In this document: positions 1 through 64,000 of the stretch, piece after piece
Numbering within the stretch: the first letter of the stretch is position 1
Layout: each line of letters starts with the position of its first letter
Source of the DNA: Variovorax sp. PBL-H6
GTDB lineage: Bacteria > Pseudomonadota > Gammaproteobacteria > Burkholderiales > Burkholderiaceae_C
DNA length: 64,000 nt
Direction of reading: 5' to 3'
Assembly: GCF_901827155.1 (NCBI RefSeq)
Contig: NZ_LR594659.1
Span: forward strand, 744,001-808,000
Notes under the pieces: model-generated
Told to the model about the DNA's origin: nothing
Seen by the model: only the letters and a program-made list of their open reading frames with translations
Databases searched by the model: none
Program-made: the position numbers and the translations under genes

Positions 1-475
1 CCGGTGCCGGCGCGCCGCCGACGAACACCGGTTCGCGCGCCTGGATGTACCTCGGGCAGTTGCCGAAGCTCTGACCCACCTCGATCGAAAAGCCCCGTGC
101 ATCGAGCGCATGGACGGTGCCATTCAAGCGGTTGCGGCGCCGCGTATGCGGCTCGATGCCGAGCAGACCGACTTGCGCGCCGACCGCCAACGCTGCTGCG
201 AGCGGATCGTTGGCCTGCGGCAGCACGTCGACCCGCAGATGCCGCGGGTCGGGCGAATGGGCAAAGCCGGGTGCGGCTGCCAGAACGCTGGCCCAGGGGC
301 GCCCTTCGCCATCCAGGCTGCCGGCGACCAGGAAGGGCAGCTGTGCGAAGAAGCTACGGTGCTGCTCGGGCATGTAGTCGCGCAGTACGCGCGGCCCGAT
401 TTCCGCCATGCGCTCGGCGATGCCGGCACGCGCCTGCAGCATGCGTTCGCCTTCGTGCCAGGCAAGCGCGTTCAT
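1..475 (-). CDS. PNPOx-like flavin-binding protein, partial (C-terminus outside window)
   Basis: The frame is open from an ATG at 475 through the left edge, giving the first 158 residues. The N-terminal region has features of pyridoxamine 5'-phosphate oxidase-related proteins: a PFLVAGSLDGEGRPWAS stretch at about residues 46-63, RNRLNG near 115, and SFGNCPRYIQAR near 138-149. In this family such a domain is often followed by a ferredoxin-reductase/2Fe-2S module, which would lie outside the window. A role in redox chemistry with bound FMN is inferred from the family; the substrate is unknown. Its ATG overlaps the stop of the preceding GST remnant (ATGA), so the two were probably one transcription unit, divergent from the LysR gene. 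Confidence 0.75.
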   Translation of the reverse strand, partial: MNALAWHEGERMLQARAGIAERMAEIGPRVLRDYMPEQHRSFFAQLPFLVAGSLDGEGRPWASVLAAAPGFAHSPDPRHLRVDVLPQANDPLAAALAVGAQVGLLGIEPHTRRRNRLNGTVHALDARGFSIEVGQSFGNCPRYIQAREPVFVGGAPAP

Positions 476-585
476 GTCGCCAGCCCGATGCGAAGCAGCG
501 ACAGGAACAGGCGCACGCGATGGCTGTGGCCGGAAATGGACGAGCTGTACACGGTCATCGGGCGAGCGGAATGGGCGGCGGTCAT
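472..585 (-). pseudogene. Glutathione S-transferase remnant (N-terminus joined to a probable C-terminal tail)
   Basis: This 37-residue frame begins with MTVYSSSISGHSHRVRLFL at its tenth codon, which is the usual N-terminal strand and helix of a GST of this genomic neighbourhood. After about 30 residues it ends RIGLAT-stop instead of continuing for the roughly 200 residues of a full GST. The ending resembles a GST C-terminal tail, so an in-frame internal deletion is the simplest reading (inference). The stop overlaps the ATG of the next gene. A short real peptide is possible but unlikely; it may persist only as a leader that couples translation of the flavoprotein gene. Confidence 0.55.
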
Positions 586-694
586 CGGCTTTCTCCTGCG
601 AGTGTGGGATGAAGCGATTGTTCTTTGATCCGCAAGATGGAGTAATGGCGCAGGCTGCATTTCACTGCTGCGCAGTGCGGTCTAATTGCGCTCC
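586..694. promoter_or_regulatory. Divergent control region between LysR gene and GST-remnant/flavoprotein unit
   Basis: A 109-base gap separates the two divergent units, the usual place for LysR operators. It contains a perfect palindrome CACTGC-TGC-GCAGTG at 663-677, 17 bases before the lysR start, and a TCTAAT hexamer at 681-686 that could be a -10 element for the LysR gene. Assignment as an operator is inference; no matching -35 is convincing. Confidence 0.35.
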
Positions 695-1579
695 ATGGAC
701 CGTCTCAAAGCCATGCAGACCTTCGTGCAGATCGCCGAGCAAGGTAGCCTGACCAAGGCCGCCGATGCGCTCGAGAGCTCACTGCCCGCGGTGGTCCGCT
801 CGCTGGCCGCGCTGGAGGCGCACCTCGGCGTGCGCCTCTTCCACCGCACCACGCGCCGCATCTCGCTGACCGAGGAAGGCCGCCAGTACCTGCAGAGCGC
901 GCGCGAGGTGCTGGCTGCGGCCGACGCCGCCGACCGGGCACTGAGCCAGGAGGCGGCCGAGCCCGCCGGGCAGCTCACCGTCACTGCGCCCGTGCTCTTC
1001 GGTCACATGTACGTGGCGCCGGCCATCGTGCGTTTCCTGAAGCGCTACGACAGGATGCGTTGCAGCGTGCTGCTGCACGACCGCACGGTGAATCTGTTGG
1101 AAGAGGGCGTCGATGTCGGCATCCGCATCAGCCCGCTGGAGGACTCGTCGCTGGTGGCCCAGCAGCTCGGCACCATCCGCCGCGTGGCGGTCGCGAGCCC
1201 GGACTACCTGCGCACCCACGGCACGCCACGGCATCCGCGAGAGTTGCTGGACGCCAACTGCGTGCGCGTCCACCCGGGCGCGCCCGTGCACTTCCGCGAC
1301 AACGGCCGCACTTTTGCGGTCGCGGCTCGCGGCAACCTGGAGTTCAACCACATCGCGCCGGCGGTGGAAGCTTGCGCCGCCGGCATGGGCTTCGGCTTCT
1401 TCTTCTCCTACCAGGTGCTTCCGCTGGTGGGGGCGGGGCGGCTTCGTATCGTGCTCGAGGACTTCGAGCTGGCGCCGCGGCCGGTGAGCCTGATCTACCC
1501 GCATGCGCGGCTGCTGCCGGCGCGCACGCGAGCCTTCATCGAATGGATGAAGAACGAGTTCGAGGGGCTTCGGCTTTAG
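695..1579 (+). CDS. LysR-family transcriptional regulator
   Basis: The 294-residue product has the LysR plan: an N-terminal winged helix-turn-helix at residues 1-60 (MDRLKAMQTFVQIAEQGSLT, then LFHRTTRRISLTEEG) and a C-terminal periplasmic-binding-like effector domain. I place the start at the ATG at 695, which begins the family-typical MDRLKAMQ; an ATG nine bases upstream is in frame but adds only MRS. It lies divergent from the GST remnant and the PNPOx-like gene and probably controls them and itself, binding the palindrome in the gap. The inducer is unknown. Confidence 0.9.
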   Translation: MDRLKAMQTFVQIAEQGSLTKAADALESSLPAVVRSLAALEAHLGVRLFHRTTRRISLTEEGRQYLQSAREVLAAADAADRALSQEAAEPAGQLTVTAPVLFGHMYVAPAIVRFLKRYDRMRCSVLLHDRTVNLLEEGVDVGIRISPLEDSSLVAQQLGTIRRVAVASPDYLRTHGTPRHPRELLDANCVRVHPGAPVHFRDNGRTFAVAARGNLEFNHIAPAVEACAAGMGFGFFFSYQVLPLVGAGRLRIVLEDFELAPRPVSLIYPHARLLPARTRAFIEWMKNEFEGLRL

Positions 1580-1605
1580 CTCGCCCCCAGGTTGGCGCAC
1601 TTCGT
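1578..1605 (+). repeat. 28-base interspersed repeat, copy 1
   Basis: The sequence AGCTC-G-CCCCCAGGTTGGC-G-CACTTCGT starts at the stop of the LysR gene and matches 26 of 28 bases with a second copy at 2624-2651. The two copies bracket nodI in the same orientation. Function unknown; an intergenic REP-like element is likely. Confidence 0.6.
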
Positions 1606-1640
1606 TTGCCCGGTCATGCGCCGCAAGGACGCGTCGCTTC

Positions 1641-2618
<978 letters not shown>

Positions 2619-2623
2619 AGATG

Positions 2624-2651
2624 AGCTCTCCCCCAGGTTGGCTCACTTCGT
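2624..2651 (+). repeat. 28-base interspersed repeat, copy 2, within a GC-rich hairpin region
   Basis: This copy differs from the one at 1578-1605 at two positions (G to T at positions 6 and 20). It continues to about 2715 as C/G-rich sequence able to form several small hairpins (CCCC/GGGG around 2665-2680, CGGC/GCCG around 2690-2705). It separates nodI from nodJ, so it may modulate expression of the second gene. Confidence 0.55.
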
Positions 2652-2733
2652 GTAGCCGCCCACCCCCTCACCGGGGGCAACACCGGCGGCCCGGCAAAGC
2701 CGGTTCCGCGGTGTTCCCCGCATGGAGAAAGAC

Positions 2734-3561
2734 ATGAGCGCCTCGATCGATGACGCACTGCCAGCCGCGCCTTCGGTGTGGCGGCCGCCCGAGCTGTCGA
2801 TGCGCTGGTGGCCGGTGTTCCTGCGCAACCTGCTGGTGTGGCGCAAGCTTGCGATTCCCAGCCTGATCGGCAACATCGCCGAACCGCTGATCTGGCTGGT
2901 GGCGTTCGGCTATGGCATGGGGGCGCTGGTGGGGCAGGTGTCGGTGGACGGCGCCAAGGTGCCCTACATCCTGTTTCTTGCCAGCGGCTCGATTTGCATG
3001 AGCTCGATGAACGCCGCTTCCTTCGAGGCGCTCTATTCGGCGTTCTCGCGCATGCACGTGCAGAAGACCTGGGACGGCATCATGAACGCGCCTGTAGGGC
3101 TCGACGACGTGGTGCTCGCGGAGATGCTGTGGGCCGCCTTCAAGGCCATCTTCACCACCACCGCGATCCTGTTCGTGATGCTGGCGCTGGGCATCAGCCA
3201 CAGCCCCAAACTGCTGGTCGCCTGGCTGGTGCTCGCGGGCGTCGGCGTGACGTTCTCATGCATCGCGCTGATCTTCAACGCGCTGGCGAAGGGGTACGAC
3301 TTCTTCACCTACTACTTCACGCTGTTCATGACACCGATGATGTTCTTGTCCGGCGTGTTCTTTCCGCTGGATCAACTGCCTGGGCTGGTGCATCGGATCG
3401 CGAACTGGCTGCCGCTGGCGAACGCGGTGGCGCTGGTGCGGCCGCTGTTCATGGATCAATGGCCGAAGGATTGGGGGTGGCCTGCGGTTGTGCTGGTGGT
3501 GTATACGGTAGGGGCGTTCTGGGTGGCGTTGGGGCTGACTCGGAAGCGGTTTCGGGCTTGA
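2734..3561 (+). CDS. nodJ: NodJ-type ABC-2 transporter permease
   Basis: This 275-residue membrane protein has about six hydrophobic segments and the ABC-2 permease layout, including GNIAEPLIWLVAFGYG near the start, FLASGSICMSSMNAASFE, and MTPMMFLSGVFFPLDQLP in the C-terminal half. It matches the NodJ partner of the upstream NodI ATPase. I choose the ATG at 2734 because GGAGAAAGAC sits directly before it; an in-frame ATG at 2722 lacks such a site. The complex probably sits in the inner membrane and exports a lipid-linked or hydrophobic product that cannot be named from sequence. Confidence 0.88.
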   Translation: MSASIDDALPAAPSVWRPPELSMRWWPVFLRNLLVWRKLAIPSLIGNIAEPLIWLVAFGYGMGALVGQVSVDGAKVPYILFLASGSICMSSMNAASFEALYSAFSRMHVQKTWDGIMNAPVGLDDVVLAEMLWAAFKAIFTTTAILFVMLALGISHSPKLLVAWLVLAGVGVTFSCIALIFNALAKGYDFFTYYFTLFMTPMMFLSGVFFPLDQLPGLVHRIANWLPLANAVALVRPLFMDQWPKDWGWPAVVLVVYTVGAFWVALGLTRKRFRA

Positions 3562-3572
3562 TGTTCTTTGCT

Positions 3573-3609
3573 CTCTGCCTCTGCCTCTGCCTTTGCCTTT
3601 GCCTTTGCG
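3573..3609 (+). repeat. Short CTCTGC/CTTTGC hexanucleotide array
   Basis: About six consecutive six-base units change from CTCTGC to CTTTGC just after the nodJ stop. It has the same period as the larger array at 3973-4181 and lies just outside the long inverted repeat. Confidence 0.7.
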
Positions 3610-3647
3610 AGATTGAGGGGAGGGCGCCGGGCTTGCGATTCGTACAT

Positions 3648-3893
3648 TGCGCTTGTTCAAAGGCAGGAGCCGGGGGTTCGTCCCGGCGGCCGAGTCACTT
3701 TCTTTTGCTTCGCCAAAAGAAAGTAACCAAAGAAAAGGCGACCCCACTGCGCGTGACCCTCCGCTTCGCTACGGGCAACCTGCGGTGCTCGCTTTTCGCG
3801 GGGTCCGCGCAAACTCGCTTCGCTCAAACACGCGCGGCCCTGATCCGCGAAAAGCTGCGCTCCTCGGCACGCGCAGAGGGGATTGGGGACCTC
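3648..3893 (+). repeat. Long inverted repeat, left arm
   Basis: The arm of about 245 bases is highly similar to the reverse complement of 4248-4497. It includes a perfect 11-base-pair hairpin at 3697-3724 (ACTTTCTTTTG, six-base loop, CAAAAGAAAGT), then CGCTTCGCTACGGGCAACC and GCTTTTCGCGGGGTCCGCG blocks. Such CTTTCTTTTG-containing repeats are familiar in genomes of this group and have no known coding function. The open frames across it are by-products of its composition. The hairpin could end transcription of nodJ, though no T-run follows. Confidence 0.8.
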
Positions 3894-3972
3894 TCGGGCC
3901 ATTGCTTCGCTCGGCCAACAACGGCCTCGCTGCGCAAGGCCTGAAACAGGGGCATGCGTATGCGCTCGAACG

Positions 3973-4181
<209 letters not shown>

Positions 4182-4247
4182 GAAGTCAGCGTGAGCGAGG
4201 ACCCGAGGCTCACGCCAACCCGCACCCCACACAAGGACGCGCCATGG

Positions 4248-4497
4248 CGCGTTGAATCCCAAATCCCCTCTGGCCGCGCCGAGGAGCGCAGCTTTTCGCG
4301 GATCAGGGCCGCGCGTGTTTGAGCGAAGCGAGTTTGCGCGGACCCCGCGAAAAGCGAGCACCGCAGGTTGCCCGTAGCGAAGCGGAGGGTCGCGGCCAGT
4401 GGGGTCGCCTTTTCTTTGGTTACTTTCTTTTGGCGAAGCAAAAGAAAGTGACTCGGCTGCCGGGACGACGCCCCGGCTCCAGCCTCAACCCAAGCGC
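4248..4497 (-). repeat. Long inverted repeat, right arm
   Basis: This is the reverse-complement partner of 3648-3893. It carries the same 11-base-pair hairpin at 4422-4449 and the same GCTTTTCGCGG blocks. With the left arm and the hexamer loop it fills the gap between nodJ and the DUF445 gene, and I see no gene in it. Confidence 0.8.
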
Positions 4498-4551
4498 ACC
4501 GTAAGCATCGACGACCCGCGTGCCCTCACTTGCCAGAGAGAGCAAGGGAGT

Positions 4552-5727
4552 TCAAGCCAGCGCCTGCGTGACCGAATGAATCAGCAGCCCCACCAACCCC
4601 CCCACCAGCGTCCCATTGACCCGTATGAACTGCAGATCCCGCCCGATGTGCTTCTCCAGTTCCACGCTCATCTCCTCCGCGTTCCACTGCCCCACCCGCT
4701 CCACGATGTAGCGCCGGATGTCCTCCCGGTACCGTTCGATGGCACGCGGCGCCGCATCGACGATCTGCTCGTTGATCCAGCGCCTCATCGCCTCGTCGGC
4801 CTCCAGGCGCGCGCCCAGCGTCCCCGCCATCGCAACGATGCGCCGCCGGATCTCCGAGTCGCTCTTCGCCAGGTCGTCGTGCAACCAGGCCAGCAGCTCG
4901 CTCCAGAGCCCGTGAAGGTACTCGCCGATGGCCGGATGCGCCTGCAGCTCAGCGCGGATGGCTTCTCCGCGGCGCTTGAACTCGGGGTCGGTCTTGAGCT
5001 TGTGGACGAACTCGTGCATGAACGCATCGAAGCGCTGCCGCACCGGATGCGCGGGGTCGCCCGCCATGTCGGCGACCGTGCGCGCGGCTGCCGACACGAC
5101 CTTGCGCGTGGCCAGCCGAGCCGTGACCTGGTCCAGGCCGACATAGCGCAGCGCCCGGATCTCGCGCGCAATCGCCTCGGTGATCTGCGCCTGCACCTCC
5201 TCGCCTTCGACCGCTGCCGCGACCTGGGCCAGCAGGTCGTCCAACAAGGCCTGGTGCCGCCCATGCGCAGTCAAGGCATCCAGGGCCTGCCCCGACAGCC
5301 GCGCCATGTCGACCTGGGCCAGGCCCGCGGCCGCCGCGCGACCCAGGAATTCGCGCACGCGCGTGTCGTCGAAGGCCGCCAGTCCGTACCGCGCCGCGCT
5401 CACCAGGTGAGCGCCGAGCGTGGCGGCATGCGTGGGTTGCGCGAGCCAGCGGGCCAGCCGAGCGGCCGGATCGAGCTGCTCCAGCTTTGACAGCACCTGC
5501 TGGGTGCTCAGGAAGTTGTTGCAGATGAAGCCTGCCAGCCGCGCGCCGATGCGGTCCTTGTTCGACGGGATGATCGCGGTGTGCGGAATGGGCAACCCCA
5601 TGGGATGCCGAAAGAGCGCGACCACCGCGAACCAGTCGGCGATCGCGCCCACCATTGCGGCCTCGGCAAAGGCCGCGACGTAACCCCAGGCGGGATTGGG
5701 ATGCCGAGCACCGAGCGCCGTCGCCAC
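4552..5727 (-). CDS. DUF445 family membrane protein
   Basis: The product matches DUF445 proteins, with AMVGAIADWFAVVALFRHP followed by a conserved IPHTAIIPSNKDRIG stretch near the N-terminus, a long helical middle and a final hydrophobic segment (VNGTLVGGLVGLLIHSV). The interval begins at a GTG at 5727. The hydrophobic frame continues upstream without a stop through a segment rich in Ala and Leu to a CTG at 5778, which overlaps the argE stop. No ATG or GTG exists there, so the natural N-terminus may be that CTG, giving 408 residues and a first membrane helix. The function is unknown; an inner-membrane location is likely. It is downstream of and coupled to argE. Confidence 0.85.
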   Translation of the reverse strand: MATALGARHPNPAWGYVAAFAEAAMVGAIADWFAVVALFRHPMGLPIPHTAIIPSNKDRIGARLAGFICNNFLSTQQVLSKLEQLDPAARLARWLAQPTHAATLGAHLVSAARYGLAAFDDTRVREFLGRAAAAGLAQVDMARLSGQALDALTAHGRHQALLDDLLAQVAAAVEGEEVQAQITEAIAREIRALRYVGLDQVTARLATRKVVSAAARTVADMAGDPAHPVRQRFDAFMHEFVHKLKTDPEFKRRGEAIRAELQAHPAIGEYLHGLWSELLAWLHDDLAKSDSEIRRRIVAMAGTLGARLEADEAMRRWINEQIVDAAPRAIERYREDIRRYIVERVGQWNAEEMSVELEKHIGRDLQFIRVNGTLVGGLVGLLIHSVTQALA

Positions 5728-5774
5728 CGCATAGAGAAGTGCGGCGGCGCCGAGCAGGGCGAGGGCGACGCGCT

Positions 5775-6986
5775 TCAGCGGATCTCCCGGGTCGCCGCGA
5801 GTCCCTGCAGGAACTGCTCGCAGCGTGCGAGCTGGGCCAGCGTCACGTACTCGTCGGGCTGGTGGGCCTGGGTGATGCTGCCGGGGCCGCAGACCACCGT
5901 CGGGATGCCGGCCTGCTTGAAGAGGCCAGCCTCGGTGCCGAAGGCCACGAGCGTGGTACCCGCCTCGCCGGCCAGGCGTTGCGCGAGCCGTGTGACGGGG
6001 TCCTCGGCCGTGGTCAGGAAGCTGGGGATCTCGCAGATGGTCTCGAAGCTGAAGCCCGCCTCGGGCGCGATCTTTTTCATGCCGGCCTCGAGGCGATTGG
6101 CGTGCAGCCGCATTTCCTTCTGCATCCTCTGGGCGTCGGCGGTGGGCAGGTCGCGGAACTCGTAGCGGAACTCGGCGTCGCGCGGCACCACGTTGTCGGC
6201 GATGCCACCGTGGAACTGGCCGACGCTGGCGGTGCTGTAGGGCACGTCGAAGCCCGCGTAGCGAGGCTCCTCGCGCTCGAAGCCCTCGGCCATGTCGCGC
6301 AGCTTGCCGACCAGGCGCGCGGCCATCTCGATCGCGTTGACGGAGCGTGGCGTGAGCGAGGAATGCGCTTCCTTGCCCCGCACGCAGCAGCGGTAGCGGT
6401 AGACGCCCTTGTGCGCGATGGCCGGCACCATCATCGTCGGCTCGCCGACGATGCAGGCCAGCGGCCGGACGCCCTGCTCCTTCATGTCGGCGATCAGCTC
6501 GCGCACGCCGAAGCAGCCCACCTCCTCGTCGTAGCTGAAGGCGAAGTGCACCGCGAAGGGCGAGTCGCTCTCGATGAAGCGCTGGGCATTGGCCAGCGCG
6601 ATCGCGATGAAGCTCTTCATGTCGGCCGAGCCGCGGCCGTAGAGCCGGGGCTCGACCTGCATCGCCTCGCCGTCGTGCTCGTCCTGCGGCCAGTCCTGGA
6701 CCAGCGCCGAGAGCGGGTCCATGCTCCAGGCCTGCCCGTCCCAGGGCACGGTGTCGGTGTGGCCCGAGACGATCACGCCCGCCGGCTTGCCTGCGCCCAG
6801 CGTGGCGAACAGGTTGGCCTTGGTCCGGTCGGCGTTGTAGGTGAGCCGGCTGCGCACGCCCAGGCCGGCCAGGTGGTCGCGCGCGAAGTCGATCAGCTCC
6901 AGGTTGCTGCGACTGCTCACGGTATTCATGCGCACCAGGCTCTGAGCGAAATCGAGGCTGCGGTTGGAGAGGTGGGGGGACGGCAT
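5775..6986 (-). CDS. argE: Acetylornithine deacetylase
   Basis: ArgE removes the acetyl group from N-acetylornithine in arginine biosynthesis. The 403-residue protein shows the M20 metallopeptidase residues in order: SGHTDTVP (first metal ligand), GRGSADMKSF (bridging Asp), DEEVGCFG (catalytic Glu and ligand), VGEPT, and a C-terminal GPGSITQAHQPDEY with the last His ligand. The dimerisation domain sits in the middle. It is cytoplasmic. It is divergent from another M20 gene at 7094 and its end overlaps the start of the DUF445 frame. Other M20 deacylases are possible, but length and motifs fit ArgE best. Confidence 0.88.
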   Translation of the reverse strand: MPSPHLSNRSLDFAQSLVRMNTVSSRSNLELIDFARDHLAGLGVRSRLTYNADRTKANLFATLGAGKPAGVIVSGHTDTVPWDGQAWSMDPLSALVQDWPQDEHDGEAMQVEPRLYGRGSADMKSFIAIALANAQRFIESDSPFAVHFAFSYDEEVGCFGVRELIADMKEQGVRPLACIVGEPTMMVPAIAHKGVYRYRCCVRGKEAHSSLTPRSVNAIEMAARLVGKLRDMAEGFEREEPRYAGFDVPYSTASVGQFHGGIADNVVPRDAEFRYEFRDLPTADAQRMQKEMRLHANRLEAGMKKIAPEAGFSFETICEIPSFLTTAEDPVTRLAQRLAGEAGTTLVAFGTEAGLFKQAGIPTVVCGPGSITQAHQPDEYVTLAQLARCEQFLQGLAATREIR

Positions 6987-7056
6987 TCAGGCGATTGTCC
7001 CGGAAGTTTTGCGACGGGCGTAAGGAAAACGGGCACTTATCCGGAGAGGTCCGGGC

Positions 7057-7086
7057 TTGGCGAGTACTTCCGGCTAAGCCTAGACT
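7057..7086 (+). promoter_or_regulatory. Candidate promoter for the M20 amidohydrolase gene
   Basis: TTGGCG at 7057-7062 and TAGACT at 7081-7086 are separated by 18 bases. If used, transcription would start almost at the ATG at 7094, giving a leaderless or nearly leaderless message. No ribosome-binding site precedes this ATG, which fits. This is a visual match only. Confidence 0.3.
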
Positions 7087-7093
7087 CCTTCAC

Positions 7094-8308
7094 ATGAAAC
7101 TCATCGACTCAGTGGTCACCCAGGCGGCCGGCATCGCCACCGTCCGGCGCGACCTGCATGCCCATCCCGAACTCTGTTTCCAGGAGCAGCGTACCGCCGA
7201 CGTGGTGGCGGCCAAGCTCACCGAATGGGGCATCCCCATCCACCGCGGCCTGGCCACCACCGGCGTGATCGGCATCGTGAAGAATGGCAGCAGCCCCCGG
7301 GCTGTCGGCTTGCGCGCCGACATGGATGCGCTGCCCGTCACCGAGCTCAACACCTTCGCCCATGCCAGCAAGCACCCCGGCAAGATGCACGCCTGCGGCC
7401 ATGACGGCCACACCGCGATGCTGCTGGCGGCGGCACAGCACCTGGCGAAGCACCGCAACTTCGACGGCACGGTCTACCTGATCTTCCAGCCGGCCGAGGA
7501 GGGCGGCGGCGGGGCGCGCGAGATGGTCAAGGAAGGACTCTTCGAGCGGTTCCCGATGGAGGCCGTCTTCGGGATGCACAACTGGCCCGGCATGAAGGCC
7601 GGCCAGTTCGCCGTCAGCCCCGGGCCGGCGATGGCCTCGAGCAATGAGTTCGTCATCACCATTCACGGCAAGGGCGGCCATGCGGCGCTGCCCCACACGG
7701 GCATCGATCCGGTGCCGATCGCCTGCGAGATGGTGCAGGCGTTCCAGACCATCATCACCCGCAACAAGAAGCCGGCCGAAGCCGCCGTGATCTCGGTCAC
7801 CATGATCCACGGCGGGGAGGCGAGCAACGTGATCCCCGACCGCTGCGAGCTCAAGGGCACGGTGCGCACCTTCTCGCTGGAGGTGCTGGACCTGATCGAG
7901 GCGCGCATGAGGAAAATCGCCGAGCACGTGAGCGCGGCGCACGAGGCCGGGTGCGACTTCCACTTCCACCGCAACTACCCGCCCACCATCAACACGGCCG
8001 CCGAGGCGGACTTCGCGCGCCGCGTGATGGCCGGCATCGTCGGCGAGGAGAACGTGCTGGCGCAGGAGCCCGCGATGACGGCCGAGGACTTCGCCTTCAT
8101 GCTGCAGGCCCGGCCCGGCGCCTATGCGTTCATCGGCAACGGCGACGGCGGCCATCGCGACCTGCACCATGGCGGCGGCCCCTGCATGCTGCACAACGCG
8201 AGCTACGACTTCAACGACGAACTGATCCCGCTGGGCGCGACCTGCTGGGTCCGGCTGGCCGAGGAGTTCCTTGGCCGCCCCGCGGCGGCCGGGGGGCGGG
8301 CGGCATGA
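7094..8308 (+). CDS. M20 family amidohydrolase (hippurate hydrolase / HipO-like)
   Basis: The 404-residue cytoplasmic enzyme carries the M20D pattern: RRDLHAHPEL at the N-terminus, GLRADMDALPV, HACGHDGHTAMLL, QPAEEGGGGA and GMHNWPG with the metal ligands, GKGGHAALPH in the lid domain, and a final GGGPCMLHNASYDFND. These enzymes cleave N-acyl amino acids or related amides (hippurate, IAA conjugates, acyl-aminopimelate); the substrate cannot be fixed here. I start it at the ATG at 7094, where the family-typical MKLIDSVV begins. Its TGA overlaps the ATG of the next gene, so the two are translationally coupled. Confidence 0.88.
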   Translation: MKLIDSVVTQAAGIATVRRDLHAHPELCFQEQRTADVVAAKLTEWGIPIHRGLATTGVIGIVKNGSSPRAVGLRADMDALPVTELNTFAHASKHPGKMHACGHDGHTAMLLAAAQHLAKHRNFDGTVYLIFQPAEEGGGGAREMVKEGLFERFPMEAVFGMHNWPGMKAGQFAVSPGPAMASSNEFVITIHGKGGHAALPHTGIDPVPIACEMVQAFQTIITRNKKPAEAAVISVTMIHGGEASNVIPDRCELKGTVRTFSLEVLDLIEARMRKIAEHVSAAHEAGCDFHFHRNYPPTINTAAEADFARRVMAGIVGEENVLAQEPAMTAEDFAFMLQARPGAYAFIGNGDGGHRDLHHGGGPCMLHNASYDFNDELIPLGATCWVRLAEEFLGRPAAAGGRAA

Positions 8309-9405
8309 TCGGCGTCGGCGAAGCCTTTGCGGCGCGCTACGCCCTCGCCCGCCAGAAGTTCCTGGAGGGCTGCGCCGCGGCGGGGCTGGCGGTGCGCTCC
8401 CATGTGCACCCGCTCCCGGGCCGCGACGGCGAGGAACTGGCCATGGACGTGGCCCTCGACGGCGACGCGCAAGCCGAGAACCTGCTGATCGTGAGCAGCG
8501 GCTGCCACGGCGTCGAGGGCCATTGCGGCAGCGGCGTGCAGGTGTTCGCGCTGCACGATGCCGAGTGGCGCGACAAGGCGCGCGAGCAGGGCGTGGCCGT
8601 GCTGTATGTGCACGCGCTGAACCCGCACGGCTTTTCGCACACGCGGCGCGTCACGCACGAGAACGTGGACCTGAACCGCAACTTTCTCGACTTCTCGCAA
8701 CCGCTGCCGGTGAACGAGGCCTATGCCAGCCTCCAGGCGCTGCTGCTGCCCGAGCACTGGCCACCATCGGCGGCCAACCAGGCGGAGATCGATGCCCTCA
8801 TCGCGCGCGAGGGGCTGGGCTTCTACCAGGCCGCGGTCACGCGCGGGCAGTACCAGTTCGCGGACGGCTTGTTCTATGGCGGCAGTGCGCCCACCTGGAG
8901 CAACAAGGCGCTGCGCGAGGTGCTGCGCACGCATGCAGGCCAGGCGCGGCGCGTGGGCTGGATCGACATTCACACCGGCCTCGGCCTCAACGGAATCGGC
9001 GAGCGCATCTTCGCGGGCCGCGACGACAAGGCTGCGTATGCAAGGGCGAACGCCTGGTGGGGCACGGCGGCGGCGCCGGTCACCTCGATGTATGACGGCT
9101 CCTCGACCTCGGCCTTCCTGACCGGGCTGATGTGCTACGCCCTGTACGACGAATGCCCCCAGGCCGAGCACACCTCGATTGCGCTGGAGTACGGCACCGA
9201 GCCGATGCTCGCAGTGACCGTGGCCCTGCGGGGGGACCATTGGCTGCATCGCCACCCCGAGGCGCCGGCCGAGCTGGCGGATGCGATTCATGCCGAGATG
9301 CTTGCCGCCTTCTACAGCGACACCGATGCCTGGCGCGGGCAGGTGATCAGCCAGGCGCGGCAGGCGATGTTCCAGGCGGTGGACGGCCTGGCGGGGCCGA
9401 GCTGA
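8305..9405 (+). CDS. DUF2817 (M14-like carboxypeptidase) protein
   Basis: The 366-residue protein has the DUF2817 signature of zinc carboxypeptidase-like folds: GCHGVEGHCGS (likely His/Glu ligands), NVDLNRNF, WIDIHTGLG with a third likely His ligand, and LEYGTEP near the C-terminus with a probable catalytic Glu. It starts at the ATG at 8305 within ATGA, coupled to the M20 hydrolase. Together they look like a peptide or acyl-amide degradation pair (inference). There is no signal peptide, so it is likely cytoplasmic. It converges with the binding-protein gene at 9409. Confidence 0.85.
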   Translation: MIGVGEAFAARYALARQKFLEGCAAAGLAVRSHVHPLPGRDGEELAMDVALDGDAQAENLLIVSSGCHGVEGHCGSGVQVFALHDAEWRDKAREQGVAVLYVHALNPHGFSHTRRVTHENVDLNRNFLDFSQPLPVNEAYASLQALLLPEHWPPSAANQAEIDALIAREGLGFYQAAVTRGQYQFADGLFYGGSAPTWSNKALREVLRTHAGQARRVGWIDIHTGLGLNGIGERIFAGRDDKAAYARANAWWGTAAAPVTSMYDGSSTSAFLTGLMCYALYDECPQAEHTSIALEYGTEPMLAVTVALRGDHWLHRHPEAPAELADAIHAEMLAAFYSDTDAWRGQVISQARQAMFQAVDGLAGPS

Positions 9406-9408
9406 CCC

Positions 9409-10533
9409 TCACGTCCGGATACGCCCGTCGCCGGTGATCATCGACAGCTCCACGAACTTCGACGCCACGTGGTTGCGCGGCGAGAAGGAGACCTCGAAGC
9501 CGCCGAACTGCTGGCGGTCGATGCTCTCCAGTCCCGCGATCAGGCTCTCGCGCGTGAGCTTGCCGGGCGCGCGGCGCAGGCCCTCGGCCAGCACCTTGGC
9601 AGCCAGGTAGCCTTCCATGCTTGAGAAGTTGGACTGCACCGTGCCGCCGCTCTTCTTCACCGCCTCGTTGAACTCGCGCGTGATGCCATTCGCGGCGTAG
9701 TAGGGAGAAGGCACGACCTGGGTGACGACCACGCCGGCGCCGTCCTTGCCCAGCTCGTCGGACAGCGCCTGCGTGCCCACGAAGGACACGTTGTAGAAGG
9801 TGCCGCCAAAGCCCGCCTTGCGCGCCTCGCGAATGAAGGCGGCGCAGGACTTGTACGCACTGACCTGGACCACGGCGTCCGGGGCGGCCGCCACGATGGT
9901 CTTCACCGCCGCCGCGACGTCGACCGTGTTGCGCTCCACCGTGGCGAGAGCCGCCGGTTTCAGGTTGAGCTGCGACAGCGCGAGTGTCACGCCGTCCAGG
10001 CCGGCCTTGCCATACGCATCGTTCTGGTAGAAGACAGCGATCTTCTTCAGCCCCAGGTGGGTGAGCTGCTTCACGATCAGCGCCGTTTCGTCGTTGTACG
10101 AGGCGCGCAGATGGAACACGTTGCGGTGGAAGGGCTCGCGCAGGGCCATGGCGCCGGTGAAAGGCGCGATGAAGGGCACCTTTGCATTCACCGCCAGCGG
10201 CAGGGCCGCCAGGCTGGTGGGCGTGCCGATGTAGCCGAACAGCGCGAACGCCTCCTCGTCGATCAGCTTCTGCGTGTTGGCGGCGCAGCGCTCGGGCTCG
10301 TAGCCGTCGTCCAGAAACTTGATCTGCACGTCGCGATGGCCGGGCTGCGCGTTGTACTGGTCGAGGTACAGCTTGGCGCCTTGGTGGAACTGGATGCCCA
10401 GCTGCGCCGCCGGGCCCGTGAAAGGCGCCGACTGGCCCAGCATCACGGGCGCTTCGCCTTGAGCCCTCGCGATGCCGAAGCCGCCGAGTGCCGCAGCACC
10501 CGCCGCAATCGAAAACTGCCTGCGTTGAATCAT
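9409..10533 (-). CDS. Branched-chain amino-acid-type ABC transporter substrate-binding protein
   Basis: The 374-residue protein is a periplasmic type I binding protein of the LivJ/LivK class. It has a signal peptide (IQRRQFSIAAGAAALGG, cut near ARA-QG) with a twin-arginine-like RRQF. The mature part shows VMLGQSAPFTGPAAQLG, YIGTPTSLAALP, FHRNVFHLRASYNDET and AVFYQNDAYGKAGLDG, all typical of the family. I choose the ATG at 10533 because the signal peptide begins there. No permease or ATPase is nearby, so it is an orphan binding protein, common in this family of bacteria. The ligand is unknown. It is divergent from the oxidoreductase gene. Confidence 0.87.
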   Translation of the reverse strand: MIQRRQFSIAAGAAALGGFGIARAQGEAPVMLGQSAPFTGPAAQLGIQFHQGAKLYLDQYNAQPGHRDVQIKFLDDGYEPERCAANTQKLIDEEAFALFGYIGTPTSLAALPLAVNAKVPFIAPFTGAMALREPFHRNVFHLRASYNDETALIVKQLTHLGLKKIAVFYQNDAYGKAGLDGVTLALSQLNLKPAALATVERNTVDVAAAVKTIVAAAPDAVVQVSAYKSCAAFIREARKAGFGGTFYNVSFVGTQALSDELGKDGAGVVVTQVVPSPYYAANGITREFNEAVKKSGGTVQSNFSSMEGYLAAKVLAEGLRRAPGKLTRESLIAGLESIDRQQFGGFEVSFSPRNHVASKFVELSMITGDGRIRT

Positions 10534-10604
10534 CGTGAAAACTCCAGAGCGCCGCCGCGGCGCAGAACTTAGACTTGACCGGTCCACTCATTGCCCGGCC
10601 GCCC

Positions 10605-12635
10605 ATGAACTCCCCGACCCAGGTGCTCGGCGCCTGCCCCCACGACTGCCCCGACACCTGCTCGCTCGTGACCACCGTGCAGGACGGCCGGGCCATCAAG
10701 CTGCAGGGGAATCCAGCGCATCCGCACACCGCGGGCGTGCTGTGCACCAAGGTCTCTCGCTACATCGAACGCAACGAACATGCCGAGCGTCTGCGGCAGC
10801 CCATGAAGCGGGTCGGGCCAAAGGGCAGCGGCCGATTCGAACCGGTGAGCTGGGACGCGGCACTCTCCGACATCGCCGAACGCCTGAATGTGTTACGTGG
10901 TAACAATTCGTCAGAATCGATTCTGCCCTACAGCTATGCAGGAACGATGGGTCTTGTGCAGGGCGAATCGATGGATCGTCGTTTTTTCCACAAGCTGGGC
11001 GCGTCGCTGCTGGATCGCACGATCTGCTCGACGGCTGGGGGTGAGGCCTTAAGTTTTACCCTTGGCGGCAAGGTCGGCATGCGGGTCCAGTTCTTTGCCG
11101 AGGCAAAGCTGATCCTGATCTGGGGCAGCAACTCGATCGGGAGCAACCTGCATTTCTGGCGCCATGCGCAGGCAGCCAAGCGGGCCGGTGCCAGGCTGGT
11201 GTGCATCGACCCGCGCCAGACCGAGACAGCCGACAAATGCGACGAGCACGTCGCGCTCCTTCCCGGCACCGACGCCGCGTTGGCCTTCGCGCTGATGCAT
11301 GAGCTGATCGTCAACGACTGGCTCGACCACGACTACATCGAGCGCCACACGCTCGGCTGGGCGCAATTGCGCGAGCGCGCCTTGCAATGGCCGCCGGCCC
11401 GCGCCGCCGCTGTCTGCGGCGTGCCCGAGGCGCAGATCGTCGCGCTGGCGCGCGCCTACGGCACCACGAAGCCGGCGGCGATCCGTCTCAACTACGGCAT
11501 GCAGCGCGTACGCGGCGGCGGCAATGCGACGCGCGCCATCGCCTGCCTGCCGGCGCTGGTCGGCGCCTGGCGCGAGCGTGCGGGCGGGCTGCTGCTGAGC
11601 AGCTCCGGCCAGTTCCCGGTCGACCGCGCCACGCTGCAGCGGCCCGACCTGCTGGCGGGGCGGCGGCCGCGCACCATCAACATGAGCGCCATCGGCGATG
11701 CGCTGCTCGACACCGCAAACCCGATCCGCGCGCTGGTGGTCTACAACAGCAACCCGGTCGCGGTCGCGCCGGACTCCGGCAAGGTGGTGGCAGGCTTCGC
11801 GCGCGAGGACTTGTTCACCGTGGTGCTCGAGCAGTTCCAGACCGACACCGCCGACTATGCGGACTACCTGCTGCCGGCCACCACCCAGCTCGAGCACTGG
11901 GACATCCACACCAGTTACGGCCACACCGATGTGCTGCTCAACCGGCCCGCGCTGGCGCCGCGCGGCGAGGCGCGCAGCAATACCTGGGTGTTCCGCGAGC
12001 TGGCGCGCCGCATGGGCTTCGACGAGCCCTGCTTCTCCGACGACGACGAGACGCTGTGCCGCAGCGCCTTCCCGCCCGGCGTGATCGACATCGAGGAACT
12101 GCAGTCCCGTGGCTTCACCAGCCTGAAGGTGCCGGACGCTCCGTTTGCGCAAGGTGGCTTCCCCACCCCCTCGGGCCGCTGCGAATTCTTCAGCGCGCGA
12201 CTCGCGGCCCAAGGCCAGGATGGCCTGCCCGACCACGTCCCCAATTACGAGCCGGCCGGCAGCTCGACGGAGTTTCCGCTCGCGATGATCTCGCCGCCCG
12301 CGCGCAACTTCCTCAACTCGACCTTCGTGAACGTGAAGAGCCTGCGCGCAATCGAGGGCGAGCCGCTGCTCGAGATCCATGAGGTCGATGCCGCCGCGCG
12401 CGGCATCGTCGACGGCACGATGGTGCGCGTGTTCAACCGCCGTGGCGAGCATCGCTGCCGGGTCGAGGTCTCGCGCCGCGCGCGGCCCGGTGTGGTGCAT
12501 GGGCTCGGCGTCTGGTGGCGCAAGCTCGGTGCGGACGGCACCAACGTGAACCAGCTCACCAGCCAGCGGCTGACGGACATCGGCCGCGGGCCCACTTTCT
12601 ATGACTGCCTGGTAGAGGTCAGGCCGGATGCCTGA
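10605..12635 (+). CDS. Molybdopterin-dependent oxidoreductase with N-terminal [4Fe-4S] site
   Basis: The 676-residue protein starts with the iron-sulfur motif of the formate dehydrogenase/nitrate reductase superfamily: Cys11, Cys15, Cys19 and Cys47 (CPHDCPDTC ... GVLCTK). It continues with molybdopterin-binding regions (SYAGTMGLVQGE, LIWGSNSIGSNLHFW, DPRQTETA) and a C-terminal beta-barrel (FLNSTFVNVKSL, VRVFNRRGE). It lacks a Tat signal, so it is cytoplasmic. The ATG at 10605 leads directly into the Cys motif; an earlier in-frame ATG at 10575 is less likely. Partner subunits are absent, and the substrate is unknown. Confidence 0.87.
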   Translation: MNSPTQVLGACPHDCPDTCSLVTTVQDGRAIKLQGNPAHPHTAGVLCTKVSRYIERNEHAERLRQPMKRVGPKGSGRFEPVSWDAALSDIAERLNVLRGNNSSESILPYSYAGTMGLVQGESMDRRFFHKLGASLLDRTICSTAGGEALSFTLGGKVGMRVQFFAEAKLILIWGSNSIGSNLHFWRHAQAAKRAGARLVCIDPRQTETADKCDEHVALLPGTDAALAFALMHELIVNDWLDHDYIERHTLGWAQLRERALQWPPARAAAVCGVPEAQIVALARAYGTTKPAAIRLNYGMQRVRGGGNATRAIACLPALVGAWRERAGGLLLSSSGQFPVDRATLQRPDLLAGRRPRTINMSAIGDALLDTANPIRALVVYNSNPVAVAPDSGKVVAGFAREDLFTVVLEQFQTDTADYADYLLPATTQLEHWDIHTSYGHTDVLLNRPALAPRGEARSNTWVFRELARRMGFDEPCFSDDDETLCRSAFPPGVIDIEELQSRGFTSLKVPDAPFAQGGFPTPSGRCEFFSARLAAQGQDGLPDHVPNYEPAGSSTEFPLAMISPPARNFLNSTFVNVKSLRAIEGEPLLEIHEVDAAARGIVDGTMVRVFNRRGEHRCRVEVSRRARPGVVHGLGVWWRKLGADGTNVNQLTSQRLTDIGRGPTFYDCLVEVRPDA

Positions 12636-12644
12636 GGTGCTGGA

Positions 12645-13796
12645 ATGAGCAAAGGGCGCGCTGCCTTTGCTGCCCTGGCCGCCCTGGCCGCCGTGGCCCT
12701 GGCCGGCTGCGCCGACCTGGGCTACTACTGGCAGTCGGCCAGCGGCCACCTGGCACTCATGCGTGCGGCGCGGCCGGTGCCGGAGTGGCTGCAGGACCCG
12801 GCCACTGGCGAGGTGCTCAAGGCCAAGCTGGCACTGACACAGCGCATCCGTCGCTTCGCAGTCACCGAGCTCGGCCTGCCGGACAACCCAAGCTACAAGG
12901 CCTATGCCGACCTGCACCGCCCCGCCGCGATCTGGAATGTGGTGGCGGCCCCCGCGCATTCGCTCATCCTCAAGACCTGGTGCTTCCCGGTCGCGGGCTG
13001 CGTCGGTTACCGCGGCTACTACGACGAGGCGGCAGCGCGCGCTGAGGCTGCCGCCTTGGCCGCCGAGGGCCTGGAGGCGGCCGTCTACCCGGTGCCCGCC
13101 TACTCCACGCTGGGCTGGATGAACTGGGCAGGCGGCGACCCGCTGCTGTCCACCTTCATCGGCTATCCCGAAGGCGAGCTGGCGCGCATCGTCTTCCACG
13201 AGCTGGCGCACCAGGTGCTCTACGTGTCGGGCGACACGATGTTCAACGAGTCTTTCGCGACCGCGGTGGAGCGCATCGGCGGCGCCCGATGGCTGCAGAC
13301 GCAGGCCGGCGAAGCCGCGCAGCTCGAGTACGCGCAGTTCGACCGGCGGCGCCAGCAGTTCCGCGCGCTCACGGCCGGTACGCGCCGGGTGCTCTCGGAC
13401 ATCTACGCCTCGAAGGAGGCACAGGCCGGCGACTGGGCGACAGTCGACGCGCAGAAGAAGGCCGCCATGGAAGATTTCCGCCAGCGCTACGCAGCCCTGC
13501 GCGCCGGATGGAGCGGCCCTCGGCAGGCCGCGTACGACCGCTGGGTGGCACGCGCCAACAATGCGCTGTTCGGCGCGCAGGCCGCGTATGACGAAATGGT
13601 GCCCGGCTTCGAGGCGCTGTTCGAGCGCGAAGGGCACGACTGGCCGCGCTTCTATGCGGCAGTCAAGCGCCTGGCCGCACTGCCCAAGGACGAGAGAATG
13701 CTGGCGCTGCGGACCGGAGACGCCGTGGCGCCCTCGGCCCGCAGGCCGACCGAAGAACCTGGCCGACACGGCCGACAGGGAGGCCCCGGTGCCTGA
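12645..13796 (+). CDS. Lipoprotein aminopeptidase (PF10023-like)
   Basis: The 383-residue protein begins with a lipoprotein signal ending LAGC (Cys22) and carries a zinc-peptidase site FHELAHQVLY followed by a downstream Glu in FNESFATAVE. This matches the putative aminopeptidase family of COG4324. It would be anchored on the periplasmic side. It follows the oxidoreductase by nine bases, and its C-terminus overlaps the GTG start of the PHA-system gene by eight bases. The substrate is unknown. Confidence 0.82.
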   Translation: MSKGRAAFAALAALAAVALAGCADLGYYWQSASGHLALMRAARPVPEWLQDPATGEVLKAKLALTQRIRRFAVTELGLPDNPSYKAYADLHRPAAIWNVVAAPAHSLILKTWCFPVAGCVGYRGYYDEAAARAEAAALAAEGLEAAVYPVPAYSTLGWMNWAGGDPLLSTFIGYPEGELARIVFHELAHQVLYVSGDTMFNESFATAVERIGGARWLQTQAGEAAQLEYAQFDRRRQQFRALTAGTRRVLSDIYASKEAQAGDWATVDAQKKAAMEDFRQRYAALRAGWSGPRQAAYDRWVARANNALFGAQAAYDEMVPGFEALFEREGHDWPRFYAAVKRLAALPKDERMLALRTGDAVAPSARRPTEEPGRHGRQGGPGA

Positions 13797-14127
13797 TATC
13801 CACATCGAACGCAGCCATCAACTCGGCATCGAGGCCGCGCGCGCGATCGCGCGCAAATGGATCGGCCAGGTCGAGCAGGACTACGGCCTCGCGTGCAGCT
13901 ATGAGCAAGGTCAGGATCGTGACATCGGCCACTTCAGCCGCGCGGGCATCGACGGCAGCGTGGAGGTCAGCGGCGACAGCTTGACGCTGCGGGCCACGCT
14001 GGCCGGACTGTTTGCCAGTTTCAGCGGGCAGATCGAGGAACGCCTGCGGCAGAAGCTGGACGATCTGCTGGGCCGCCCCGATGGCGCAGACGACGACGAC
14101 GCCTACAACGACAAGGACTGGCGTTGA
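13789..14127 (+). CDS. Polyhydroxyalkanoic acid system family protein
   Basis: The 112-residue product starts at a GTG (13789) inside the end of the preceding gene and begins PDIHIERSHQLGIEAARA, the pattern of the PHA granule-region family (PF09650). The C-terminus is acidic (ADDDDAYNDKDW). The family is associated with PHA granules but has no defined activity. A phasin gene lies 2 kb away, giving modest context support. It converges with the acyl-CoA-binding protein gene. Confidence 0.75.
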   Translation: MPDIHIERSHQLGIEAARAIARKWIGQVEQDYGLACSYEQGQDRDIGHFSRAGIDGSVEVSGDSLTLRATLAGLFASFSGQIEERLRQKLDDLLGRPDGADDDDAYNDKDWR

Positions 14128-14154
14128 ACGCCGCGCCGGCGCTGCTGCTGGCGC

Positions 14155-14412
14155 TCAGCCGCGCAGCGATTCGATGAGGTCGATGTATTTCTGTTTGGCC
14201 TCGTCCGCGCTCAGGCCCTTCTGCGCGGTCCATGCGTCCCATTTGGCACGCGCAACGATGTCGCTGAAACTGGGCTTCTTCTCGGTGTTGTCGCCCAGCG
14301 TCGCCTGCTTGAACAGGCCGTAGATCTTGAGCAGCGTCGGGTTGTCCGGACGCTCCGCGAGCAGTTTGGAGTTGGCTTGGGCGGCTTCGAACAGTACGTT
14401 CAGGTTGGACAT
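14155..14412 (-). CDS. Acyl-CoA-binding protein
   Basis: The 85-residue protein is a complete ACBP: an initial FEAAQANSKLL helix, the conserved LLKIYGLFKQAT, the GDN then KPSFSD segment, and AKWDAWTAQKGLS with the ligand-binding Lys and Trp, then AKQKYIDLIESL. It binds medium- and long-chain acyl-CoA esters in the cytosol as a carrier and buffer. It is common in betaproteobacteria and here sits near PHA genes, which also use acyl-CoA. Confidence 0.93.
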   Translation of the reverse strand: MSNLNVLFEAAQANSKLLAERPDNPTLLKIYGLFKQATLGDNTEKKPSFSDIVARAKWDAWTAQKGLSADEAKQKYIDLIESLRG

Positions 14413-14474
14413 GATGCGGATGGTGTGACTGGGCCTCGCATCTTAAGTGACCATTCCGTCAATAAACGAGGAGC

Positions 14475-15305
14475 TCAGTCGGACAATCCCGCGCGGGCCA
14501 GCTCGACGTCGAGCCGCTCTCGCGCATCGACCGGGTCCACCGCCGCGGCCCGCTCGTAGAGGCGGGTGGCCTCGGCCAGGCGCGCATCGCCTTCCAGCAT
14601 CAGCAGGCCGCGGGCGTATTCCATCAGCGCGCCGGGCGAGCGTGGGTGGAGCTCGAGGCCGCGCTCGAAGAGCTCGATCGCGATCTCGGCGCGCACGCCG
14701 TAGGTCATGCGGCCGACCAGCGCGCCGACCTTGTCGATGACCTCGGCGTGGAAGGCCGCGAGCGCCACATGGGCTGCGGCATGCCGAGGCTCGAGTGCAA
14801 TCACGCGTTCGAGCGCGCCCTTGACCTTGGTGCCGAGGCCCTGCGCCAGCGCCCGTGCCACGCTGATGCCCTGGCTGTAACGGCCCAGGGCATAGGCTTG
14901 CCAGTAGAGCGCGTGGCAGTTGTCCGGCTCCTCCGCCACCTGGGCTGCGGCGCGCTCGGCCACCTGCTTGAACAGGAGCTGCCGCATTGCCTCACGCGGC
15001 TCCAGGTAGTTGGCATAGATGGCGGTGGCCTGGTTGGCCAGCATCAGCCCGTCGCCGCCGTGCCGCAGCCCCAGCTTGGCCGCGCGTTCGAAGTCGCCGC
15101 TGTGGTAGAGCGCCCAGCCCTCGGCCAGCGGACCCGGTGCCGGCGGCGGCAGCGCATGCCCGACGTGCAGCCTGGCCCAGTGCTGCAGCACTTCGGCAGC
15201 GTCGAAGCGCGGCGCGTCCCGGTAGGGCATCTGGACCCATGGCTCCGAGGAAGGCACCGTGCCGGTCGCCAGCAGCGAGAAGGGTTGGAGATCGGGATGG
15301 GCCAT
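14475..15305 (-). CDS. Conserved protein with TPR-like helical repeats
   Basis: The 276-residue product has no signal peptide or membrane helix. Its middle and C-terminal parts are helical with TPR-like spacing (NCHALYWQAYALGRYSQG, HAAAHVALAAFHAEV, SPGALMEYARGLLML, LAEATRLYERAAAVDP). It lies eight bases downstream of a TetR gene on the same strand and probably shares its transcript. I do not recognise a specific function; a scaffold or adaptor role is only a guess. Confidence 0.75.
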   Translation of the reverse strand: MAHPDLQPFSLLATGTVPSSEPWVQMPYRDAPRFDAAEVLQHWARLHVGHALPPPAPGPLAEGWALYHSGDFERAAKLGLRHGGDGLMLANQATAIYANYLEPREAMRQLLFKQVAERAAAQVAEEPDNCHALYWQAYALGRYSQGISVARALAQGLGTKVKGALERVIALEPRHAAAHVALAAFHAEVIDKVGALVGRMTYGVRAEIAIELFERGLELHPRSPGALMEYARGLLMLEGDARLAEATRLYERAAAVDPVDARERLDVELARAGLSD

Positions 15306-15312
15306 GCGATGC

Positions 15313-15987
15313 TCAGACGGTTATCGGCTGAGCCTCGCCTGCGTAGGCGTTGCTCAGCGTCAGCAGATGCTGCCGCTGTTCGGCGGCGAGGTAGGGCGCA
15401 AGCAGATGCAGCGTGTGATGCGCGCCGCGCAGCAGGGCGTTCTGGGCATGGCCGGGCTCCAGTGCCTCTCGAGGATTGCGCACGTACTCGTAACTTAACC
15501 AGTAGGTCAGCACCACGACCATGCTCTGGGCCAGCGGATCGACCTCGGGCGCGTCGATGTCCAGGTGGCCTGACCGGCTCATGCCCGCCAGCAGTGCCCG
15601 AATCGCGCGCGCCTTGTTCTGGAGCACCAGCTGGAACTGAGTCTCCAGGTGCCGGTTCTTGGAGAGCAGGTCGTTGAGATCGCGGTACAGGAATCGATAG
15701 CGCCAGATCAGCTCGAAGAGGCTGTGCATGAAAAACCAGGCGTCCTCCACGTCGCGCACGCCTTCGCTCGCGTGCAGCAGCTCGTTGAGCTCGGCCTCGT
15801 AGGTCTCGTAGAGCCGGTTGATCAGCTCATCCTTGGCGGGGTAGTGGTAGTAGAGATTGCCGGGGCTGATGTTGAGCTCGCCCGCCACCAGCGTGGTCGA
15901 GACGTTCGGCTCCCCAAACCGGTTGAACAGGTCCAATGCGGCTTCGAGGATGCGTTGTGCAGTGCGGCGTGGCGCCTTCTTGGCCAT
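15313..15987 (-). CDS. TetR-family transcriptional regulator
   Basis: The 224-residue protein has an N-terminal TetR domain: TAQRILEAALDLFNRFG, then the helix-turn-helix VAGELNISPGNLYYHY, ending in the typical YYHYPAKDELI. The C-terminal ligand domain is helical and unlike well-known subtypes. The gene precedes the TPR-like gene. The target is unknown; nearby PHA and acyl-CoA genes suggest lipid metabolism, which is inference only. Confidence 0.88.
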   Translation of the reverse strand: MAKKAPRRTAQRILEAALDLFNRFGEPNVSTTLVAGELNISPGNLYYHYPAKDELINRLYETYEAELNELLHASEGVRDVEDAWFFMHSLFELIWRYRFLYRDLNDLLSKNRHLETQFQLVLQNKARAIRALLAGMSRSGHLDIDAPEVDPLAQSMVVVLTYWLSYEYVRNPREALEPGHAQNALLRGAHHTLHLLAPYLAAEQRQHLLTLSNAYAGEAQPITV

Positions 15988-16099
15988 GAGCTCGTGGACC
16001 CCGGTTTGTCTCCTGAGGCCACTCTAGCGCAAGTCCCGTGCCGCCGCTGCATTGCTGAGCTGCGAAGCCCTGGTTCGGCCGATCAACGGCCGCGCTGGA

Positions 16100-16594
16100 T
16101 CAGGCGTCGCTGCTCGGTTTGCGCCGCCGCGAGGGCTTCGCCGCGGCTTCGGCCGGATGGCGCGCGGCCATCTTGCGCGGCGCCCGTACCGGCCGGTCCG
16201 CCGGCTGCTTGTGCCTGAGCTGGGCTTCGAGCGCCTCGACCCGGGTCTGCAGTTCCGCCACCTCCTGCGCCGAGGGCATGCCGAGCTTCTCGAGCGCGCG
16301 CGCGACGCGTTCCTCGAAGATGGATTCGAGCTTGCCCCATCCGCCCGCAGCCTTGGTGCCGAACTCGCTGGCGAAGCCGGCCATCCGGGCCTGCGCCTGG
16401 GCCAGCGTTTCCTCGGCGGCGTGCTGGGTTTTCTTCTGCACCCCGAGCCCGTCCTTCACCAGCGCCTCGAAGGCTTTGCTGCCCTCCTGCTGCATCTTGG
16501 CAAAGGCACCGAGGCCCGCGAGCCAGATCTGCTGGGCGGAGTCCTTGATGCGGTCGGTCTTGTCGTCGGGCTTGTCGTCGTTCGTGCTGGCCAT
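16100..16594 (-). CDS. Phasin / PHA granule-associated protein with basic tail
   Basis: The 164-residue protein fits the poly(hydroxyalkanoate) granule-associated family (PF05597): an amphipathic helix (IWLAGLGAFAKMQQEGSKAFEALVKDG), an Ala/Gln-rich helical middle, a short coiled coil (VAELQTRVEALEAQLR) and a Lys/Arg/Pro/Ala-rich tail like PhaF. Such proteins coat PHA granules, and the basic tail can bind DNA. It is a single gene with its own gap on both sides. Confidence 0.87.
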   Translation of the reverse strand: MASTNDDKPDDKTDRIKDSAQQIWLAGLGAFAKMQQEGSKAFEALVKDGLGVQKKTQHAAEETLAQAQARMAGFASEFGTKAAGGWGKLESIFEERVARALEKLGMPSAQEVAELQTRVEALEAQLRHKQPADRPVRAPRKMAARHPAEAAAKPSRRRKPSSDA

Positions 16595-16687
16595 GGTCCG
16601 TTCCTGAGAGTGAATGGCGAAACTCTAGCTGGGCCTGCGGGTCTGCGTGTAGAGCCTGCGGCCTAGCGGCGCGCGGGCGGCATGCCC

Positions 16688-18760
16688 CTACTTGGCGGCA
16701 GGGCCCACGACGACCGGGATGTGCGGGATCGGCATGTCCAGCTCATGGAGATACCGATAGCCTTCTGCTGCGATCGAGAACTGGAGGTCGTAGCTGCCTT
16801 CGGCCGAAGGCTTGGCAATCTTGACGCTGATCGCCTCCTCCTCACCAGGTGCAAGGGAAAAGTTCAGGTCCTGCCGGGCCAGCCATCCGGCCGCAGTCGC
16901 CGGAGCCGCTGGATCGGTTGCCAAAGTGGGTACGAAGCGCCAGGTCAAGCGCAGCGGATGCCCCACGCGCGACAGCGAATGCAGGGGCTGCGCACTGTCG
17001 TTCCGGATGCGCACAACGACCTTCAGCTCGTGCGCGCCGGCCTCGTCCGCCGTGGGCGTGAGTTGGATCTGCCTGGCCTGTGCCTCGTCCGGGGGGCGCG
17101 GCGCGGCGTCGGTGGGCAGGTGACGGGCCGGGCAGGGCTCGAGCGAGACCCAGGCCGTCCGCGCCAGCAGCGCATCGGGCGCCCACTTTCCGGCAGCCCA
17201 GGGCGCTGGCGCCATGCTGTAGATGCGGCTCGCGGCCGAATGACAGGGCAATGGGTGGATGTAGCCAGGCGGCGCATTGCCCGAATAGCCGTTCAAGGTC
17301 GGCATCTTTCGGTCCTGCGCGAAGAGCATGCCGTCGAGCTCGGTCAGGTAGAAGGGCTCGTTCGCGCGTCCGCTGACATACAGCACGGAATCGGGCTTGA
17401 AGACCGTGGTGCCGGCGGCCTGCTCCACGGCGGCCATGCGGCCGCGCCACTGGTCGAAGCCGGCGAACGACGGGCGGTAAGCCAGGGTCTCGAGGGAGAA
17501 CGCAAGCACGATCAGGCTGGAAACCAGCCATCGGAGGCTGCGATGCCGCTGCAGGTGCTCGACGCCGATAGCCGCCATGACGGCGACCGGCAGTGCCATT
17601 ACCAGAATGACGCGGCTCACCGCCCGCAAGGACGAGATGCCGGGCAGCGCCATGGCGTGCTGGTACAAGGACTTTCCGTTCACATGCAGGGTGGAGGCCA
17701 CCAGCAGTGCCAGCGTGGCCAGCGAAAGCCCGAGAAGCCTGCGCCAGGGCGCCGCTGATTCGGTTCTTGCCGTGACCAGCGCCCAGGCGGCGAGCACGAG
17801 CGGAACGAAGCCGATGAACAACTGGTGCTCGTTGCGCGCCTCCAGCCCGGACACGGCGGCGCCAAGCCATCGGTAGCCCGGCACCGCGTCCGCCAACAGG
17901 TAGCTCTGCGGCCGGGGCAGCATCAGCAGCACCTCGTCGGGCATCCGGCTGAAGCCGTAGAGGCGGCTGATGGCGTGGTACTTCAGCAGCAGGTAGCCGA
18001 CCGCCGTGGCCGATGCCGCGATGACCAGGAGCGCTCTCCAATCGAACAGGCCCGCAGAGCTTCCCGGCCTGCGCCGGGCCGCTGGCGGCCGGAACGCGGG
18101 AACGAGCATGGCCGCTGCCGTCGCAGCGAGCAGGTAGGCCGTGAAGACGCCCAGATAGATCGAGCAGTAGAACTGCAGCGCGCCCCAGGCCGCGAGCCGC
18201 GCAAGATGCGTCAGCCGCCGCTCCTGGATGAACTGCAGCCACGCCAGCCACGCCAACGGGATCGCGAACCGGTAGGTCAGCTGTGCATGGGATTCCTGCG
18301 CCAAAGCCGGCAGCGAGAACGTGTACACGAAGGCGGCGACCGACGCGGCGAGCGACGAGAAGCCCAGCCTGCGCATTACCAGGTACATCGCGATGAAGTC
18401 GAGCCCGAACCCGACGGTCAGCCAGGCATCGAATGCTGGCTCGCGAGCGAGTCCCAGTGCGCGAAAGAGAACGTAGACGAGGCCGGAGCCGAAGTGGTTG
18501 TCGCTGAAAGCCAGCGCGCCCGGTGCCGGATAGAAAAAGCCTGGCGACCACAGCGAAGGCCAATCGCCACTCGCCCGCTGGAACAGGTGCTCGAGGAGCA
18601 CGCTGTTGAAGCGTGCATCGCCCAGGTCGCCCGGCACCGCCGTGAACCAGTTCGTCGCCCGCAGGATGTAGAAGCACAGTCCGACCGCCGCCAGTGCCAG
18701 CGGCGCGAGCCGATAGCCGGGGGCCGCATGCCAGCCTGCGTGCGTCGCCGTCGAGCTCAT
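16688..18760 (-). CDS. GT-C-type membrane glycosyltransferase-like protein with C-terminal beta domain
   Basis: The 690-residue protein has about a dozen membrane segments in its first 450 residues. An acidic motif (VPGDLGDARFNS) in the first outside loop is typical of polyprenol-sugar-dependent GT-C enzymes. The last 240 residues are soluble and beta-rich (ELKVVVRIRNDSAQPLHSL, LNFSLAPGEEEAISVKI), probably an Ig-like domain in the periplasm. It ends a four-gene minus unit with a GT2, a GtrA protein and a small membrane protein, each overlapping the next by four bases. This suggests transfer of a polyprenyl-linked sugar to a surface glycan. The sugar is unknown. Confidence 0.7.
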   Translation of the reverse strand: MSSTATHAGWHAAPGYRLAPLALAAVGLCFYILRATNWFTAVPGDLGDARFNSVLLEHLFQRASGDWPSLWSPGFFYPAPGALAFSDNHFGSGLVYVLFRALGLAREPAFDAWLTVGFGLDFIAMYLVMRRLGFSSLAASVAAFVYTFSLPALAQESHAQLTYRFAIPLAWLAWLQFIQERRLTHLARLAAWGALQFYCSIYLGVFTAYLLAATAAAMLVPAFRPPAARRRPGSSAGLFDWRALLVIAASATAVGYLLLKYHAISRLYGFSRMPDEVLLMLPRPQSYLLADAVPGYRWLGAAVSGLEARNEHQLFIGFVPLVLAAWALVTARTESAAPWRRLLGLSLATLALLVASTLHVNGKSLYQHAMALPGISSLRAVSRVILVMALPVAVMAAIGVEHLQRHRSLRWLVSSLIVLAFSLETLAYRPSFAGFDQWRGRMAAVEQAAGTTVFKPDSVLYVSGRANEPFYLTELDGMLFAQDRKMPTLNGYSGNAPPGYIHPLPCHSAASRIYSMAPAPWAAGKWAPDALLARTAWVSLEPCPARHLPTDAAPRPPDEAQARQIQLTPTADEAGAHELKVVVRIRNDSAQPLHSLSRVGHPLRLTWRFVPTLATDPAAPATAAGWLARQDLNFSLAPGEEEAISVKIAKPSAEGSYDLQFSIAAEGYRYLHELDMPIPHIPVVVGPAAK

Positions 18761-19353
18761 CGGCAGGTGTAGTCCTTCTGCGCGGCGCTGTGGCGGAAGG
18801 GGTCCGTCAGATCGTCGCTGTACTGGCCCATCAGCAGTCTTTGTTTCGGCAGCAGGTGCCGCCGGAAGAACCGGCTGAAGCTCGCGAGACCGTCGCCCTT
18901 GGGCGTGAGGCGCACGCAGCCGTTCTCGATGCGGATCGTGCCGGATTCCAGCTGCTCGGTGAGCCGCACGTCAACCAGCCGGTGCTCCTTGAGGTACTCG
19001 TCGGTGAAGACTTCGGCGAAGCGGCTCTGCTGGATGCCGCCGCCGCGCTGCTGCAATTTCTCGAGGATGTAGAAGGACAGTGAGCGATCGAGCACCGTGG
19101 GCACCGAGATCGCGAGCGCATAGGCGGTCAGCAGCCAGATGATCAGCATCTGAAGCTTCTCGAAGCCGCTGAACACCGAAAAGGACCGCAGCGCCATGAC
19201 CAGCCCCGCGGTGATGAATGCAGCCATCACCCCGTCGACGATGGCGCTGTAGAACACCACGTTCACGTGCATATAGGAGATGTGCAGCCAGTAGATGGCG
19301 CAGGCCAGCACGAGAAAGAAGGCGCTTGCCGCGGCGAATCGAATGATTTTCAT
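18757..19353 (-). CDS. Small membrane protein with soluble C-terminal domain (unknown function)
   Basis: The 198-residue product has three hydrophobic segments in the first 100 residues (IIRFAAASAFFLVLACAIYW; VVFYSAIVDGVMAAFITAGL; LIIWLLTAYALAISVPTVL). A soluble part follows whose IENGCVRLTPKGDGLASFSRFF resembles the wing of a winged helix. I choose the ATG at 19353 because the upstream frame is low-quality and overlaps the GtrA gene. It lies between the GtrA and GT-C genes with four-base overlaps, so it likely works with that module. The function is not recognised. Confidence 0.72.
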   Translation of the reverse strand: MKIIRFAAASAFFLVLACAIYWLHISYMHVNVVFYSAIVDGVMAAFITAGLVMALRSFSVFSGFEKLQMLIIWLLTAYALAISVPTVLDRSLSFYILEKLQQRGGGIQQSRFAEVFTDEYLKEHRLVDVRLTEQLESGTIRIENGCVRLTPKGDGLASFSRFFRRHLLPKQRLLMGQYSDDLTDPFRHSAAQKDYTCR

Positions 19354-19760
19354 GGTGCAGAGAACACGAGGAGCTTGTTGCCCACGTAGCTCAGCACTGT
19401 CTGCAGCACCGTGGCGATCAGGAACCCGATCCTGTAGTCCAGATGCAGGACGTCGGTCCAGGCGAAGAGCAGCAGGCCATGCAGGCATGCGATCGAGGCA
19501 TACAGCGCGAGAAAGCGCAAGGCCTGATGTGCCCACGGCGCGCTGGCCTTGCGGAAGACGAAATAGCGACTGCCCACGAAGGAGGCTGCGATGCCGAACC
19601 AGGCGGCCACGAAGTTCGCCACCCCTGCGGACGGCATGCCCAGTACCCGCAGGTTGAAGCTCAGCACGCCATAGTGGATGGCTGTCGCGAGCAGTCCGTT
19701 GAGGATGAAGCGCCCCACCTCGGCAACGCGGGGATCTGCCAGTCGGGCGCGCAGGATCAT
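19350..19760 (-). CDS. GtrA family membrane protein (putative polyprenyl-phosphate-sugar flippase)
   Basis: The 136-residue protein has four membrane helices and GtrA signatures: VGRFILNGLLATAIHYGVL at the start, VANFVAAWFGIAASFVGSRYFVF in the middle, and LSYVGNKLLVF at the end. GtrA proteins are thought to flip undecaprenyl-phosphate-linked sugars across the inner membrane. It overlaps the GT2 upstream (19757) and the small membrane protein downstream (19353) by four bases each, the classic gtrAB arrangement. Confidence 0.85.
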   Translation of the reverse strand: MILRARLADPRVAEVGRFILNGLLATAIHYGVLSFNLRVLGMPSAGVANFVAAWFGIAASFVGSRYFVFRKASAPWAHQALRFLALYASIACLHGLLLFAWTDVLHLDYRIGFLIATVLQTVLSYVGNKLLVFSAP

Positions 19761-20704
19761 GCGGTGCGGCCGGTGTGCGTCACCGTATCGACAAAATCGG
19801 TGTAGGCCGCTTGCAGCGACGCGCCCGACCTGCTCACGCCGGTGAGCATGAGGCTCATCAGTGCCAGCGTGCCTGTCTGCAGGAACACCAGCAGCAGGAT
19901 GCCCAGCGCCACCGAGAACCACCCGGGCGTTGCGTAGCCTGACACCTTGAGCACCACGGAAGCGATGCCGCCCAGCAAGGTCAGTGCGCCCAGCAGTGCC
20001 GCGGCGATGCCGACCCGCACGAGCACATCCTCGGCGAAGACCATGATGCCGCGGAAGCCGTGCAAGGTCAGCCCGACGAAATTCATCTTGCTCTGTCCGG
20101 CGTAGCGTGGGCCGCGATCGAGCGCGCAGATGGCGATCCGCAGGCGGGAGCCGAGTACGCAACTCGCGACATGCGTCCAGAGCTCCTGCATGGCCGCCAG
20201 GCGCTTTACCGCGTGGGGCTTGAGCCCCATGAAGTTGCCGAAACTGATGCTGCGCCCGGTGAGAAGCTTGAAGAGCCGCCGGTAGACCGTGTAGAAGAGC
20301 TTGAAGCGCAGCGTCTCCACGCGCGTGCGGCGCTCTGCGACGACCACGTCGATCTCGTCCCGGTCGAGCGTCTGGAGCAATTCGGGAATGGAAGCGGGAA
20401 GGTCTTCGCCGTCGGAGTCCATCACCACGACCCGCTGGGCCTCGGCCAGGTGCTCGGCCACGTAGCCGAGCCCGACCGCTATCGCACGCTGATGGCCCAC
20501 GTTGCGCCGCAGGCGGATCACGGTGCCGCCGAGGCCGATGGCCTCCATCTGCGCGATGTCGACCGGCTGCCGGACCGAGCCGTCGTCCACCGCCACGACA
20601 TGCACCTGCCCACCGAACGCATCGAACAGCTCGTGAAACAGGTGGGTCGAGGCTTCGCTGTCTTCGAAGACAGGCGTGATGACGACAAAAGGGAGGGGAC
20701 TCAT
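19757..20704 (-). CDS. GT2 glycosyltransferase, GtrB/dolichyl-phosphate-sugar synthase type
   Basis: The 315-residue protein has an N-terminal GT-A domain (FVVITPVFEDSEAS, VVAVDDGS, VVVMDSDGEDLP with the metal-binding acidic residues) and two C-terminal membrane helices. This is the layout of GtrB-like enzymes that load a sugar from a nucleotide donor onto undecaprenyl phosphate on the cytoplasmic face. The first motif has D-S-D-G-E-D instead of the more usual DADLQ. It heads the minus unit with GtrA, a small membrane protein and GT-C. Confidence 0.85.
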   Translation of the reverse strand: MSPLPFVVITPVFEDSEASTHLFHELFDAFGGQVHVVAVDDGSVRQPVDIAQMEAIGLGGTVIRLRRNVGHQRAIAVGLGYVAEHLAEAQRVVVMDSDGEDLPASIPELLQTLDRDEIDVVVAERRTRVETLRFKLFYTVYRRLFKLLTGRSISFGNFMGLKPHAVKRLAAMQELWTHVASCVLGSRLRIAICALDRGPRYAGQSKMNFVGLTLHGFRGIMVFAEDVLVRVGIAAALLGALTLLGGIASVVLKVSGYATPGWFSVALGILLLVFLQTGTLALMSLMLTGVSRSGASLQAAYTDFVDTVTHTGRTA

Positions 20705-20919
20705 CAGGGGAAGGAAGAAGATCGCAGGCAGACGGGCCGATGAGGCCGCGGGGCTGAGGCTGCAGCCAATCAGCGGCCGACATTGTGCCCCATGCCCTTG
20801 CAGCTATTTGAGGCGGCCCGCGCGAAGGGCCCCCGGCGCCTTCTGGCGCATGCGGCGATGGGATAATCCCCGATTGCCTGCCGGCAGGCGGCGTTTTCAT
20901 TGCCACAGCGGGGGACTTC
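20705..20919. promoter_or_regulatory. Divergent promoter region upstream of rfbB
   Basis: The 215-base gap between the GT2 gene (minus) and rfbB (plus) should hold promoters for both blocks. A GATAAT at about 20862 resembles a -10 element for rfbB, but its -35 is poor. A perfect palindrome GCCTGCCGGCAGGC at 20876-20889 lies between it and the rfbB start and could be an operator or a 5'-leader hairpin. GGGGGA precedes the rfbB ATG as ribosome-binding site. I see no ops/JUMPstart sequence. Confidence 0.35.
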
Positions 20920-21981
20920 ATGATTCTGGTTACCGGCGGCGCCGGATTCATCGGCGCCAACTTCGTTCTCGATTGGCTCGCTCAGAGCGACGAGGCTGTG
21001 GTCAACCTCGACAAGCTCACCTACGCCGGCAACCTCGAGACGCTGGCCTCGCTCGAGAACAATCCCAAACACATCTTCGTCCAGGGCGACATCGGAGACA
21101 GCGCCCTCGTCGACCGCCTGCTGGCCGAACACCGGCCACGCGCTCTGCTCAACTTCGCGGCCGAGTCGCACGTGGACCGCTCCATCCACGGGCCTGAAGA
21201 TTTCGTCCAGACCAACGTGCTGGGCACCTTCCGCCTGCTCGAATCCGTTCGCGGCTACTGGAGCTCCTTGCCGGAGGAGCAGAAGACGGCCTTCCGCCTC
21301 CTCCACGTCTCGACCGACGAGGTCTACGGCTCGCTCTCGTCCAGTGACCCCGCCTTCACCGAAGAGAACAAGTACGAGCCCAACAGTCCCTACTCGGCGA
21401 GCAAGGCCGCGAGCGACCACCTGGTGCGCGCCTGGCACCACACCTACGGACTGCCGGTGCTCACCACCAACTGCTCGAACAACTACGGCCCGTTCCATTT
21501 CCCCGAGAAGCTGATCCCGCTGATGATCGTCAATGCGCTCGCAGGCAAGCCGCTGCCGGTGTATGGCGACGGCATGCAGGTCCGCGACTGGCTCTACGTG
21601 AAGGACCATTGCAGCGCCATCCGCCGCGTGCTCGAGGCTGGCAAGCTGGGCGAGACCTACAACGTCGGCGGCTGGAACGAGAAGCCCAACATCGAGATCG
21701 TGCACACCGTGTGCGCGCTGCTCGACGAACTGCGCCCGCGCGCTGATGGCCGCAGCTACAAGGAGCAGATCGCTTACGTGACCGACCGCCCCGGCCACGA
21801 CCGGCGCTACGCCATCGATGCGCGCAAGCTCGAACGCGAGCTGGGCTGGAAGCCCGCCGAGACCTTCGACAGCGGCATCCGCAAGACCGTCGAGTGGTAT
21901 CTGGACAACGCCGCCTGGGTGCACAACGTGCAAAGCGGTGCCTACCGCGACTGGGTGAAGAAGCAGTACGAGGCCGCATGA
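20920..21981 (+). CDS. rfbB: dTDP-glucose 4,6-dehydratase
   Basis: RmlB converts dTDP-glucose to dTDP-4-keto-6-deoxyglucose, the branch point for rhamnose, Fuc3NAc and Fuc4N made in this window. The 353-residue extended SDR has the NAD motif GGAGFIG at residues 6-12, VSTDEVYG, the catalytic YSASK and [14 protein letters not shown], all family-typical. It is first in the rfbBDAC block and overlaps rfbD by four bases. Confidence 0.96.
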
Positions 21982-22868
21982 AGGTATTGCTGCTCGGCAA
22001 GACGGGGCAGGTGGGCTGGGAGCTGCAGCGCAGCCTGGCGCCGCTGGGCGAACTGGTCGCGCTGGACTCCAGAAGCACCGAGTTCCATGCCGACTTTCGC
22101 GATCCCGGGCGCGTGGCGCAGACAGTGCTTGCGCTGCGGCCCGATGTGGTCGTCAATGCCGCCGCTCACACGGCGGTGGACAAGGCCGAGAGCGAGCCCG
22201 AGTTGGCGCGCACGTTGAACGCGTTCGCCCCCGGTGCCATCGCGAAGGCCGCGCAGCAGGTCGGCGCCCTGATGGTGCATTACTCCACCGACTACGTGTT
22301 CGACGGTACCGGCGAGCGGCCCTGGCAGGAAGACGATGCCACAGCGCCGCTCAGCGTCTACGGCCGCACCAAGCTGGAAGGCGAGCAGCTGATCGCCGCC
22401 CATGGCCCTGTGCACCTGATCTTCCGCACCAGCTGGGTCTATGCCGCGCGCGGCGGCAACTTCGCCAAGACGATGCTGCGGCTCGCCCGTGAGCGCGAGC
22501 GGCTGACCGTGATCGACGACCAGTTCGGCGCGCCCACCGGCGCCGAGTTGCTGGCTGATGTGACGGCTCATGCGATCCGCGACACACTGCGCGATCCGGC
22601 GAAGGCCGGGCTGTATCACCTGGCGGCCGGCGGCGAGACCACCTGGCATGGCTATGCGCGCTTCGTGCTCGAGCAAGCCCAGGCGGCCGGTGTCGTGCTC
22701 AAGGCCGGACCCGATGCGGTCGATGCCGTGCCGACCAGCGCTTTTCCTACCCCCGCCACGCGGCCCCACAATTCGCGCCTGAGTACCCTGAAGCTGCAGT
22801 CCACTTTCGGCCTCAGCCTGCCGTCCTGGCAGACCGGCGTCGCGCGCATGCTGCACGAGACGCTCTGA
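21978..22868 (+). CDS. rfbD: dTDP-4-dehydrorhamnose reductase
   Basis: RmlD makes dTDP-L-rhamnose in the last step of the pathway. The 296-residue SDR begins [16 protein letters not shown] (Gly7, Gly10, Gly13 of the nucleotide motif), followed by [25 protein letters not shown] and [10 protein letters not shown] with the catalytic Tyr and Lys. The ATG at 21978 lies in an ATGA overlap with rfbB; an earlier in-frame ATG would intrude on rfbB. Confidence 0.95.
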
Positions 22869-22888
22869 CTCACCACCGGAAATAATCC

Positions 22889-23776
22889 ATGACGCAACGC
22901 AAAGGCATCATCCTGGCTGGCGGCTCCGGCACACGCCTGCACCCGGCCACGCTGGCGATCAGCAAGCAGCTGCTGCCGGTTTATGACAAGCCGATGATTT
23001 ACTACCCCTTGAGCACGCTGATGCTGGGCGGCATGCGCGACATCCTGATCATCAGCACGCCACAGGACACGCCGCGCTTCCAGCAATTGCTGGGCGACGG
23101 GAGCCAATGGGGCATCAACCTGCAGTATGCGGTGCAGCCGAACCCCGACGGGCTGGCGCAGGCCTTCATCATCGGCGACAAGTTCGTGGGCGATTCACCG
23201 AGCGCGCTGGTGCTGGGAGACAACATCTTCTACGGGCACGACTTCTTCCACTTGCTCTCCGACGCCGACCGGAAGCAAAAGGGCGCGACGGTGTTTGCCT
23301 ATCATGTGCACGACCCGGAGCGCTATGGCGTGGTCGCCTTCGATGCGAAGGGCAAGGCCAGCAGCATCGAGGAGAAGCCGGCCAAGCCCAAGAGCAGCTA
23401 CGCAGTGACGGGGCTTTATTTCTATGACAACCAGGTGGTCGACATTGCCAAGGATGTGAAGCCGAGCGCACGAGGCGAGCTGGAGATCACCGCCGTCAAC
23501 CAGGCCTACCTCGAGCGCGACGAGCTGAACGTGCAGATCATGCAGCGCGGCTATGCCTGGCTGGATACCGGAACGCACGAGAGCCTGCTCGAGGCCGGGC
23601 AGTTCATCGCCACGCTGGAGCATCGGCAGGGGCTGAAGATTGCGTGTCCGGAGGAGGTGGCGTGGCGCAACGGGTTCATCAGCACCGAGCAACTGGCGAA
23701 GTTGGCAGGTCCGTTGGAAAAGAGCGGGTATGGGAAGTACCTGAATCATTTGCTTGCTGAAGGGGTTCGCTCATGA
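22889..23776 (+). CDS. rfbA: Glucose-1-phosphate thymidylyltransferase
   Basis: RmlA forms dTDP-glucose from glucose-1-phosphate and dTTP and is feedback-controlled by dTDP-rhamnose in known homologues. The 295-residue protein shows the activation motif [20 protein letters not shown] from residue 11, [26 protein letters not shown] and EKPAKPKS. It follows rfbD by 20 bases and overlaps rfbC by four. Confidence 0.96.
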
Positions 23777-24321
23777 AGGTCACGCCTACAAACATCCCAG
23801 AGGTCCTGGTCATCGAGCCCAAGGTTTTCGGCGACTCGCGTGGGTTCTTTCTTGAAAGCTTCAATCAGAAGGCTTTTGACGAAGTCGTCGGTGAGCACGT
23901 CGAATTCGTTCAGGACAATCATTCGCGCTCGGCGAGAGGCGTGCTTCGTGGATTGCACTATCAGATCGAGCAGCCACAAGGCAAGCTGGTCCGCGTGGCT
24001 CGCGGAGCGGTGTTCGATGTCGCAGTGGACGTCAGAAAGTCGTCGCCGACCTTCGGCCAATGGGTCGGCGTGGAACTGAGCGAGGACAACCATAAGCAGA
24101 TGTGGGTGCCCGCAGGCTTTGCACACGCCTTTCTCGTGCTGAGTGAGACAGCGGATTTCATGTACAAGACGACCGACTACTACGCGCCGGCCCATGAGCG
24201 CGCAATCGCCTGGGACGACCCGGAACTGGACATCCGCTGGCCTGATGTCGGCGGCCTGCCGAGCCTGTCGGCCAAGGATTCCGCGGCCGCCGCATTCCGA
24301 ACGGCCGAAGTGTTCGATTGA
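23773..24321 (+). CDS. rfbC: dTDP-4-dehydrorhamnose 3,5-epimerase
   Basis: RmlC epimerises the 4-keto sugar at C3 and C5. The 182-residue cupin has the standard motifs: [37 protein letters not shown] with the catalytic His, [19 protein letters not shown] and [10 protein letters not shown]. It overlaps rfbA by four bases. After it the content of the block changes from rhamnose synthesis to modification genes. Confidence 0.96.
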
Positions 24322-24387
24322 GGTCACCGGCATGCACGACCTCGCGCCGTGCGCGGCGCCTCGAGAACCTCGCGCACGAGACACGAA

Positions 24388-25077
24388 TTGAAGAAAATTG
24401 CCATTGTCCAGTCGAACTACATCCCTTGGAAGGGTTACTTCGACCTCATTGCCGCAGTCGATGAGTTCATTCTCTACGACGACATGCAGTACACCCGGCG
24501 GGATTGGCGCAATCGGAACCAGATCAAGACCCCGCAAGGGCTTCAGTGGTTGACGGTTCCTGTTCGCGTGAAAGGGAAGTACGAGCAAAAGATCAGGGAA
24601 ACGGAAATCGATGGGCAGGACTGGAGAGGCACGCACTGGAAGTCTCTGGCCCAGAACTATGCGCGTGCCGCGCACTTCGATGAGATCGCCGAGTGGGTCG
24701 AGCCGTTGTATGGGCAGACGTATTCGCACCTGTCCGATTTGAACAGGCGGTTCATCGAGGCGATCTGCAAGTACCTGGGTATCGATACGACCATTAGCGA
24801 CTCCGCCCAGTATTCCCTGGCAGAGGGCAAGACCGAGCGCCTGGCCGACTTGTGCGTGCAGGCCGGCGGCACCGAATACATCTCCGGCCCGTCGGCCAAG
24901 AGCTACGTGGATGAGGAAGTCTTCCGTGAGCGAGGCGTTGCGCTTGCCTGGTTCGACTATGCGGGCTATCCGGAGTATCCGCAGTTGTGGGGCGAATTCA
25001 CCCATGGCGTGACGGTCCTCGATCTCCTGTTCAACTGCGGCAAGGATGCGCGGCATTGCATGAGGTCTGCAGCGTGA
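24388..25077 (+). CDS. WbqC-like family protein
   Basis: The 229-residue protein matches the WbqC family (PF08889): [26 protein letters not shown] at the start, [35 protein letters not shown] and [24 protein letters not shown]. The likely start is a TTG at 24388, since the family-typical KKIAIVQS follows at once; no ATG is suitable. WbqC proteins occur in O-antigen and amino-sugar loci, and I know of no settled function. It overlaps the next gene (GTGA) and opens the coupled modification cassette. Confidence 0.85.
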
Positions 25078-26012
25078 AACTCTCGATCGTTGCGACGCTG
25101 TACCAATCGGCGCCCTACATTGCCGAATTCCATCGACGCGCCACCGAGGCGGCCCGGCAACTGGCGGGTGAGGCGTTCGAGATCGTTCTCGTCAACGACG
25201 GCTCCCCGGACGACAGTCTCGCGAGAGCCATCGCGCTGACGGAGGCCGACCCGCATGTGGTTGTGGTCGATCTTTCGCGCAACTTCGGGCACCACAAGGC
25301 CATGATGACCGGCCTTGCGGCCGCCAGGGGCCAGCACGTCTTTCTGATCGACAGTGATCTGGAAGAAGAACCCGAGTGGCTGATCCCCTTCGCTGCCCAA
25401 ATGGAGGAGGCGTCGTGCGACGTGGTCTATGGCGCCCAGTCCAGCCGCCGCGGCGGCTTCTTCGAGCAGGTGAGCGGCGCCGTGTTCTATCGGGCCTTTC
25501 GTCTGCTGACCGGCGTCGCGCAGCCCAACAACATCGTGACGGCCCGGCTGATGTCGCGAAGGTACGTCGAGGGGCTCCTGCGGCACCAGGAGCGTGAGCT
25601 CAACATCGGTGGGCTTTGGGTGACGACCGGCTTCAAGCAGGTGCAACTCACGGTCCAGAAGCATGCGACGAGCCCGACGACCTACTCGTTGTCGCGCAAG
25701 CTCAGTCACCTGGTCAATGCAGTGACTTCGTTCAGCAGTCTGCCCTTGGTGTTCACGTTCTATTCGGGGTTGCTGATCTCGATGACAGCCGTGTTCTACA
25801 TCCTGTACCTGGGGGCCCGCTACTTCTCGTCGTCGGCGCCGCCGGACGGCTATACATCGATCATCGCGTCGATCTGGCTCTTTTCCGGGCTCATCATCTT
25901 CTTCATCGGGGTGCAGGGCATCTACATTGCCAAGATATTCTCGGAAGTGAAGCAGCGGCCATACACCATCGTGCGACAGGTGTACGGCCGGGGACAGGAG
26001 GGCCATCCTTGA
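25074..26012 (+). CDS. GT2 glycosyltransferase, ArnC/GtrB-like, membrane-anchored
   Basis: The 312-residue protein has a GT-A domain ([58 protein letters not shown]) and two C-terminal membrane helices ([20 protein letters not shown] and [20 protein letters not shown]). This is the plan of enzymes that load a sugar onto undecaprenyl phosphate. It starts at a GTG in a four-base overlap with the WbqC gene. An SMR-type carrier and a GT-C protein further down the cassette could be its flippase and final transferase. Confidence 0.85.
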
Positions 26013-26839
26013 ATCAGGAAACGCGTGAGATTCCGTCGTCCTGCTACGGTGTTCTGGAGCGGGCGGCGGCAGAAGGGCCGCTCGCGGAGGCGGCGGAGCA
26101 GGTGCGCGTCCTCGGATATGCCACGATCGATTCGGGCTACACGCAGTCCGAGCTCCAGGACCTCTCCAACGCCTTCGATGAAATCCGGGAGGCCTACGTC
26201 GCTCGCCACGGCCAGGCCTTTCTCGAGAGCCTCGACGAACTCAACAATATCCGCCTGATGCTGGCCTACGGCGATGGCGCTTTCCTGCGGCTGGCATTGA
26301 ACGAACACGTACTGAAAGCCGTCGGCATGCTGATCAGCGGAAAGTTCGTGCTGAATCAGCAGAACGGGGTGATCAACCCGCCCCTGGAGAATTACAACCA
26401 GGGCGCCTGGCACCGGGACCTGCCGTACCAGCACTTCGTTTCAAGCACGCCCCTGGCCATCAACGCCCTGTTCTGCATGGACGATTTCACGGCCGACAAT
26501 GGCGCGACCTTCGTGCTGCCTGCGTCGCACAGGATGGGGCCCTTTCCGTCGCCGGGCCACATTCGCAAGAATGCCGTGCAGATCGAAGCCAGGGCGGGCC
26601 AGTTCATCCTTCTCGATTGCATGGCTTTCCATTCGGGCGGCTACAACCGCAGCGTCCGGGCGCGTCGCGCGGTGAACCACGTCTACAACATTCCTTACTT
26701 CAAGCAGCAGATCAAGATTGCGGGCGTCCTCGATGGCGTTCTCTTGCCGCCGCACGCACGAGAGATCCTGGGCTTTGATTTCCAGGAGCCGCTCTCGGTG
26801 AACGGTTATCTCGAGTCGCGCAGGAAGCCAGGCACTTGA
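26009..26839 (+). CDS. Phytanoyl-CoA dioxygenase (PhyH) family protein
   Basis: The 276-residue protein has the Fe(II)/2-oxoglutarate oxygenase triad: His135 and Asp137 in WHRDLPY, and His208 in FHSGGYNRS followed by arginines that could bind 2-oxoglutarate. It starts at TTG 26009 in a TTGA overlap with the GT2. It is cytoplasmic. A substrate cannot be named; the place in the cassette suggests hydroxylation or oxidation of a sugar or of an acyl or amino substituent before transfer (inference). Confidence 0.82.
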   Translation: MNQETREIPSSCYGVLERAAAEGPLAEAAEQVRVLGYATIDSGYTQSELQDLSNAFDEIREAYVARHGQAFLESLDELNNIRLMLAYGDGAFLRLALNEHVLKAVGMLISGKFVLNQQNGVINPPLENYNQGAWHRDLPYQHFVSSTPLAINALFCMDDFTADNGATFVLPASHRMGPFPSPGHIRKNAVQIEARAGQFILLDCMAFHSGGYNRSVRARRAVNHVYNIPYFKQQIKIAGVLDGVLLPPHAREILGFDFQEPLSVNGYLESRRKPGT

Positions 26840-27666
26840 ACGATCGCGCGAAGCCCGGTCCTGACATCGAAGGTCGCAGCATGGCGGTATTGCCACCCGG
26901 AACCATTCTTCAATTGATGTACCTCGACGAGAGGCTGCGGCGGCTTCCGCCCGGCCGCTTCATCGAGATCGGACCGGGCAGCGGCGAGATCACGCAAGTG
27001 CTCCTGCGCCGCGGTTGGACGGGGTGTTCCTACGACCTGGAGCCCAGGACGATCCGCAGACTGCGGGAGCGCTTCGCCGCCGAGATTTCCGAACATCGAT
27101 TCTCTGCGGTCAACCAGGACTTTCTTGCGACCGATCAGGAGAGCAAGGCGGACCTCGTCATCTCGTGCATGGTGATGGAGCACCTGGAAGATCCGATGCA
27201 GTCCCAATTCCTGCGAGTGGCCGAGCGAGTCTTGAAGCCGTCGGGGCTGATGATCGGCCTTGTGCCCGGGTCTCCCGCGCATTGGGGCATCGAGGATGAC
27301 ATCGCCGGGCACTGCAGGCGATACACGAGGTCGAGCATCGAGGCCTTGGCCGCTGCCAACCAGTGGAGCTTGCAGCACCTCGCAGGGCTGACTTTTCCTG
27401 TCTCGAACCTCCTGCTGCCGATCTCGAACTTCCTGGTGAAGCGAAGCGAGAGTTCCAAGCTCGGCATGTCGCAACTGGAGCGTACAAAGGAATCGGGCCG
27501 ACGCCAGGTCAAGTTCAAGACGCACTTTCCATCCGTACTCGGCATGGTTCTCAATCGGAGCACGATGTTGCCTGCCCACCTGATTCAAAAATGCTTCTCG
27601 CGGTCCGAGAAAGCCCTGGTCCTGTACTTCGAGGCCAACCCCCGATCTGGAGCGCGAAATGGTTGA
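26836..27666 (+). CDS. Class I SAM-dependent methyltransferase (first of two)
   Basis: The 276-residue protein has the methyltransferase fold: motif I FIEIGPGSGEITQVL near residue 43, an acidic residue ending strand 2 (YDLEPRT), DLVISCMVMEHLEDP as motif IV, and RVLKPSGLMIGLVPG. It starts at a TTG in a TTGA overlap with the dioxygenase gene. It probably methylates a sugar or attached group. The C-terminal third has no recognised role. Confidence 0.82.
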   Translation: MNDRAKPGPDIEGRSMAVLPPGTILQLMYLDERLRRLPPGRFIEIGPGSGEITQVLLRRGWTGCSYDLEPRTIRRLRERFAAEISEHRFSAVNQDFLATDQESKADLVISCMVMEHLEDPMQSQFLRVAERVLKPSGLMIGLVPGSPAHWGIEDDIAGHCRRYTRSSIEALAAANQWSLQHLAGLTFPVSNLLLPISNFLVKRSESSKLGMSQLERTKESGRRQVKFKTHFPSVLGMVLNRSTMLPAHLIQKCFSRSEKALVLYFEANPRSGARNG

Positions 27667-28297
27667 AGAAGGCAATCAGAATCTCTTGGCGGACGTGGCC
27701 GCCTACTATTCGGGCAAGCTGGCCGAGCATGGTCTGAGCCCGCGCGGGGTCGATTGGAACGGGGAGGAGAGCCAGGTCCTGCGTTTCCGCCAGCTTTGCA
27801 GAATCATCGACCGGCCCGGGGAGGTGTCCGTCAACGACCTGGGCTGCGGCTATGGTGCACTGTTCGATCTTCTGGCGGCGGATCGCCCGGAGATCCGTTA
27901 TCTGGGTGTCGACGTTTCTGCCAGCATGATCGATGCGGCACGCGAGCGACTGAAGGACCATCCCAATGCGCGCTTCATCCAGGCGAGCGTTCCCGACGAC
28001 ATCGGGGACTATGGGGTGGCGAGCGGCATCTTCAATGTCCGGATGGAGCGTACGGATGCGCAGTGGCAGGCGTACCTGGAGGCGACCTTGGACCAGCTCG
28101 ACCGGACCAGCCGGTTCGGATTCGCGTTCAACTGCCTGACCTCGTACTCCGACGCCGATCGCATGCGGCCAGACCTGTACTACGCGGACCCGTGCCGTCT
28201 TTTCGACCTGTGCAAGCGCCGCTATGCAAAGAACGTGGCCCTGCTGCATGACTATGGGCTGTACGAATTCACCATCCTTGTCAGGAAGCAGGTATGA
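27659..28297 (+). CDS. Class I SAM-dependent methyltransferase (second of two)
   Basis: The 212-residue protein has motif I VNDLGCGYGALFDLLA, IRYLGVDVSASMIDAARERL and an ASGIFNVRME motif where post-I residues are expected. It is shorter than and not closely similar to the methyltransferase just upstream, which it overlaps by eight bases. Two different methyltransferases in a row suggest two methylation sites or substrates. It overlaps the next gene by four bases. Confidence 0.82.
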   Translation: MVEEGNQNLLADVAAYYSGKLAEHGLSPRGVDWNGEESQVLRFRQLCRIIDRPGEVSVNDLGCGYGALFDLLAADRPEIRYLGVDVSASMIDAARERLKDHPNARFIQASVPDDIGDYGVASGIFNVRMERTDAQWQAYLEATLDQLDRTSRFGFAFNCLTSYSDADRMRPDLYYADPCRLFDLCKRRYAKNVALLHDYGLYEFTILVRKQV

Positions 28298-28959
28298 CCA
28301 AGCGTCTTGTCATCTTCGGAACCGGCGACATTGCCGAATTGGCCCATTACTACTTCAGTTCGGAATCCGATTTCGAGGTCGCGGCCTTCACGGTGGATGC
28401 TGCCTTCGTGACTGCGCCGACCTTCTGCGGACTGCCGGTGATCCCCTTCGAGGATGTCCTCGATCGCTATTCGCCGGCTGATTTCGAGATGTTCGTGGCG
28501 CTCAGCTACTCCCGCTTGAACGCGACCCGCAAGGAGAAGTACCTGGCCGCCAAGGCAAAAGGCTATCGCCTTGCAAGCTTTGTCAGTCCGGCCGCGACCG
28601 TGCGCAACGATGGGCAGATCGGCGAGAACTGTTTCATCTTCGAGGACAACACGATCCAGCCCTTCGTGCGGATCGGCAACAACGTGACGCTTTGGAGCGG
28701 CAACCACATCGGACATCACTCGACGATCAAGGACCATTGCTTCCTTGCCTCCCATGTCGTTGTCTCGGGCGGCGTCGAGATCGGGGAGCAATGCTTCATC
28801 GGTGTGAACGCGACGCTGCGGGATCACATCAAGATCGGCGAGCGATGCGTGATCGGCGCTGGCGCGCTGCTGCTGGCCGATGCCGAAGCCGAAGGGGTCT
28901 ACATCGGTCCGGCCACCGAGCGATCACGCGTGCCGAGCACCCGCTTGAGAGGCATATGA
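28294..28959 (+). CDS. NeuD/PglD-like left-handed beta-helix acyltransferase
   Basis: The 221-residue protein has an N-terminal Rossmann-like domain (KRLVIFGTGDIAELAHYYF) and a C-terminal hexapeptide beta-helix (IGENCFIFEDNTIQPFV, GNNVTLWSGNHIGHHSTI, VEIGEQCFIGVNATLRD, IGERCVIGAGA). This is the arrangement of PglD and NeuD, which acetylate amino sugars using acetyl-CoA. A His in NHIGHHS is the likely base. With wecE 3 kb downstream it could N-acetylate dTDP-4-amino-4,6-dideoxygalactose (inference). It is coupled on both sides by four-base overlaps. Confidence 0.8.
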   Translation: MTKRLVIFGTGDIAELAHYYFSSESDFEVAAFTVDAAFVTAPTFCGLPVIPFEDVLDRYSPADFEMFVALSYSRLNATRKEKYLAAKAKGYRLASFVSPAATVRNDGQIGENCFIFEDNTIQPFVRIGNNVTLWSGNHIGHHSTIKDHCFLASHVVVSGGVEIGEQCFIGVNATLRDHIKIGERCVIGAGALLLADAEAEGVYIGPATERSRVPSTRLRGI

Positions 28960-29876
28960 CTGTGCCCTGGAAGAAGCTGGGCTGTCTCTACTGCCCTGGC
29001 GGAGACCGCCATCCCAAGCTCCTCACGCATGCGGCCAACCCGTTGGCAGTGCCATTGGCCGGGGATACCTACCGCGTGTTCTACAGTGGCCGCGATGATC
29101 GGCAGCGCTCATCGGTAGGTGCGGTCGACATCGATATCGTGAAGCGGCGGGTGCTCCACGAGCACTTTGCACCGCTGTTCGAGCATGGCCCCGCCGGCAG
29201 CTTCTACGCAGACGGCGTGAGCATCGGCAACTGCTACGAGACGAGCTTCGGGCACTACATGCTTTTCATGGGCTGGCAGAACCCGCCCGATGCACATTGG
29301 CGCGGCGAGATCGGGCGCCTGGCCGTCGACCGCGATCTGCGGCTCGCATTGGACGGGGATGGTGCGTTCATGTCGCTGGATGCGGTCGATCCGGTCAGTC
29401 TTTCGTATCCGTGGGTGATGAGCGACGGCCCGGGCGACCGATGCCGCATGTGGTATGGCTCGACCCTCACCTGGGATGGAGGAAATGGCGAGATGGTGCA
29501 CGTCATCCGCCATGCCTCGTCCGAGGATGGCAACCGTTGGCGTCGCGAGGGCGCGGCCGTGCCCTACGAAGTCGACAAGGCTCAGGCGTTCTCGCGCCCG
29601 ACGGTCCTGAAGGATGCGCAGGGCTATCACATGTGGTTCTCGTATCGCAGCGGCACGGGCCAGACTTATCGAATCGGCTATGCGTCGAGTGAAAACGGAT
29701 CCGACTGGACGCTCCGGCTGGAAGAAGCGGGCATCGAGGTCTCCAAAGAAGGATGGGATGCCGAAATGATCGAGTACCCCTTCGTGTTCGAGCATGGGGG
29801 CTCGAGATACATGCTCTACAACGGCAACGGCTACGGAAAGAGCGGCTTCGGACTTGCCGTGCAGGACGGCTCATGA
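28956..29876 (+). CDS. Five-bladed beta-propeller protein related to glycosidase/phosphorylase folds
   Basis: The 306-residue protein shows five spaced strands of the same kind: YRVFYSGRDD, HYMLFMGWQN, CRMWYGSTLTW, YHMWFSYRSG and RYMLYNGNGYG. This indicates a five-bladed beta-propeller as in GH32/43/130 or the GINT1-type N-terminal domain. It has no signal peptide, so it acts in the cytosol beside sugar-modifying enzymes. A secreted glycosidase is therefore unlikely; a transferase, phosphorylase or binding role is possible. It starts at an ATG in an ATGA overlap. The activity is not predicted. Confidence 0.72.
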   Translation: MTVPWKKLGCLYCPGGDRHPKLLTHAANPLAVPLAGDTYRVFYSGRDDRQRSSVGAVDIDIVKRRVLHEHFAPLFEHGPAGSFYADGVSIGNCYETSFGHYMLFMGWQNPPDAHWRGEIGRLAVDRDLRLALDGDGAFMSLDAVDPVSLSYPWVMSDGPGDRCRMWYGSTLTWDGGNGEMVHVIRHASSEDGNRWRREGAAVPYEVDKAQAFSRPTVLKDAQGYHMWFSYRSGTGQTYRIGYASSENGSDWTLRLEEAGIEVSKEGWDAEMIEYPFVFEHGGSRYMLYNGNGYGKSGFGLAVQDGS

Positions 29877-30250
29877 TCGCGCGGCTGACCGATTACATCT
29901 ATATCGCAGCGACCATAGGCTTCACCGTCTACGGCCAACTCATTCTCAAGTGGCGCGTCGGATTCCACGGCCACCTGCCCGCGGAACTCGCCGACAAGGT
30001 CCGCTACATTTTCGGCGTGCTGTTCGATCCGTGGGTTGTTTCCGGCTTGACGGCGGCCTTTTTGGCCTCGCTCACGTGGATCGCGGCGATGACCAAGTTT
30101 CAACTCAGCCACGCCTATCCCTTCATGAGCCTGAACTTCGTGATCGTCCTGGCTCTCAGCGCCTGGTTGCTGAACGAGCCGGTCACGCTGGCAAAGGTGT
30201 TTGGCGTCGCGATGATCGTGATCGGTACGGTGGCGATTGCCCGTGGCTGA
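29873..30250 (+). CDS. SMR/EamA-type small transporter (ArnE/ArnF-like)
   Basis: The 125-residue protein has four membrane helices: YIYIAATIGFTVYGQLILKWRV, WVVSGLTAAFLASLTWIAAM, AYPFMSLNFVIVLALSAWLL and LAKVFGVAMIVIGTVAIA. The pattern (GQLILK, a Pro-Phe in helix 3, then a Gly-rich last helix) is that of ArnE/F-like members of the drug/metabolite superfamily, which flip undecaprenyl-phosphate sugars. It overlaps the propeller gene and the following GT-C gene, so it likely flips the product of the GT2 at 25074. Confidence 0.82.
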   Translation: MIARLTDYIYIAATIGFTVYGQLILKWRVGFHGHLPAELADKVRYIFGVLFDPWVVSGLTAAFLASLTWIAAMTKFQLSHAYPFMSLNFVIVLALSAWLLNEPVTLAKVFGVAMIVIGTVAIARG

Positions 30251-31853
30251 AGCAGGCGGGGAAGCACGGCGCTCGCCGGCGTGGCTCGCGTTGGCGACGG
30301 CGCTCGCAACTGCATCGGCGCTGCTGGTCGTCTTGTACATGCTCTCGCCACCGAGGTGGGAGACCAACGACGACGTCGCCATGTCCATGGTGACGCACGG
30401 CTACGGCATCGCCGCGCCGGGCGCACCTCCCTACCTCATGTTCTCGAACGTGCTGTGGGGCTACATGGCGCGCAGCATTCCAGCTTTCGGCGGACTGCTG
30501 GGCTACTCGAGCGCGACGATCGCGGCCCTCCTCATCGCGTGCGCCGGGTTGACGTACGGGATGCTGCGTCTCGGTGCGGGTCGTGTGCTGAGCCTGTCAG
30601 CCGCCGGCCTCCTGTTCGTGCGCCCGATGCTCTTTCCCCAGTTCACCGTGAACGCGGGCATGCTCATGGTCGCAGCTGCGATCCTCTGGTGCGTGCATTC
30701 GGTCGAACGCCCTGCGCGGACACTGGTGGCGAGCGCGTTGCTCGCCCTCTTGAGCTATGTGATCCGGAGCCAGGAGTGTCTGCTCGTGCTGGCGGTCGCC
30801 CTTCCGCTTCTTCCCTGGCGCCCGCTGCGATCCAGGCGCGTGCAGGTCGTCCTGTTGGCAGTCTGCTGTGCCATTGCAGCCGCTGCGATCTTCGATCATC
30901 GTGCGTACCAGACGAAAGAGTGGCAAGAGTTCAATGCACTCAACCCGGTTCGCGCTCGACTGACGGACTTTCGTGCCGGCGAGTCCTTGCGCAACCGCCC
31001 GGACATTGTCGAGCGGCATGGCTACAGCCTCAACGATGTCGCCTTGATGGAAAAGTGGTTCTTCGTCGACCCAGGGATTGCCAATCCGGTAAGGCTGGAC
31101 GCCATGCTGTCAGAGGCCGGTCCTCTGCCGCGCCAGGATCATGCGTGGGCCAATGCGCTGATCAGTCTCAAGGCGCTAGGGCATCCATCGCTCTGGGTTT
31201 TCGTCGTCGTCGGAGTGCTCGGTGCCATGCTGCGGCCGAGCCGAGGGTTGTTCATGGCGTGGGCAATCTTTCTCGCCGCCATCGTCGCGATGGGTTTCCT
31301 CGGGAGGCCCGGCATCATTCGCGTCTACCTGCCGGTGGTCAGCCTCCTGGCGATCGCTCCGCTGCTGCAGGGGGCTCGCGCTGTCTCGGTTCGCAATCGG
31401 GCGCTTTTCGCGTTGCTCCTCATGGCGGTGGCGGTCAATGCGTTCAACGTGCTCTCCGAGTCGAGGTCGACGAACACAGTCGACGCGCACGCGCGCGCCC
31501 GCATCGCCGGGTTTCCTGATTATCCCGTGGTGATCTGGGGCGGAGGCTTTCCCTTCGAGGCCGCGTACCCGGTCCTCGGCGCCTCGCAGGCAGTGCTGGA
31601 CTACAAGCTCTACGGATTGGGCGTCTCGACCCTGGCGCCATTCTCTGTCGCCCACGCGGAAGCCCGCGCAGGCCGGGGAATGATTGCGCGCCTGCTGTCG
31701 GGGGAGGGGGTGCCGCTGGTCGCCTCGGACGAGGAGATCCGCCTGCTTGGCGTTTACTGCCGGGAGCACCACGGTGGACAATTGCAGCAAACCGAAAGAC
31801 CTCCAGAGGCTGCCGGCGGGCCGAGTCGCTATCGTTGCGTCCAAGGACGCTGA
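30243..31853 (+). CDS. GT-C-like integral membrane protein
   Basis: The product of about 536 residues has roughly ten membrane helices. An Asp-Asp motif in the first outside loop (RWETNDDVAMSM) is a GT-C hallmark. A soluble tail begins near residue 400 and is unusually Arg-rich at the end. I prefer the GTG at 30243, eight bases before the SMR stop; a TTG at 30237 is also possible. It is probably the periplasmic transferase that uses the flipped lipid-linked sugar made by this cassette (inference). Confidence 0.72.
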   Translation: MAEAGGEARRSPAWLALATALATASALLVVLYMLSPPRWETNDDVAMSMVTHGYGIAAPGAPPYLMFSNVLWGYMARSIPAFGGLLGYSSATIAALLIACAGLTYGMLRLGAGRVLSLSAAGLLFVRPMLFPQFTVNAGMLMVAAAILWCVHSVERPARTLVASALLALLSYVIRSQECLLVLAVALPLLPWRPLRSRRVQVVLLAVCCAIAAAAIFDHRAYQTKEWQEFNALNPVRARLTDFRAGESLRNRPDIVERHGYSLNDVALMEKWFFVDPGIANPVRLDAMLSEAGPLPRQDHAWANALISLKALGHPSLWVFVVVGVLGAMLRPSRGLFMAWAIFLAAIVAMGFLGRPGIIRVYLPVVSLLAIAPLLQGARAVSVRNRALFALLLMAVAVNAFNVLSESRSTNTVDAHARARIAGFPDYPVVIWGGGFPFEAAYPVLGASQAVLDYKLYGLGVSTLAPFSVAHAEARAGRGMIARLLSGEGVPLVASDEEIRLLGVYCREHHGGQLQQTERPPEAAGGPSRYRCVQGR

Positions 31854-31891
31854 CGCAGCACCGGATCGGTGGCAGCAAGCAAACAACCAAT

Positions 31892-33040
31892 ATGGCAAAC
31901 AGCAAGATCCCCTTCAATTGGCCGTACATGACGGGCAAGGAGCTCTACTACATCGCCGAGTCGCACTTCAATGGCCGGCTCGCAGGAGACGGGCTGTTCA
32001 CGAGCCGCTGTCACCGATGGATCGAAGAGCGCACCGGCTGTAGCAAGGCGCTGCTCACGCACTCGTGCACTGCGGCGCTGGAGATGGCTGCGCTGCTGAT
32101 GGATGTGAAGCCCGGCGACGAGATCATCATGCCGTCCTACACCTTCGTATCGACGGCCAACGCATTCGTGCTGAGGGGCGGCGTCCCTGTGTTTGTTGAC
32201 ATCCGCGCCGACACGCTGAACATCGACGAATCGCTCATCGAGGCGGCGATCACCCCGCGCACGCGCGGCATCGCGGTGGTCCACTATGCGGGCGTAGCCT
32301 GCGAGATGGACGCGATCATGGCCATCGCCGAACGGCATGGATTGACGGTGGTCGAGGACGCCGCGCAGGGTGTCATGGCGAGCTACAAAGGCAAGCCCCT
32401 GGGCAGCATCGGCCAACTGGGGGCCTACAGCTTCCACGAAACCAAGAACGTGATCTCCGGGGAAGGCGGGGCGCTCCTCGTCAACGAACCAGCCCTGGTC
32501 CAGATGGCGGAGATCATCCGTGAGAAGGGCACCGACCGCGGTCGCTTTTTCAGGGGCGAGGTGGACAAATACACGTGGCAGTCGGTCGGCTCCTCCTTTC
32601 TGCCGGGCGAACTGATCGCCGCCTTCCTGTGGGCGCAGTTCGAAGAGGCCGAGCGCATCACGCAGATGCGCATGGATGCCTGGGACCGCTACCACGTCCT
32701 TGTGGAGCATCTGGAGACAGCCGGGGCTCTCCGTCGGCCAACAGTGCCTGAGGGTTGCCGGCACAACGCTCACATGTACTACGTGGTGCTCTCACCCAGG
32801 ATCGATCGGCAAAAAGTGCTGGATGCGCTCAAGCGGGCCGACATCGCGGCTGTCTTCCATTACGTTCCGTTGCACTCTTCGCCGGCGGGACGACGCTATG
32901 GAAGGGCGCATGGCACATTGGATGTCACTGATCGCCAATCCGAATCCCTCATCCGCCTCCCTCTCTGGGTGGGGCTGACGCGGGAAATGCAGGATGGCGT
33001 CGTCCAGGTGCTCGCAGACGCGATCTCCGCGCAATCCTGA
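31892..33040 (+). CDS. wecE: dTDP-4-amino-4,6-dideoxygalactose transaminase (WecE/RffA)
   Basis: WecE uses glutamate and PLP to aminate dTDP-4-keto-6-deoxyglucose (from RfbB), forming dTDP-Fuc4N. The 382-residue protein shows close WecE patterns: IPFNWPYMTGKELYYI, LTHSCTAALEMAALLMDV, PSYTFVSTANAFVLRG, HYAGVACEMDAIMAIA, EDAAQGVMASYKG and SFHETKN with the PLP lysine. The ATG at 31892 begins the family N-terminus. An N-acetyltransferase is not adjacent; the LbH protein at 28294 is the candidate. Confidence 0.92.
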   Translation: MANSKIPFNWPYMTGKELYYIAESHFNGRLAGDGLFTSRCHRWIEERTGCSKALLTHSCTAALEMAALLMDVKPGDEIIMPSYTFVSTANAFVLRGGVPVFVDIRADTLNIDESLIEAAITPRTRGIAVVHYAGVACEMDAIMAIAERHGLTVVEDAAQGVMASYKGKPLGSIGQLGAYSFHETKNVISGEGGALLVNEPALVQMAEIIREKGTDRGRFFRGEVDKYTWQSVGSSFLPGELIAAFLWAQFEEAERITQMRMDAWDRYHVLVEHLETAGALRRPTVPEGCRHNAHMYYVVLSPRIDRQKVLDALKRADIAAVFHYVPLHSSPAGRRYGRAHGTLDVTDRQSESLIRLPLWVGLTREMQDGVVQVLADAISAQS

Positions 33041-33228
33041 GGACGCTTTCAGAGCCTGTTCAGGGCGGCCGTGGCGGCGCGTTCGCGCAAGCCCCGGCTG
33101 GAGATTGCGCTACAGTGCGCGATTGGTTGCCGCCATCTCACGCAAGTGACGTTCGCGCGGCCCCGGCGGACAGGCTTTCCCCTCGCCGACCCAGTCAACC
33201 CACATCGAGCCTCGAGCCCCAATTTCAG

Positions 33229-34281
33229 ATGCAAACGCCATTCAGCAACAAGACCTTATTGATCACAGGCGGCACGGGGTCCTTCGGAAACGCCGTCATC
33301 AAGCGCTTTCTCCAGACGGACATCGGCGAGATCAGGATCTTCAGCCGGGACGAGAAAAAACAGGACGACATGCGCAAGCGTTACAACCACGCCAAGCTCA
33401 AGTTCTACATCGGCGACGTGCGTGATGCACACGGCCTGGCCGCTGCCATGCGTGGCGTCGACTACGTGTTCCACGCGGCCGCCCTCAAGCAGGTGCCGTC
33501 GTGTGAATTCCATCCGATGCAGGCGGTTCGCACCAACGTACTCGGCGGCGAGAACGTCCTCGAGGCCGCGGTCGCCGCGGGCGTCAAGCGGGTGGTGTGC
33601 CTGAGCACCGACAAGGCGGTCTATCCGATCAACGCCATGGGCATCAGCAAGGCGATGATGGAGAAGGTCATGGTGGCCGCGAGTCGAAACCTCGAAGGCA
33701 CCGGGACCGTGATCTGCGGCACGCGCTACGGCAACGTGATGGCCTCCCGGGGGTCGGTCATTCCGCTGTTCGTGCAGCAGGTCCTCGACGGCCAGGAGAT
33801 CACGATCACCGACCCGGACATGACGCGCTTCATGATGACGCTGCCGGACGCGGTCGACCTGGTGCTCTACGCCTTCGAGCACGGGCAGAACGGCGACATC
33901 TTCGTCCAGAAGTCGCCTGCCGCCACCATGGATGTCCTCAGCCAGGCCATCCTGGACCTGATGAAGAAGAAGGACCACCCCATTGCCATCATCGGGTCGC
34001 GGCATGGCGAGAAGCTGTTCGAGTCGCTCCTCAGCAAAGAGGAGCGCGCCTGCGCGGAGGACCTGGGCGACTACTTCCGTGTGCCGCCGGACGGACGCGA
34101 CCTGAACTACGCGAAGTTCGTCGAAGAGGGCGAAAGCCGCATCACGCGGGCTCTGCACGGCGAAGAGTACAACTCGCACAACACCACGCGCCTGGACGTC
34201 GAGGGCATGAAGCAACTGCTTCTGAGGCTCGACTTCATGCAAAAGGTCGCTCGCGGCGAGCCAGCCGTGCTGGAAGGGTGA
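33229..34281 (+). CDS. fnlA: UDP-GlcNAc 4,6-dehydratase / 5- (and 3-)epimerase
   Basis: FnlA (WbjB/CapE) starts UDP-L-FucNAc synthesis from UDP-GlcNAc. The 350-residue SDR has GGTGSFG at residues 14-20, FSRDEKKQDDMR, HAAALKQVPSCEF and VVCLSTDKAVYPINAMGISKAMMEKV. The usual catalytic Tyr before the Lys is Met in this family, as seen here. The ATG at 33229 is chosen by homology; 188 bases separate it from wecE, so it may have its own promoter. It is followed by fnlB after four bases. Confidence 0.93.
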   Translation: MQTPFSNKTLLITGGTGSFGNAVIKRFLQTDIGEIRIFSRDEKKQDDMRKRYNHAKLKFYIGDVRDAHGLAAAMRGVDYVFHAAALKQVPSCEFHPMQAVRTNVLGGENVLEAAVAAGVKRVVCLSTDKAVYPINAMGISKAMMEKVMVAASRNLEGTGTVICGTRYGNVMASRGSVIPLFVQQVLDGQEITITDPDMTRFMMTLPDAVDLVLYAFEHGQNGDIFVQKSPAATMDVLSQAILDLMKKKDHPIAIIGSRHGEKLFESLLSKEERACAEDLGDYFRVPPDGRDLNYAKFVEEGESRITRALHGEEYNSHNTTRLDVEGMKQLLLRLDFMQKVARGEPAVLEG

Positions 34282-34285
34282 TCGG

Positions 34286-35413
34286 GTGAAGGTGCTCATC
34301 ACCGGTGCCGGCGGTTTTGTCGGCAAGAATCTCCGCCTGGCGCTCTCCGAGCGCAAGGACGTGGAGGTCGTCGCTTTCGAATCCGGCAACAGCGTCTCAC
34401 AGCTGCCGGAACTGCTGCACGGCGTGACATTCGTGTTCCATCTCGCGGGCGTCAATCGGCCGCAGGACCCGAAGGAGTTCACCACGGGAAACCTTGAGCT
34501 GACGCAGTCGCTGTGCGACGCGGTTGCCCGGGAAATCGAGGCGAGCGGCAGGAAGATTCCCTTTGTCCTGACCTCCTCCATCCAGGCTGAGCGGGACAAC
34601 GCCTACGGCCAGAGCAAGCGAGGAGCGGAGCAGGCTGTCCTGGCCGCCGCAAAGCGCCATGGCTTCCCGGCGCATGTCTTTCGGCTGCCCAATGTGTTCG
34701 GCAAATGGTGCCGCCCGAACTACAACTCGGCCGTGGCCACCTTCTGCCACAACATTGCTCGCGGCCTCCCGATCGAGGTGCGCGATCCGTCAGCGCCTCT
34801 GGCGCTCGTCTACATCGACGACCTCGTGGCGCGTTTCACCGAACTGCTGGACGGCGCCGATGCATCGGTGGACGCCGCCGGCTTCGCGACGGTAGCGCCC
34901 CAATACTCGACCACGGTGGGCGAGGTGGCGGACCTGATCGCCAGATTCAAGGAAAGCCGGGGCACCTTGGTGACCGAGCGCGTCGGGACCGGGCTCGTGA
35001 GGGCCTTGTATTCGACTTACGTCAGCTACTTTCCGGTGGAGGAGTTCAAGTACGGCGTGCCGCGCCATGCGGACCCGCGTGGCGTGTTCGTGGAGATGCT
35101 CAGAACGCACGACAGCGGCCAGTTCTCCTACTTCACCGCGCATCCCGGCATCACCCGCGGCGGCCACTACCACCACAGCAAAACCGAGAAGTTCCTGGTC
35201 ATCAAGGGCCATGCGCGCTTCAAGTTCCGCCACATGCAGACCGGCGAGGCTTACGAGTTCACCACGAAGGGCGACGAGGCCGAGATCGTCGAGACCGCGC
35301 CGGGCTGGACGCACGACATTACCAACATCGGGCAGGACGAGATGATCGTCATGCTGTGGGCGAACGAGCTTTTCGACCGGGCCAAGCCGGACACCTACGC
35401 CAGTCCGCTCTGA
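34286..35413 (+). CDS. fnlB: UDP-2-acetamido-2,6-dideoxy-hexulose reductase (CapF/FnlB)
   Basis: FnlB reduces and rearranges the FnlA product in the UDP-L-FucNAc pathway. The 375-residue protein has an N-terminal SDR domain (MKVLITGAGGFVGKNL, HLAGVNRP, AYGQSKRGAEQ with catalytic Tyr and Lys) and a C-terminal cupin (HPGITRGGHYHHSKTEKFLV, NIGQDEMIVMLWANELFD) with metal-binding histidines, the diagnostic CapF arrangement. It uses a GTG start at 34286. Confidence 0.93.
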   Translation: MKVLITGAGGFVGKNLRLALSERKDVEVVAFESGNSVSQLPELLHGVTFVFHLAGVNRPQDPKEFTTGNLELTQSLCDAVAREIEASGRKIPFVLTSSIQAERDNAYGQSKRGAEQAVLAAAKRHGFPAHVFRLPNVFGKWCRPNYNSAVATFCHNIARGLPIEVRDPSAPLALVYIDDLVARFTELLDGADASVDAAGFATVAPQYSTTVGEVADLIARFKESRGTLVTERVGTGLVRALYSTYVSYFPVEEFKYGVPRHADPRGVFVEMLRTHDSGQFSYFTAHPGITRGGHYHHSKTEKFLVIKGHARFKFRHMQTGEAYEFTTKGDEAEIVETAPGWTHDITNIGQDEMIVMLWANELFDRAKPDTYASPL

Positions 35414-35424
35414 CACTCTGAGTT

Positions 35425-36561
35425 ATGAAGAAGCTGAAAGTCATGTCGGTGGTCGGCACGCGACCCGAGATCATTCGTTTGTCGCGTGTGTTCGCGGCGC
35501 TGGACGAGCACTGCGAACACGTGCTGGTCCACACGGGGCAGAATTACGACTACGAGTTGAACCAGGTCTTCTTCGATGACCTGAAGCTGCGCAAGCCGGA
35601 TCACTTCCTGAACAGCGCAACCGGGAGCACCAGCGCGGCGCACACCATCGGCAATCTCATCATCGAGGTCGATCGTGTCCTCGGAGAAGTCCAGCCTGAG
35701 GCAATGCTGGTGCTCGGCGATACCAACAGTTGCCTGTCGGTGATTCCGGCCAAGCGACGCAAGATTCCGATCTTTCACATGGAGGCCGGCAATCGATGCT
35801 TCGATCTGCGGGTGCCGGAAGAGATCAATCGCCGAATCGTCGATCACACGGCTGACATCAATCTCACCTACAGCACGATTGCACGCGACTACCTGCTGCG
35901 GGAGGGATTGCCGCCCGACCAGGTGATCAAGACCGGCAGTCCCATGTACGAGGTGCTGCACTATTACATGCCCCAGATCCAGGCATCCGATGTGCTGCAG
36001 CGCCTGGACCTGACCGAGGGCAACTACTTCGTGGTCAGTGCACATCGAGAGGAGAACATCGAGTCAGACGCCTCTTTCGGCAACCTGGTCTCCACCTTGA
36101 ACGCGATAGCCGAAGACCACGACCTGCCCGTGATCGTTTCCACGCACCCGCGAACGCAGAAACGAGTCCAGGCCACGTCGACCAGCTTTCACCCGCAGGT
36201 CCGCCTACTGAAGCCTCTCGGCTTCCATGACTATGTGAAGCTGCAGATGTCTGCGAGGGCAGTGCTTTCGGACAGCGGCACGATCAACGAAGAATCCTCG
36301 ATCCTGAATTTCCCGGCGCTCAACCTGCGCGAGGCCCACGAGCGGCCCGAGGGCATGGAGGAGGCCGCAGTGATGATGGTGGGACTGGGCGTCGAGCGCG
36401 TCCGACAGGGCCTTGCCATCCTCGAAACGCAACCGCGAGGGGCTGATCGGAGCCTGCGCTTGGTCGCCGACTACAGCATGCCCAATGTTTCCGACAAGGT
36501 GCTTCGGGTCCTCCACAGCTATGTCGACTACGTGAATCGCGTTGTGTGGAAGAAATATTGA
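35425..36561 (+). CDS. fnlC: UDP-N-acetyl 2-epimerase forming UDP-L-FucNAc (WbjD/FnlC)
   Basis: FnlC inverts C2 of the sugar to complete UDP-L-FucNAc. The 378-residue protein is a non-hydrolysing 2-epimerase: VMSVVGTRPEIIRLSRV, VHTGQNYDYELNQVFF, VLGDTNSCLSV, IFHMEAGNRCFD, SAHREENIE and LSDSGTINEESSIL. The FRCFD-like segment and absence of the hydrolytic features favour the FnlC branch, and its place after fnlAB confirms it. It is followed after four bases by the TPR/GT gene. Confidence 0.92.
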   Translation: MKKLKVMSVVGTRPEIIRLSRVFAALDEHCEHVLVHTGQNYDYELNQVFFDDLKLRKPDHFLNSATGSTSAAHTIGNLIIEVDRVLGEVQPEAMLVLGDTNSCLSVIPAKRRKIPIFHMEAGNRCFDLRVPEEINRRIVDHTADINLTYSTIARDYLLREGLPPDQVIKTGSPMYEVLHYYMPQIQASDVLQRLDLTEGNYFVVSAHREENIESDASFGNLVSTLNAIAEDHDLPVIVSTHPRTQKRVQATSTSFHPQVRLLKPLGFHDYVKLQMSARAVLSDSGTINEESSILNFPALNLREAHERPEGMEEAAVMMVGLGVERVRQGLAILETQPRGADRSLRLVADYSMPNVSDKVLRVLHSYVDYVNRVVWKKY

Positions 36562-36565
36562 AGCC

Positions 36566-39502
36566 ATGAGCAAGTTGAAGGCGTTGCTGCGTCCGTGGTT
36601 TTCTCGATCCATCAATTCGCAGAGTCTCTGGGCGCAAGCTGATCTCGCCCTCATCGCCGGCAATCAGTCGCAAGCCACAGCAATCTATCGGGGCTTGGCG
36701 AGCGCCAAGCTGAAGAGCCCGGAGGCGTATTTGTATGCCGGCCTCTCCGAGCAACGACTGCACAGGCCGAGCGAGTCGATTGCCGCGATGGAAGCGGGAC
36801 TTCGACAGTACCCGGATCTGCCGTTGTTGCTGGAGCACTATGTACGCATCTGTTCCGAACTCGACCAGATCGATCGCGCCATTCGGCATTTCGCTGCGGA
36901 CAAGGAAGATGAAAGGCAAGTCTGCGAGCAGATGTTCGACAGGTATCCGGACTCCCAGGTTCAGTCCAGCTTGATCGCGCATTGCCTGCAAAGCGGCTTC
37001 ACAGACCTGGCCGGACAAAAGGTCAGTCGCCTCCTGGAAAGCTCGGATGACAACGTCCTCCTCTGGCGGCTTGCGGATGTGCTCTTGTCTCACGAGCGCA
37101 GCGAGGAAGCGATGGCCATCTACCGGCGATTGGCGGCACGCCCTGCGGAAAATCCACTGGGGCTCGTGCATTCGGCTCTCTCGGAATACAGGCTGGGCAA
37201 TCCGGAGCGAGCTGCCGATATGTTCGAGTCGGGGATCCGGACCTTCCCCGATGCGCTGGAGCTGATCGATCACTTTGCACTCATTTGCGCGCAGCTGCGC
37301 CAGATGAATCGCGTGGTCCGGACTGCAGTCCCGGGCGCGAATTCGGAAGTGGAAGCTTGCGAGGTCCTTTTTGCCAGGTTCCCCGATCCACAAATCCAGG
37401 TGGGACTGATCGACCATTGCCTCAGCCACGGGCTCGAGCAGCTTGCGGAGCAAAAGATCCGTTCGATCTGGGAGAGTTCGGACGACGCTCTCGCGCTTTG
37501 GCAGGTTTCTGAGCTGCTGTTGCTCAGGGAACGGACCGATGAGGCAAATGCTGTTCACCGCAAATTGGCTGCACGTATCCCCAAGGATCTGGAGGACTAT
37601 CATCTCTCGAGCTTGGCCTTCGTCTGTTTGTCCGAATTGGACGAATGCCTGGAACTGCTCGAACAGGGGCTCCTTCACTATCCGGGCGCAGCCAAGCTCA
37701 TGGCGCTGTACGTGAAGATTTGTGCCAAGAGATTCGAGTACGACCGCTATAGGGACTTCCTGGATTCGCTGGAAGCGTCAAAACTGCCACCGCCCGTCTC
37801 CATGCTGGACTTTTACCGGGCCAGCATGAGTGCTCCAGTCGATTTCGTGATCAATCTTCAGGACATCGAACTGCGAGTTGGGCCAAGCGATGTGCCCTTT
37901 CTGAGGCAGGACTTTCTCACTTATCTTCGGAAGAATCCCCAGCCCCTCAAGATTGCAAAGGTGCTGGTGTTCTTCTGCCGCTACCTGCACCTGCCTGCAG
38001 ATTTCAGTGCGGGGGTCTACGATGCCCTGCGACTTGCGTTCCAAGGCCATGGCAAGGCGAGCAGGGCGCTTCAGATCCTTGACGAAATGACGCCGCCCAT
38101 GATCCCGCGGCATCCGATCTCGCCCGACATCGACATTGGCGGGTTCATCGAGGCCGCCCTTCGCATCTCTGAAAATCTGGTGGAGCTGACGGAGCCGATC
38201 GCGGATATGACCAACAATTGGACGCCTTGGCAGTACATCTTCTGCCTCGTTGCGCCCGAACTGTATGGGACTGCGATGGGCGCCTTCGAGAAAGTGGTCT
38301 TCAATACCTGGCCCAAGCTCAACTTCACAGCGGCGCACGTCAGGGATGCGGTCGATGTTCAAAAGAGATCAGGAAAGAAACTGCGCCTCGGGTTCATCGT
38401 TCACGATTCGATGCCGATGATGTCGGGGTTTTTGCCTCGGCTCGACAAGGATCGCTTCGAGACCGTATTCCTGCGTCCTGGAAAGGCTGGCAAAACCGCT
38501 GCGGCCAAAAGCTGGATTGCTCGCGCTGGCAAGACCGTTCAGTATTCGGATGTCGACATGTATGCCGCTATCCAGACCATCGCCGACGAAGAACTCGACA
38601 TCATCGTGTCGGGTCCTTCCATTGCAGCGGTGTTCTACCCGATGATGGCCCGGCTCGCACCGCTCCAGATGGTTCTGTTGGAGCCGAACTGGACCGATGG
38701 TCTGACTCACGCGGACTACTACATTTCCTGGCAGCCGGCCGAGCCAGTCCAACTGGACGACTTTTACAAGACGAAGGTGTCGCTCTTCCGGCATCCTCCC
38801 TACTGGATCGAAAGGCCGGAGGTGGAGCAGAAGGGCGCCATCAGCCCGGAAGCACGCGCAGAAATCAGGAAGAGGTTGCTCAATGCGGGCCCTGATGCAC
38901 GCATTTACCTGTGCGCCAATACGCCTCCCAAGATCCATCCCGACATGGACGGGATCTTTCAAGAGATATTGGAGCGCGATAAAGAGGCGATCCTGGTGCT
39001 TCTTCGCGGGGAATATCCTCCGGCCAAGACACTGAGAAGTCGCTTGCGTGAAAGACTCGGTCCTTGCTACGAAAGGGTCGTCTTCATGTCGACCATGAGC
39101 AAGGACGATGCTCACTTGTTGCTGCAGTCGGTGGATTGCTGCCTGGATTCCTATCCTCTCTGCGGCATGTCCTCGAGCTTCGACGGCGCCATGCTGGGTA
39201 TACCGACGGTCACGCTGCCTGCGGACGTTCCATTTGGCCGCTGGACTGCAGCCATCTATGAATACATCGGCGCCGAGACGCTGATCGCGAAGAGCCGGGA
39301 CGACTACGTCAATTTGGCGTTGAGGTTGGCATCGGACAAGGACTGGCGAGGTCGGCTCTCATCGGAAATCAAGCAAAAGTCGTCCCGCTACGTGGAGAGT
39401 GAGCCCAGCAGCCAGGAACTCGAGGCATTTCTTCTGGAAGCCTGGAACAGGAAACTGCAGGGCCTGGCGCCATCTAACTGGATGAACGGCGGGTGGCAAT
39501 AG
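36566..39502 (+). CDS. TPR protein with C-terminal GT41/OGT-like transferase domain
   Basis: The 978-residue protein has about 400 residues of helical TPR-like repeats followed by a domain like the catalytic half of O-GlcNAc transferase/GT41. The latter shows KLRLGFIVHDSMPMMSGFL, PLQMVLLEPNWTDG, IYLCANTPPKIHP, VVFMSTMSKDDAHLLL and DSYPLCGMSSSFDGAMLGIPTVTLP, where OGTs bind UDP-sugar. The helical half has an exact super-repeat of 145 residues (Trp22, Trp167, Trp312 begin LW-type helices). I start at the ATG 36566. It directly follows fnlC, so it may be the transferase for L-FucNAc or may glycosylate a protein (both inference). Base composition is lower in GC than its neighbours by eye. Confidence 0.78.
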   Translation: MSKLKALLRPWFSRSINSQSLWAQADLALIAGNQSQATAIYRGLASAKLKSPEAYLYAGLSEQRLHRPSESIAAMEAGLRQYPDLPLLLEHYVRICSELDQIDRAIRHFAADKEDERQVCEQMFDRYPDSQVQSSLIAHCLQSGFTDLAGQKVSRLLESSDDNVLLWRLADVLLSHERSEEAMAIYRRLAARPAENPLGLVHSALSEYRLGNPERAADMFESGIRTFPDALELIDHFALICAQLRQMNRVVRTAVPGANSEVEACEVLFARFPDPQIQVGLIDHCLSHGLEQLAEQKIRSIWESSDDALALWQVSELLLLRERTDEANAVHRKLAARIPKDLEDYHLSSLAFVCLSELDECLELLEQGLLHYPGAAKLMALYVKICAKRFEYDRYRDFLDSLEASKLPPPVSMLDFYRASMSAPVDFVINLQDIELRVGPSDVPFLRQDFLTYLRKNPQPLKIAKVLVFFCRYLHLPADFSAGVYDALRLAFQGHGKASRALQILDEMTPPMIPRHPISPDIDIGGFIEAALRISENLVELTEPIADMTNNWTPWQYIFCLVAPELYGTAMGAFEKVVFNTWPKLNFTAAHVRDAVDVQKRSGKKLRLGFIVHDSMPMMSGFLPRLDKDRFETVFLRPGKAGKTAAAKSWIARAGKTVQYSDVDMYAAIQTIADEELDIIVSGPSIAAVFYPMMARLAPLQMVLLEPNWTDGLTHADYYISWQPAEPVQLDDFYKTKVSLFRHPPYWIERPEVEQKGAISPEARAEIRKRLLNAGPDARIYLCANTPPKIHPDMDGIFQEILERDKEAILVLLRGEYPPAKTLRSRLRERLGPCYERVVFMSTMSKDDAHLLLQSVDCCLDSYPLCGMSSSFDGAMLGIPTVTLPADVPFGRWTAAIYEYIGAETLIAKSRDDYVNLALRLASDKDWRGRLSSEIKQKSSRYVESEPSSQELEAFLLEAWNRKLQGLAPSNWMNGGWQ

Positions 39503-39575
39503 CTTCCTGTCAAGCGAATCATCTTCCTGACCTCGGGGTGCGGCGCCTGAAGGTTGCGCCTCCTCGTCTTCGCAC

Positions 39576-41252
39576 GTGATTATTCAGCGTCGAGCGCCCT
39601 CAGCAGCAAGATCGAAGGACTGGGCGTCCCTGGTCATCCTCGCATTCGCCATCGCGACGGCGGTGGTCGCCCTGCTGATTCCGATCTACTCCGACGAGAT
39701 CGCGATCCAGATGGCCCGCGCACGCTTCCTGATCGAAGGAGGCGCGCTGCTGAACCTGTTCCCCCAATGCCGTCCGTTGCTGGCAGCCATCCCGGCATCG
39801 TGGTATCCAGGTGCCGTCTTCAATGCCATCGTGTATTCGGATGCGACGGGCATCGGTCTCCGGATCAGGGGAATCGCACTGTGTACGGCTTGGCTGCTGC
39901 TGCTGTGGGTGTGGGCTGGCCGCCATCCGCAAACGCTTGTTCCGAGGCGGCGCTTCCAGGCGCTGATCCTCTCGTTCAACCTGCTTGGCGTGCTGCCCTT
40001 CGTGCTCGTCCTCGCGCGCTCGGAGCAGCTCCTGGTGCTGGGGCTCGTCGCGCACTGCATGCTCGCGCTGTTCTGGCCCGCCAAGGCATCGGACGGCTTG
40101 CTCATGAAGAGCCTGAAATGCGCGGCGCTCTTCTTGATGGGATCGGTGTTCCTGCTGACCCATCCCAAGGCCTTGTTCTTTGCGCCGGTGGTGGTGGCCT
40201 CCACCTGGCTCGTCTTTCGAGATGCTGGGCGGCTGTGGGCGGCCGGCGCGATGCTCGTGACCGGCTTCGCCATTTTCCAGTCGTTCCAGTATGCCCAGCT
40301 GTCTGCGAGCTGCGCAGGCGCGCCAGAGATGGCGAAAGTTCTCGCGCAGCACACATTGGACTTCCGTCTGCTCGCGAGCGACAAGCCTGCTCTTCTGCGC
40401 GAGGCCTTGCGCAACCTGACTTCCTCGCTCGGACTGGTGATGGATCGCATGCCGGTGACCACCGCCTATCAATCGAGCTGGCTGCCGGCGATCCAAAGCG
40501 AATGGATGGCGCCATGGCTCAACCGTTTCGGAATGCTGCTCAAGGCCAGCCTGTACGCGCTGGCCCTGACGTTGCTCGTTGCCGCTGTCCTTCGCTTCGC
40601 AGTGCAAGTCGCGGGCAAGCGGCTCGACAGGACCGTCCTGCTCGGCATCGCGCTGGTCGCAGGGCTGGTGCTGCACGGCACCGTGTACAACCCGAGTGCC
40701 TGGCATTTCTACACGCCTGGCCTCATCGTGCCTGCGCTGGTCGTGCTGCTGTTGCTGGTGCTGCCCGCAGCGATGACCGCACCGAACTGGATGCGCTCGG
40801 CCTCGGGTGCTTTTGCGTGCTATTGGATGTTGCTTGCCATGGCGAGCATGGTGCTGTTGCTGGCCCTCCAGACGCCCGAGCTGCTGAGAATTGCGCGCAC
40901 CGGCGACGCCGTGATCGTGGGTCAGCCGTTGTCGACGCCGGCATTCGTGCGCGAGGAGCAGCGCGCACGGCTGTTCGCGCTAGCCAAGCGATGCGACATC
41001 AAGGATGGCGATGATCGCCTGGTGCTGGACGGCGGCGCCTATTTCCACTTCCAGAGGGGGAGGCAGCCGATCAACGTGTTCTACGTGTCCGACTATGCGT
41101 TCGGAATGGATATCGGCCCCAAGCTCCCGGAGTTCCTGAAGAATCTCGATAGCGGGGGCGTCCTTTCGCGATGCGAGTACTTGACCAAGGCTTTGCGTGA
41201 CAAAGCGACCGTGTCGGGCCAGATGTGCTGTGTTTCAAAGGCAGATTTCTAA
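39576..41252 (+). CDS. GT-C-like integral membrane protein
   Basis: The 558-residue protein starts at a GTG and has about ten membrane helices, the first followed by an outside acidic motif (IYSDEIAIQM) usual in GT-C enzymes. The last 120 residues are soluble and contain cysteines (AKRCDIKDG, SRCEYLT, QMCCVSKADF) that could form disulfides in the periplasm. It is the last gene of the plus block and converges with another GT-C gene. Substrate unknown; polyprenyl-linked sugar transfer is inferred from layout only. Confidence 0.7.
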   Translation: MIIQRRAPSAARSKDWASLVILAFAIATAVVALLIPIYSDEIAIQMARARFLIEGGALLNLFPQCRPLLAAIPASWYPGAVFNAIVYSDATGIGLRIRGIALCTAWLLLLWVWAGRHPQTLVPRRRFQALILSFNLLGVLPFVLVLARSEQLLVLGLVAHCMLALFWPAKASDGLLMKSLKCAALFLMGSVFLLTHPKALFFAPVVVASTWLVFRDAGRLWAAGAMLVTGFAIFQSFQYAQLSASCAGAPEMAKVLAQHTLDFRLLASDKPALLREALRNLTSSLGLVMDRMPVTTAYQSSWLPAIQSEWMAPWLNRFGMLLKASLYALALTLLVAAVLRFAVQVAGKRLDRTVLLGIALVAGLVLHGTVYNPSAWHFYTPGLIVPALVVLLLLVLPAAMTAPNWMRSASGAFACYWMLLAMASMVLLLALQTPELLRIARTGDAVIVGQPLSTPAFVREEQRARLFALAKRCDIKDGDDRLVLDGGAYFHFQRGRQPINVFYVSDYAFGMDIGPKLPEFLKNLDSGGVLSRCEYLTKALRDKATVSGQMCCVSKADF

Positions 41253-41273
41253 CGCCGGCTTCCAAACGGGCAC

Positions 41274-43475
41274 TTAGTCGCGGGTCGGCCGTACCTCGAA
41301 CTCGCTGAGCCGCGCCGACAGACCCGAGGCCGCTGGGTCGATCAAGGAATCGAACTCGATGGTATTGATGCCTGTCCGCAATGCTCCCCGGGGCACGGAA
41401 GCGACGAATCGAAGATCCTGCCCCCACGTGATCGGCAGGTCGACTCCGTTGACCTGCACCCGCAGGCTGCTCTGGATCGCCGCCGACAGAATGATGTCGA
41501 ACCTACCCGAAAGTACATAGGGCTTGTCGGCAGATTCAAGCGGGAACAGCAGCCTGGAATGCTCCTGGGACTTCCAGGCAGCGGCGTCATAGCGCAGGTG
41601 TCGCCGCATCCATTCAGCCTCGTGCCAGCCGTTTCCGCGGGTGGGCTTTTCCAGGCTCCACCACGTGCCGAAGTCCCAGCGGTAGCTCGCCGTGGCACCG
41701 GCTGGCTTGAACAAGCCGAGCCGATCTCCGCCGCCGGCCGGTGTCTGCCTGAGGATGGCTCGGTAGCGCCTTGCCACTGGCGTCTCCGCCTCTTGAAGGC
41801 GCTGGCGATAGCCATCGAGGGCCGGATCGCCCGTGGCATGCCCGTCGATATCGATCACGAGGGGCTGCATTTGCGACTTGGGGCGGGCAAATGGCTTGGT
41901 CTGCGGCGGCGGAATCCCGGAGGGCGCGTCGGCGTATGTGAAGGACCATTCGTCCGCGCCTTCGATGCAGCGGCCGGGCCGGTTCAAGCCGTCCATCCGT
42001 TGCCAGTAGCCGCCCGGCATGAGGCAGATCTCGGGCGGCGCGATGGGCCTGCCATAGAGGTAGGTCAGCACATGGACCAGGTTGTCGCGCAGCATCCAGA
42101 CATGGGCGAGCTGGTTCGAATGGTCCAGGATGAGGAGCGACCGATGGCCTTGGCTGTCCGCATCGTAGTTTTCTACGATGGTCCGCAGCACCTTCCGCTG
42201 GGCTTCGGCAATGTCGATGTAGTGATGGAACTGGAAGAGCTGGGCCGCGGCGCCGCAACTGAGAAGCCACAGCGCCACGACGCCCCCCAATGGGCGCAGC
42301 AGCATGCCCAGACCGATCACGAGCACCAGGACCACCAGCGCGGCCCCGAAACTCGCGAACAGGAAGGTGCGCTGTGAGATCTGCAGGTGCGAGTTGGAGA
42401 ACATGAATGGCACGTAGCCGAGCGCGAGCAGAACCACGCCCATGGCAGCCATGCGCAGCAATGGCGGGCCGCCGTCTTGGCGCATCGTTTCCGAACCGGG
42501 CAACAGCGGCAGGCGGCTGCGTGGGCTCAGCAGAACGCAGAGTGCGCAGATGCCTCCGAAAGCCAGCAGGTACCAAGGGCTCGTGAACTCTTTGCGAGCC
42601 ATGCCCCAGGCATCGAGCCAGCCGCCTGCAAGGGCACGGGCAAAGCCGGTATCGAACAGCCGCGGCAGCGAGCGATACAAGGCCGCGAACGGTGCATGCC
42701 GATCGGTGATGGTCTGCTGGTAGGAATCGCCTCCCGACGCCGATGCGTACAGGACGTAAAAGACATACGAGACCGCCGCCGTGAGCCAGGCCAGGGTTGG
42801 CCAGGGGTTCTTGCGCACGACCTGCCACGCCCCGACAAACCCGTGACGGCACCACTGCACGAGCAGGGGGAGCATGCAAAGCATCAGCGCGACCTCGTAC
42901 ATCAGCTGCGCGGCCAGCATGAATATCGCGGCTGCGGCGATGCCGAGCCTGCGCGACCAACCCGGCGCTTGTGTCTGCGCATGAACCAGCATGGCCGATC
43001 CGAGCAGGATCAGCGCCATCGACATATTGATGTGCTGGCTGCGGAACGACAACTGCATCGTATCGGCGGGATACAGAAGCACGAGCAAGCCGAACAGTGC
43101 GCCCCAGCGAAGAGAGCGAGTGATGCAGGCGCCGATATACGCGCAGGTGGCGCCCTTGACGAGCAGGATCGCGATCAGGATCCAATGCCACGCATCAAAG
43201 GAATCCGGGTTCAGCATGTATCCCAGCGCGTGGGGGAACACGGTCAGCGGACGAAGTCGATGAGCCTCCAGCAGCGTGTGCGGTTGTACGAACAGCACCG
43301 GGCCGGAGATGGTGAAGATGCCGAGGACGTCCCATTCCTCGATGAGGCCGTGCAGGCTGAACCCGAACGGGATCCACAGCAGCGCGATCGCGACGGCCGT
43401 GGGCAGGATCAGGGCAACCAAGGTCCTTCTCTTGAGCTTCATGGAACTCTGAACGTCATTGTTATCTTCGCGCAT
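41274..43475 (-). CDS. Large GT-C-like membrane protein with periplasmic C-terminal domain
   Basis: The product of 733 residues has about eleven membrane helices over the first 430 residues. An acidic first loop (LHGLIEEWDVLG) is typical of GT-C proteins. A soluble beta-rich C-terminal part follows (SLEKPTRGNGWHEAEWM; a final Ig-like segment from LSGRFDIILSAAIQ onward). The start may be the ATG at 43475 or 43442 (MKLKRRTL); neither has a clear ribosome site. It is the last gene of the minus operon after a GtrA gene, so it likely transfers the sugar flipped by that GtrA. Confidence 0.7.
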   Translation of the reverse strand: MREDNNDVQSSMKLKRRTLVALILPTAVAIALLWIPFGFSLHGLIEEWDVLGIFTISGPVLFVQPHTLLEAHRLRPLTVFPHALGYMLNPDSFDAWHWILIAILLVKGATCAYIGACITRSLRWGALFGLLVLLYPADTMQLSFRSQHINMSMALILLGSAMLVHAQTQAPGWSRRLGIAAAAIFMLAAQLMYEVALMLCMLPLLVQWCRHGFVGAWQVVRKNPWPTLAWLTAAVSYVFYVLYASASGGDSYQQTITDRHAPFAALYRSLPRLFDTGFARALAGGWLDAWGMARKEFTSPWYLLAFGGICALCVLLSPRSRLPLLPGSETMRQDGGPPLLRMAAMGVVLLALGYVPFMFSNSHLQISQRTFLFASFGAALVVLVLVIGLGMLLRPLGGVVALWLLSCGAAAQLFQFHHYIDIAEAQRKVLRTIVENYDADSQGHRSLLILDHSNQLAHVWMLRDNLVHVLTYLYGRPIAPPEICLMPGGYWQRMDGLNRPGRCIEGADEWSFTYADAPSGIPPPQTKPFARPKSQMQPLVIDIDGHATGDPALDGYRQRLQEAETPVARRYRAILRQTPAGGGDRLGLFKPAGATASYRWDFGTWWSLEKPTRGNGWHEAEWMRRHLRYDAAAWKSQEHSRLLFPLESADKPYVLSGRFDIILSAAIQSSLRVQVNGVDLPITWGQDLRFVASVPRGALRTGINTIEFDSLIDPAASGLSARLSEFEVRPTRD

Positions 43476-43506
43476 GGGGAATGTGCTCGTCGGCCGGATC
43501 GCTGCT

Positions 43507-43878
43507 TCAGCGAAACAACCACCGGCTCGCCACGAAGGTGAGGGGGATCGTGACGGCGATGCTCGCCAGCGGTGCGAGAGTGGGCGGAAGGCGCAGCAGA
43601 TCGACCCATCCATAGACGATCAGCGCTCCCAGTCCGTACTGCGCCAGGTACACGAGTGGCAGCAGCGCTGCCTTTCCCTCGTTGCGCGGCGCCCCAAAGA
43701 CGAAGAAACGGTTGAGCGCATACGCCAGTGCGATCCCGGAGACGAAAGCGATCGCGTAACTCACCCAGTACGGCATGAACCGGAGCAGGACCAGGTACAG
43801 AAGGTACGTACCGAGCGTGTTCAGGCCCCCGGAGATCAGGAAGCGGATCAGCGGGGACGCAATCTGCCGCGCAATCAT
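43507..43878 (-). CDS. GtrA family membrane protein (putative flippase)
   Basis: The 123-residue protein has four membrane helices with the GtrA pattern: LIRFLISGGLNTLGTYLLYL, VSYAIAFVSGIALAYALNRFFVFG and a final IPLTFVASRWLFR. It is a paralogue of the GtrA protein at 19350 but only distantly similar. It sits between fdtD and a GT-C gene, with the partner GT2 two genes upstream. Confidence 0.85.
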   Translation of the reverse strand: MIARQIASPLIRFLISGGLNTLGTYLLYLVLLRFMPYWVSYAIAFVSGIALAYALNRFFVFGAPRNEGKAALLPLVYLAQYGLGALIVYGWVDLLRLPPTLAPLASIAVTIPLTFVASRWLFR

Positions 43879-43885
43879 GGCGCGA

Positions 43886-44833
43886 TCAGCCCTGCGTCTT
43901 TTCCACAGCCTTCAGGCGCAGGAACTCCGCGTGGTCCCGGATGTAGTCGTTGCCGTCGTAATAGTCGGATGCGAACACCAGCAGCACTGCGTCCGACGAA
44001 TAGCGGTATTGAATGCCCCAGGTCATCGGCGGCAAGTAGATGCCGATCGACGGATGATCCAGTTTGAACTCCTGGCGCCGGGTCCCGTCGTCGGCCACCA
44101 CGCTGACTTCGCCCTTGATCGCGACAAGGAACTGATGGCATTTGTGATGCGCATGTTCTCCACGAGTCTCGGCCGTCGGCACGTCGTAGACGATGAAGTA
44201 GCGCATCGGCTTGAACGGTATGTCGCGCTCGAACTCGCCCACCGAGAGGCTGCCTCGCATGTCCGGGACCGCGCGCAGCTGGTGCAGGGTGACACCGGCT
44301 ACCGAAGTGGCCGTCACCCCGGGGGCCTTGACGCCCTGTGCTTCCTGCTTCGATACGGCCTGCGCATCTGCGTCCACGTAGCCCGTGATGCGCGCCGGAT
44401 TGCCCACCACGATGGCATTCGGCGGCACCGAACGCGTCACCACCGCGCCGGCGCCGATCATCGCGTTGCGCCCGATGGTGATGCCAGGCAGGATGGTTGC
44501 ATTGGCACCCAGCGAGGCGCCTGTCTGGATGGTGGTGCGCCCAAAGCGCTCAGGGTACCGCTTGCTGCGCGGGAAGAGGTCGTTGGTGAAGGTGACGTTC
44601 GGCCCGACGAACACGTCGTCTTCGATGCGTACGCCGTCCCACACCTGCACGCCGCATTTGATGGTGACACGGTCGCCGATGACGACGTCGTTCTCGATGA
44701 AGACGTGGTCGCAGATGTTGCAGTCGCCGCCGATGCGTGCCTGCGGAAGCACGTGAGCGAACGCCCAGACCCGCGTGCCGGGCCCGATCTGCTGGCTTTC
44801 GCACAGCGCATGAGGGTGCGTGAAGTGATCCAT
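43886..44833 (-). CDS. fdtD: Bifunctional N-acetyltransferase / dTDP-4-keto-6-deoxyglucose 3,4-ketoisomerase (FdtD-like)
   Basis: The 315-residue protein fuses two enzymes of dTDP-Fuc3NAc synthesis. Residues 1-155 form a left-handed beta-helix acetyltransferase ([54 protein letters not shown]). Residues 180-315 form a cupin 3,4-ketoisomerase of the FdtA/WxcM type ([63 protein letters not shown]). The same domain order is known in FdtD-type enzymes. It takes the RfbB product and acetylates the FdtB product, so the genes form one pathway although FdtB lies two genes upstream. Confidence 0.88.
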
Positions 44834-44836
44834 GGC

Positions 44837-45778
44837 TCAGTCCCTGGTGGTCTCGTTGTACCGGTGCAGGCGCATCATGACCGTGTGCGGACGGCCCTTG
44901 GTGTTCTCGTAGATGCGCCATGCATACGATCCCACCACGCCCAGGCCGAAGAGATTGACCGCGCCCAGAAAGACGATCGTGAGGATCGTCATGGCATAAC
45001 CGGGCACGTCGATCATTCCCATCAACCGTCCCACGGCGACGACGATTCCGAACAGCCCTGCAAGCAGGGCCGTCGCACCGCCTACGCGTACCAGCAGCCG
45101 GATGGGCAGGTCGGTGAACGAGAACACGCTGTCCATCAGGTAGTTGACTTTCTTTCTGAGAGTCCAGGCCGACTTGCCGTGCTGGCGTGTCTGGCGTGTG
45201 TAGTAGATCAGCTTGCGTCGGAAGCCGAGCCAGAAGAGCTGGGCGATCAGCGAGCTGTGGCGCTCGTCCAGGCGCAGCAGGTTGTCGCGGAAGTCGCGGT
45301 TGCAGCCGAACACGTCGACTCCGCCGGGTGGGACTTCGGGCACCACGTACTTGCGGTAGAGCCACCAGAAGAGCTGCGCAGGCAGGCGGGTCATCAACGG
45401 ATCTTCCCGTCCCTGGCGCGTGCCGACGACGACGTCCACGGGTTCGGTGCGCAGTGCCTTGTCCATCTCGAGCACCAGCTCCGGCGGCTCCTGCAGGTCC
45501 GCGGCCATTACCGCATAGCGCTCGGTCTCCGACAGCTCCAGGCCAGCGCGGATCGCCGAAAAAGATCCGAAGTTGCGGGACAGCAATGCGAGCTGGGAAG
45601 CGAAAGGCTGCTCAGGCAGCGCATCGCGCAGCAGTTCGAAGCTTCGATCGGGACTGCCATCGACGACGAAGACAACGTGAATCTGACCCTCAAGATCGCG
45701 GTGCAGGCCGCTGACGGCATCCAGCAAGGCCGGAATGGAGCCTTCGTTGCGGTAGACGGGAATCACGAGAGTCAGCAC
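44837..45778 (-). CDS. GT2 glycosyltransferase, GtrB/ArnC-like, membrane-anchored
   Basis: The 313-residue protein has a GT-A domain (LTLVIPVYRNEGSI, VVFVVDGSPDRS, SRNFGSFSAIRAGLEL, VMAADLQEPPELV) and two C-terminal membrane helices (GATALLAGLFGIVVAVGRL and TILTIVFLGAVNLFGLGVVG). It should form an undecaprenyl-phosphate sugar. It sits between fdtB and fdtD, so Fuc3NAc or a related sugar is a plausible donor (inference), with GtrA at 43507 and GT-C at 41274 completing the set. Confidence 0.87.
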   Translation of the reverse strand: MLTLVIPVYRNEGSIPALLDAVSGLHRDLEGQIHVVFVVDGSPDRSFELLRDALPEQPFASQLALLSRNFGSFSAIRAGLELSETERYAVMAADLQEPPELVLEMDKALRTEPVDVVVGTRQGREDPLMTRLPAQLFWWLYRKYVVPEVPPGGVDVFGCNRDFRDNLLRLDERHSSLIAQLFWLGFRRKLIYYTRQTRQHGKSAWTLRKKVNYLMDSVFSFTDLPIRLLVRVGGATALLAGLFGIVVAVGRLMGMIDVPGYAMTILTIVFLGAVNLFGLGVVGSYAWRIYENTKGRPHTVMMRLHRYNETTRD

Positions 45779-45787
45779 GGGCTTGTC

Positions 45788-46879
45788 TCAACGCGCGAAG
45801 AATGAGCGAACGGCGTGGATCACCTGCGCCACATCGCCGTCCGGGAGTCCCGGAAAGCACGGGAGCGAGACCACGGTGCGGCACGCCCGCTCCGTGAACG
45901 CCAGTGTCCCGACGCGTTGTGCGCCGGGATAGGCCGCCTGCAGATGATCGGGCACCGGATAGTGCACATCGGTCGCGACGTCATGCGATCGGAGGTGCTC
46001 CCTGAACGCTTCGCGTGCATCGACACGTACGACATAGAGATGGCCGGCGTAGGCCTCTCCCGTGGATGGCGGAAGCGTGAGCGGCAGGTCGACGAAGGCC
46101 GCGTTGTATCTCGCTGCGATATTGCGGCGCTGGTCATTCGACGCGTCCAGCCGGGGAAGCTTGGTGCGAAGCACCGCCGCCTGCATCTCGTCAAGGCGGC
46201 TGTTTCGGCCATGCGGCACCGACACTTGGTATTTGGTCGACCAACCGTATTGGCGAAGCATGCGCACCGACTGCGCAATCTCGCGGTCTCGGCACACCAC
46301 GGCACCGCCGTCGCCGAGTGCGCCCAGATTCTTGGTCGGGTAGAAGCTGAAGCAACCAACGTCGCCGAAGCTCCCTGCGCGCCGCCCTCTTAGCGCCGCT
46401 CCGTGCGCCTGTGCACAGTCTTCGATCACAGCCACACCGGCTTCCCGCGCCAATTCGGCGAGCGCCTCGATGTCCGCGAGTTGGCCGTAGAGATGCGTCA
46501 CGATGATCGCCTTGGGCTTGTGCTGGAGCGCTTCTGCCAGGGCGGCGGGCGCCATGTTGAGCGATCGTTCCTCGACATCGACGTAGAGTGGCGTGGCGCC
46601 CACGGCATGGATGGCGGTACTGCCATAGAAGCCTGCGTTGGCAACGCAGACGACCCGATCGTCCGCCGAAACGCCGACGGCGCGCAAGGCCAGCTCGAGG
46701 GCATCCGTGCCGTTGGCAAGCGACACGCATTCGGGCGTTCCGATGTACGCGGCAAATTCCCTCTCGAATGCACTGACCTCGCCACCGAGGACGTACCAGT
46801 TGCTCTGGACGACTCGCATCAGGGCTGATTCGAGATCAAGCCCGACGTTGGCTTGACTTGCTGAAAAGAGAGGGATCAT
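45788..46879 (-). CDS. fdtB: dTDP-3-amino-3,6-dideoxyhexose transaminase (FdtB-like)
   Basis: The 363-residue PLP enzyme of the DegT/DnrJ/EryC1 family aminates the 3-keto sugar made by the ketoisomerase, giving dTDP-Fuc3N. It shows SNWYVLGGEVSAFEREFA, SLANGTDALELALRA, HLYGQLADIEALAELA, EDCAQAHGAA and FSFYPTKNLGALGDGG with the PLP lysine in PTKN. The neighbouring fdtD makes the FdtB assignment firm. It overlaps the transferase gene upstream by four bases. Confidence 0.88.
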   Translation of the reverse strand: MIPLFSASQANVGLDLESALMRVVQSNWYVLGGEVSAFEREFAAYIGTPECVSLANGTDALELALRAVGVSADDRVVCVANAGFYGSTAIHAVGATPLYVDVEERSLNMAPAALAEALQHKPKAIIVTHLYGQLADIEALAELAREAGVAVIEDCAQAHGAALRGRRAGSFGDVGCFSFYPTKNLGALGDGGAVVCRDREIAQSVRMLRQYGWSTKYQVSVPHGRNSRLDEMQAAVLRTKLPRLDASNDQRRNIAARYNAAFVDLPLTLPPSTGEAYAGHLYVVRVDAREAFREHLRSHDVATDVHYPVPDHLQAAYPGAQRVGTLAFTERACRTVVSLPCFPGLPDGDVAQVIHAVRSFFAR

Positions 46880-48225
46880 GGCTTGGCACCTTCTTGACTT
46901 GCAGGCTCGGTGAAAGGCGAGCCTGCTTCCCGCCGCGGAATTTGAAACAGCGCCAGCGGACCGGCAATGTCCTCAGCATCGATCAACGTCGACGAGGCAC
47001 CCCAATCGGCCAGGCTGGCGCTCAAAGTTTTCGCCATCTCGAGGATGGGTCTCGCGGTGGCGACGAGTTGCGACATCTCGACGAGGCCGCGGGCGTAGCC
47101 ATCCGCGTGAAACGTCTGCCGTGCCCAGCGCTGACCACGAGCGGCCATGTCCTGCCGTGCAGAAGGGTTGCTGACGAGTTGCTCGAGCTTTGACCTCAAC
47201 TGAGAGATCTCGTCGTCCGGCGAGACCTTGCAAACGCAATCATCGGGCAGTTCGCCGTAGAAGCCGGTGTCGGTGACCACCACTGCCTTGCCATAGAGCA
47301 AGCCTTCTATCGCGGTGGCGGATGCTGCCTCCAGGCTCGGCCAGCGCAGGCAGCAGACGATATCGGCGTCGTTCATCGCTGCCTGCAGCACGGTATCCTC
47401 CGCTTCGCCCGTGATCGTGAGTAGAACGCGGAGAGAGCGTGCGAGTTGGGCGAGTTCCAACGCATAGCGCGGGTCGATGAGGCCGCATAGTTGATACTGG
47501 ACGCGGCTGCGCAAGAGGGCGCTTGAACCAATGGCGCGAATCACGCTATCGATGCGCTTGTTCACGTTGGCGTGGCCGACGGTCAATAGCTGCACCAGTT
47601 CGGACCCAGTGCCTTGATCGGTCACGGACTGGGCTGACGGCGCGTTGTAGGCCAGGGGTACGACCCGCACCGGGCCCGCGCAGGACCGCATGACCCGAGG
47701 CATCCCCCAATGACTGTGGGAAACGACGCCGTTTGCCATGGCGCAGACCCACTCTGTCATCGGGTGATCGCGACTCGCCGAATCGATGAACTCACGATGG
47801 TCACGGGCAGCGAAGAAGACGTCCGCCACGGCCTTGCCGTACCAGCTGCCGAGCACCTGCTCAGCCTGTGCCCGACGCGTCTCCGCCCAGGCGGCAAACA
47901 GGTGCGCAACGACGAAATCGTGGAGGCACACGATGCCCGGCTGCTTCTGGAGCCAGTGCAGGCCGCCGCAGTGGTACTCGTAGCTGTTGCCGATCTGGTA
48001 CACCAGGGCATCGGCGGCCTCGATGGCTTCGTTGACCGCTGCTTCGTCCGTCCAGTCGATCACTGGTGCAGCCACCGCATGCGGTGGCACGGCAAGAAGA
48101 TGAGCTTGCTCGGTGCGGACTAACGTCAGCTCATGGCCCAACTGCATGAGCGACGGCGCAATCAGCGCCGTGACACGTCCGATGGCTGACGTGTTTGCGA
48201 GTGGACTGAACAGGATGAACTTCAT
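46876..48225 (-). CDS. GT-B glycosyltransferase (GT4-like)
   Basis: The 449-residue protein has a two-domain GT-B layout with MKFILFSPLANTSAIGRVTALI at the start and a C-terminal donor domain (LLTVGHANVNKRIDSVI, DADIVCCLRWPSLEAASATAIEGLLYGKAVVVTDTG). The EX7E acidic pair is in SLEAASATAIEG. It starts at the ATG of an ATGA overlap with the next transferase upstream. The sugar it adds is unknown; a cytoplasmic role in assembling the polysaccharide is likely. Confidence 0.8.
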   Translation of the reverse strand: MKFILFSPLANTSAIGRVTALIAPSLMQLGHELTLVRTEQAHLLAVPPHAVAAPVIDWTDEAAVNEAIEAADALVYQIGNSYEYHCGGLHWLQKQPGIVCLHDFVVAHLFAAWAETRRAQAEQVLGSWYGKAVADVFFAARDHREFIDSASRDHPMTEWVCAMANGVVSHSHWGMPRVMRSCAGPVRVVPLAYNAPSAQSVTDQGTGSELVQLLTVGHANVNKRIDSVIRAIGSSALLRSRVQYQLCGLIDPRYALELAQLARSLRVLLTITGEAEDTVLQAAMNDADIVCCLRWPSLEAASATAIEGLLYGKAVVVTDTGFYGELPDDCVCKVSPDDEISQLRSKLEQLVSNPSARQDMAARGQRWARQTFHADGYARGLVEMSQLVATARPILEMAKTLSASLADWGASSTLIDAEDIAGPLALFQIPRREAGSPFTEPASQEGAKP

Positions 48226-49259
48226 GACATCAAGGCGGCAACGGTTGCGGGCCAGGTGATGCCGTGGCTTTCCCAAAGAGATCTCGCGGCGACGCCGAGC
48301 CTGCGTGTGCGAGTCACGTCTGCATACACGGCACTGAGGGCTGAAGCAAGCGCCTGAGCGGTTGGCTCGGCAACCCAGCCCGTCTCGCCATGTCTTGCAA
48401 GGCCCAGCACGCCGCCACTGTCCGTGGTGCTGAGCAGGGCCTTCTCCGCGGTAGCTGCCTCCATGGCAACGTAGCTGAATGACTCTTCGTCGAAAGGCAG
48501 AGATGCAACGGCGAGGGCGCCGTTGATGTAGTCGGCATACTCCTGGCGACCGAGGTAGCGCAGGTCGAGCCGCACGCGGTCCCGGAGGCCGAGCCGTTCC
48601 ACTGTTTCGTGCAGTACTCGTGCATCGCCCGGCGTATCGGGAGGCCCTCCGACGATGAGCCGGACCTGCTTCGAGGCATGTGCGACGGCTTCGACGAGCA
48701 GATGCTGGCGTTTCGCGCCGTTGACACGTCCGCCTGCGAAGACGTAGCCCTCGGAGGGCCCCCCTGTGAACCGCTCGGGATCGTTGATCGGCGCGCGCAG
48801 GATCTCGGCATGCGGGCCGTTGTAGCGCAGAAGACGCTGTTGGGTGACGTCGGATATCGCGAAGATGCGCCGTGCCCCCCTGAAGCATTCATCGTCCGCA
48901 TTCTTGATGAGTTTGCGGATGTCGACGCCGATCTGTCCGTCCGGCAGGTTGGTCTGGCCTGCGTCATACAGATCGTAGGCCTGCCTGTACTGGTGGACCA
49001 ACCAGAGGGTCTTGCGCGGGTGCTGGATCAGGTAGGCGGGAAACTTGAGAGCGATGACGTGGTCGACGTTCTGCAGCTCGAGCGAACGCGCCATCAGCAT
49101 TTGCGACGGTATGCGCGTGGCCGGTTCCCATTGGAATGGCACACGGAGCAACTCGGCCTGATGCCCGGCCATCTCGAGATTGCGCAGCAGATGTTCCGCG
49201 AGCGACTCGGCGCCGCCTCGCACGAAAGGGGCCATGTTGTTGACGACAAGCACCTTCAC
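48222..49259 (-). CDS. GT4 glycosyltransferase
   Basis: The 345-residue protein is a GT-B transferase. The N-terminal acceptor domain begins MKVLVVNNMAPFVRGGAESLAEHLL, and the donor domain has YVFAGGRVNGAKRQHLLVEAV and SLPFDEESFSYVAMEAATAEKALLSTTDSGGVLGL, with the EX7E pair in that segment. It resembles the next gene upstream and is probably a duplicate with changed specificity. It overlaps both neighbours by four bases. Confidence 0.87.
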   Translation of the reverse strand: MKVLVVNNMAPFVRGGAESLAEHLLRNLEMAGHQAELLRVPFQWEPATRIPSQMLMARSLELQNVDHVIALKFPAYLIQHPRKTLWLVHQYRQAYDLYDAGQTNLPDGQIGVDIRKLIKNADDECFRGARRIFAISDVTQQRLLRYNGPHAEILRAPINDPERFTGGPSEGYVFAGGRVNGAKRQHLLVEAVAHASKQVRLIVGGPPDTPGDARVLHETVERLGLRDRVRLDLRYLGRQEYADYINGALAVASLPFDEESFSYVAMEAATAEKALLSTTDSGGVLGLARHGETGWVAEPTAQALASALSAVYADVTRTRRLGVAARSLWESHGITWPATVAALMS

Positions 49260-50290
49260 GCCAAGAGCCTTTCGATCACATGAGGCCAGCCGATGTTCAT
49301 TTCGACGATGCGCGCGGTGGCGGCTTCTCCAAGACGCCTTGTGGCAGTGCGGTCCTCGAAGAGTTGATCCATCGCGCTTGCGACAGATGCGGGATCAGGC
49401 TCTGCGACCAATCCATTGACGCCATGCGTCACGAACTCGAGCACGCCGCCCGCATCGCTCGTGGTCAGCACGGCCTTGCCGGCATGCGCCGCCTCGAGCG
49501 TAGGGTAGCCATAGGAGTCCTCGTCGACCGGAAGATAGGCTGCCGCCAGGCAATCCGCCAGTAGTTCAGCTTTTTCCTCTTCCGTGATCCAACGGTCATC
49601 GATCGTGATGCGGTCGGCCACGCCGAACGTGCCAGCCAACCGTGCCACTTCAGCCGAGAAGCCGGACCCGGCACTCGTGCCGCACAGCCTGAGCCGAACA
49701 GGGGAGCGGCAGTATTTCAAGGCTTCGACCAGCAGTTGCTGGCGCTTGTGGTGTTCGATTCGGCAGATGCAGACGATCTCGTCGTTGAGGCCGCGAAAGC
49801 GAAAGCGCTCAGGTCGAAGCACCGGCGGAAAGAGCGGTTCGCTTTCGATGCCATTGAACCGCATAAGCCGTTGGCCGACCACACGCGAATTGGAGAAGAC
49901 GCGTCGTGCCTCCCGCAGCGCCGCGGTGTCGGCCGCGCGCAGTGCGTCCCGGATACCTCTGTGCTTCACGTCGTCCGGAAACCCGCGGTACTCCGTGTCC
50001 CAGAGGTCGTAGAAGGCACGCAGATGATGAATGAACCAGACGATCTTGTTCGGATGAGGGACGAGGTGCGCTTGCGGGCGAAAGCAGATGACGCGGTCTG
50101 CCGCAGAGAGATCGACGAAGCGAAATGCTGCCATCTGGCGAAAGAGCAGATCGGGGGAGTCGACCTCAGGCAGGTATATCCGCTCGACCTCGTGCCCGGC
50201 TTCGAGCAGCATCGTTTCCAGCCACTCGACGATGTTCCTGTAGCCGCCGTTGACGAAGGGAACGAACGACGAACAGAGCGCAATCCTCAT
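49256..50290 (-). CDS. GT4 glycosyltransferase
   Basis: The 344-residue GT-B transferase begins MRIALCSSFVPFVNGGYRNIVEWLE and has a donor domain with IVCICRIEHHKRQQLLVEAL and LPVDEDSYGYPTLEAAHAGKAVLTTSDAGGVLEFV (EX7E pair). It shares the closing RTATRRLGEAA and DSGGVLG/SDAGGVLE blocks with its downstream neighbour. The ATG at 50290 gives this family-typical start and overlaps the perosamine synthase gene. Confidence 0.87.
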   Translation of the reverse strand: MRIALCSSFVPFVNGGYRNIVEWLETMLLEAGHEVERIYLPEVDSPDLLFRQMAAFRFVDLSAADRVICFRPQAHLVPHPNKIVWFIHHLRAFYDLWDTEYRGFPDDVKHRGIRDALRAADTAALREARRVFSNSRVVGQRLMRFNGIESEPLFPPVLRPERFRFRGLNDEIVCICRIEHHKRQQLLVEALKYCRSPVRLRLCGTSAGSGFSAEVARLAGTFGVADRITIDDRWITEEEKAELLADCLAAAYLPVDEDSYGYPTLEAAHAGKAVLTTSDAGGVLEFVTHGVNGLVAEPDPASVASAMDQLFEDRTATRRLGEAATARIVEMNIGWPHVIERLLA

Positions 50291-51390
50291 CGAGACAGAG
50301 CTCGCTCGAGACTGTTGGCAATACGGCTGATGTCCGCCGGTGTCAGGAACTGGTGGGTAGGGAGGTTCATTCCACGGTGAGCCCATTCATCCGCCACCGG
50401 GTACGCGGTCGACTCCCGGTAGGGCGGCAGCACATGCATCGGGTGGAAGACGGGGCGCGTCTCGATGCCATCGTTGTCCAGCGCCTTCATGACGGCGTCG
50501 CGCCGCGCCTCGTCACCTTCGCGCAAGTAAACCGTATACATCCAGTAAACGTGGTGCATGTCCCGATGAACAGTGGGCAGCACGAGCGCGTCGCCGAGGG
50601 GGGCCAACGCCTCGTCGTAAAGGCGCGCGAGCGTCTGGCGCTCGGCCAGGGCTGCATCCACGGTTTCCATCTGCGCGAGGCCGATCGCCGCCTGAATATT
50701 GGTCATGCGGTAGTTGTAGCCCACCACCGGAAACCAGTAGCGACGCTCGGGGTCGACGCCCTGGCCTCGGTAGAGCCTCAACTTCCTGGCCAACTCGTCG
50801 TCGTCTGTGGTGACCATGCCTCCTTCGCCGGTGGTGACGATCTTGTTGCCGAAGAAGCTGAAGGTTGCGCAGTCGCCCAGCGAACCGACGCGCCTGCCAG
50901 CGACTTCGGCGCCATGCGCTTCGGCAGCGTCTTCGAGCAGCCACAGGCCATGCCGCCTGGCGATGGAGGTGAGTGCGTTCATGTCGGCCGGATGGCCGTA
51001 GAGATGCACGGGAATGACTCCCCGGGTGCGGGGCGTGATCTTGCGTTCGACGTCTGCCGGATCGATGTTCATCGTGTCGGCACAGACGTCGACCAGAACC
51101 GGCACGGCGCCGCAGTAGCGTACGGCGTTCGCGGTTGCGATGTAGGTCACGGTCGGGATGATCACCTCGTCGCCGGGCTGCAGGTCGAGCGCAACCAATG
51201 CAAGATGCAATGCAGTCGTCCCATTGTTTGCCGCGACCGCATGCTTGACTCCGCAGAACTTGGCGAAGGCTTCTTCGAAGGCGGCAATGTACTTGCCGTT
51301 GGAAGAAATCCAGTTGGTGTCGAGGCAGTCCAGGACGTACTTTCGTTCGTTCCCTTCAAGCTTGGGGTGAGCTACCGAAATGCGGTTCAT
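50287..51390 (-). CDS. per: GDP-perosamine synthase (GDP-4-keto-6-deoxymannose 4-aminotransferase)
   Basis: The 367-residue PLP enzyme aminates the Gmd product to GDP-perosamine. It shows the Per/RfbE patterns: NRISVAHPKLEGNERKYV, TNWISSNGKYIAAFEEAFAKFCGVKHAVAANNGTTALHLAL, IPTVTYIATANAVRYCGA, EDAAEAHGAEVAGRRVG and TFSFFGNKIVTTGEGGM with the PLP lysine in GNKI. Gmd at 53613 supplies the substrate. The LbH protein four bases upstream probably acetylates its product. Confidence 0.9.
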   Translation of the reverse strand: MNRISVAHPKLEGNERKYVLDCLDTNWISSNGKYIAAFEEAFAKFCGVKHAVAANNGTTALHLALVALDLQPGDEVIIPTVTYIATANAVRYCGAVPVLVDVCADTMNIDPADVERKITPRTRGVIPVHLYGHPADMNALTSIARRHGLWLLEDAAEAHGAEVAGRRVGSLGDCATFSFFGNKIVTTGEGGMVTTDDDELARKLRLYRGQGVDPERRYWFPVVGYNYRMTNIQAAIGLAQMETVDAALAERQTLARLYDEALAPLGDALVLPTVHRDMHHVYWMYTVYLREGDEARRDAVMKALDNDGIETRPVFHPMHVLPPYRESTAYPVADEWAHRGMNLPTHQFLTPADISRIANSLERALSR

Positions 51391-51394
51391 TTGT

Positions 51395-52027
51395 CTATGC
51401 CCTCTTGTGTATTGCCTTGGCCGGCACGCCGGCGATTCTCGACCCCGATTCGACATTCTTGACAATGACCGATCCGGCTCCTGCCAGGACGTCCTCGCCG
51501 ATGGTGATGTCGGGAATGACCTTGCAGCCCACACCCAGGAAGCTGCGCTCGCCGACGGCCACGTTGCCGGCAAGTCCGCAATGCGGTGCAATGTGGGCCG
51601 CATCGCCGATCCGTCCATCGTGGTCGACACTCGCGAGGGTATTGATGATGGCGAGGTCGCCCACCACGCATTCGGCGTTGACGACAGCGCCCGCCATGAT
51701 TGCGACGCCGGCCCCGATTGTCGCGGTGGGCGATATCACGGCCCGTGGGCTGATCGCATTGACAAGGCGAAAGCCCAGCCCGGTGGCGAAGAGCGCCAGC
51801 CTTTGGCGAAGCGCATTGGCGCCGATGGCCACGAACACTTCTTCGTAGCCTTCACTCTGCAATCTCTTCAGATGCTCATCGCCGTTCAGAACCGGTACCC
51901 CCAGGCACTCGGTGCTGCTTTCAGCGGCGCCGATGCAGTAGGCGACAGATGCCCCTGCCGAGCGCAGCAACTCGATGCAGACTTTGGCGTGGCCGCTCGA
52001 GCCCAGGACGATCACACCCGCAGTCAT
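51395..52027 (-). CDS. NeuD/PerB-like left-handed beta-helix acetyltransferase
   Basis: The 210-residue protein has a Rossmann-like start (AGVIVLGSSGHAKVCIELL) and a hexapeptide helix (ISPTATIGAGVAIMAGAVVNAECVVGD, VDHDGRIGDAAHIAPHCGLAGNVAVGERSFLGVG). A His in NTLASVDHD is the likely base. It is in the PglD/PerB fold class that N-acetylates 4-amino sugars. Immediately next to per, it probably forms GDP-N-acetylperosamine. Other acyl donors are possible. Confidence 0.85.
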   Translation of the reverse strand: MTAGVIVLGSSGHAKVCIELLRSAGASVAYCIGAAESSTECLGVPVLNGDEHLKRLQSEGYEEVFVAIGANALRQRLALFATGLGFRLVNAISPRAVISPTATIGAGVAIMAGAVVNAECVVGDLAIINTLASVDHDGRIGDAAHIAPHCGLAGNVAVGERSFLGVGCKVIPDITIGEDVLAGAGSVIVKNVESGSRIAGVPAKAIHKRA

Positions 52028-53427
52028 GCGTTGCCTTGTGCGCGAGCCCAGACCTTCGAGGTCGGTCGCGCAAACAGGAGGTTGATGGAATCCACCGCCT
52101 CGAGCTGTCCGGCCGTCCACTCCAACAACGATCCGCTCGCGGGATCGATGGCGCGAAACGCCAAGCCGAAACTTTCGAGCGCGCGCAGCCAAACCGTTGT
52201 GGTGTGGCCCGCGCGAAGAACATGCGAATGGCCGAACTCCATGATGATGCCGAGGTCGGCGTTGCGCCCGATCGTGGTTGCTGCCCCCTCGATCACATCG
52301 AGTTCGGCGCCCTCGACGTCGATCTTCATCAGGTCTACCGAGGTGCTGGCGTCGATCATGTCGTCGATTCGGACGAGCGGCACGTCAATCGTGGTAGCGC
52401 CTTGACCGGCACCTTCGAGCGGGTAGAGCGAGTGGTGTCCGCACGTAGGTCCGAGATGAAGGGGGAGGTGCCCCGTACGGTTGGAAGCAGCGACCTGATG
52501 CGTCTCGGTCATGCCGGCGAAGCCATTCAGTACGAGAGACTTGCGCAACAGGTCGTGCGTCATGGGATGCGGTTCGAACGCGATGATGCGGCCACTCGAC
52601 TGCATGGCGCTTGCCGCAGCAAGGGTATGCATCCCAATATTGGCGCCGACATCGACGAATGTTTCTCCAGGCCGCAACAGCTTCTGGATCAGCAGGCGCG
52701 TACCCACTTCGTCGCCAAGCTCACCCGCATCGACAAGGGTCGCCAGCAGCGGATAGTCGGATGCGGGGCAAAGCAGATAGCCCACCGACGAGCGGACGAG
52801 GACTTCCCCTGGTGCGCCCGGAACCGCCACGCGCCGAGCCGATGCGTACGCATACTGTTCGATGCGCTCCAGACGGGCCGCGAACGCTTGCTCGGCGCGC
52901 TCCAGGCGAGCCGTGAACGCTTCCTCGCTGCTTTGGAGACGTGCCAGGAACGCGTCGAGGCGCAACTGCCGATGGTTCAGGGTCTGCGTCAGCGCGTCTC
53001 GAGCAAACTGGTTTTCTTGGATCAACTGCAGGCCGATCGACGCCAGCTCATTGCGCTGCAATTGCTTGTTGTGCTCGATCAACACCCGGAGGGAGTGCAG
53101 TCCGCCGAAGATGGCGCGGTGCCGCTCCTCCGCGGCGCTCCGGATTTCGGCGAGGAGCGGCGCGACGAGATAGGACCGGAGGCGAAAGGCTGCCGGCCGC
53201 AGCACGGGCTTGGCGGCGCGGTAAAGCCTCCCGACTGCGGACCGCAGACGTACCTTGATCGAAGGCTCCCCACCCCCGCTCGCCGGTCCGTCAATGGCTG
53301 CCTTCGCGGGCGGCGAGCTTGACGAGTTCTGCTCGCGCCTCGCTTCCATCGGCTCAGGCGACAGCTCACGGGCGGCGGCATTGAGCGCCACGCGGATGTC
53401 GGGCCCTGTTCGTTCTGTGTTGTTCAT
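52024..53427 (-). CDS. FkbM-family methyltransferase with N-terminal coiled coil
   Basis: The 467-residue protein has a C-terminal FkbM methyltransferase domain from about residue 240 (GETFVDVGANIGMHTLAAASAM, RIIAFEPHPMTHDLLRKSL, VPLVRIDDMI, VDLMKIDVEGAELDVIEG). The first 220 residues are Ala/Arg/Glu-rich; four successive eleven-residue units (LDAFLARLQSS, EEAFTARLERA, EQAFAARLERI, EQYAYASARRV) indicate a hendecad coiled coil. FkbM enzymes O-methylate sugars in surface polysaccharides. The coiled coil may bring it to a synthase complex (inference). It overlaps the acetyltransferase gene. Confidence 0.85.
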   Translation of the reverse strand: MNNTERTGPDIRVALNAAARELSPEPMEARREQNSSSSPPAKAAIDGPASGGGEPSIKVRLRSAVGRLYRAAKPVLRPAAFRLRSYLVAPLLAEIRSAAEERHRAIFGGLHSLRVLIEHNKQLQRNELASIGLQLIQENQFARDALTQTLNHRQLRLDAFLARLQSSEEAFTARLERAEQAFAARLERIEQYAYASARRVAVPGAPGEVLVRSSVGYLLCPASDYPLLATLVDAGELGDEVGTRLLIQKLLRPGETFVDVGANIGMHTLAAASAMQSSGRIIAFEPHPMTHDLLRKSLVLNGFAGMTETHQVAASNRTGHLPLHLGPTCGHHSLYPLEGAGQGATTIDVPLVRIDDMIDASTSVDLMKIDVEGAELDVIEGAATTIGRNADLGIIMEFGHSHVLRAGHTTTVWLRALESFGLAFRAIDPASGSLLEWTAGQLEAVDSINLLFARPTSKVWARAQGNA

Positions 53428-53612
53428 CGAAGATGGTCCTGGCCGCTTTCCAGGCCAGCGTGCATCAACCTAGCTGTTGTCGAACCGGAGCAAGGGCGCT
53501 GCCGCACAGGCCGTCCCACGGGAGGCCGGCTGCACGGCGGGGCGCAAGATGCCCCTATCGCATGCGAACTGGCGGGTCTCGCTTTCGTCACGGCCCTGTC
53601 CAGCACAGAATT

Positions 53613-55081
<1,469 letters not shown>

Positions 55082-57502
55082 ATGATGAACAAAACGACAC
55101 CACGCCTTGCGCTGGACATGTATGTACTCGCGCAAGGCGTGAAGACCGGCGTTTATCGCGTTTGCGACGAGCTCTATGGGCGGCTGGCCGCTTCTCCGCG
55201 CTTCAGCCCTCGCCTGCTTGTCAGGCCAGGCGATGAAGGCAAAGCCGGCGAGTACATCGCTGCAAACAGCCTCTCAGGCGTTGTGCTGGACGGCAGCGTT
55301 TCGCTCCCCTCGGCTGGCGCAGACATTCTTCTTTCGCCGTTCGGCGTCGCGCCGAGACAGTGGCTCGATGATGACCATGTGCTTCAGGCGCACATCATCC
55401 ACGACCTGATCGCGATTCATCGGCCCGAGTACTTCAGCCAGGAGGCGTCGGCGGAAGTTCGGGCCATCATCGAAAGCCTGGATGAGCGCACCGTGATTTT
55501 CGTGAACTCCGAGTACACGAAGAAGGAACTCCTGGCCTACCGTCCCGAATTGAGCCCTGGGCAGGTCACGTTGATCCCCCTGGCTGCGGGCTCACGCTTC
55601 AAGCCCTGCGGCGATGCGGAAGTGCGGTCTTCGGCGAGGGCGAAGTACGGGATCCCCAGCGACGTGCCGTATGTGCTGAGCCTGGCAACGCTGGAGATTC
55701 GGAAGAACCTGGACCAGGTGGTGAACGCCTTCGTCGAGTACCTCGAGCAGGACGAAGCCAGTCCCATGCGCCTGGTGCTGGCCGGCATGTCCGGCTGGAA
55801 GCTCGAGAAGCTCGATGCCGCGCTGGCTGCGGCTGGTCGATGGCGTGATCGCATCGTGCTGACTGGCTTTGTTGCCGATGAAGACCTGTCTGCGCTCTAC
55901 AGCGATGCACTTTGCTTCATTTATCTGTCGCGGTATGAAGGATTTGGCCTACCGCCCCTCGAGGCCATGGCTTGCGGAACGCCGGTGATCTGCGCTGAAA
56001 ATTCTTCCCTCCCCGAGGTCGTGGGTGACGCGGGCGTGATGCTGGATGCCGACGACGTGCAAGGTGTCGTGCACGCTGTCCGCAGGATTTCGGATTCCCC
56101 CGAGTTGAGGCGGGAGCTTTCTCATCGAGGCATCCAAAGGGCCGCGCTCTTCAATTGGGATCGCTGCGCCGACATCGTCATGGACACGCTGGCTACCGCT
56201 TACGAACGGCATGCCGCTCGGCCCGCATACCTGAAGCGCCGGGCCGCGGTGCTTCCCGCAACGCCGGAAGGATTGGCTGCCGTCAGTGTCGACAGCATGC
56301 CCGAGGCCAGCTTCTTCGGCTACCGGAACGGTAGCCTCGGCCCCAGCTTTGGCGCGCATGGCGCGCCGCTGCCGAAAGCCGCAACAATGCCTTGGCCCCT
56401 TTGGTCGGATCGTCTGCCGATCCCGGCCGGCGCGGGGGCCGAGCGCCTGGAGGGCGGCTTGCGCGCGCATGGGCATCTGAAAACTGGCACGCCAGACATG
56501 CCGCTTGTCAGCTACATCACCGTGGTTCGCAACAACAAGGCGACGCTGGCGCGGACCATCGAGAGCGTTCAGCGCCAGACTTACGGCAAGGTCGAGCACA
56601 TCGTGCTGGATGGTGCTTCGACGGACGGGACGCTCGATGTCATCCTGCAGTACGCAGATCGCCTCGACTACTACGTGTCCGAACCGGACGCCGGCTTGTA
56701 CGATGCCGTCAACAAGGCGGTCCCGCTCGCCAGGGGCCAGCTCATCTGCGTTCTGAATTCCGATGACTGGCTCGAGCCCCATGCCGCCGAGATTGCCGTG
56801 CGCCGCACGCTGGGCATGTATGAGGAGCCGACGCTGCTGATGACCGCCGCCTTTGTGCGCGATGGCGACATCCTTCACGAATGGCACCCCGCGTTCGTGC
56901 ATCCCGGCACTTATTTCATCTGTGCCAACGATTGCCACAACGGCATCTATGCCACCCGCGCCGCCTACGAGCGTTCCGGCCCCTACGACAGCTCCTACAA
57001 GATAGCCGCGGATTTCAAGTGGATCATGACGTCCCTGGACTCAGCCTCGAAGTTCGTCTACACCAAGGAGCCGACGGTCAATTATTCGATGGGCGGCACC
57101 TCGAGTGATCAGCGCCAGCACAGCATGGATTGCATGCGCGTGGTGAGCGAGCGATTTGATTTTCTCTCCCCCATGGAGGTGAGCGGCCTCTATCACAGCT
57201 TCTTCATGTTCACGGGGGCATTCTCGGCAGAGCAGGGCGGCCGTCCCAGCAACCACACGCAGTTTCTGCGCAGGGTGTTCGCAGCCCATGAAAGCAAGCC
57301 CGATTTTGTGAGTGCTCTCGGGTGGGCTGCGATGGCGACCTTGCAACACCCGGTCGATGCGGTCGTTGCTGCTCAGCCGGCCCAGGCGCCTGCGGTGCCG
57401 AGTTTCAAGCGTTCGATCAAGGAGCTTGCCAAGAGCATTCTCTACAAGCACCCGGGCCTCTACGGCGCCGCCGCGCGCGGGTATCGGCGCCTGCGAGGAT
57501 GA
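55082..57502 (+). CDS. Two-domain glycosyltransferase: GT4 fused to GT2
   Basis: The 806-residue protein joins two catalytic units. Residues 1-400 are a GT4 (LALDMYVLAQGVKTGVYRV, YVLSLATLEIRKNLDQVVNAF, RYEGFGLPPLEAMACGTPVICAENSSLPEV with EX7E). From residue 473 a GT2 domain follows (PLVSYITVVRNNKATLARTIESVQRQTY, HIVLDGASTDGTLDVI, LICVLNSDDWLEP with an S-D-D metal motif). Such fusions can add two sugars in succession or alternate linkages. Start at ATG 55082 or 55085. It is cytoplasmic, with the following transferase coupled by ATGA. Confidence 0.87.
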   Translation: MMNKTTPRLALDMYVLAQGVKTGVYRVCDELYGRLAASPRFSPRLLVRPGDEGKAGEYIAANSLSGVVLDGSVSLPSAGADILLSPFGVAPRQWLDDDHVLQAHIIHDLIAIHRPEYFSQEASAEVRAIIESLDERTVIFVNSEYTKKELLAYRPELSPGQVTLIPLAAGSRFKPCGDAEVRSSARAKYGIPSDVPYVLSLATLEIRKNLDQVVNAFVEYLEQDEASPMRLVLAGMSGWKLEKLDAALAAAGRWRDRIVLTGFVADEDLSALYSDALCFIYLSRYEGFGLPPLEAMACGTPVICAENSSLPEVVGDAGVMLDADDVQGVVHAVRRISDSPELRRELSHRGIQRAALFNWDRCADIVMDTLATAYERHAARPAYLKRRAAVLPATPEGLAAVSVDSMPEASFFGYRNGSLGPSFGAHGAPLPKAATMPWPLWSDRLPIPAGAGAERLEGGLRAHGHLKTGTPDMPLVSYITVVRNNKATLARTIESVQRQTYGKVEHIVLDGASTDGTLDVILQYADRLDYYVSEPDAGLYDAVNKAVPLARGQLICVLNSDDWLEPHAAEIAVRRTLGMYEEPTLLMTAAFVRDGDILHEWHPAFVHPGTYFICANDCHNGIYATRAAYERSGPYDSSYKIAADFKWIMTSLDSASKFVYTKEPTVNYSMGGTSSDQRQHSMDCMRVVSERFDFLSPMEVSGLYHSFFMFTGAFSAEQGGRPSNHTQFLRRVFAAHESKPDFVSALGWAAMATLQHPVDAVVAAQPAQAPAVPSFKRSIKELAKSILYKHPGLYGAAARGYRRLRG

Positions 57503-58644
57503 GCGACGTGGCGCGAATTGCCTATATCGATCACTCGTTCCACCGAACCACGCGCTCGACGGAATTTCTTCCGGAGATCCTGAGCCGTCACGGACACGTC
57601 GTCGAGCACTTCTGGGACGATGCTTGGCAGGGTGGCGAGCCTGTGCCCTGGAGCGAGGTCGCCTCGCACGACGTCGTACTCATGTTCCAGTCGTTCTGCA
57701 GGCCTGATGGTCCGTACTTCAGGCAGGCGCATCCGAACGTCGTCTACATTCCGATGCTCGACCAATTCGGCCTCTGGCAAGGGCCGATCTACAACCTCTC
57801 GGCGTTCTGGGAGCCATTCCAAGGCTCCAAGGTGCTCAACTTCTCGAACGCGCTGCAGTCGATGACGACTGCTTTCGGCATCGCGAGCCACTTCGCTCGC
57901 TACTACCAGCCGGTCAGCGCGTCACCAGCCTCTGTACGAAACGGCCTTCATGGCTTCTTCTGGCTGCGCCGGGAGCTGCAGTTGCCGTGGCAGACCATTC
58001 GCCAGCTCATCGGGGGGGTGCGCTTCGACAGCTTTCACATCCATCTTGCGACCGATCCCGGCACACCGGCGCCGCAGCTGCCTTCGGCTGAAGACATCGA
58101 AAGGCATCGCATCACGACCTCCACATGGTTCGAGCACAAGGCGGATCTCCATGCCGTGATGGAACGCGCCAACGTCTATTTCGCACCTCGGGTGGAGGAG
58201 GGCATCGGCCAGTCCTTCCTGGAGGCCATGGGTCGGGGGCAATGCGTCGTGGCGCCCAACCAGGGCACGATGAACGAATACATCCTGCCCGGACTCAATG
58301 GTTTGCTCTTCGACATCCATAGCCCGAAGCCACTCGATTTCTCCGACGTTCTCCGGTTGGGCCAGCGGGCCCGGGAAAGCACGGTGGCAGGCCGCGCAGC
58401 GTGGGAGAGCGCCGAGGAAGAGCTCGTGCGCTTCATTCTCACGCCCAGCGAGGCGCTCTATGCCGGGCGATACCAGCATCCATTCATGGTCGGCGCGCCT
58501 TCGGTGCAGCCGCCCGACGCACAGCCCGCCGCCTCACCGATGGCCCATTTGCGGGCCCTCTCACAGCGCCACGCGTTCTTCCGATCCACGCGTTTCATCT
58601 GGTATCCGATGATCCGCCTGGCCCGGCAACTGGTCGGCCGTTGA
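57499..58644 (+). CDS. GT-B-like glycosyltransferase
   Basis: The 381-residue protein has the GT-B donor features near the end: APRVEEGIGQSFLEAMGRGQCVVAPNQGTMNEYI (EX7E-type acidic pair) and NGLLFDIHSP. The N-terminal half (RIAYIDHSFHRTTRSTEFLPEIL, VVYIPMLDQFGLWQGPIYNLSAFWEPF) is not like common GT4 proteins. The ATG at 57499 overlaps the stop of the upstream GT4-GT2 gene. It probably adds one residue to the chain. Specificity unknown. Confidence 0.78.
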   Translation: MSDVARIAYIDHSFHRTTRSTEFLPEILSRHGHVVEHFWDDAWQGGEPVPWSEVASHDVVLMFQSFCRPDGPYFRQAHPNVVYIPMLDQFGLWQGPIYNLSAFWEPFQGSKVLNFSNALQSMTTAFGIASHFARYYQPVSASPASVRNGLHGFFWLRRELQLPWQTIRQLIGGVRFDSFHIHLATDPGTPAPQLPSAEDIERHRITTSTWFEHKADLHAVMERANVYFAPRVEEGIGQSFLEAMGRGQCVVAPNQGTMNEYILPGLNGLLFDIHSPKPLDFSDVLRLGQRARESTVAGRAAWESAEEELVRFILTPSEALYAGRYQHPFMVGAPSVQPPDAQPAASPMAHLRALSQRHAFFRSTRFIWYPMIRLARQLVGR

Positions 58645-58686
58645 GGTTGGCGATGCGCTACCCTTCATCGCACCCGTTCGAAGTTC

Positions 58687-59655
58687 ATGAAATCCACGAT
58701 GGAAAAGAAAAAGGTCTTCGTTGCCGGTCACAGAGGGCTCGTCGGCACTGCCACCCTGCAGGCTCTGAGCGGTCGGCCTGACTACGAAGTTCTCACGCGC
58801 ACCCACGCCGAGCTCGACCTCGAGGACCGCGACGCGACCCGGGCATTCTTCCTGGAGCACCGCCCAGACCACGTCGTGATGTGCGCCGCCAAGGTCGGCG
58901 GCATCCTCGCGAACTCGAGCCTGCCGGTCGACTTCCTGCACAACAATCTGCGCATCCAGCTGAATGTCTTCGACGCGGCCCACCAGGCGGGCATCGATCG
59001 GATGATCTTCCTCGGCTCCTCCTGCATCTACCCGCGTGACTGTCCACAGCCCATCAAGGAGGACTACCTCCTGACCGGTCCATTGGAGGCGACCAATCGC
59101 CCCTATGCGCTGGCCAAGATCGCGGGGGTGGAATCCTGCTGGGCCTTCAATCGCCAGTACGGCACGCGCTACCTGGCCGCCATGCCGACCAACATGTACG
59201 GCCCGGGCGACAACTACCACCCCGAGCACTCGCATGTGCTGCCGGCGCTGATCCGCCGCTTCCATCAAGCCAAGATCAACGGCGACCCGGAGGTGGTCGT
59301 CTGGGGCTCCGGCACGCCGCGCAGGGAATTCATGTACTCCTCCGATCTCGGGGAAGCGATCCTGTTCCTCCTGGAACTCCCTGACGACCGTTTCGCCGGG
59401 CTCACCCGTGCAGAGACGACTCCGCTGATCAACATTGGCGTGGGCGCGGACGTGACCATTCGCGAGGTCGCCGAGCGCGTGAAAGCGACCGTGGGCTACG
59501 AGGGCGAGCTCAAGCTGGACGCCACCAAACCGGACGGAACACCGCGCAAGCTGCTGGACGTGGCGCGGCTTGCCTCTCTTGGATGGAAAGCCCGGACACC
59601 GCTCGATGTTGGTCTCAAGAACGCTTACCGCGACTTTCTCCAGCGTCATGGCTGA
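58687..59655 (+). CDS. fcl: GDP-L-fucose synthase
   Basis: Fcl (WcaG) epimerises and reduces the Gmd product to GDP-L-fucose. The 322-residue SDR has VFVAGHRGLVGTATL, VVMCAAKVGGILANS, FLGSSCIYPRDCPQP, the catalytic YALAK with the adjoining IAGVES, and NMYGPGDNYHPEHSHVLPALIRRFH, all Fcl hallmarks. Start 58687 or 58699. It is downstream of two transferases and overlaps the next by eight bases. Gmd is encoded 4 kb away on the other strand. Confidence 0.94.
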   Translation: MKSTMEKKKVFVAGHRGLVGTATLQALSGRPDYEVLTRTHAELDLEDRDATRAFFLEHRPDHVVMCAAKVGGILANSSLPVDFLHNNLRIQLNVFDAAHQAGIDRMIFLGSSCIYPRDCPQPIKEDYLLTGPLEATNRPYALAKIAGVESCWAFNRQYGTRYLAAMPTNMYGPGDNYHPEHSHVLPALIRRFHQAKINGDPEVVVWGSGTPRREFMYSSDLGEAILFLLELPDDRFAGLTRAETTPLINIGVGADVTIREVAERVKATVGYEGELKLDATKPDGTPRKLLDVARLASLGWKARTPLDVGLKNAYRDFLQRHG

Positions 59656-61795
59656 ACAAATCTTGAGACGCTATGTGAGGCGTGTCGCCAAGGGCGCCTG
59701 GTGGCTTGCCACGCCTTGGCGCATCGGTGAGAGGCTGGACTTCCTGCGCCAGCGTGCGGAAGCACAGGCGCGCGCGACCGAGTTCGCGCTCCTGGTCGAC
59801 GCAGAGCGGATGCGGCGCGCGGCGCGCGAGAGCGGGATCCCGATTCCTGCGGTTGAGCCGCTCGATCTGTTCGACGATGCGGCGGTGTGCAATGCGGGCG
59901 GACTGCCGCTCGAGAAAATACTGTGGCCGCCCGTGGCGCCCCAGGACGTCACGGACCGTTGGTCGGCCGCGCGGTTCCTGATCGATCAGTGGCGCAAGCG
60001 CAGCGACCTGCGCTCGCTCTACCCGCTTGCACTCGAAGGCAACCGGCACACCGACTTCGGGCACTGGTTGCAGAACGAAGGCGCCGGCGAACTGCACCTC
60101 GGCGAGGTGGCGTTGGCGCTGACGCTGGACGTGCTGGATGCCGGCATGGCCGATCGCGCGCGACAGTCGCTGCTGGCCAACCAGATGGTGGCGCCCGTGT
60201 GGCCGCATGGCTTGACCCCGGCCGGCATGCCGCGCCTTTTCCGGTGGCTCATGCGGCACAGTGCCGGCGAACCCGGCCCGAGGCACGAAGAGCTCTGGTG
60301 GCTCTTTCTGCAAGCAGCGCAAAACCCGGCGCGCGAGCTGATGCTGGCCTATTCCTTCACGCCGGCATGGCAGGAACTGCACCCCGATGGCCTCACGGTT
60401 ATCGGGCGCGAGGCCTTCTGCGCCTGGTTTGCTTCGGAATACGGTGCCTCGGGCGGCTGGGTCGACTCGTCGACCTGGCCGGATTGGGAGAACCCGGCAT
60501 TGCAGATCCGAACCGCGTACTGGGCGCGCGACACATGGCGCGCGGCCCATCCCGATGCACTGGCGGATGAAGACCGTGCACGCGCGCTGCTCGATTGGCT
60601 TTCGTCACCGGCAGCTCGGCTGTCGGATGCAGCCCGCATCTGGTGCGCCCGCCTCGATGCAGGCGCCGTCGCTCGCGAGCTCGTCCGGCCGGGGGTCAAC
60701 ATGATCGGCCATTTCTGCTATGCGTCCGGGCTGCGCGTCTCGGCCGAGTCCATGGTCGAGGCGATGGGGCGCGTCGGGGTGTCTACCTCGCTGCGGGATG
60801 TCTGGACTGACGCCAAGGATGATCCTCATCATGTCGACTTTCGAGGCATGGAGGTCCACGATGTCACCGTCCTGCATACCCAGCCGGAGCCCTTCTTCGA
60901 CGAGGCGTATCGACGCGCGCACCTGTTCGAGCGCCACCCTCGGACCTATCGGATCGGCTATTGGTACTGGGAGTTCGACACCATTCCCGATTCGTGGGTG
61001 GACCATGCCGAAAAGGTCGATGAGGTGTGGACTGCCACGGAATTCGTCGCCCGAGGGCTGCGCGATCGGCTTTCCATTCCGGTCCGCACGTTGTTTCCCG
61101 GGGTCAAGCTGGCGCCCTACACCTCACGCAGCAAGAGCTACTTCGGGCTGAGGGAAGGTGTATTCACATTCCTCTTCACGTTTCACATGATGAGCGTGAT
61201 GGAGCGCAAGAACCCCAAGGGGCTGATCTCTGCGTTCAAGGAAGCATTCGGAGAGGCTGATGGCGCCCAGCTCGTGCTCAAGACCTCGTTCGGCGACCGC
61301 CACCCGGCGCAAATGCAGGAACTGCGCGACGCCGCCGCCAACGCCAACATCACCATCATCGACCAGGTCCTGAGTCCCGACGAGGTCCTCTCCCTCATGG
61401 ATGCCTGCGATGCCTACGTCTCGCTCCACCGCAGCGAGGGCCTCGGCCTGACGATGGCCGAGGCCATGCTCATGGGCAAGCCGGTAATCGCCACCAACTT
61501 CTCCGGCAACGTCGACTTCATGGACGAGAGCAACAGCCTGCTCGTCCCTTACGAGCTGGTGAAGCTGGGCAAGCCCATTCCGCCCTACGACGCCGACCTG
61601 GAGTGGGCCGAGCCGTCGATCGGGCACGCGGCGCAGCTCATGCGCCGGGTCTACGACAACCAGGCCTGGGCACGGGAGGTGGGGGCGCGCGGCAAGGCGA
61701 GCGCCGAAGCCAATCTGTCGCTGGAAGCCGCAGGCCGGCGCATCGCCGGTCGGCTCGAGGAGATCAGATCGTTGCGGCGGCGAGCGACTGGCTGA
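59648..61795 (+). CDS. Large GT4 glycosyltransferase with N-terminal helical domain
   Basis: The 715-residue protein has about 350 helical residues of unknown role at the N-terminus (Trp- and Arg-rich; RWSAARFLIDQWRKRSDLRSLYPLAL resembles other polysaccharide-locus proteins), followed by a GT4 domain. It contains HMMSVMERKNPKGLISAFKEAF and SLHRSEGLGLTMAEAMLMGKPVIATNFSGNVDF, with the EX7E pair. The ATG at 59648 overlaps fcl by eight bases. Its last 32 bases overlap the end of wzt on the other strand. It may add L-fucose, given fcl upstream (inference). Confidence 0.85.
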   Translation: MAEQILRRYVRRVAKGAWWLATPWRIGERLDFLRQRAEAQARATEFALLVDAERMRRAARESGIPIPAVEPLDLFDDAAVCNAGGLPLEKILWPPVAPQDVTDRWSAARFLIDQWRKRSDLRSLYPLALEGNRHTDFGHWLQNEGAGELHLGEVALALTLDVLDAGMADRARQSLLANQMVAPVWPHGLTPAGMPRLFRWLMRHSAGEPGPRHEELWWLFLQAAQNPARELMLAYSFTPAWQELHPDGLTVIGREAFCAWFASEYGASGGWVDSSTWPDWENPALQIRTAYWARDTWRAAHPDALADEDRARALLDWLSSPAARLSDAARIWCARLDAGAVARELVRPGVNMIGHFCYASGLRVSAESMVEAMGRVGVSTSLRDVWTDAKDDPHHVDFRGMEVHDVTVLHTQPEPFFDEAYRRAHLFERHPRTYRIGYWYWEFDTIPDSWVDHAEKVDEVWTATEFVARGLRDRLSIPVRTLFPGVKLAPYTSRSKSYFGLREGVFTFLFTFHMMSVMERKNPKGLISAFKEAFGEADGAQLVLKTSFGDRHPAQMQELRDAAANANITIIDQVLSPDEVLSLMDACDAYVSLHRSEGLGLTMAEAMLMGKPVIATNFSGNVDFMDESNSLLVPYELVKLGKPIPPYDADLEWAEPSIGHAAQLMRRVYDNQAWAREVGARGKASAEANLSLEAAGRRIAGRLEEIRSLRRRATG

Positions 61796-62510
61796 CAGCG
61801 TCGCTCGAAGACTGCTCGACGATCCGCCCGTGCTCCAGGTGGATCACCCGGTTGCACTCCTTCGCGATCAGGCCGGGCGAGTGCGACGCCAGCACAAGAA
61901 TGCCGGACTTCGCCACCACGTCCTTCATCCGCTGCTCGGCTTTCTCGGTGAACTCCGCATCGCCCACCGAGAGCCACTCGTCCATCAGCAGGATGTCGGC
62001 CTCGACGCTGGTCGAGATGGAGAACGCCAGGCGCATCAGCATGCCGGTGGAATAGGTGCGCACCGGCATGTTGACGTACTCGCCCAATCCGCTGAACTCG
62101 CAGATCTCGGGGGTGAGCGCGTCGATCTGCTTCTTGCTCATTCCCATGACCAAGCCGCGCAGCATGATGTTCTCGATTCCTGTGGCATCGGATTCGATGC
62201 CAAGCGCCGGATCGATCAAGCTCGAGACGGTGCCCTGCCGGACGAACTCTCCTGAGGAAGGCTCGTAGACACCCGCCAGCGCGCGCAGCAGCGTCGATTT
62301 GCCCGCGCCATTGTGGCCCACCAGGCCAAGGCGGTCGCCGCTCTTGAGCTCCAGGTTGATGTTGCTCAGTGCCTGCACCACGTTGACGCCGGTTTCCTTG
62401 CCGAAGCGCCCGCCGGTCACGGAGGCGGCCAGCGTCTTCTTCAGCGAAGCAGCGCCCGCACCGTAGATGGGGAAGTTGACCGAAACATTCTTGAGGGAAA
62501 TGAAAGCCAT
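61764..62510 (-). CDS. wzt: Polysaccharide ABC transporter ATPase (Wzt/KpsT-like)
   Basis: The 248-residue ATPase has Walker A GHNGAGKST, a typical INLELKSGDRLGLVG lead-in, signature YSTGMLMRLAFS and Walker B ADILLMDEWLSVGD, all characteristic of Wzt/KpsT polysaccharide exporters. It stops after the nucleotide-binding domain and lacks the extra carbohydrate-binding domain of Wzt proteins that sense a chain cap. With Wzm it exports the assembled glycan to the periplasm. It is last in the manC-wzm-wzt unit. Confidence 0.92.
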   Translation of the reverse strand: MAFISLKNVSVNFPIYGAGAASLKKTLAASVTGGRFGKETGVNVVQALSNINLELKSGDRLGLVGHNGAGKSTLLRALAGVYEPSSGEFVRQGTVSSLIDPALGIESDATGIENIMLRGLVMGMSKKQIDALTPEICEFSGLGEYVNMPVRTYSTGMLMRLAFSISTSVEADILLMDEWLSVGDAEFTEKAEQRMKDVVAKSGILVLASHSPGLIAKECNRVIHLEHGRIVEQSSSDAVSQSLAAATI

Positions 62511-62517
62511 TGTTTTC

Positions 62518-63384
62518 TCAGAGCCAGTAGACCACGCGGCGGCGATATTTCGCGAACAGCAGGCCCGAGGCGACCACGCTCAGCACCGTCCATCCCAGGA
62601 TGCCCCACCAGTTGTGGGCATCGGCCACGCCGCCCATCAGGGGCGTGCGCAGCAGGTCGAGCATCTGCGCGAACGGGTTGTAAAGGATGTACTGCGCGCG
62701 ACCGGGGAGGCTCTCCGGGAGCCAGAAGACCGGCGTCAGGAACATCAGCATCTGCATCACGCTGGTGACGATCTGGGTGACGTCGCGAAAGCGCGTGCAG
62801 ACCAGGCCCAGCGCCAATCCGAGGGCCTGGGCATTGATGAGCAGCAGCAGGAAGGCCGGTATGAAAAGCAGCGCCGACCAGGACAGCGAGATGCCCGCCC
62901 ACAGCGCCACCGGAACATAGAGCACGATCTGGTGCGCGAACTGGATCAGGTTGCGCGCCATGCTGCGCCAGACGAAAAGGCTGATCGGGAAGTAGCCCTG
63001 CTTCAGGTAGTTGCTGGAGCCGATGAAGGCGTTGCAGGCGTCGGTCACCATGCTGGAGAAGAAGCTCCAGAAGATGATGCCGAGCGCCAGGTGCGGGAAG
63101 AACTTCGACAGCTCGGTGCCGAACAGCGAGCTGTACAGCGGCCCCATGCCACCGATCATGGCGCCCATGCTGAGGGTCAGCCACAGCGGACCGAGCATCG
63201 AGCGACGGTAGCGCAGCACGATGTCGAACCAGGCCAGCGTCCACCAGATGTCGGTGCGGCGGGAGCCTTCCCACCAGTCGGACCACGCGCTGCGATGAAG
63301 ATTGGAGTGCGCCTGGCTCACTGGAGTACCTTCGACTTGGGGTGCGGTGCTATTTGCCTTCGGAGCGGCGGTGCTGCTGCTCAT
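62518..63384 (-). CDS. wzm: Polysaccharide ABC transporter permease (Wzm/KpsM-like)
   Basis: The 288-residue ABC-2 permease has about six membrane helices. It carries the typical [18 protein letters not shown] near the amphipathic entry helix, [20 protein letters not shown] and ITSVMQ-like middle helices, and [31 protein letters not shown]. The ATG at 63384 overlaps the manC stop by four bases. It forms the export channel with Wzt. The assembled polysaccharide made by the genes in this window is the likely substrate. Confidence 0.92.
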
Positions 63385-64000
63385 ACGCGTCCGTAGGTGT
63401 CTACCAGGCGCACGATGTCGTCCTCGCCGAGGTAGCTGCCGCACTGGACTTCGATGAGCACCAGTTCGTCCTGTCCGATGTTCGTCAATCGATGCTTCTC
63501 CTTGAGCGGGATGTATCGGTACTCGCCGGGCAAGGTCTTGTGCTCCACGTCGCCGATCTGGACGATCGCAGTGCCTTGCACCACGACCCAGTGCTCCGCG
63601 CGCTTGTGGTGGTACTGCAGCGAAAGCGCCTCGCCTGGCTTCACGGTGATGCGCTTGACCTTGTAGCCGTCTTCTTCCTTGAGCGATGCGTAGTGCCCCA
63701 GGGACGGTGGACCACGGCGGGCAACTGCACCGTCTCGTGGCTGCGCGCCTTGAGGATGTCCACCACCTTCCTGACCTGCTGGGCGCTGTCCTTGTGGGCC
63801 ACCAGCAGCGCGTCAGGCGTGTCGACGATCACCAGGTCGTGCACGCCCAGCACAGCGACGATCTTGGGTCCATGGCTCTCGACCTGGATGTGGGTGCCGG
63901 TGGTGTCGACCGCCACCACGTGATCGTCGGGAAAGGTGTTGCCGCTCGGGTCGCAGGGCTGCGCCTGGGCGACGGCTGGCCACGTGCCCACGTCGTTCCA
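63381..64000 (-). pseudogene. manC: Mannose-1-phosphate guanylyltransferase (ManC/CpsB type), frameshifted; N-terminus outside window
   Basis: The product makes GDP-mannose, needed for perosamine and fucose synthesis. The frame entering at the right edge reads WNDVGTWPAV, HVVAVDTTGTHIQVE and [21 protein letters not shown], then [10 protein letters not shown], and then changes to a foreign [13 protein letters not shown] and continues only to its stop. In the next frame [15 protein letters not shown] and [24 protein letters not shown] continue normally into the C-terminal mannose-isomerase-like cupin to GRV. One base is missing near 63692-63694. The nucleotidyltransferase domain is intact as far as seen, so some function may remain; a sequencing error is the main alternative. 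Confidence 0.8.

Follow-up and report, generated by a model that had tools for sequence, protein, structure and literature searches.

What is a glycosyltransferase of the GT41 family, whose characterised members are mostly protein-modifying enzymes, doing directly behind fnlC, next to the genes for UDP-L-FucNAc? The question is raised by a gene in a 64,000 nt stretch of the Variovorax sp. PBL-H6 genome (contig NZ_LR594659.1, positions 744,001 to 808,000; hereafter the window). From its anatomy and its linkage to the fnl genes, which are both solid, we infer a function: with a probability of about 0.5, this is a cytoplasmic GT41 enzyme that would transfer L-FucNAc from UDP-L-FucNAc, the product of FnlABC, to a surface polysaccharide.

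The reading frame starts with an ATG 4 nt behind the fnlC stop and lies on the same strand as fnlA, fnlB and fnlC (Table 1); a TTG start at 36542 is also open and would yield a protein of 986 aa. The Pfam model Glyco_transf_41 matched residues 777-938 with 63.2 bits (cut-off 25), a PDB OGT matched with an E value of 5e-17, and TPR_14 scored above its cut-off. Together with the AlphaFold model and the structure comparison, these matches bear out the preliminary description of a C-terminal half of OGT-type GT-B fold behind a TPR-like helical arm, and by sequence and fold the protein is a member of GT41. In a profile alignment, K789 and D873 pair with two residues of human OGT, the YKIDP Lys and the GHTTGMD Asp, which we take to be UDP contacts. 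The GT4 model Glycos_transf_1 gave no match in this protein, in which the GT41 domain was found instead, and the NCBIfam NGT model reached 12.3 bits, far below its cut-off of 1000. NGT chains cover residues 396-967 at ~5 Å rmsd and were the only ones, among the best 50 structure matches listed, to align with the helical linker over its whole length.

Table 1 Features of the window discussed in the text, with the evidence for each.
Feature	Position	Strand	Evidence
fnlA-like UDP-GlcNAc 4,6-dehydratase/5-epimerase	33229..34281	+	best NCBIfam model TIGR04130 FnlA, 604.6 bits, below cut-off 730
fnlB-like UDP-sugar reductase	34286..35413	+	NCBIfam NF047837, 625.7 bits, cut-off 500
fnlC-like UDP-GlcNAc 2-epimerase	35425..36561	+	Pfam Epimerase_2; NCBIfam wecB model 225.2 bits, cut-off 210
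GT41 glycosyltransferase gene with supra-repeat arm	36566..39502	+	978 aa; Pfam Glyco_transf_41 and TPR_14 above cut-off, PDB OGT match, fold
Full block 1, residues 18-162	36617..37051	+	56/145 identical to block 2, ungapped; nine predicted helices
Full block 2, residues 163-307	37052..37486	+	AlphaFold and block alignment
Partial block 3, residues 308-405	37487..37780	+	27/98 identical to block 2; likeness ends after 405
Helical linker, residues 406-604	37781..38377	+	AlphaFold; NGT chains cover full length
GT-B catalytic half, residues 605-945	38378..39400	+	AlphaFold, structure comparison; K789 and D873 unchanged across 27 sequences
Conserved neighbour, probably membrane protein (by eye)	39576..41252	+	no Pfam match; recurs in other loci
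ABC exporter ATPase (Wzt-like)	61764..62510	-	Pfam ABC_tran
ABC exporter membrane subunit (Wzm-like)	62518..63321	-	Pfam ABC2_membrane

For the arm, an exact 145-residue supra-repeat in three copies had been proposed. The register is exact, with W22, W167 and W312 spaced precisely 145 residues apart, but the sequence is not, the units being 28-39% identical. Ungapped comparison of residues 1-440 with themselves (BLOSUM62) scored +326 at an offset of 145 and +83 at 290, and all other offsets from 20 to 299 scored -82 or less; identity at offsets other than the repeat period averaged 7.4% and peaked at 12.8%. Smith-Waterman alignments among the three 145-residue segments scored 241, 156 and 115, against means of 28-31 and maxima of 46-58 in 300 shuffles each, so that the offset and shuffle tests rule out a chance or low-complexity repeat. 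The preliminary description had named two findings that would speak against it, a C-terminal half lacking a GT-B/OGT fold and units failing to align above background; the fold is present and the units align. Units 1 and 2 agree in 227 of 435 nucleotides, and unit 3, which shares 27/98 residues with unit 1 as it does with unit 2, breaks off around residue 405: of the 47 residues that follow, a single one matches the tail of unit 2 (1/47). The arm therefore consists of two full blocks and a 98-residue partial third rather than three copies. No signal was found in it at an offset of 34 residues, although TPR_14 scored above its cut-off; most OGT-like matches from P0101 to P0120 are, in contrast, dominated by offsets that are multiples of 34.

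A family search returned 122 matches (120 listed), of which 96, including the query, scored at least 528 bits; beyond these came three at 274-285 bits and then, among the matches listed, scores of at most 168. This 96-member GT41 family is rare and well-bounded. The number of full blocks is 0 in 20 members, 1 in 29, 2 in 26, 3 in 16, 4 in 1, 5 in 3 and 6 in 1, counts that may include truncated metagenome proteins, and a partial block usually adjoins the linker. For 85 full blocks (from those members of P0001-P0034 with at least two), the nearest relative was a block at the same position of another protein in 66 cases, a block of the same protein in 10 and another block in 9; among the closer relatives of the window's protein, the blocks are old and tied to their position. 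Recent tandem duplication within the window's gene was rejected, its full blocks being 38-39% identical. Elsewhere, neighbouring blocks are 91, 100, 100 and 50% identical in P0056, up to 85% in P0009 and up to 82% in P0010, which makes recent block duplication likely in these three, with an assembly error possible for P0056, located on a 1.6-Mb contig; the duplication in P0030 also looks more recent. P0098 (1128 aa, 284 bits), outside the main family, has a strong 135-residue period of its own, and block repeats may thus have arisen more than once.

Within the genus Variovorax, 5/101 genomes carry the GT41 gene. At the levels of family (1/399), class (1/369) and order (1/399), only the window's own genome did so; the gene was present in 2/11 genomes of the genus of the L. 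quinlivanii genome, itself included, and in 1/397 of the order of the Rhodomicrobium genome (itself). The scans of family, class, order and Rhodomicrobium order were limited to two scored candidates per genome, with misses possible, and one pattern-based scan that gave five loci is not a census. A phage or plasmid origin was rejected: 50,697 phage records held no match, viral contigs held no relative in one pattern-based scan, and on plasmids 58 records held only partial matches below 60% identity, none covering 80% of the query. Among the titles and abstracts listed from open-licence PMC, none connects FucNAc or fnl genes to GT41 or TPR transferases.

We compared the surroundings of 12 GT41 gene copies in 10 genomes, out of the 96 family members. 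For nine copies, fnlB lies at most 1.5 kb away (window, L015, L017, L018, L019, L003, first copy of L004, L032 and L005/L071), and for the second copy of L004 it lies 5.6 kb away in the same cluster. The complete fnlABC set precedes the GT41 gene in five Variovorax loci, two Legionella genomes and Rhodomicrobium; the position after fnlC that the preliminary description had called unusual is thus confirmed, but it is no local oddity. At the Hyphomicrobium locus (L003), fnlB alone adjoins the GT41 gene and a FnlC relative (64%) is found on another contig. The exceptions are Ancylobacter (L006), in which FnlB was not found at E 1e-60 and a FnlC relative is present at 54%, and L016, the second copy of genome G095. 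Across the genus, fnlB occurs in 17/101 genomes, and all 5 GT41-bearing genomes fall within these 17 (p 7.8e-5, kinship uncorrected). From this linkage across loci we infer that the donor is probably UDP-L-FucNAc.

Several of these loci have features of their own. The Legionella quinlivanii contig (L004, 2142-12076) carries fnlABC followed by two GT41 copies that are 56% identical, with a relative of the protein encoded at 39576 between them. The orphan GT41 gene of G095 (10505-13879; L016, 3752-14468) is located downstream of a tRNA-Pro gene (3752-3828) and an ORF that looks integrase-like by eye (4059-5300); a 22-nt direct repeat (86%) brackets this stretch at 3941 and 14447, and an integrated element may carry the gene as cargo. 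In Rhodomicrobium (L005, 12646-16299) and Ancylobacter (L006, 13411-17177), the GT41 gene is followed by a three-gene set resembling xanthine dehydrogenase subunits by eye.

What occupies the place of the GT41 gene in sister loci bears on the acceptor. Twelve genomes of the genus carry fnlB without GT41, and in 11 of them a GT4-like gene stands right after fnlC in the same orientation; nine of these genes are 75-100% identical to the query taken from L069 and two are at 31%, and the twelfth genome (L070) gave no match to this query. Two of the 11 proteins were scanned, and their best glycosyltransferase model was NF007640 of the WcaI family (126.6 and 172.7 bits, below the cut-off of 276); the post-fnlC GT4 is presumably WbuB-like, a label that we assign from its position. 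In Plesiomonas clusters, too, WbuB is reported next to fnl genes (PMC6467956). All 12 GT41-less fnl loci contain a match to a sugar-phosphate initiating transferase, 7/12 match a single Wzx query, and none matched Wzm/Wzt within 20 kb; neither the GT4 nor the initiating transferase was matched at any of the genus's five GT41 loci, of which 20-64 kb were searched. The p-values for this exclusivity are only descriptive, because the queries come from the loci compared.

A Wzm/Wzt pair was detected at the loci of 5/10 GT41 genomes (window, G095, Hyphomicrobium and two Legionella); it was not found in the other five, among which G094 and G034 were searched without the downstream side and the contig of G016 ends, and weak single ATPase matches in Rhodomicrobium and Ancylobacter (27-28%) were left uncounted. 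The GT41 gene is the sole gene of the window (20.9-63.4 kb) present in all ten loci compared (E 1e-8, 60% coverage of the window protein). At this threshold, the other glycosyltransferases of the window had no match in the Hyphomicrobium, Legionella and Rhodomicrobium stretches, and an L003 protein matches window 55082 at 28%, below 60% coverage. These other glycosyltransferases could themselves be users of L-FucNAc, which counts against our preferred reading. The protein encoded directly downstream of the GT41 gene was found in four other Variovorax loci (50-88%) and two Legionella loci (28-29%). This protein (39576) and two other large ones (30243 and 41274) have no Pfam family; all three (in 29873-31853 and 39576-45778) look by eye like membrane proteins, are encoded close to EamA, GtrA and GT2 genes, and may be GT-C type transferases. 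A called ORF at 3824-4060 consists of HM and LV dipeptide runs reflecting simple DNA repeats and is probably not a gene.

The two halves of the protein evolve differently. The lobes of the window protein share 72 and 75% of their residues with those of P0021, as against 39% for the repeats and 37% for the linker, and lobe identity exceeded that of repeats and linker in 26/26 comparisons; the catalytic lobes are conserved and the helical half diverges faster. At the L017 locus, DNA identity to the window is 95% for fnlA, 91% for fnlB, 92% for fnlC and 87% for the gene after GT41, as against 63-70% for the GT41 gene, which encodes one block more than that of the window. The 93.4% DNA match stops at 36564, and the L017 GT41 protein is 64% identical to the L016 orphan versus 52% to the window protein. 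The exchange is gene-sized, as if the GT41 gene had been swapped, and may be a sign of a serotype-determining transferase that belongs to neither of the usual families, GT4 and GT2. It is not the sole difference of that locus, because a different gene (15179-16930, 583 aa), without a match in the window, also takes the place of window 41274 there.

We therefore envisage that FnlA, FnlB and FnlC, encoded directly upstream, would supply UDP-L-FucNAc, and that the cytoplasmic GT41 enzyme would move L-FucNAc onto a surface polysaccharide during its assembly, the polymer often leaving via an ABC exporter. The enzyme would stand in for the WcaI/WbuB-like GT4 of the other fnl loci of the genus, its GT-B half carrying out the conserved reaction and its helical half, with blocks and linker, binding the acceptor glycan or the assembly machinery as the diversifying part; arm and linker probably choose the partner or acceptor. 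Because a GT4 occupies the same place and most of the loci are polysaccharide loci, a glycan is the somewhat likelier acceptor, and of the two functions originally offered, L-FucNAc transferase or protein glycosyltransferase, the context favours the former without deciding. Should the donor be UDP-beta-L-FucNAc and the enzyme be inverting, as other GT41 enzymes are, the linkage formed would be alpha-L-FucNAc. The glycan reading needs no new chemistry, since HMW1C is reported to form sugar-sugar bonds (PMC3983070). Against our reading stand the mostly protein-directed activity of characterised GT41 enzymes, FnlA scoring below its curated cut-off, the sub-cut-off WcaI scores of the two scanned GT4 proteins, and the five of ten loci, some partly covered, in which Wzm/Wzt was not found.

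A protein acceptor is possible, though we regard it as less likely: a transferase of FlmG or NGT type would draw UDP-L-FucNAc from the shared pool and modify secreted or surface proteins recognised by the repeat arm, with the fnl linkage reflecting donor supply only. Such a role is in keeping with the combination of a GT41 fold and a TPR-like arm, also seen in OGT and SPINDLY, and with the TPR half of FlmG, which binds flagellin (PMC7591256), and in Rhodomicrobium fnlABC-GT41 stands alone, by eye without another polysaccharide gene nearby, a point against the polysaccharide reading. However, most loci are polysaccharide loci, a GT4 takes the place of GT41 in sister fnl loci, and no target protein is apparent. 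Less probable still, and in our view rather improbable, is a polysaccharide or protein transferase that uses another nucleotide sugar of the locus and has fnlABC as a mere neighbour; the locus does hold several sugar pathways, and Ancylobacter with its GT41 gene but no detected FnlB and the second G095 copy far from the fnl locus also count against the FucNAc reading, but the fnlB linkage persists in three bacterial classes while other pathway genes change. The large helical arm and a family without known activity might suggest a scaffold or regulator that is non-catalytic, its GT41 half being a relic; this is very unlikely given that both lobes are the most conserved part and that K789 and D873 do not vary among 27 sequences.

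For a GT41 enzyme that transfers L-FucNAc to a polysaccharide, a further and quite speculative idea is that the arm serves as a modular ruler or scaffold, whose number of full blocks (0-6), tuned by whole-block duplication, would set the glycan, the glycan length or the partner reached by the GT41 half, making the arm the OGT-fold equivalent of the coiled-coil rulers known from O-antigens with an ABC exporter. In any case, the varying block number, with adjacent blocks even identical in one member, provides a natural copy-number series in which the contribution of TPR arms to glycosyltransferases could be examined. The presence of a rare GT41 family alongside UDP-L-FucNAc genes, in the place of a GT4, suggests that the fold has also been recruited for surface polysaccharides.

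Among known systems, OGT (XcOGT, TtOGT and human OGT) and SPINDLY are likewise GT41 enzymes with a GT-B half and a TPR-like arm, but the protein studied here has 145-residue blocks without detectable 34-residue periodicity and a long helical linker, at ~15-20% identity. HMW1C and NGT also belong to GT41, NGT without TPR blocks. At the level of architecture, FlmG resembles it in joining an N-terminal TPR half and a C-terminal GT-B half in one soluble protein, which has 596 residues and is associated with pseudaminic acid (PMC7591256). Helical arms joined to polysaccharide-assembly enzymes are likewise known from CpsD capsule polymerases, whose TPR part is required for elongation, and from coiled-coil proteins in which coiled-coil length determines chain length; these are other enzyme families, and the available portions of both sources (PMC11666461, PMC11231755) show no link to large repeated blocks. 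The WcaI/WbuB-like GT4 enzymes, finally, are likewise encoded right after fnlC but differ in belonging to the GT4 fold family, in their size of ~410 residues and in their frequent fusion to an initiating sugar-phosphate transferase.
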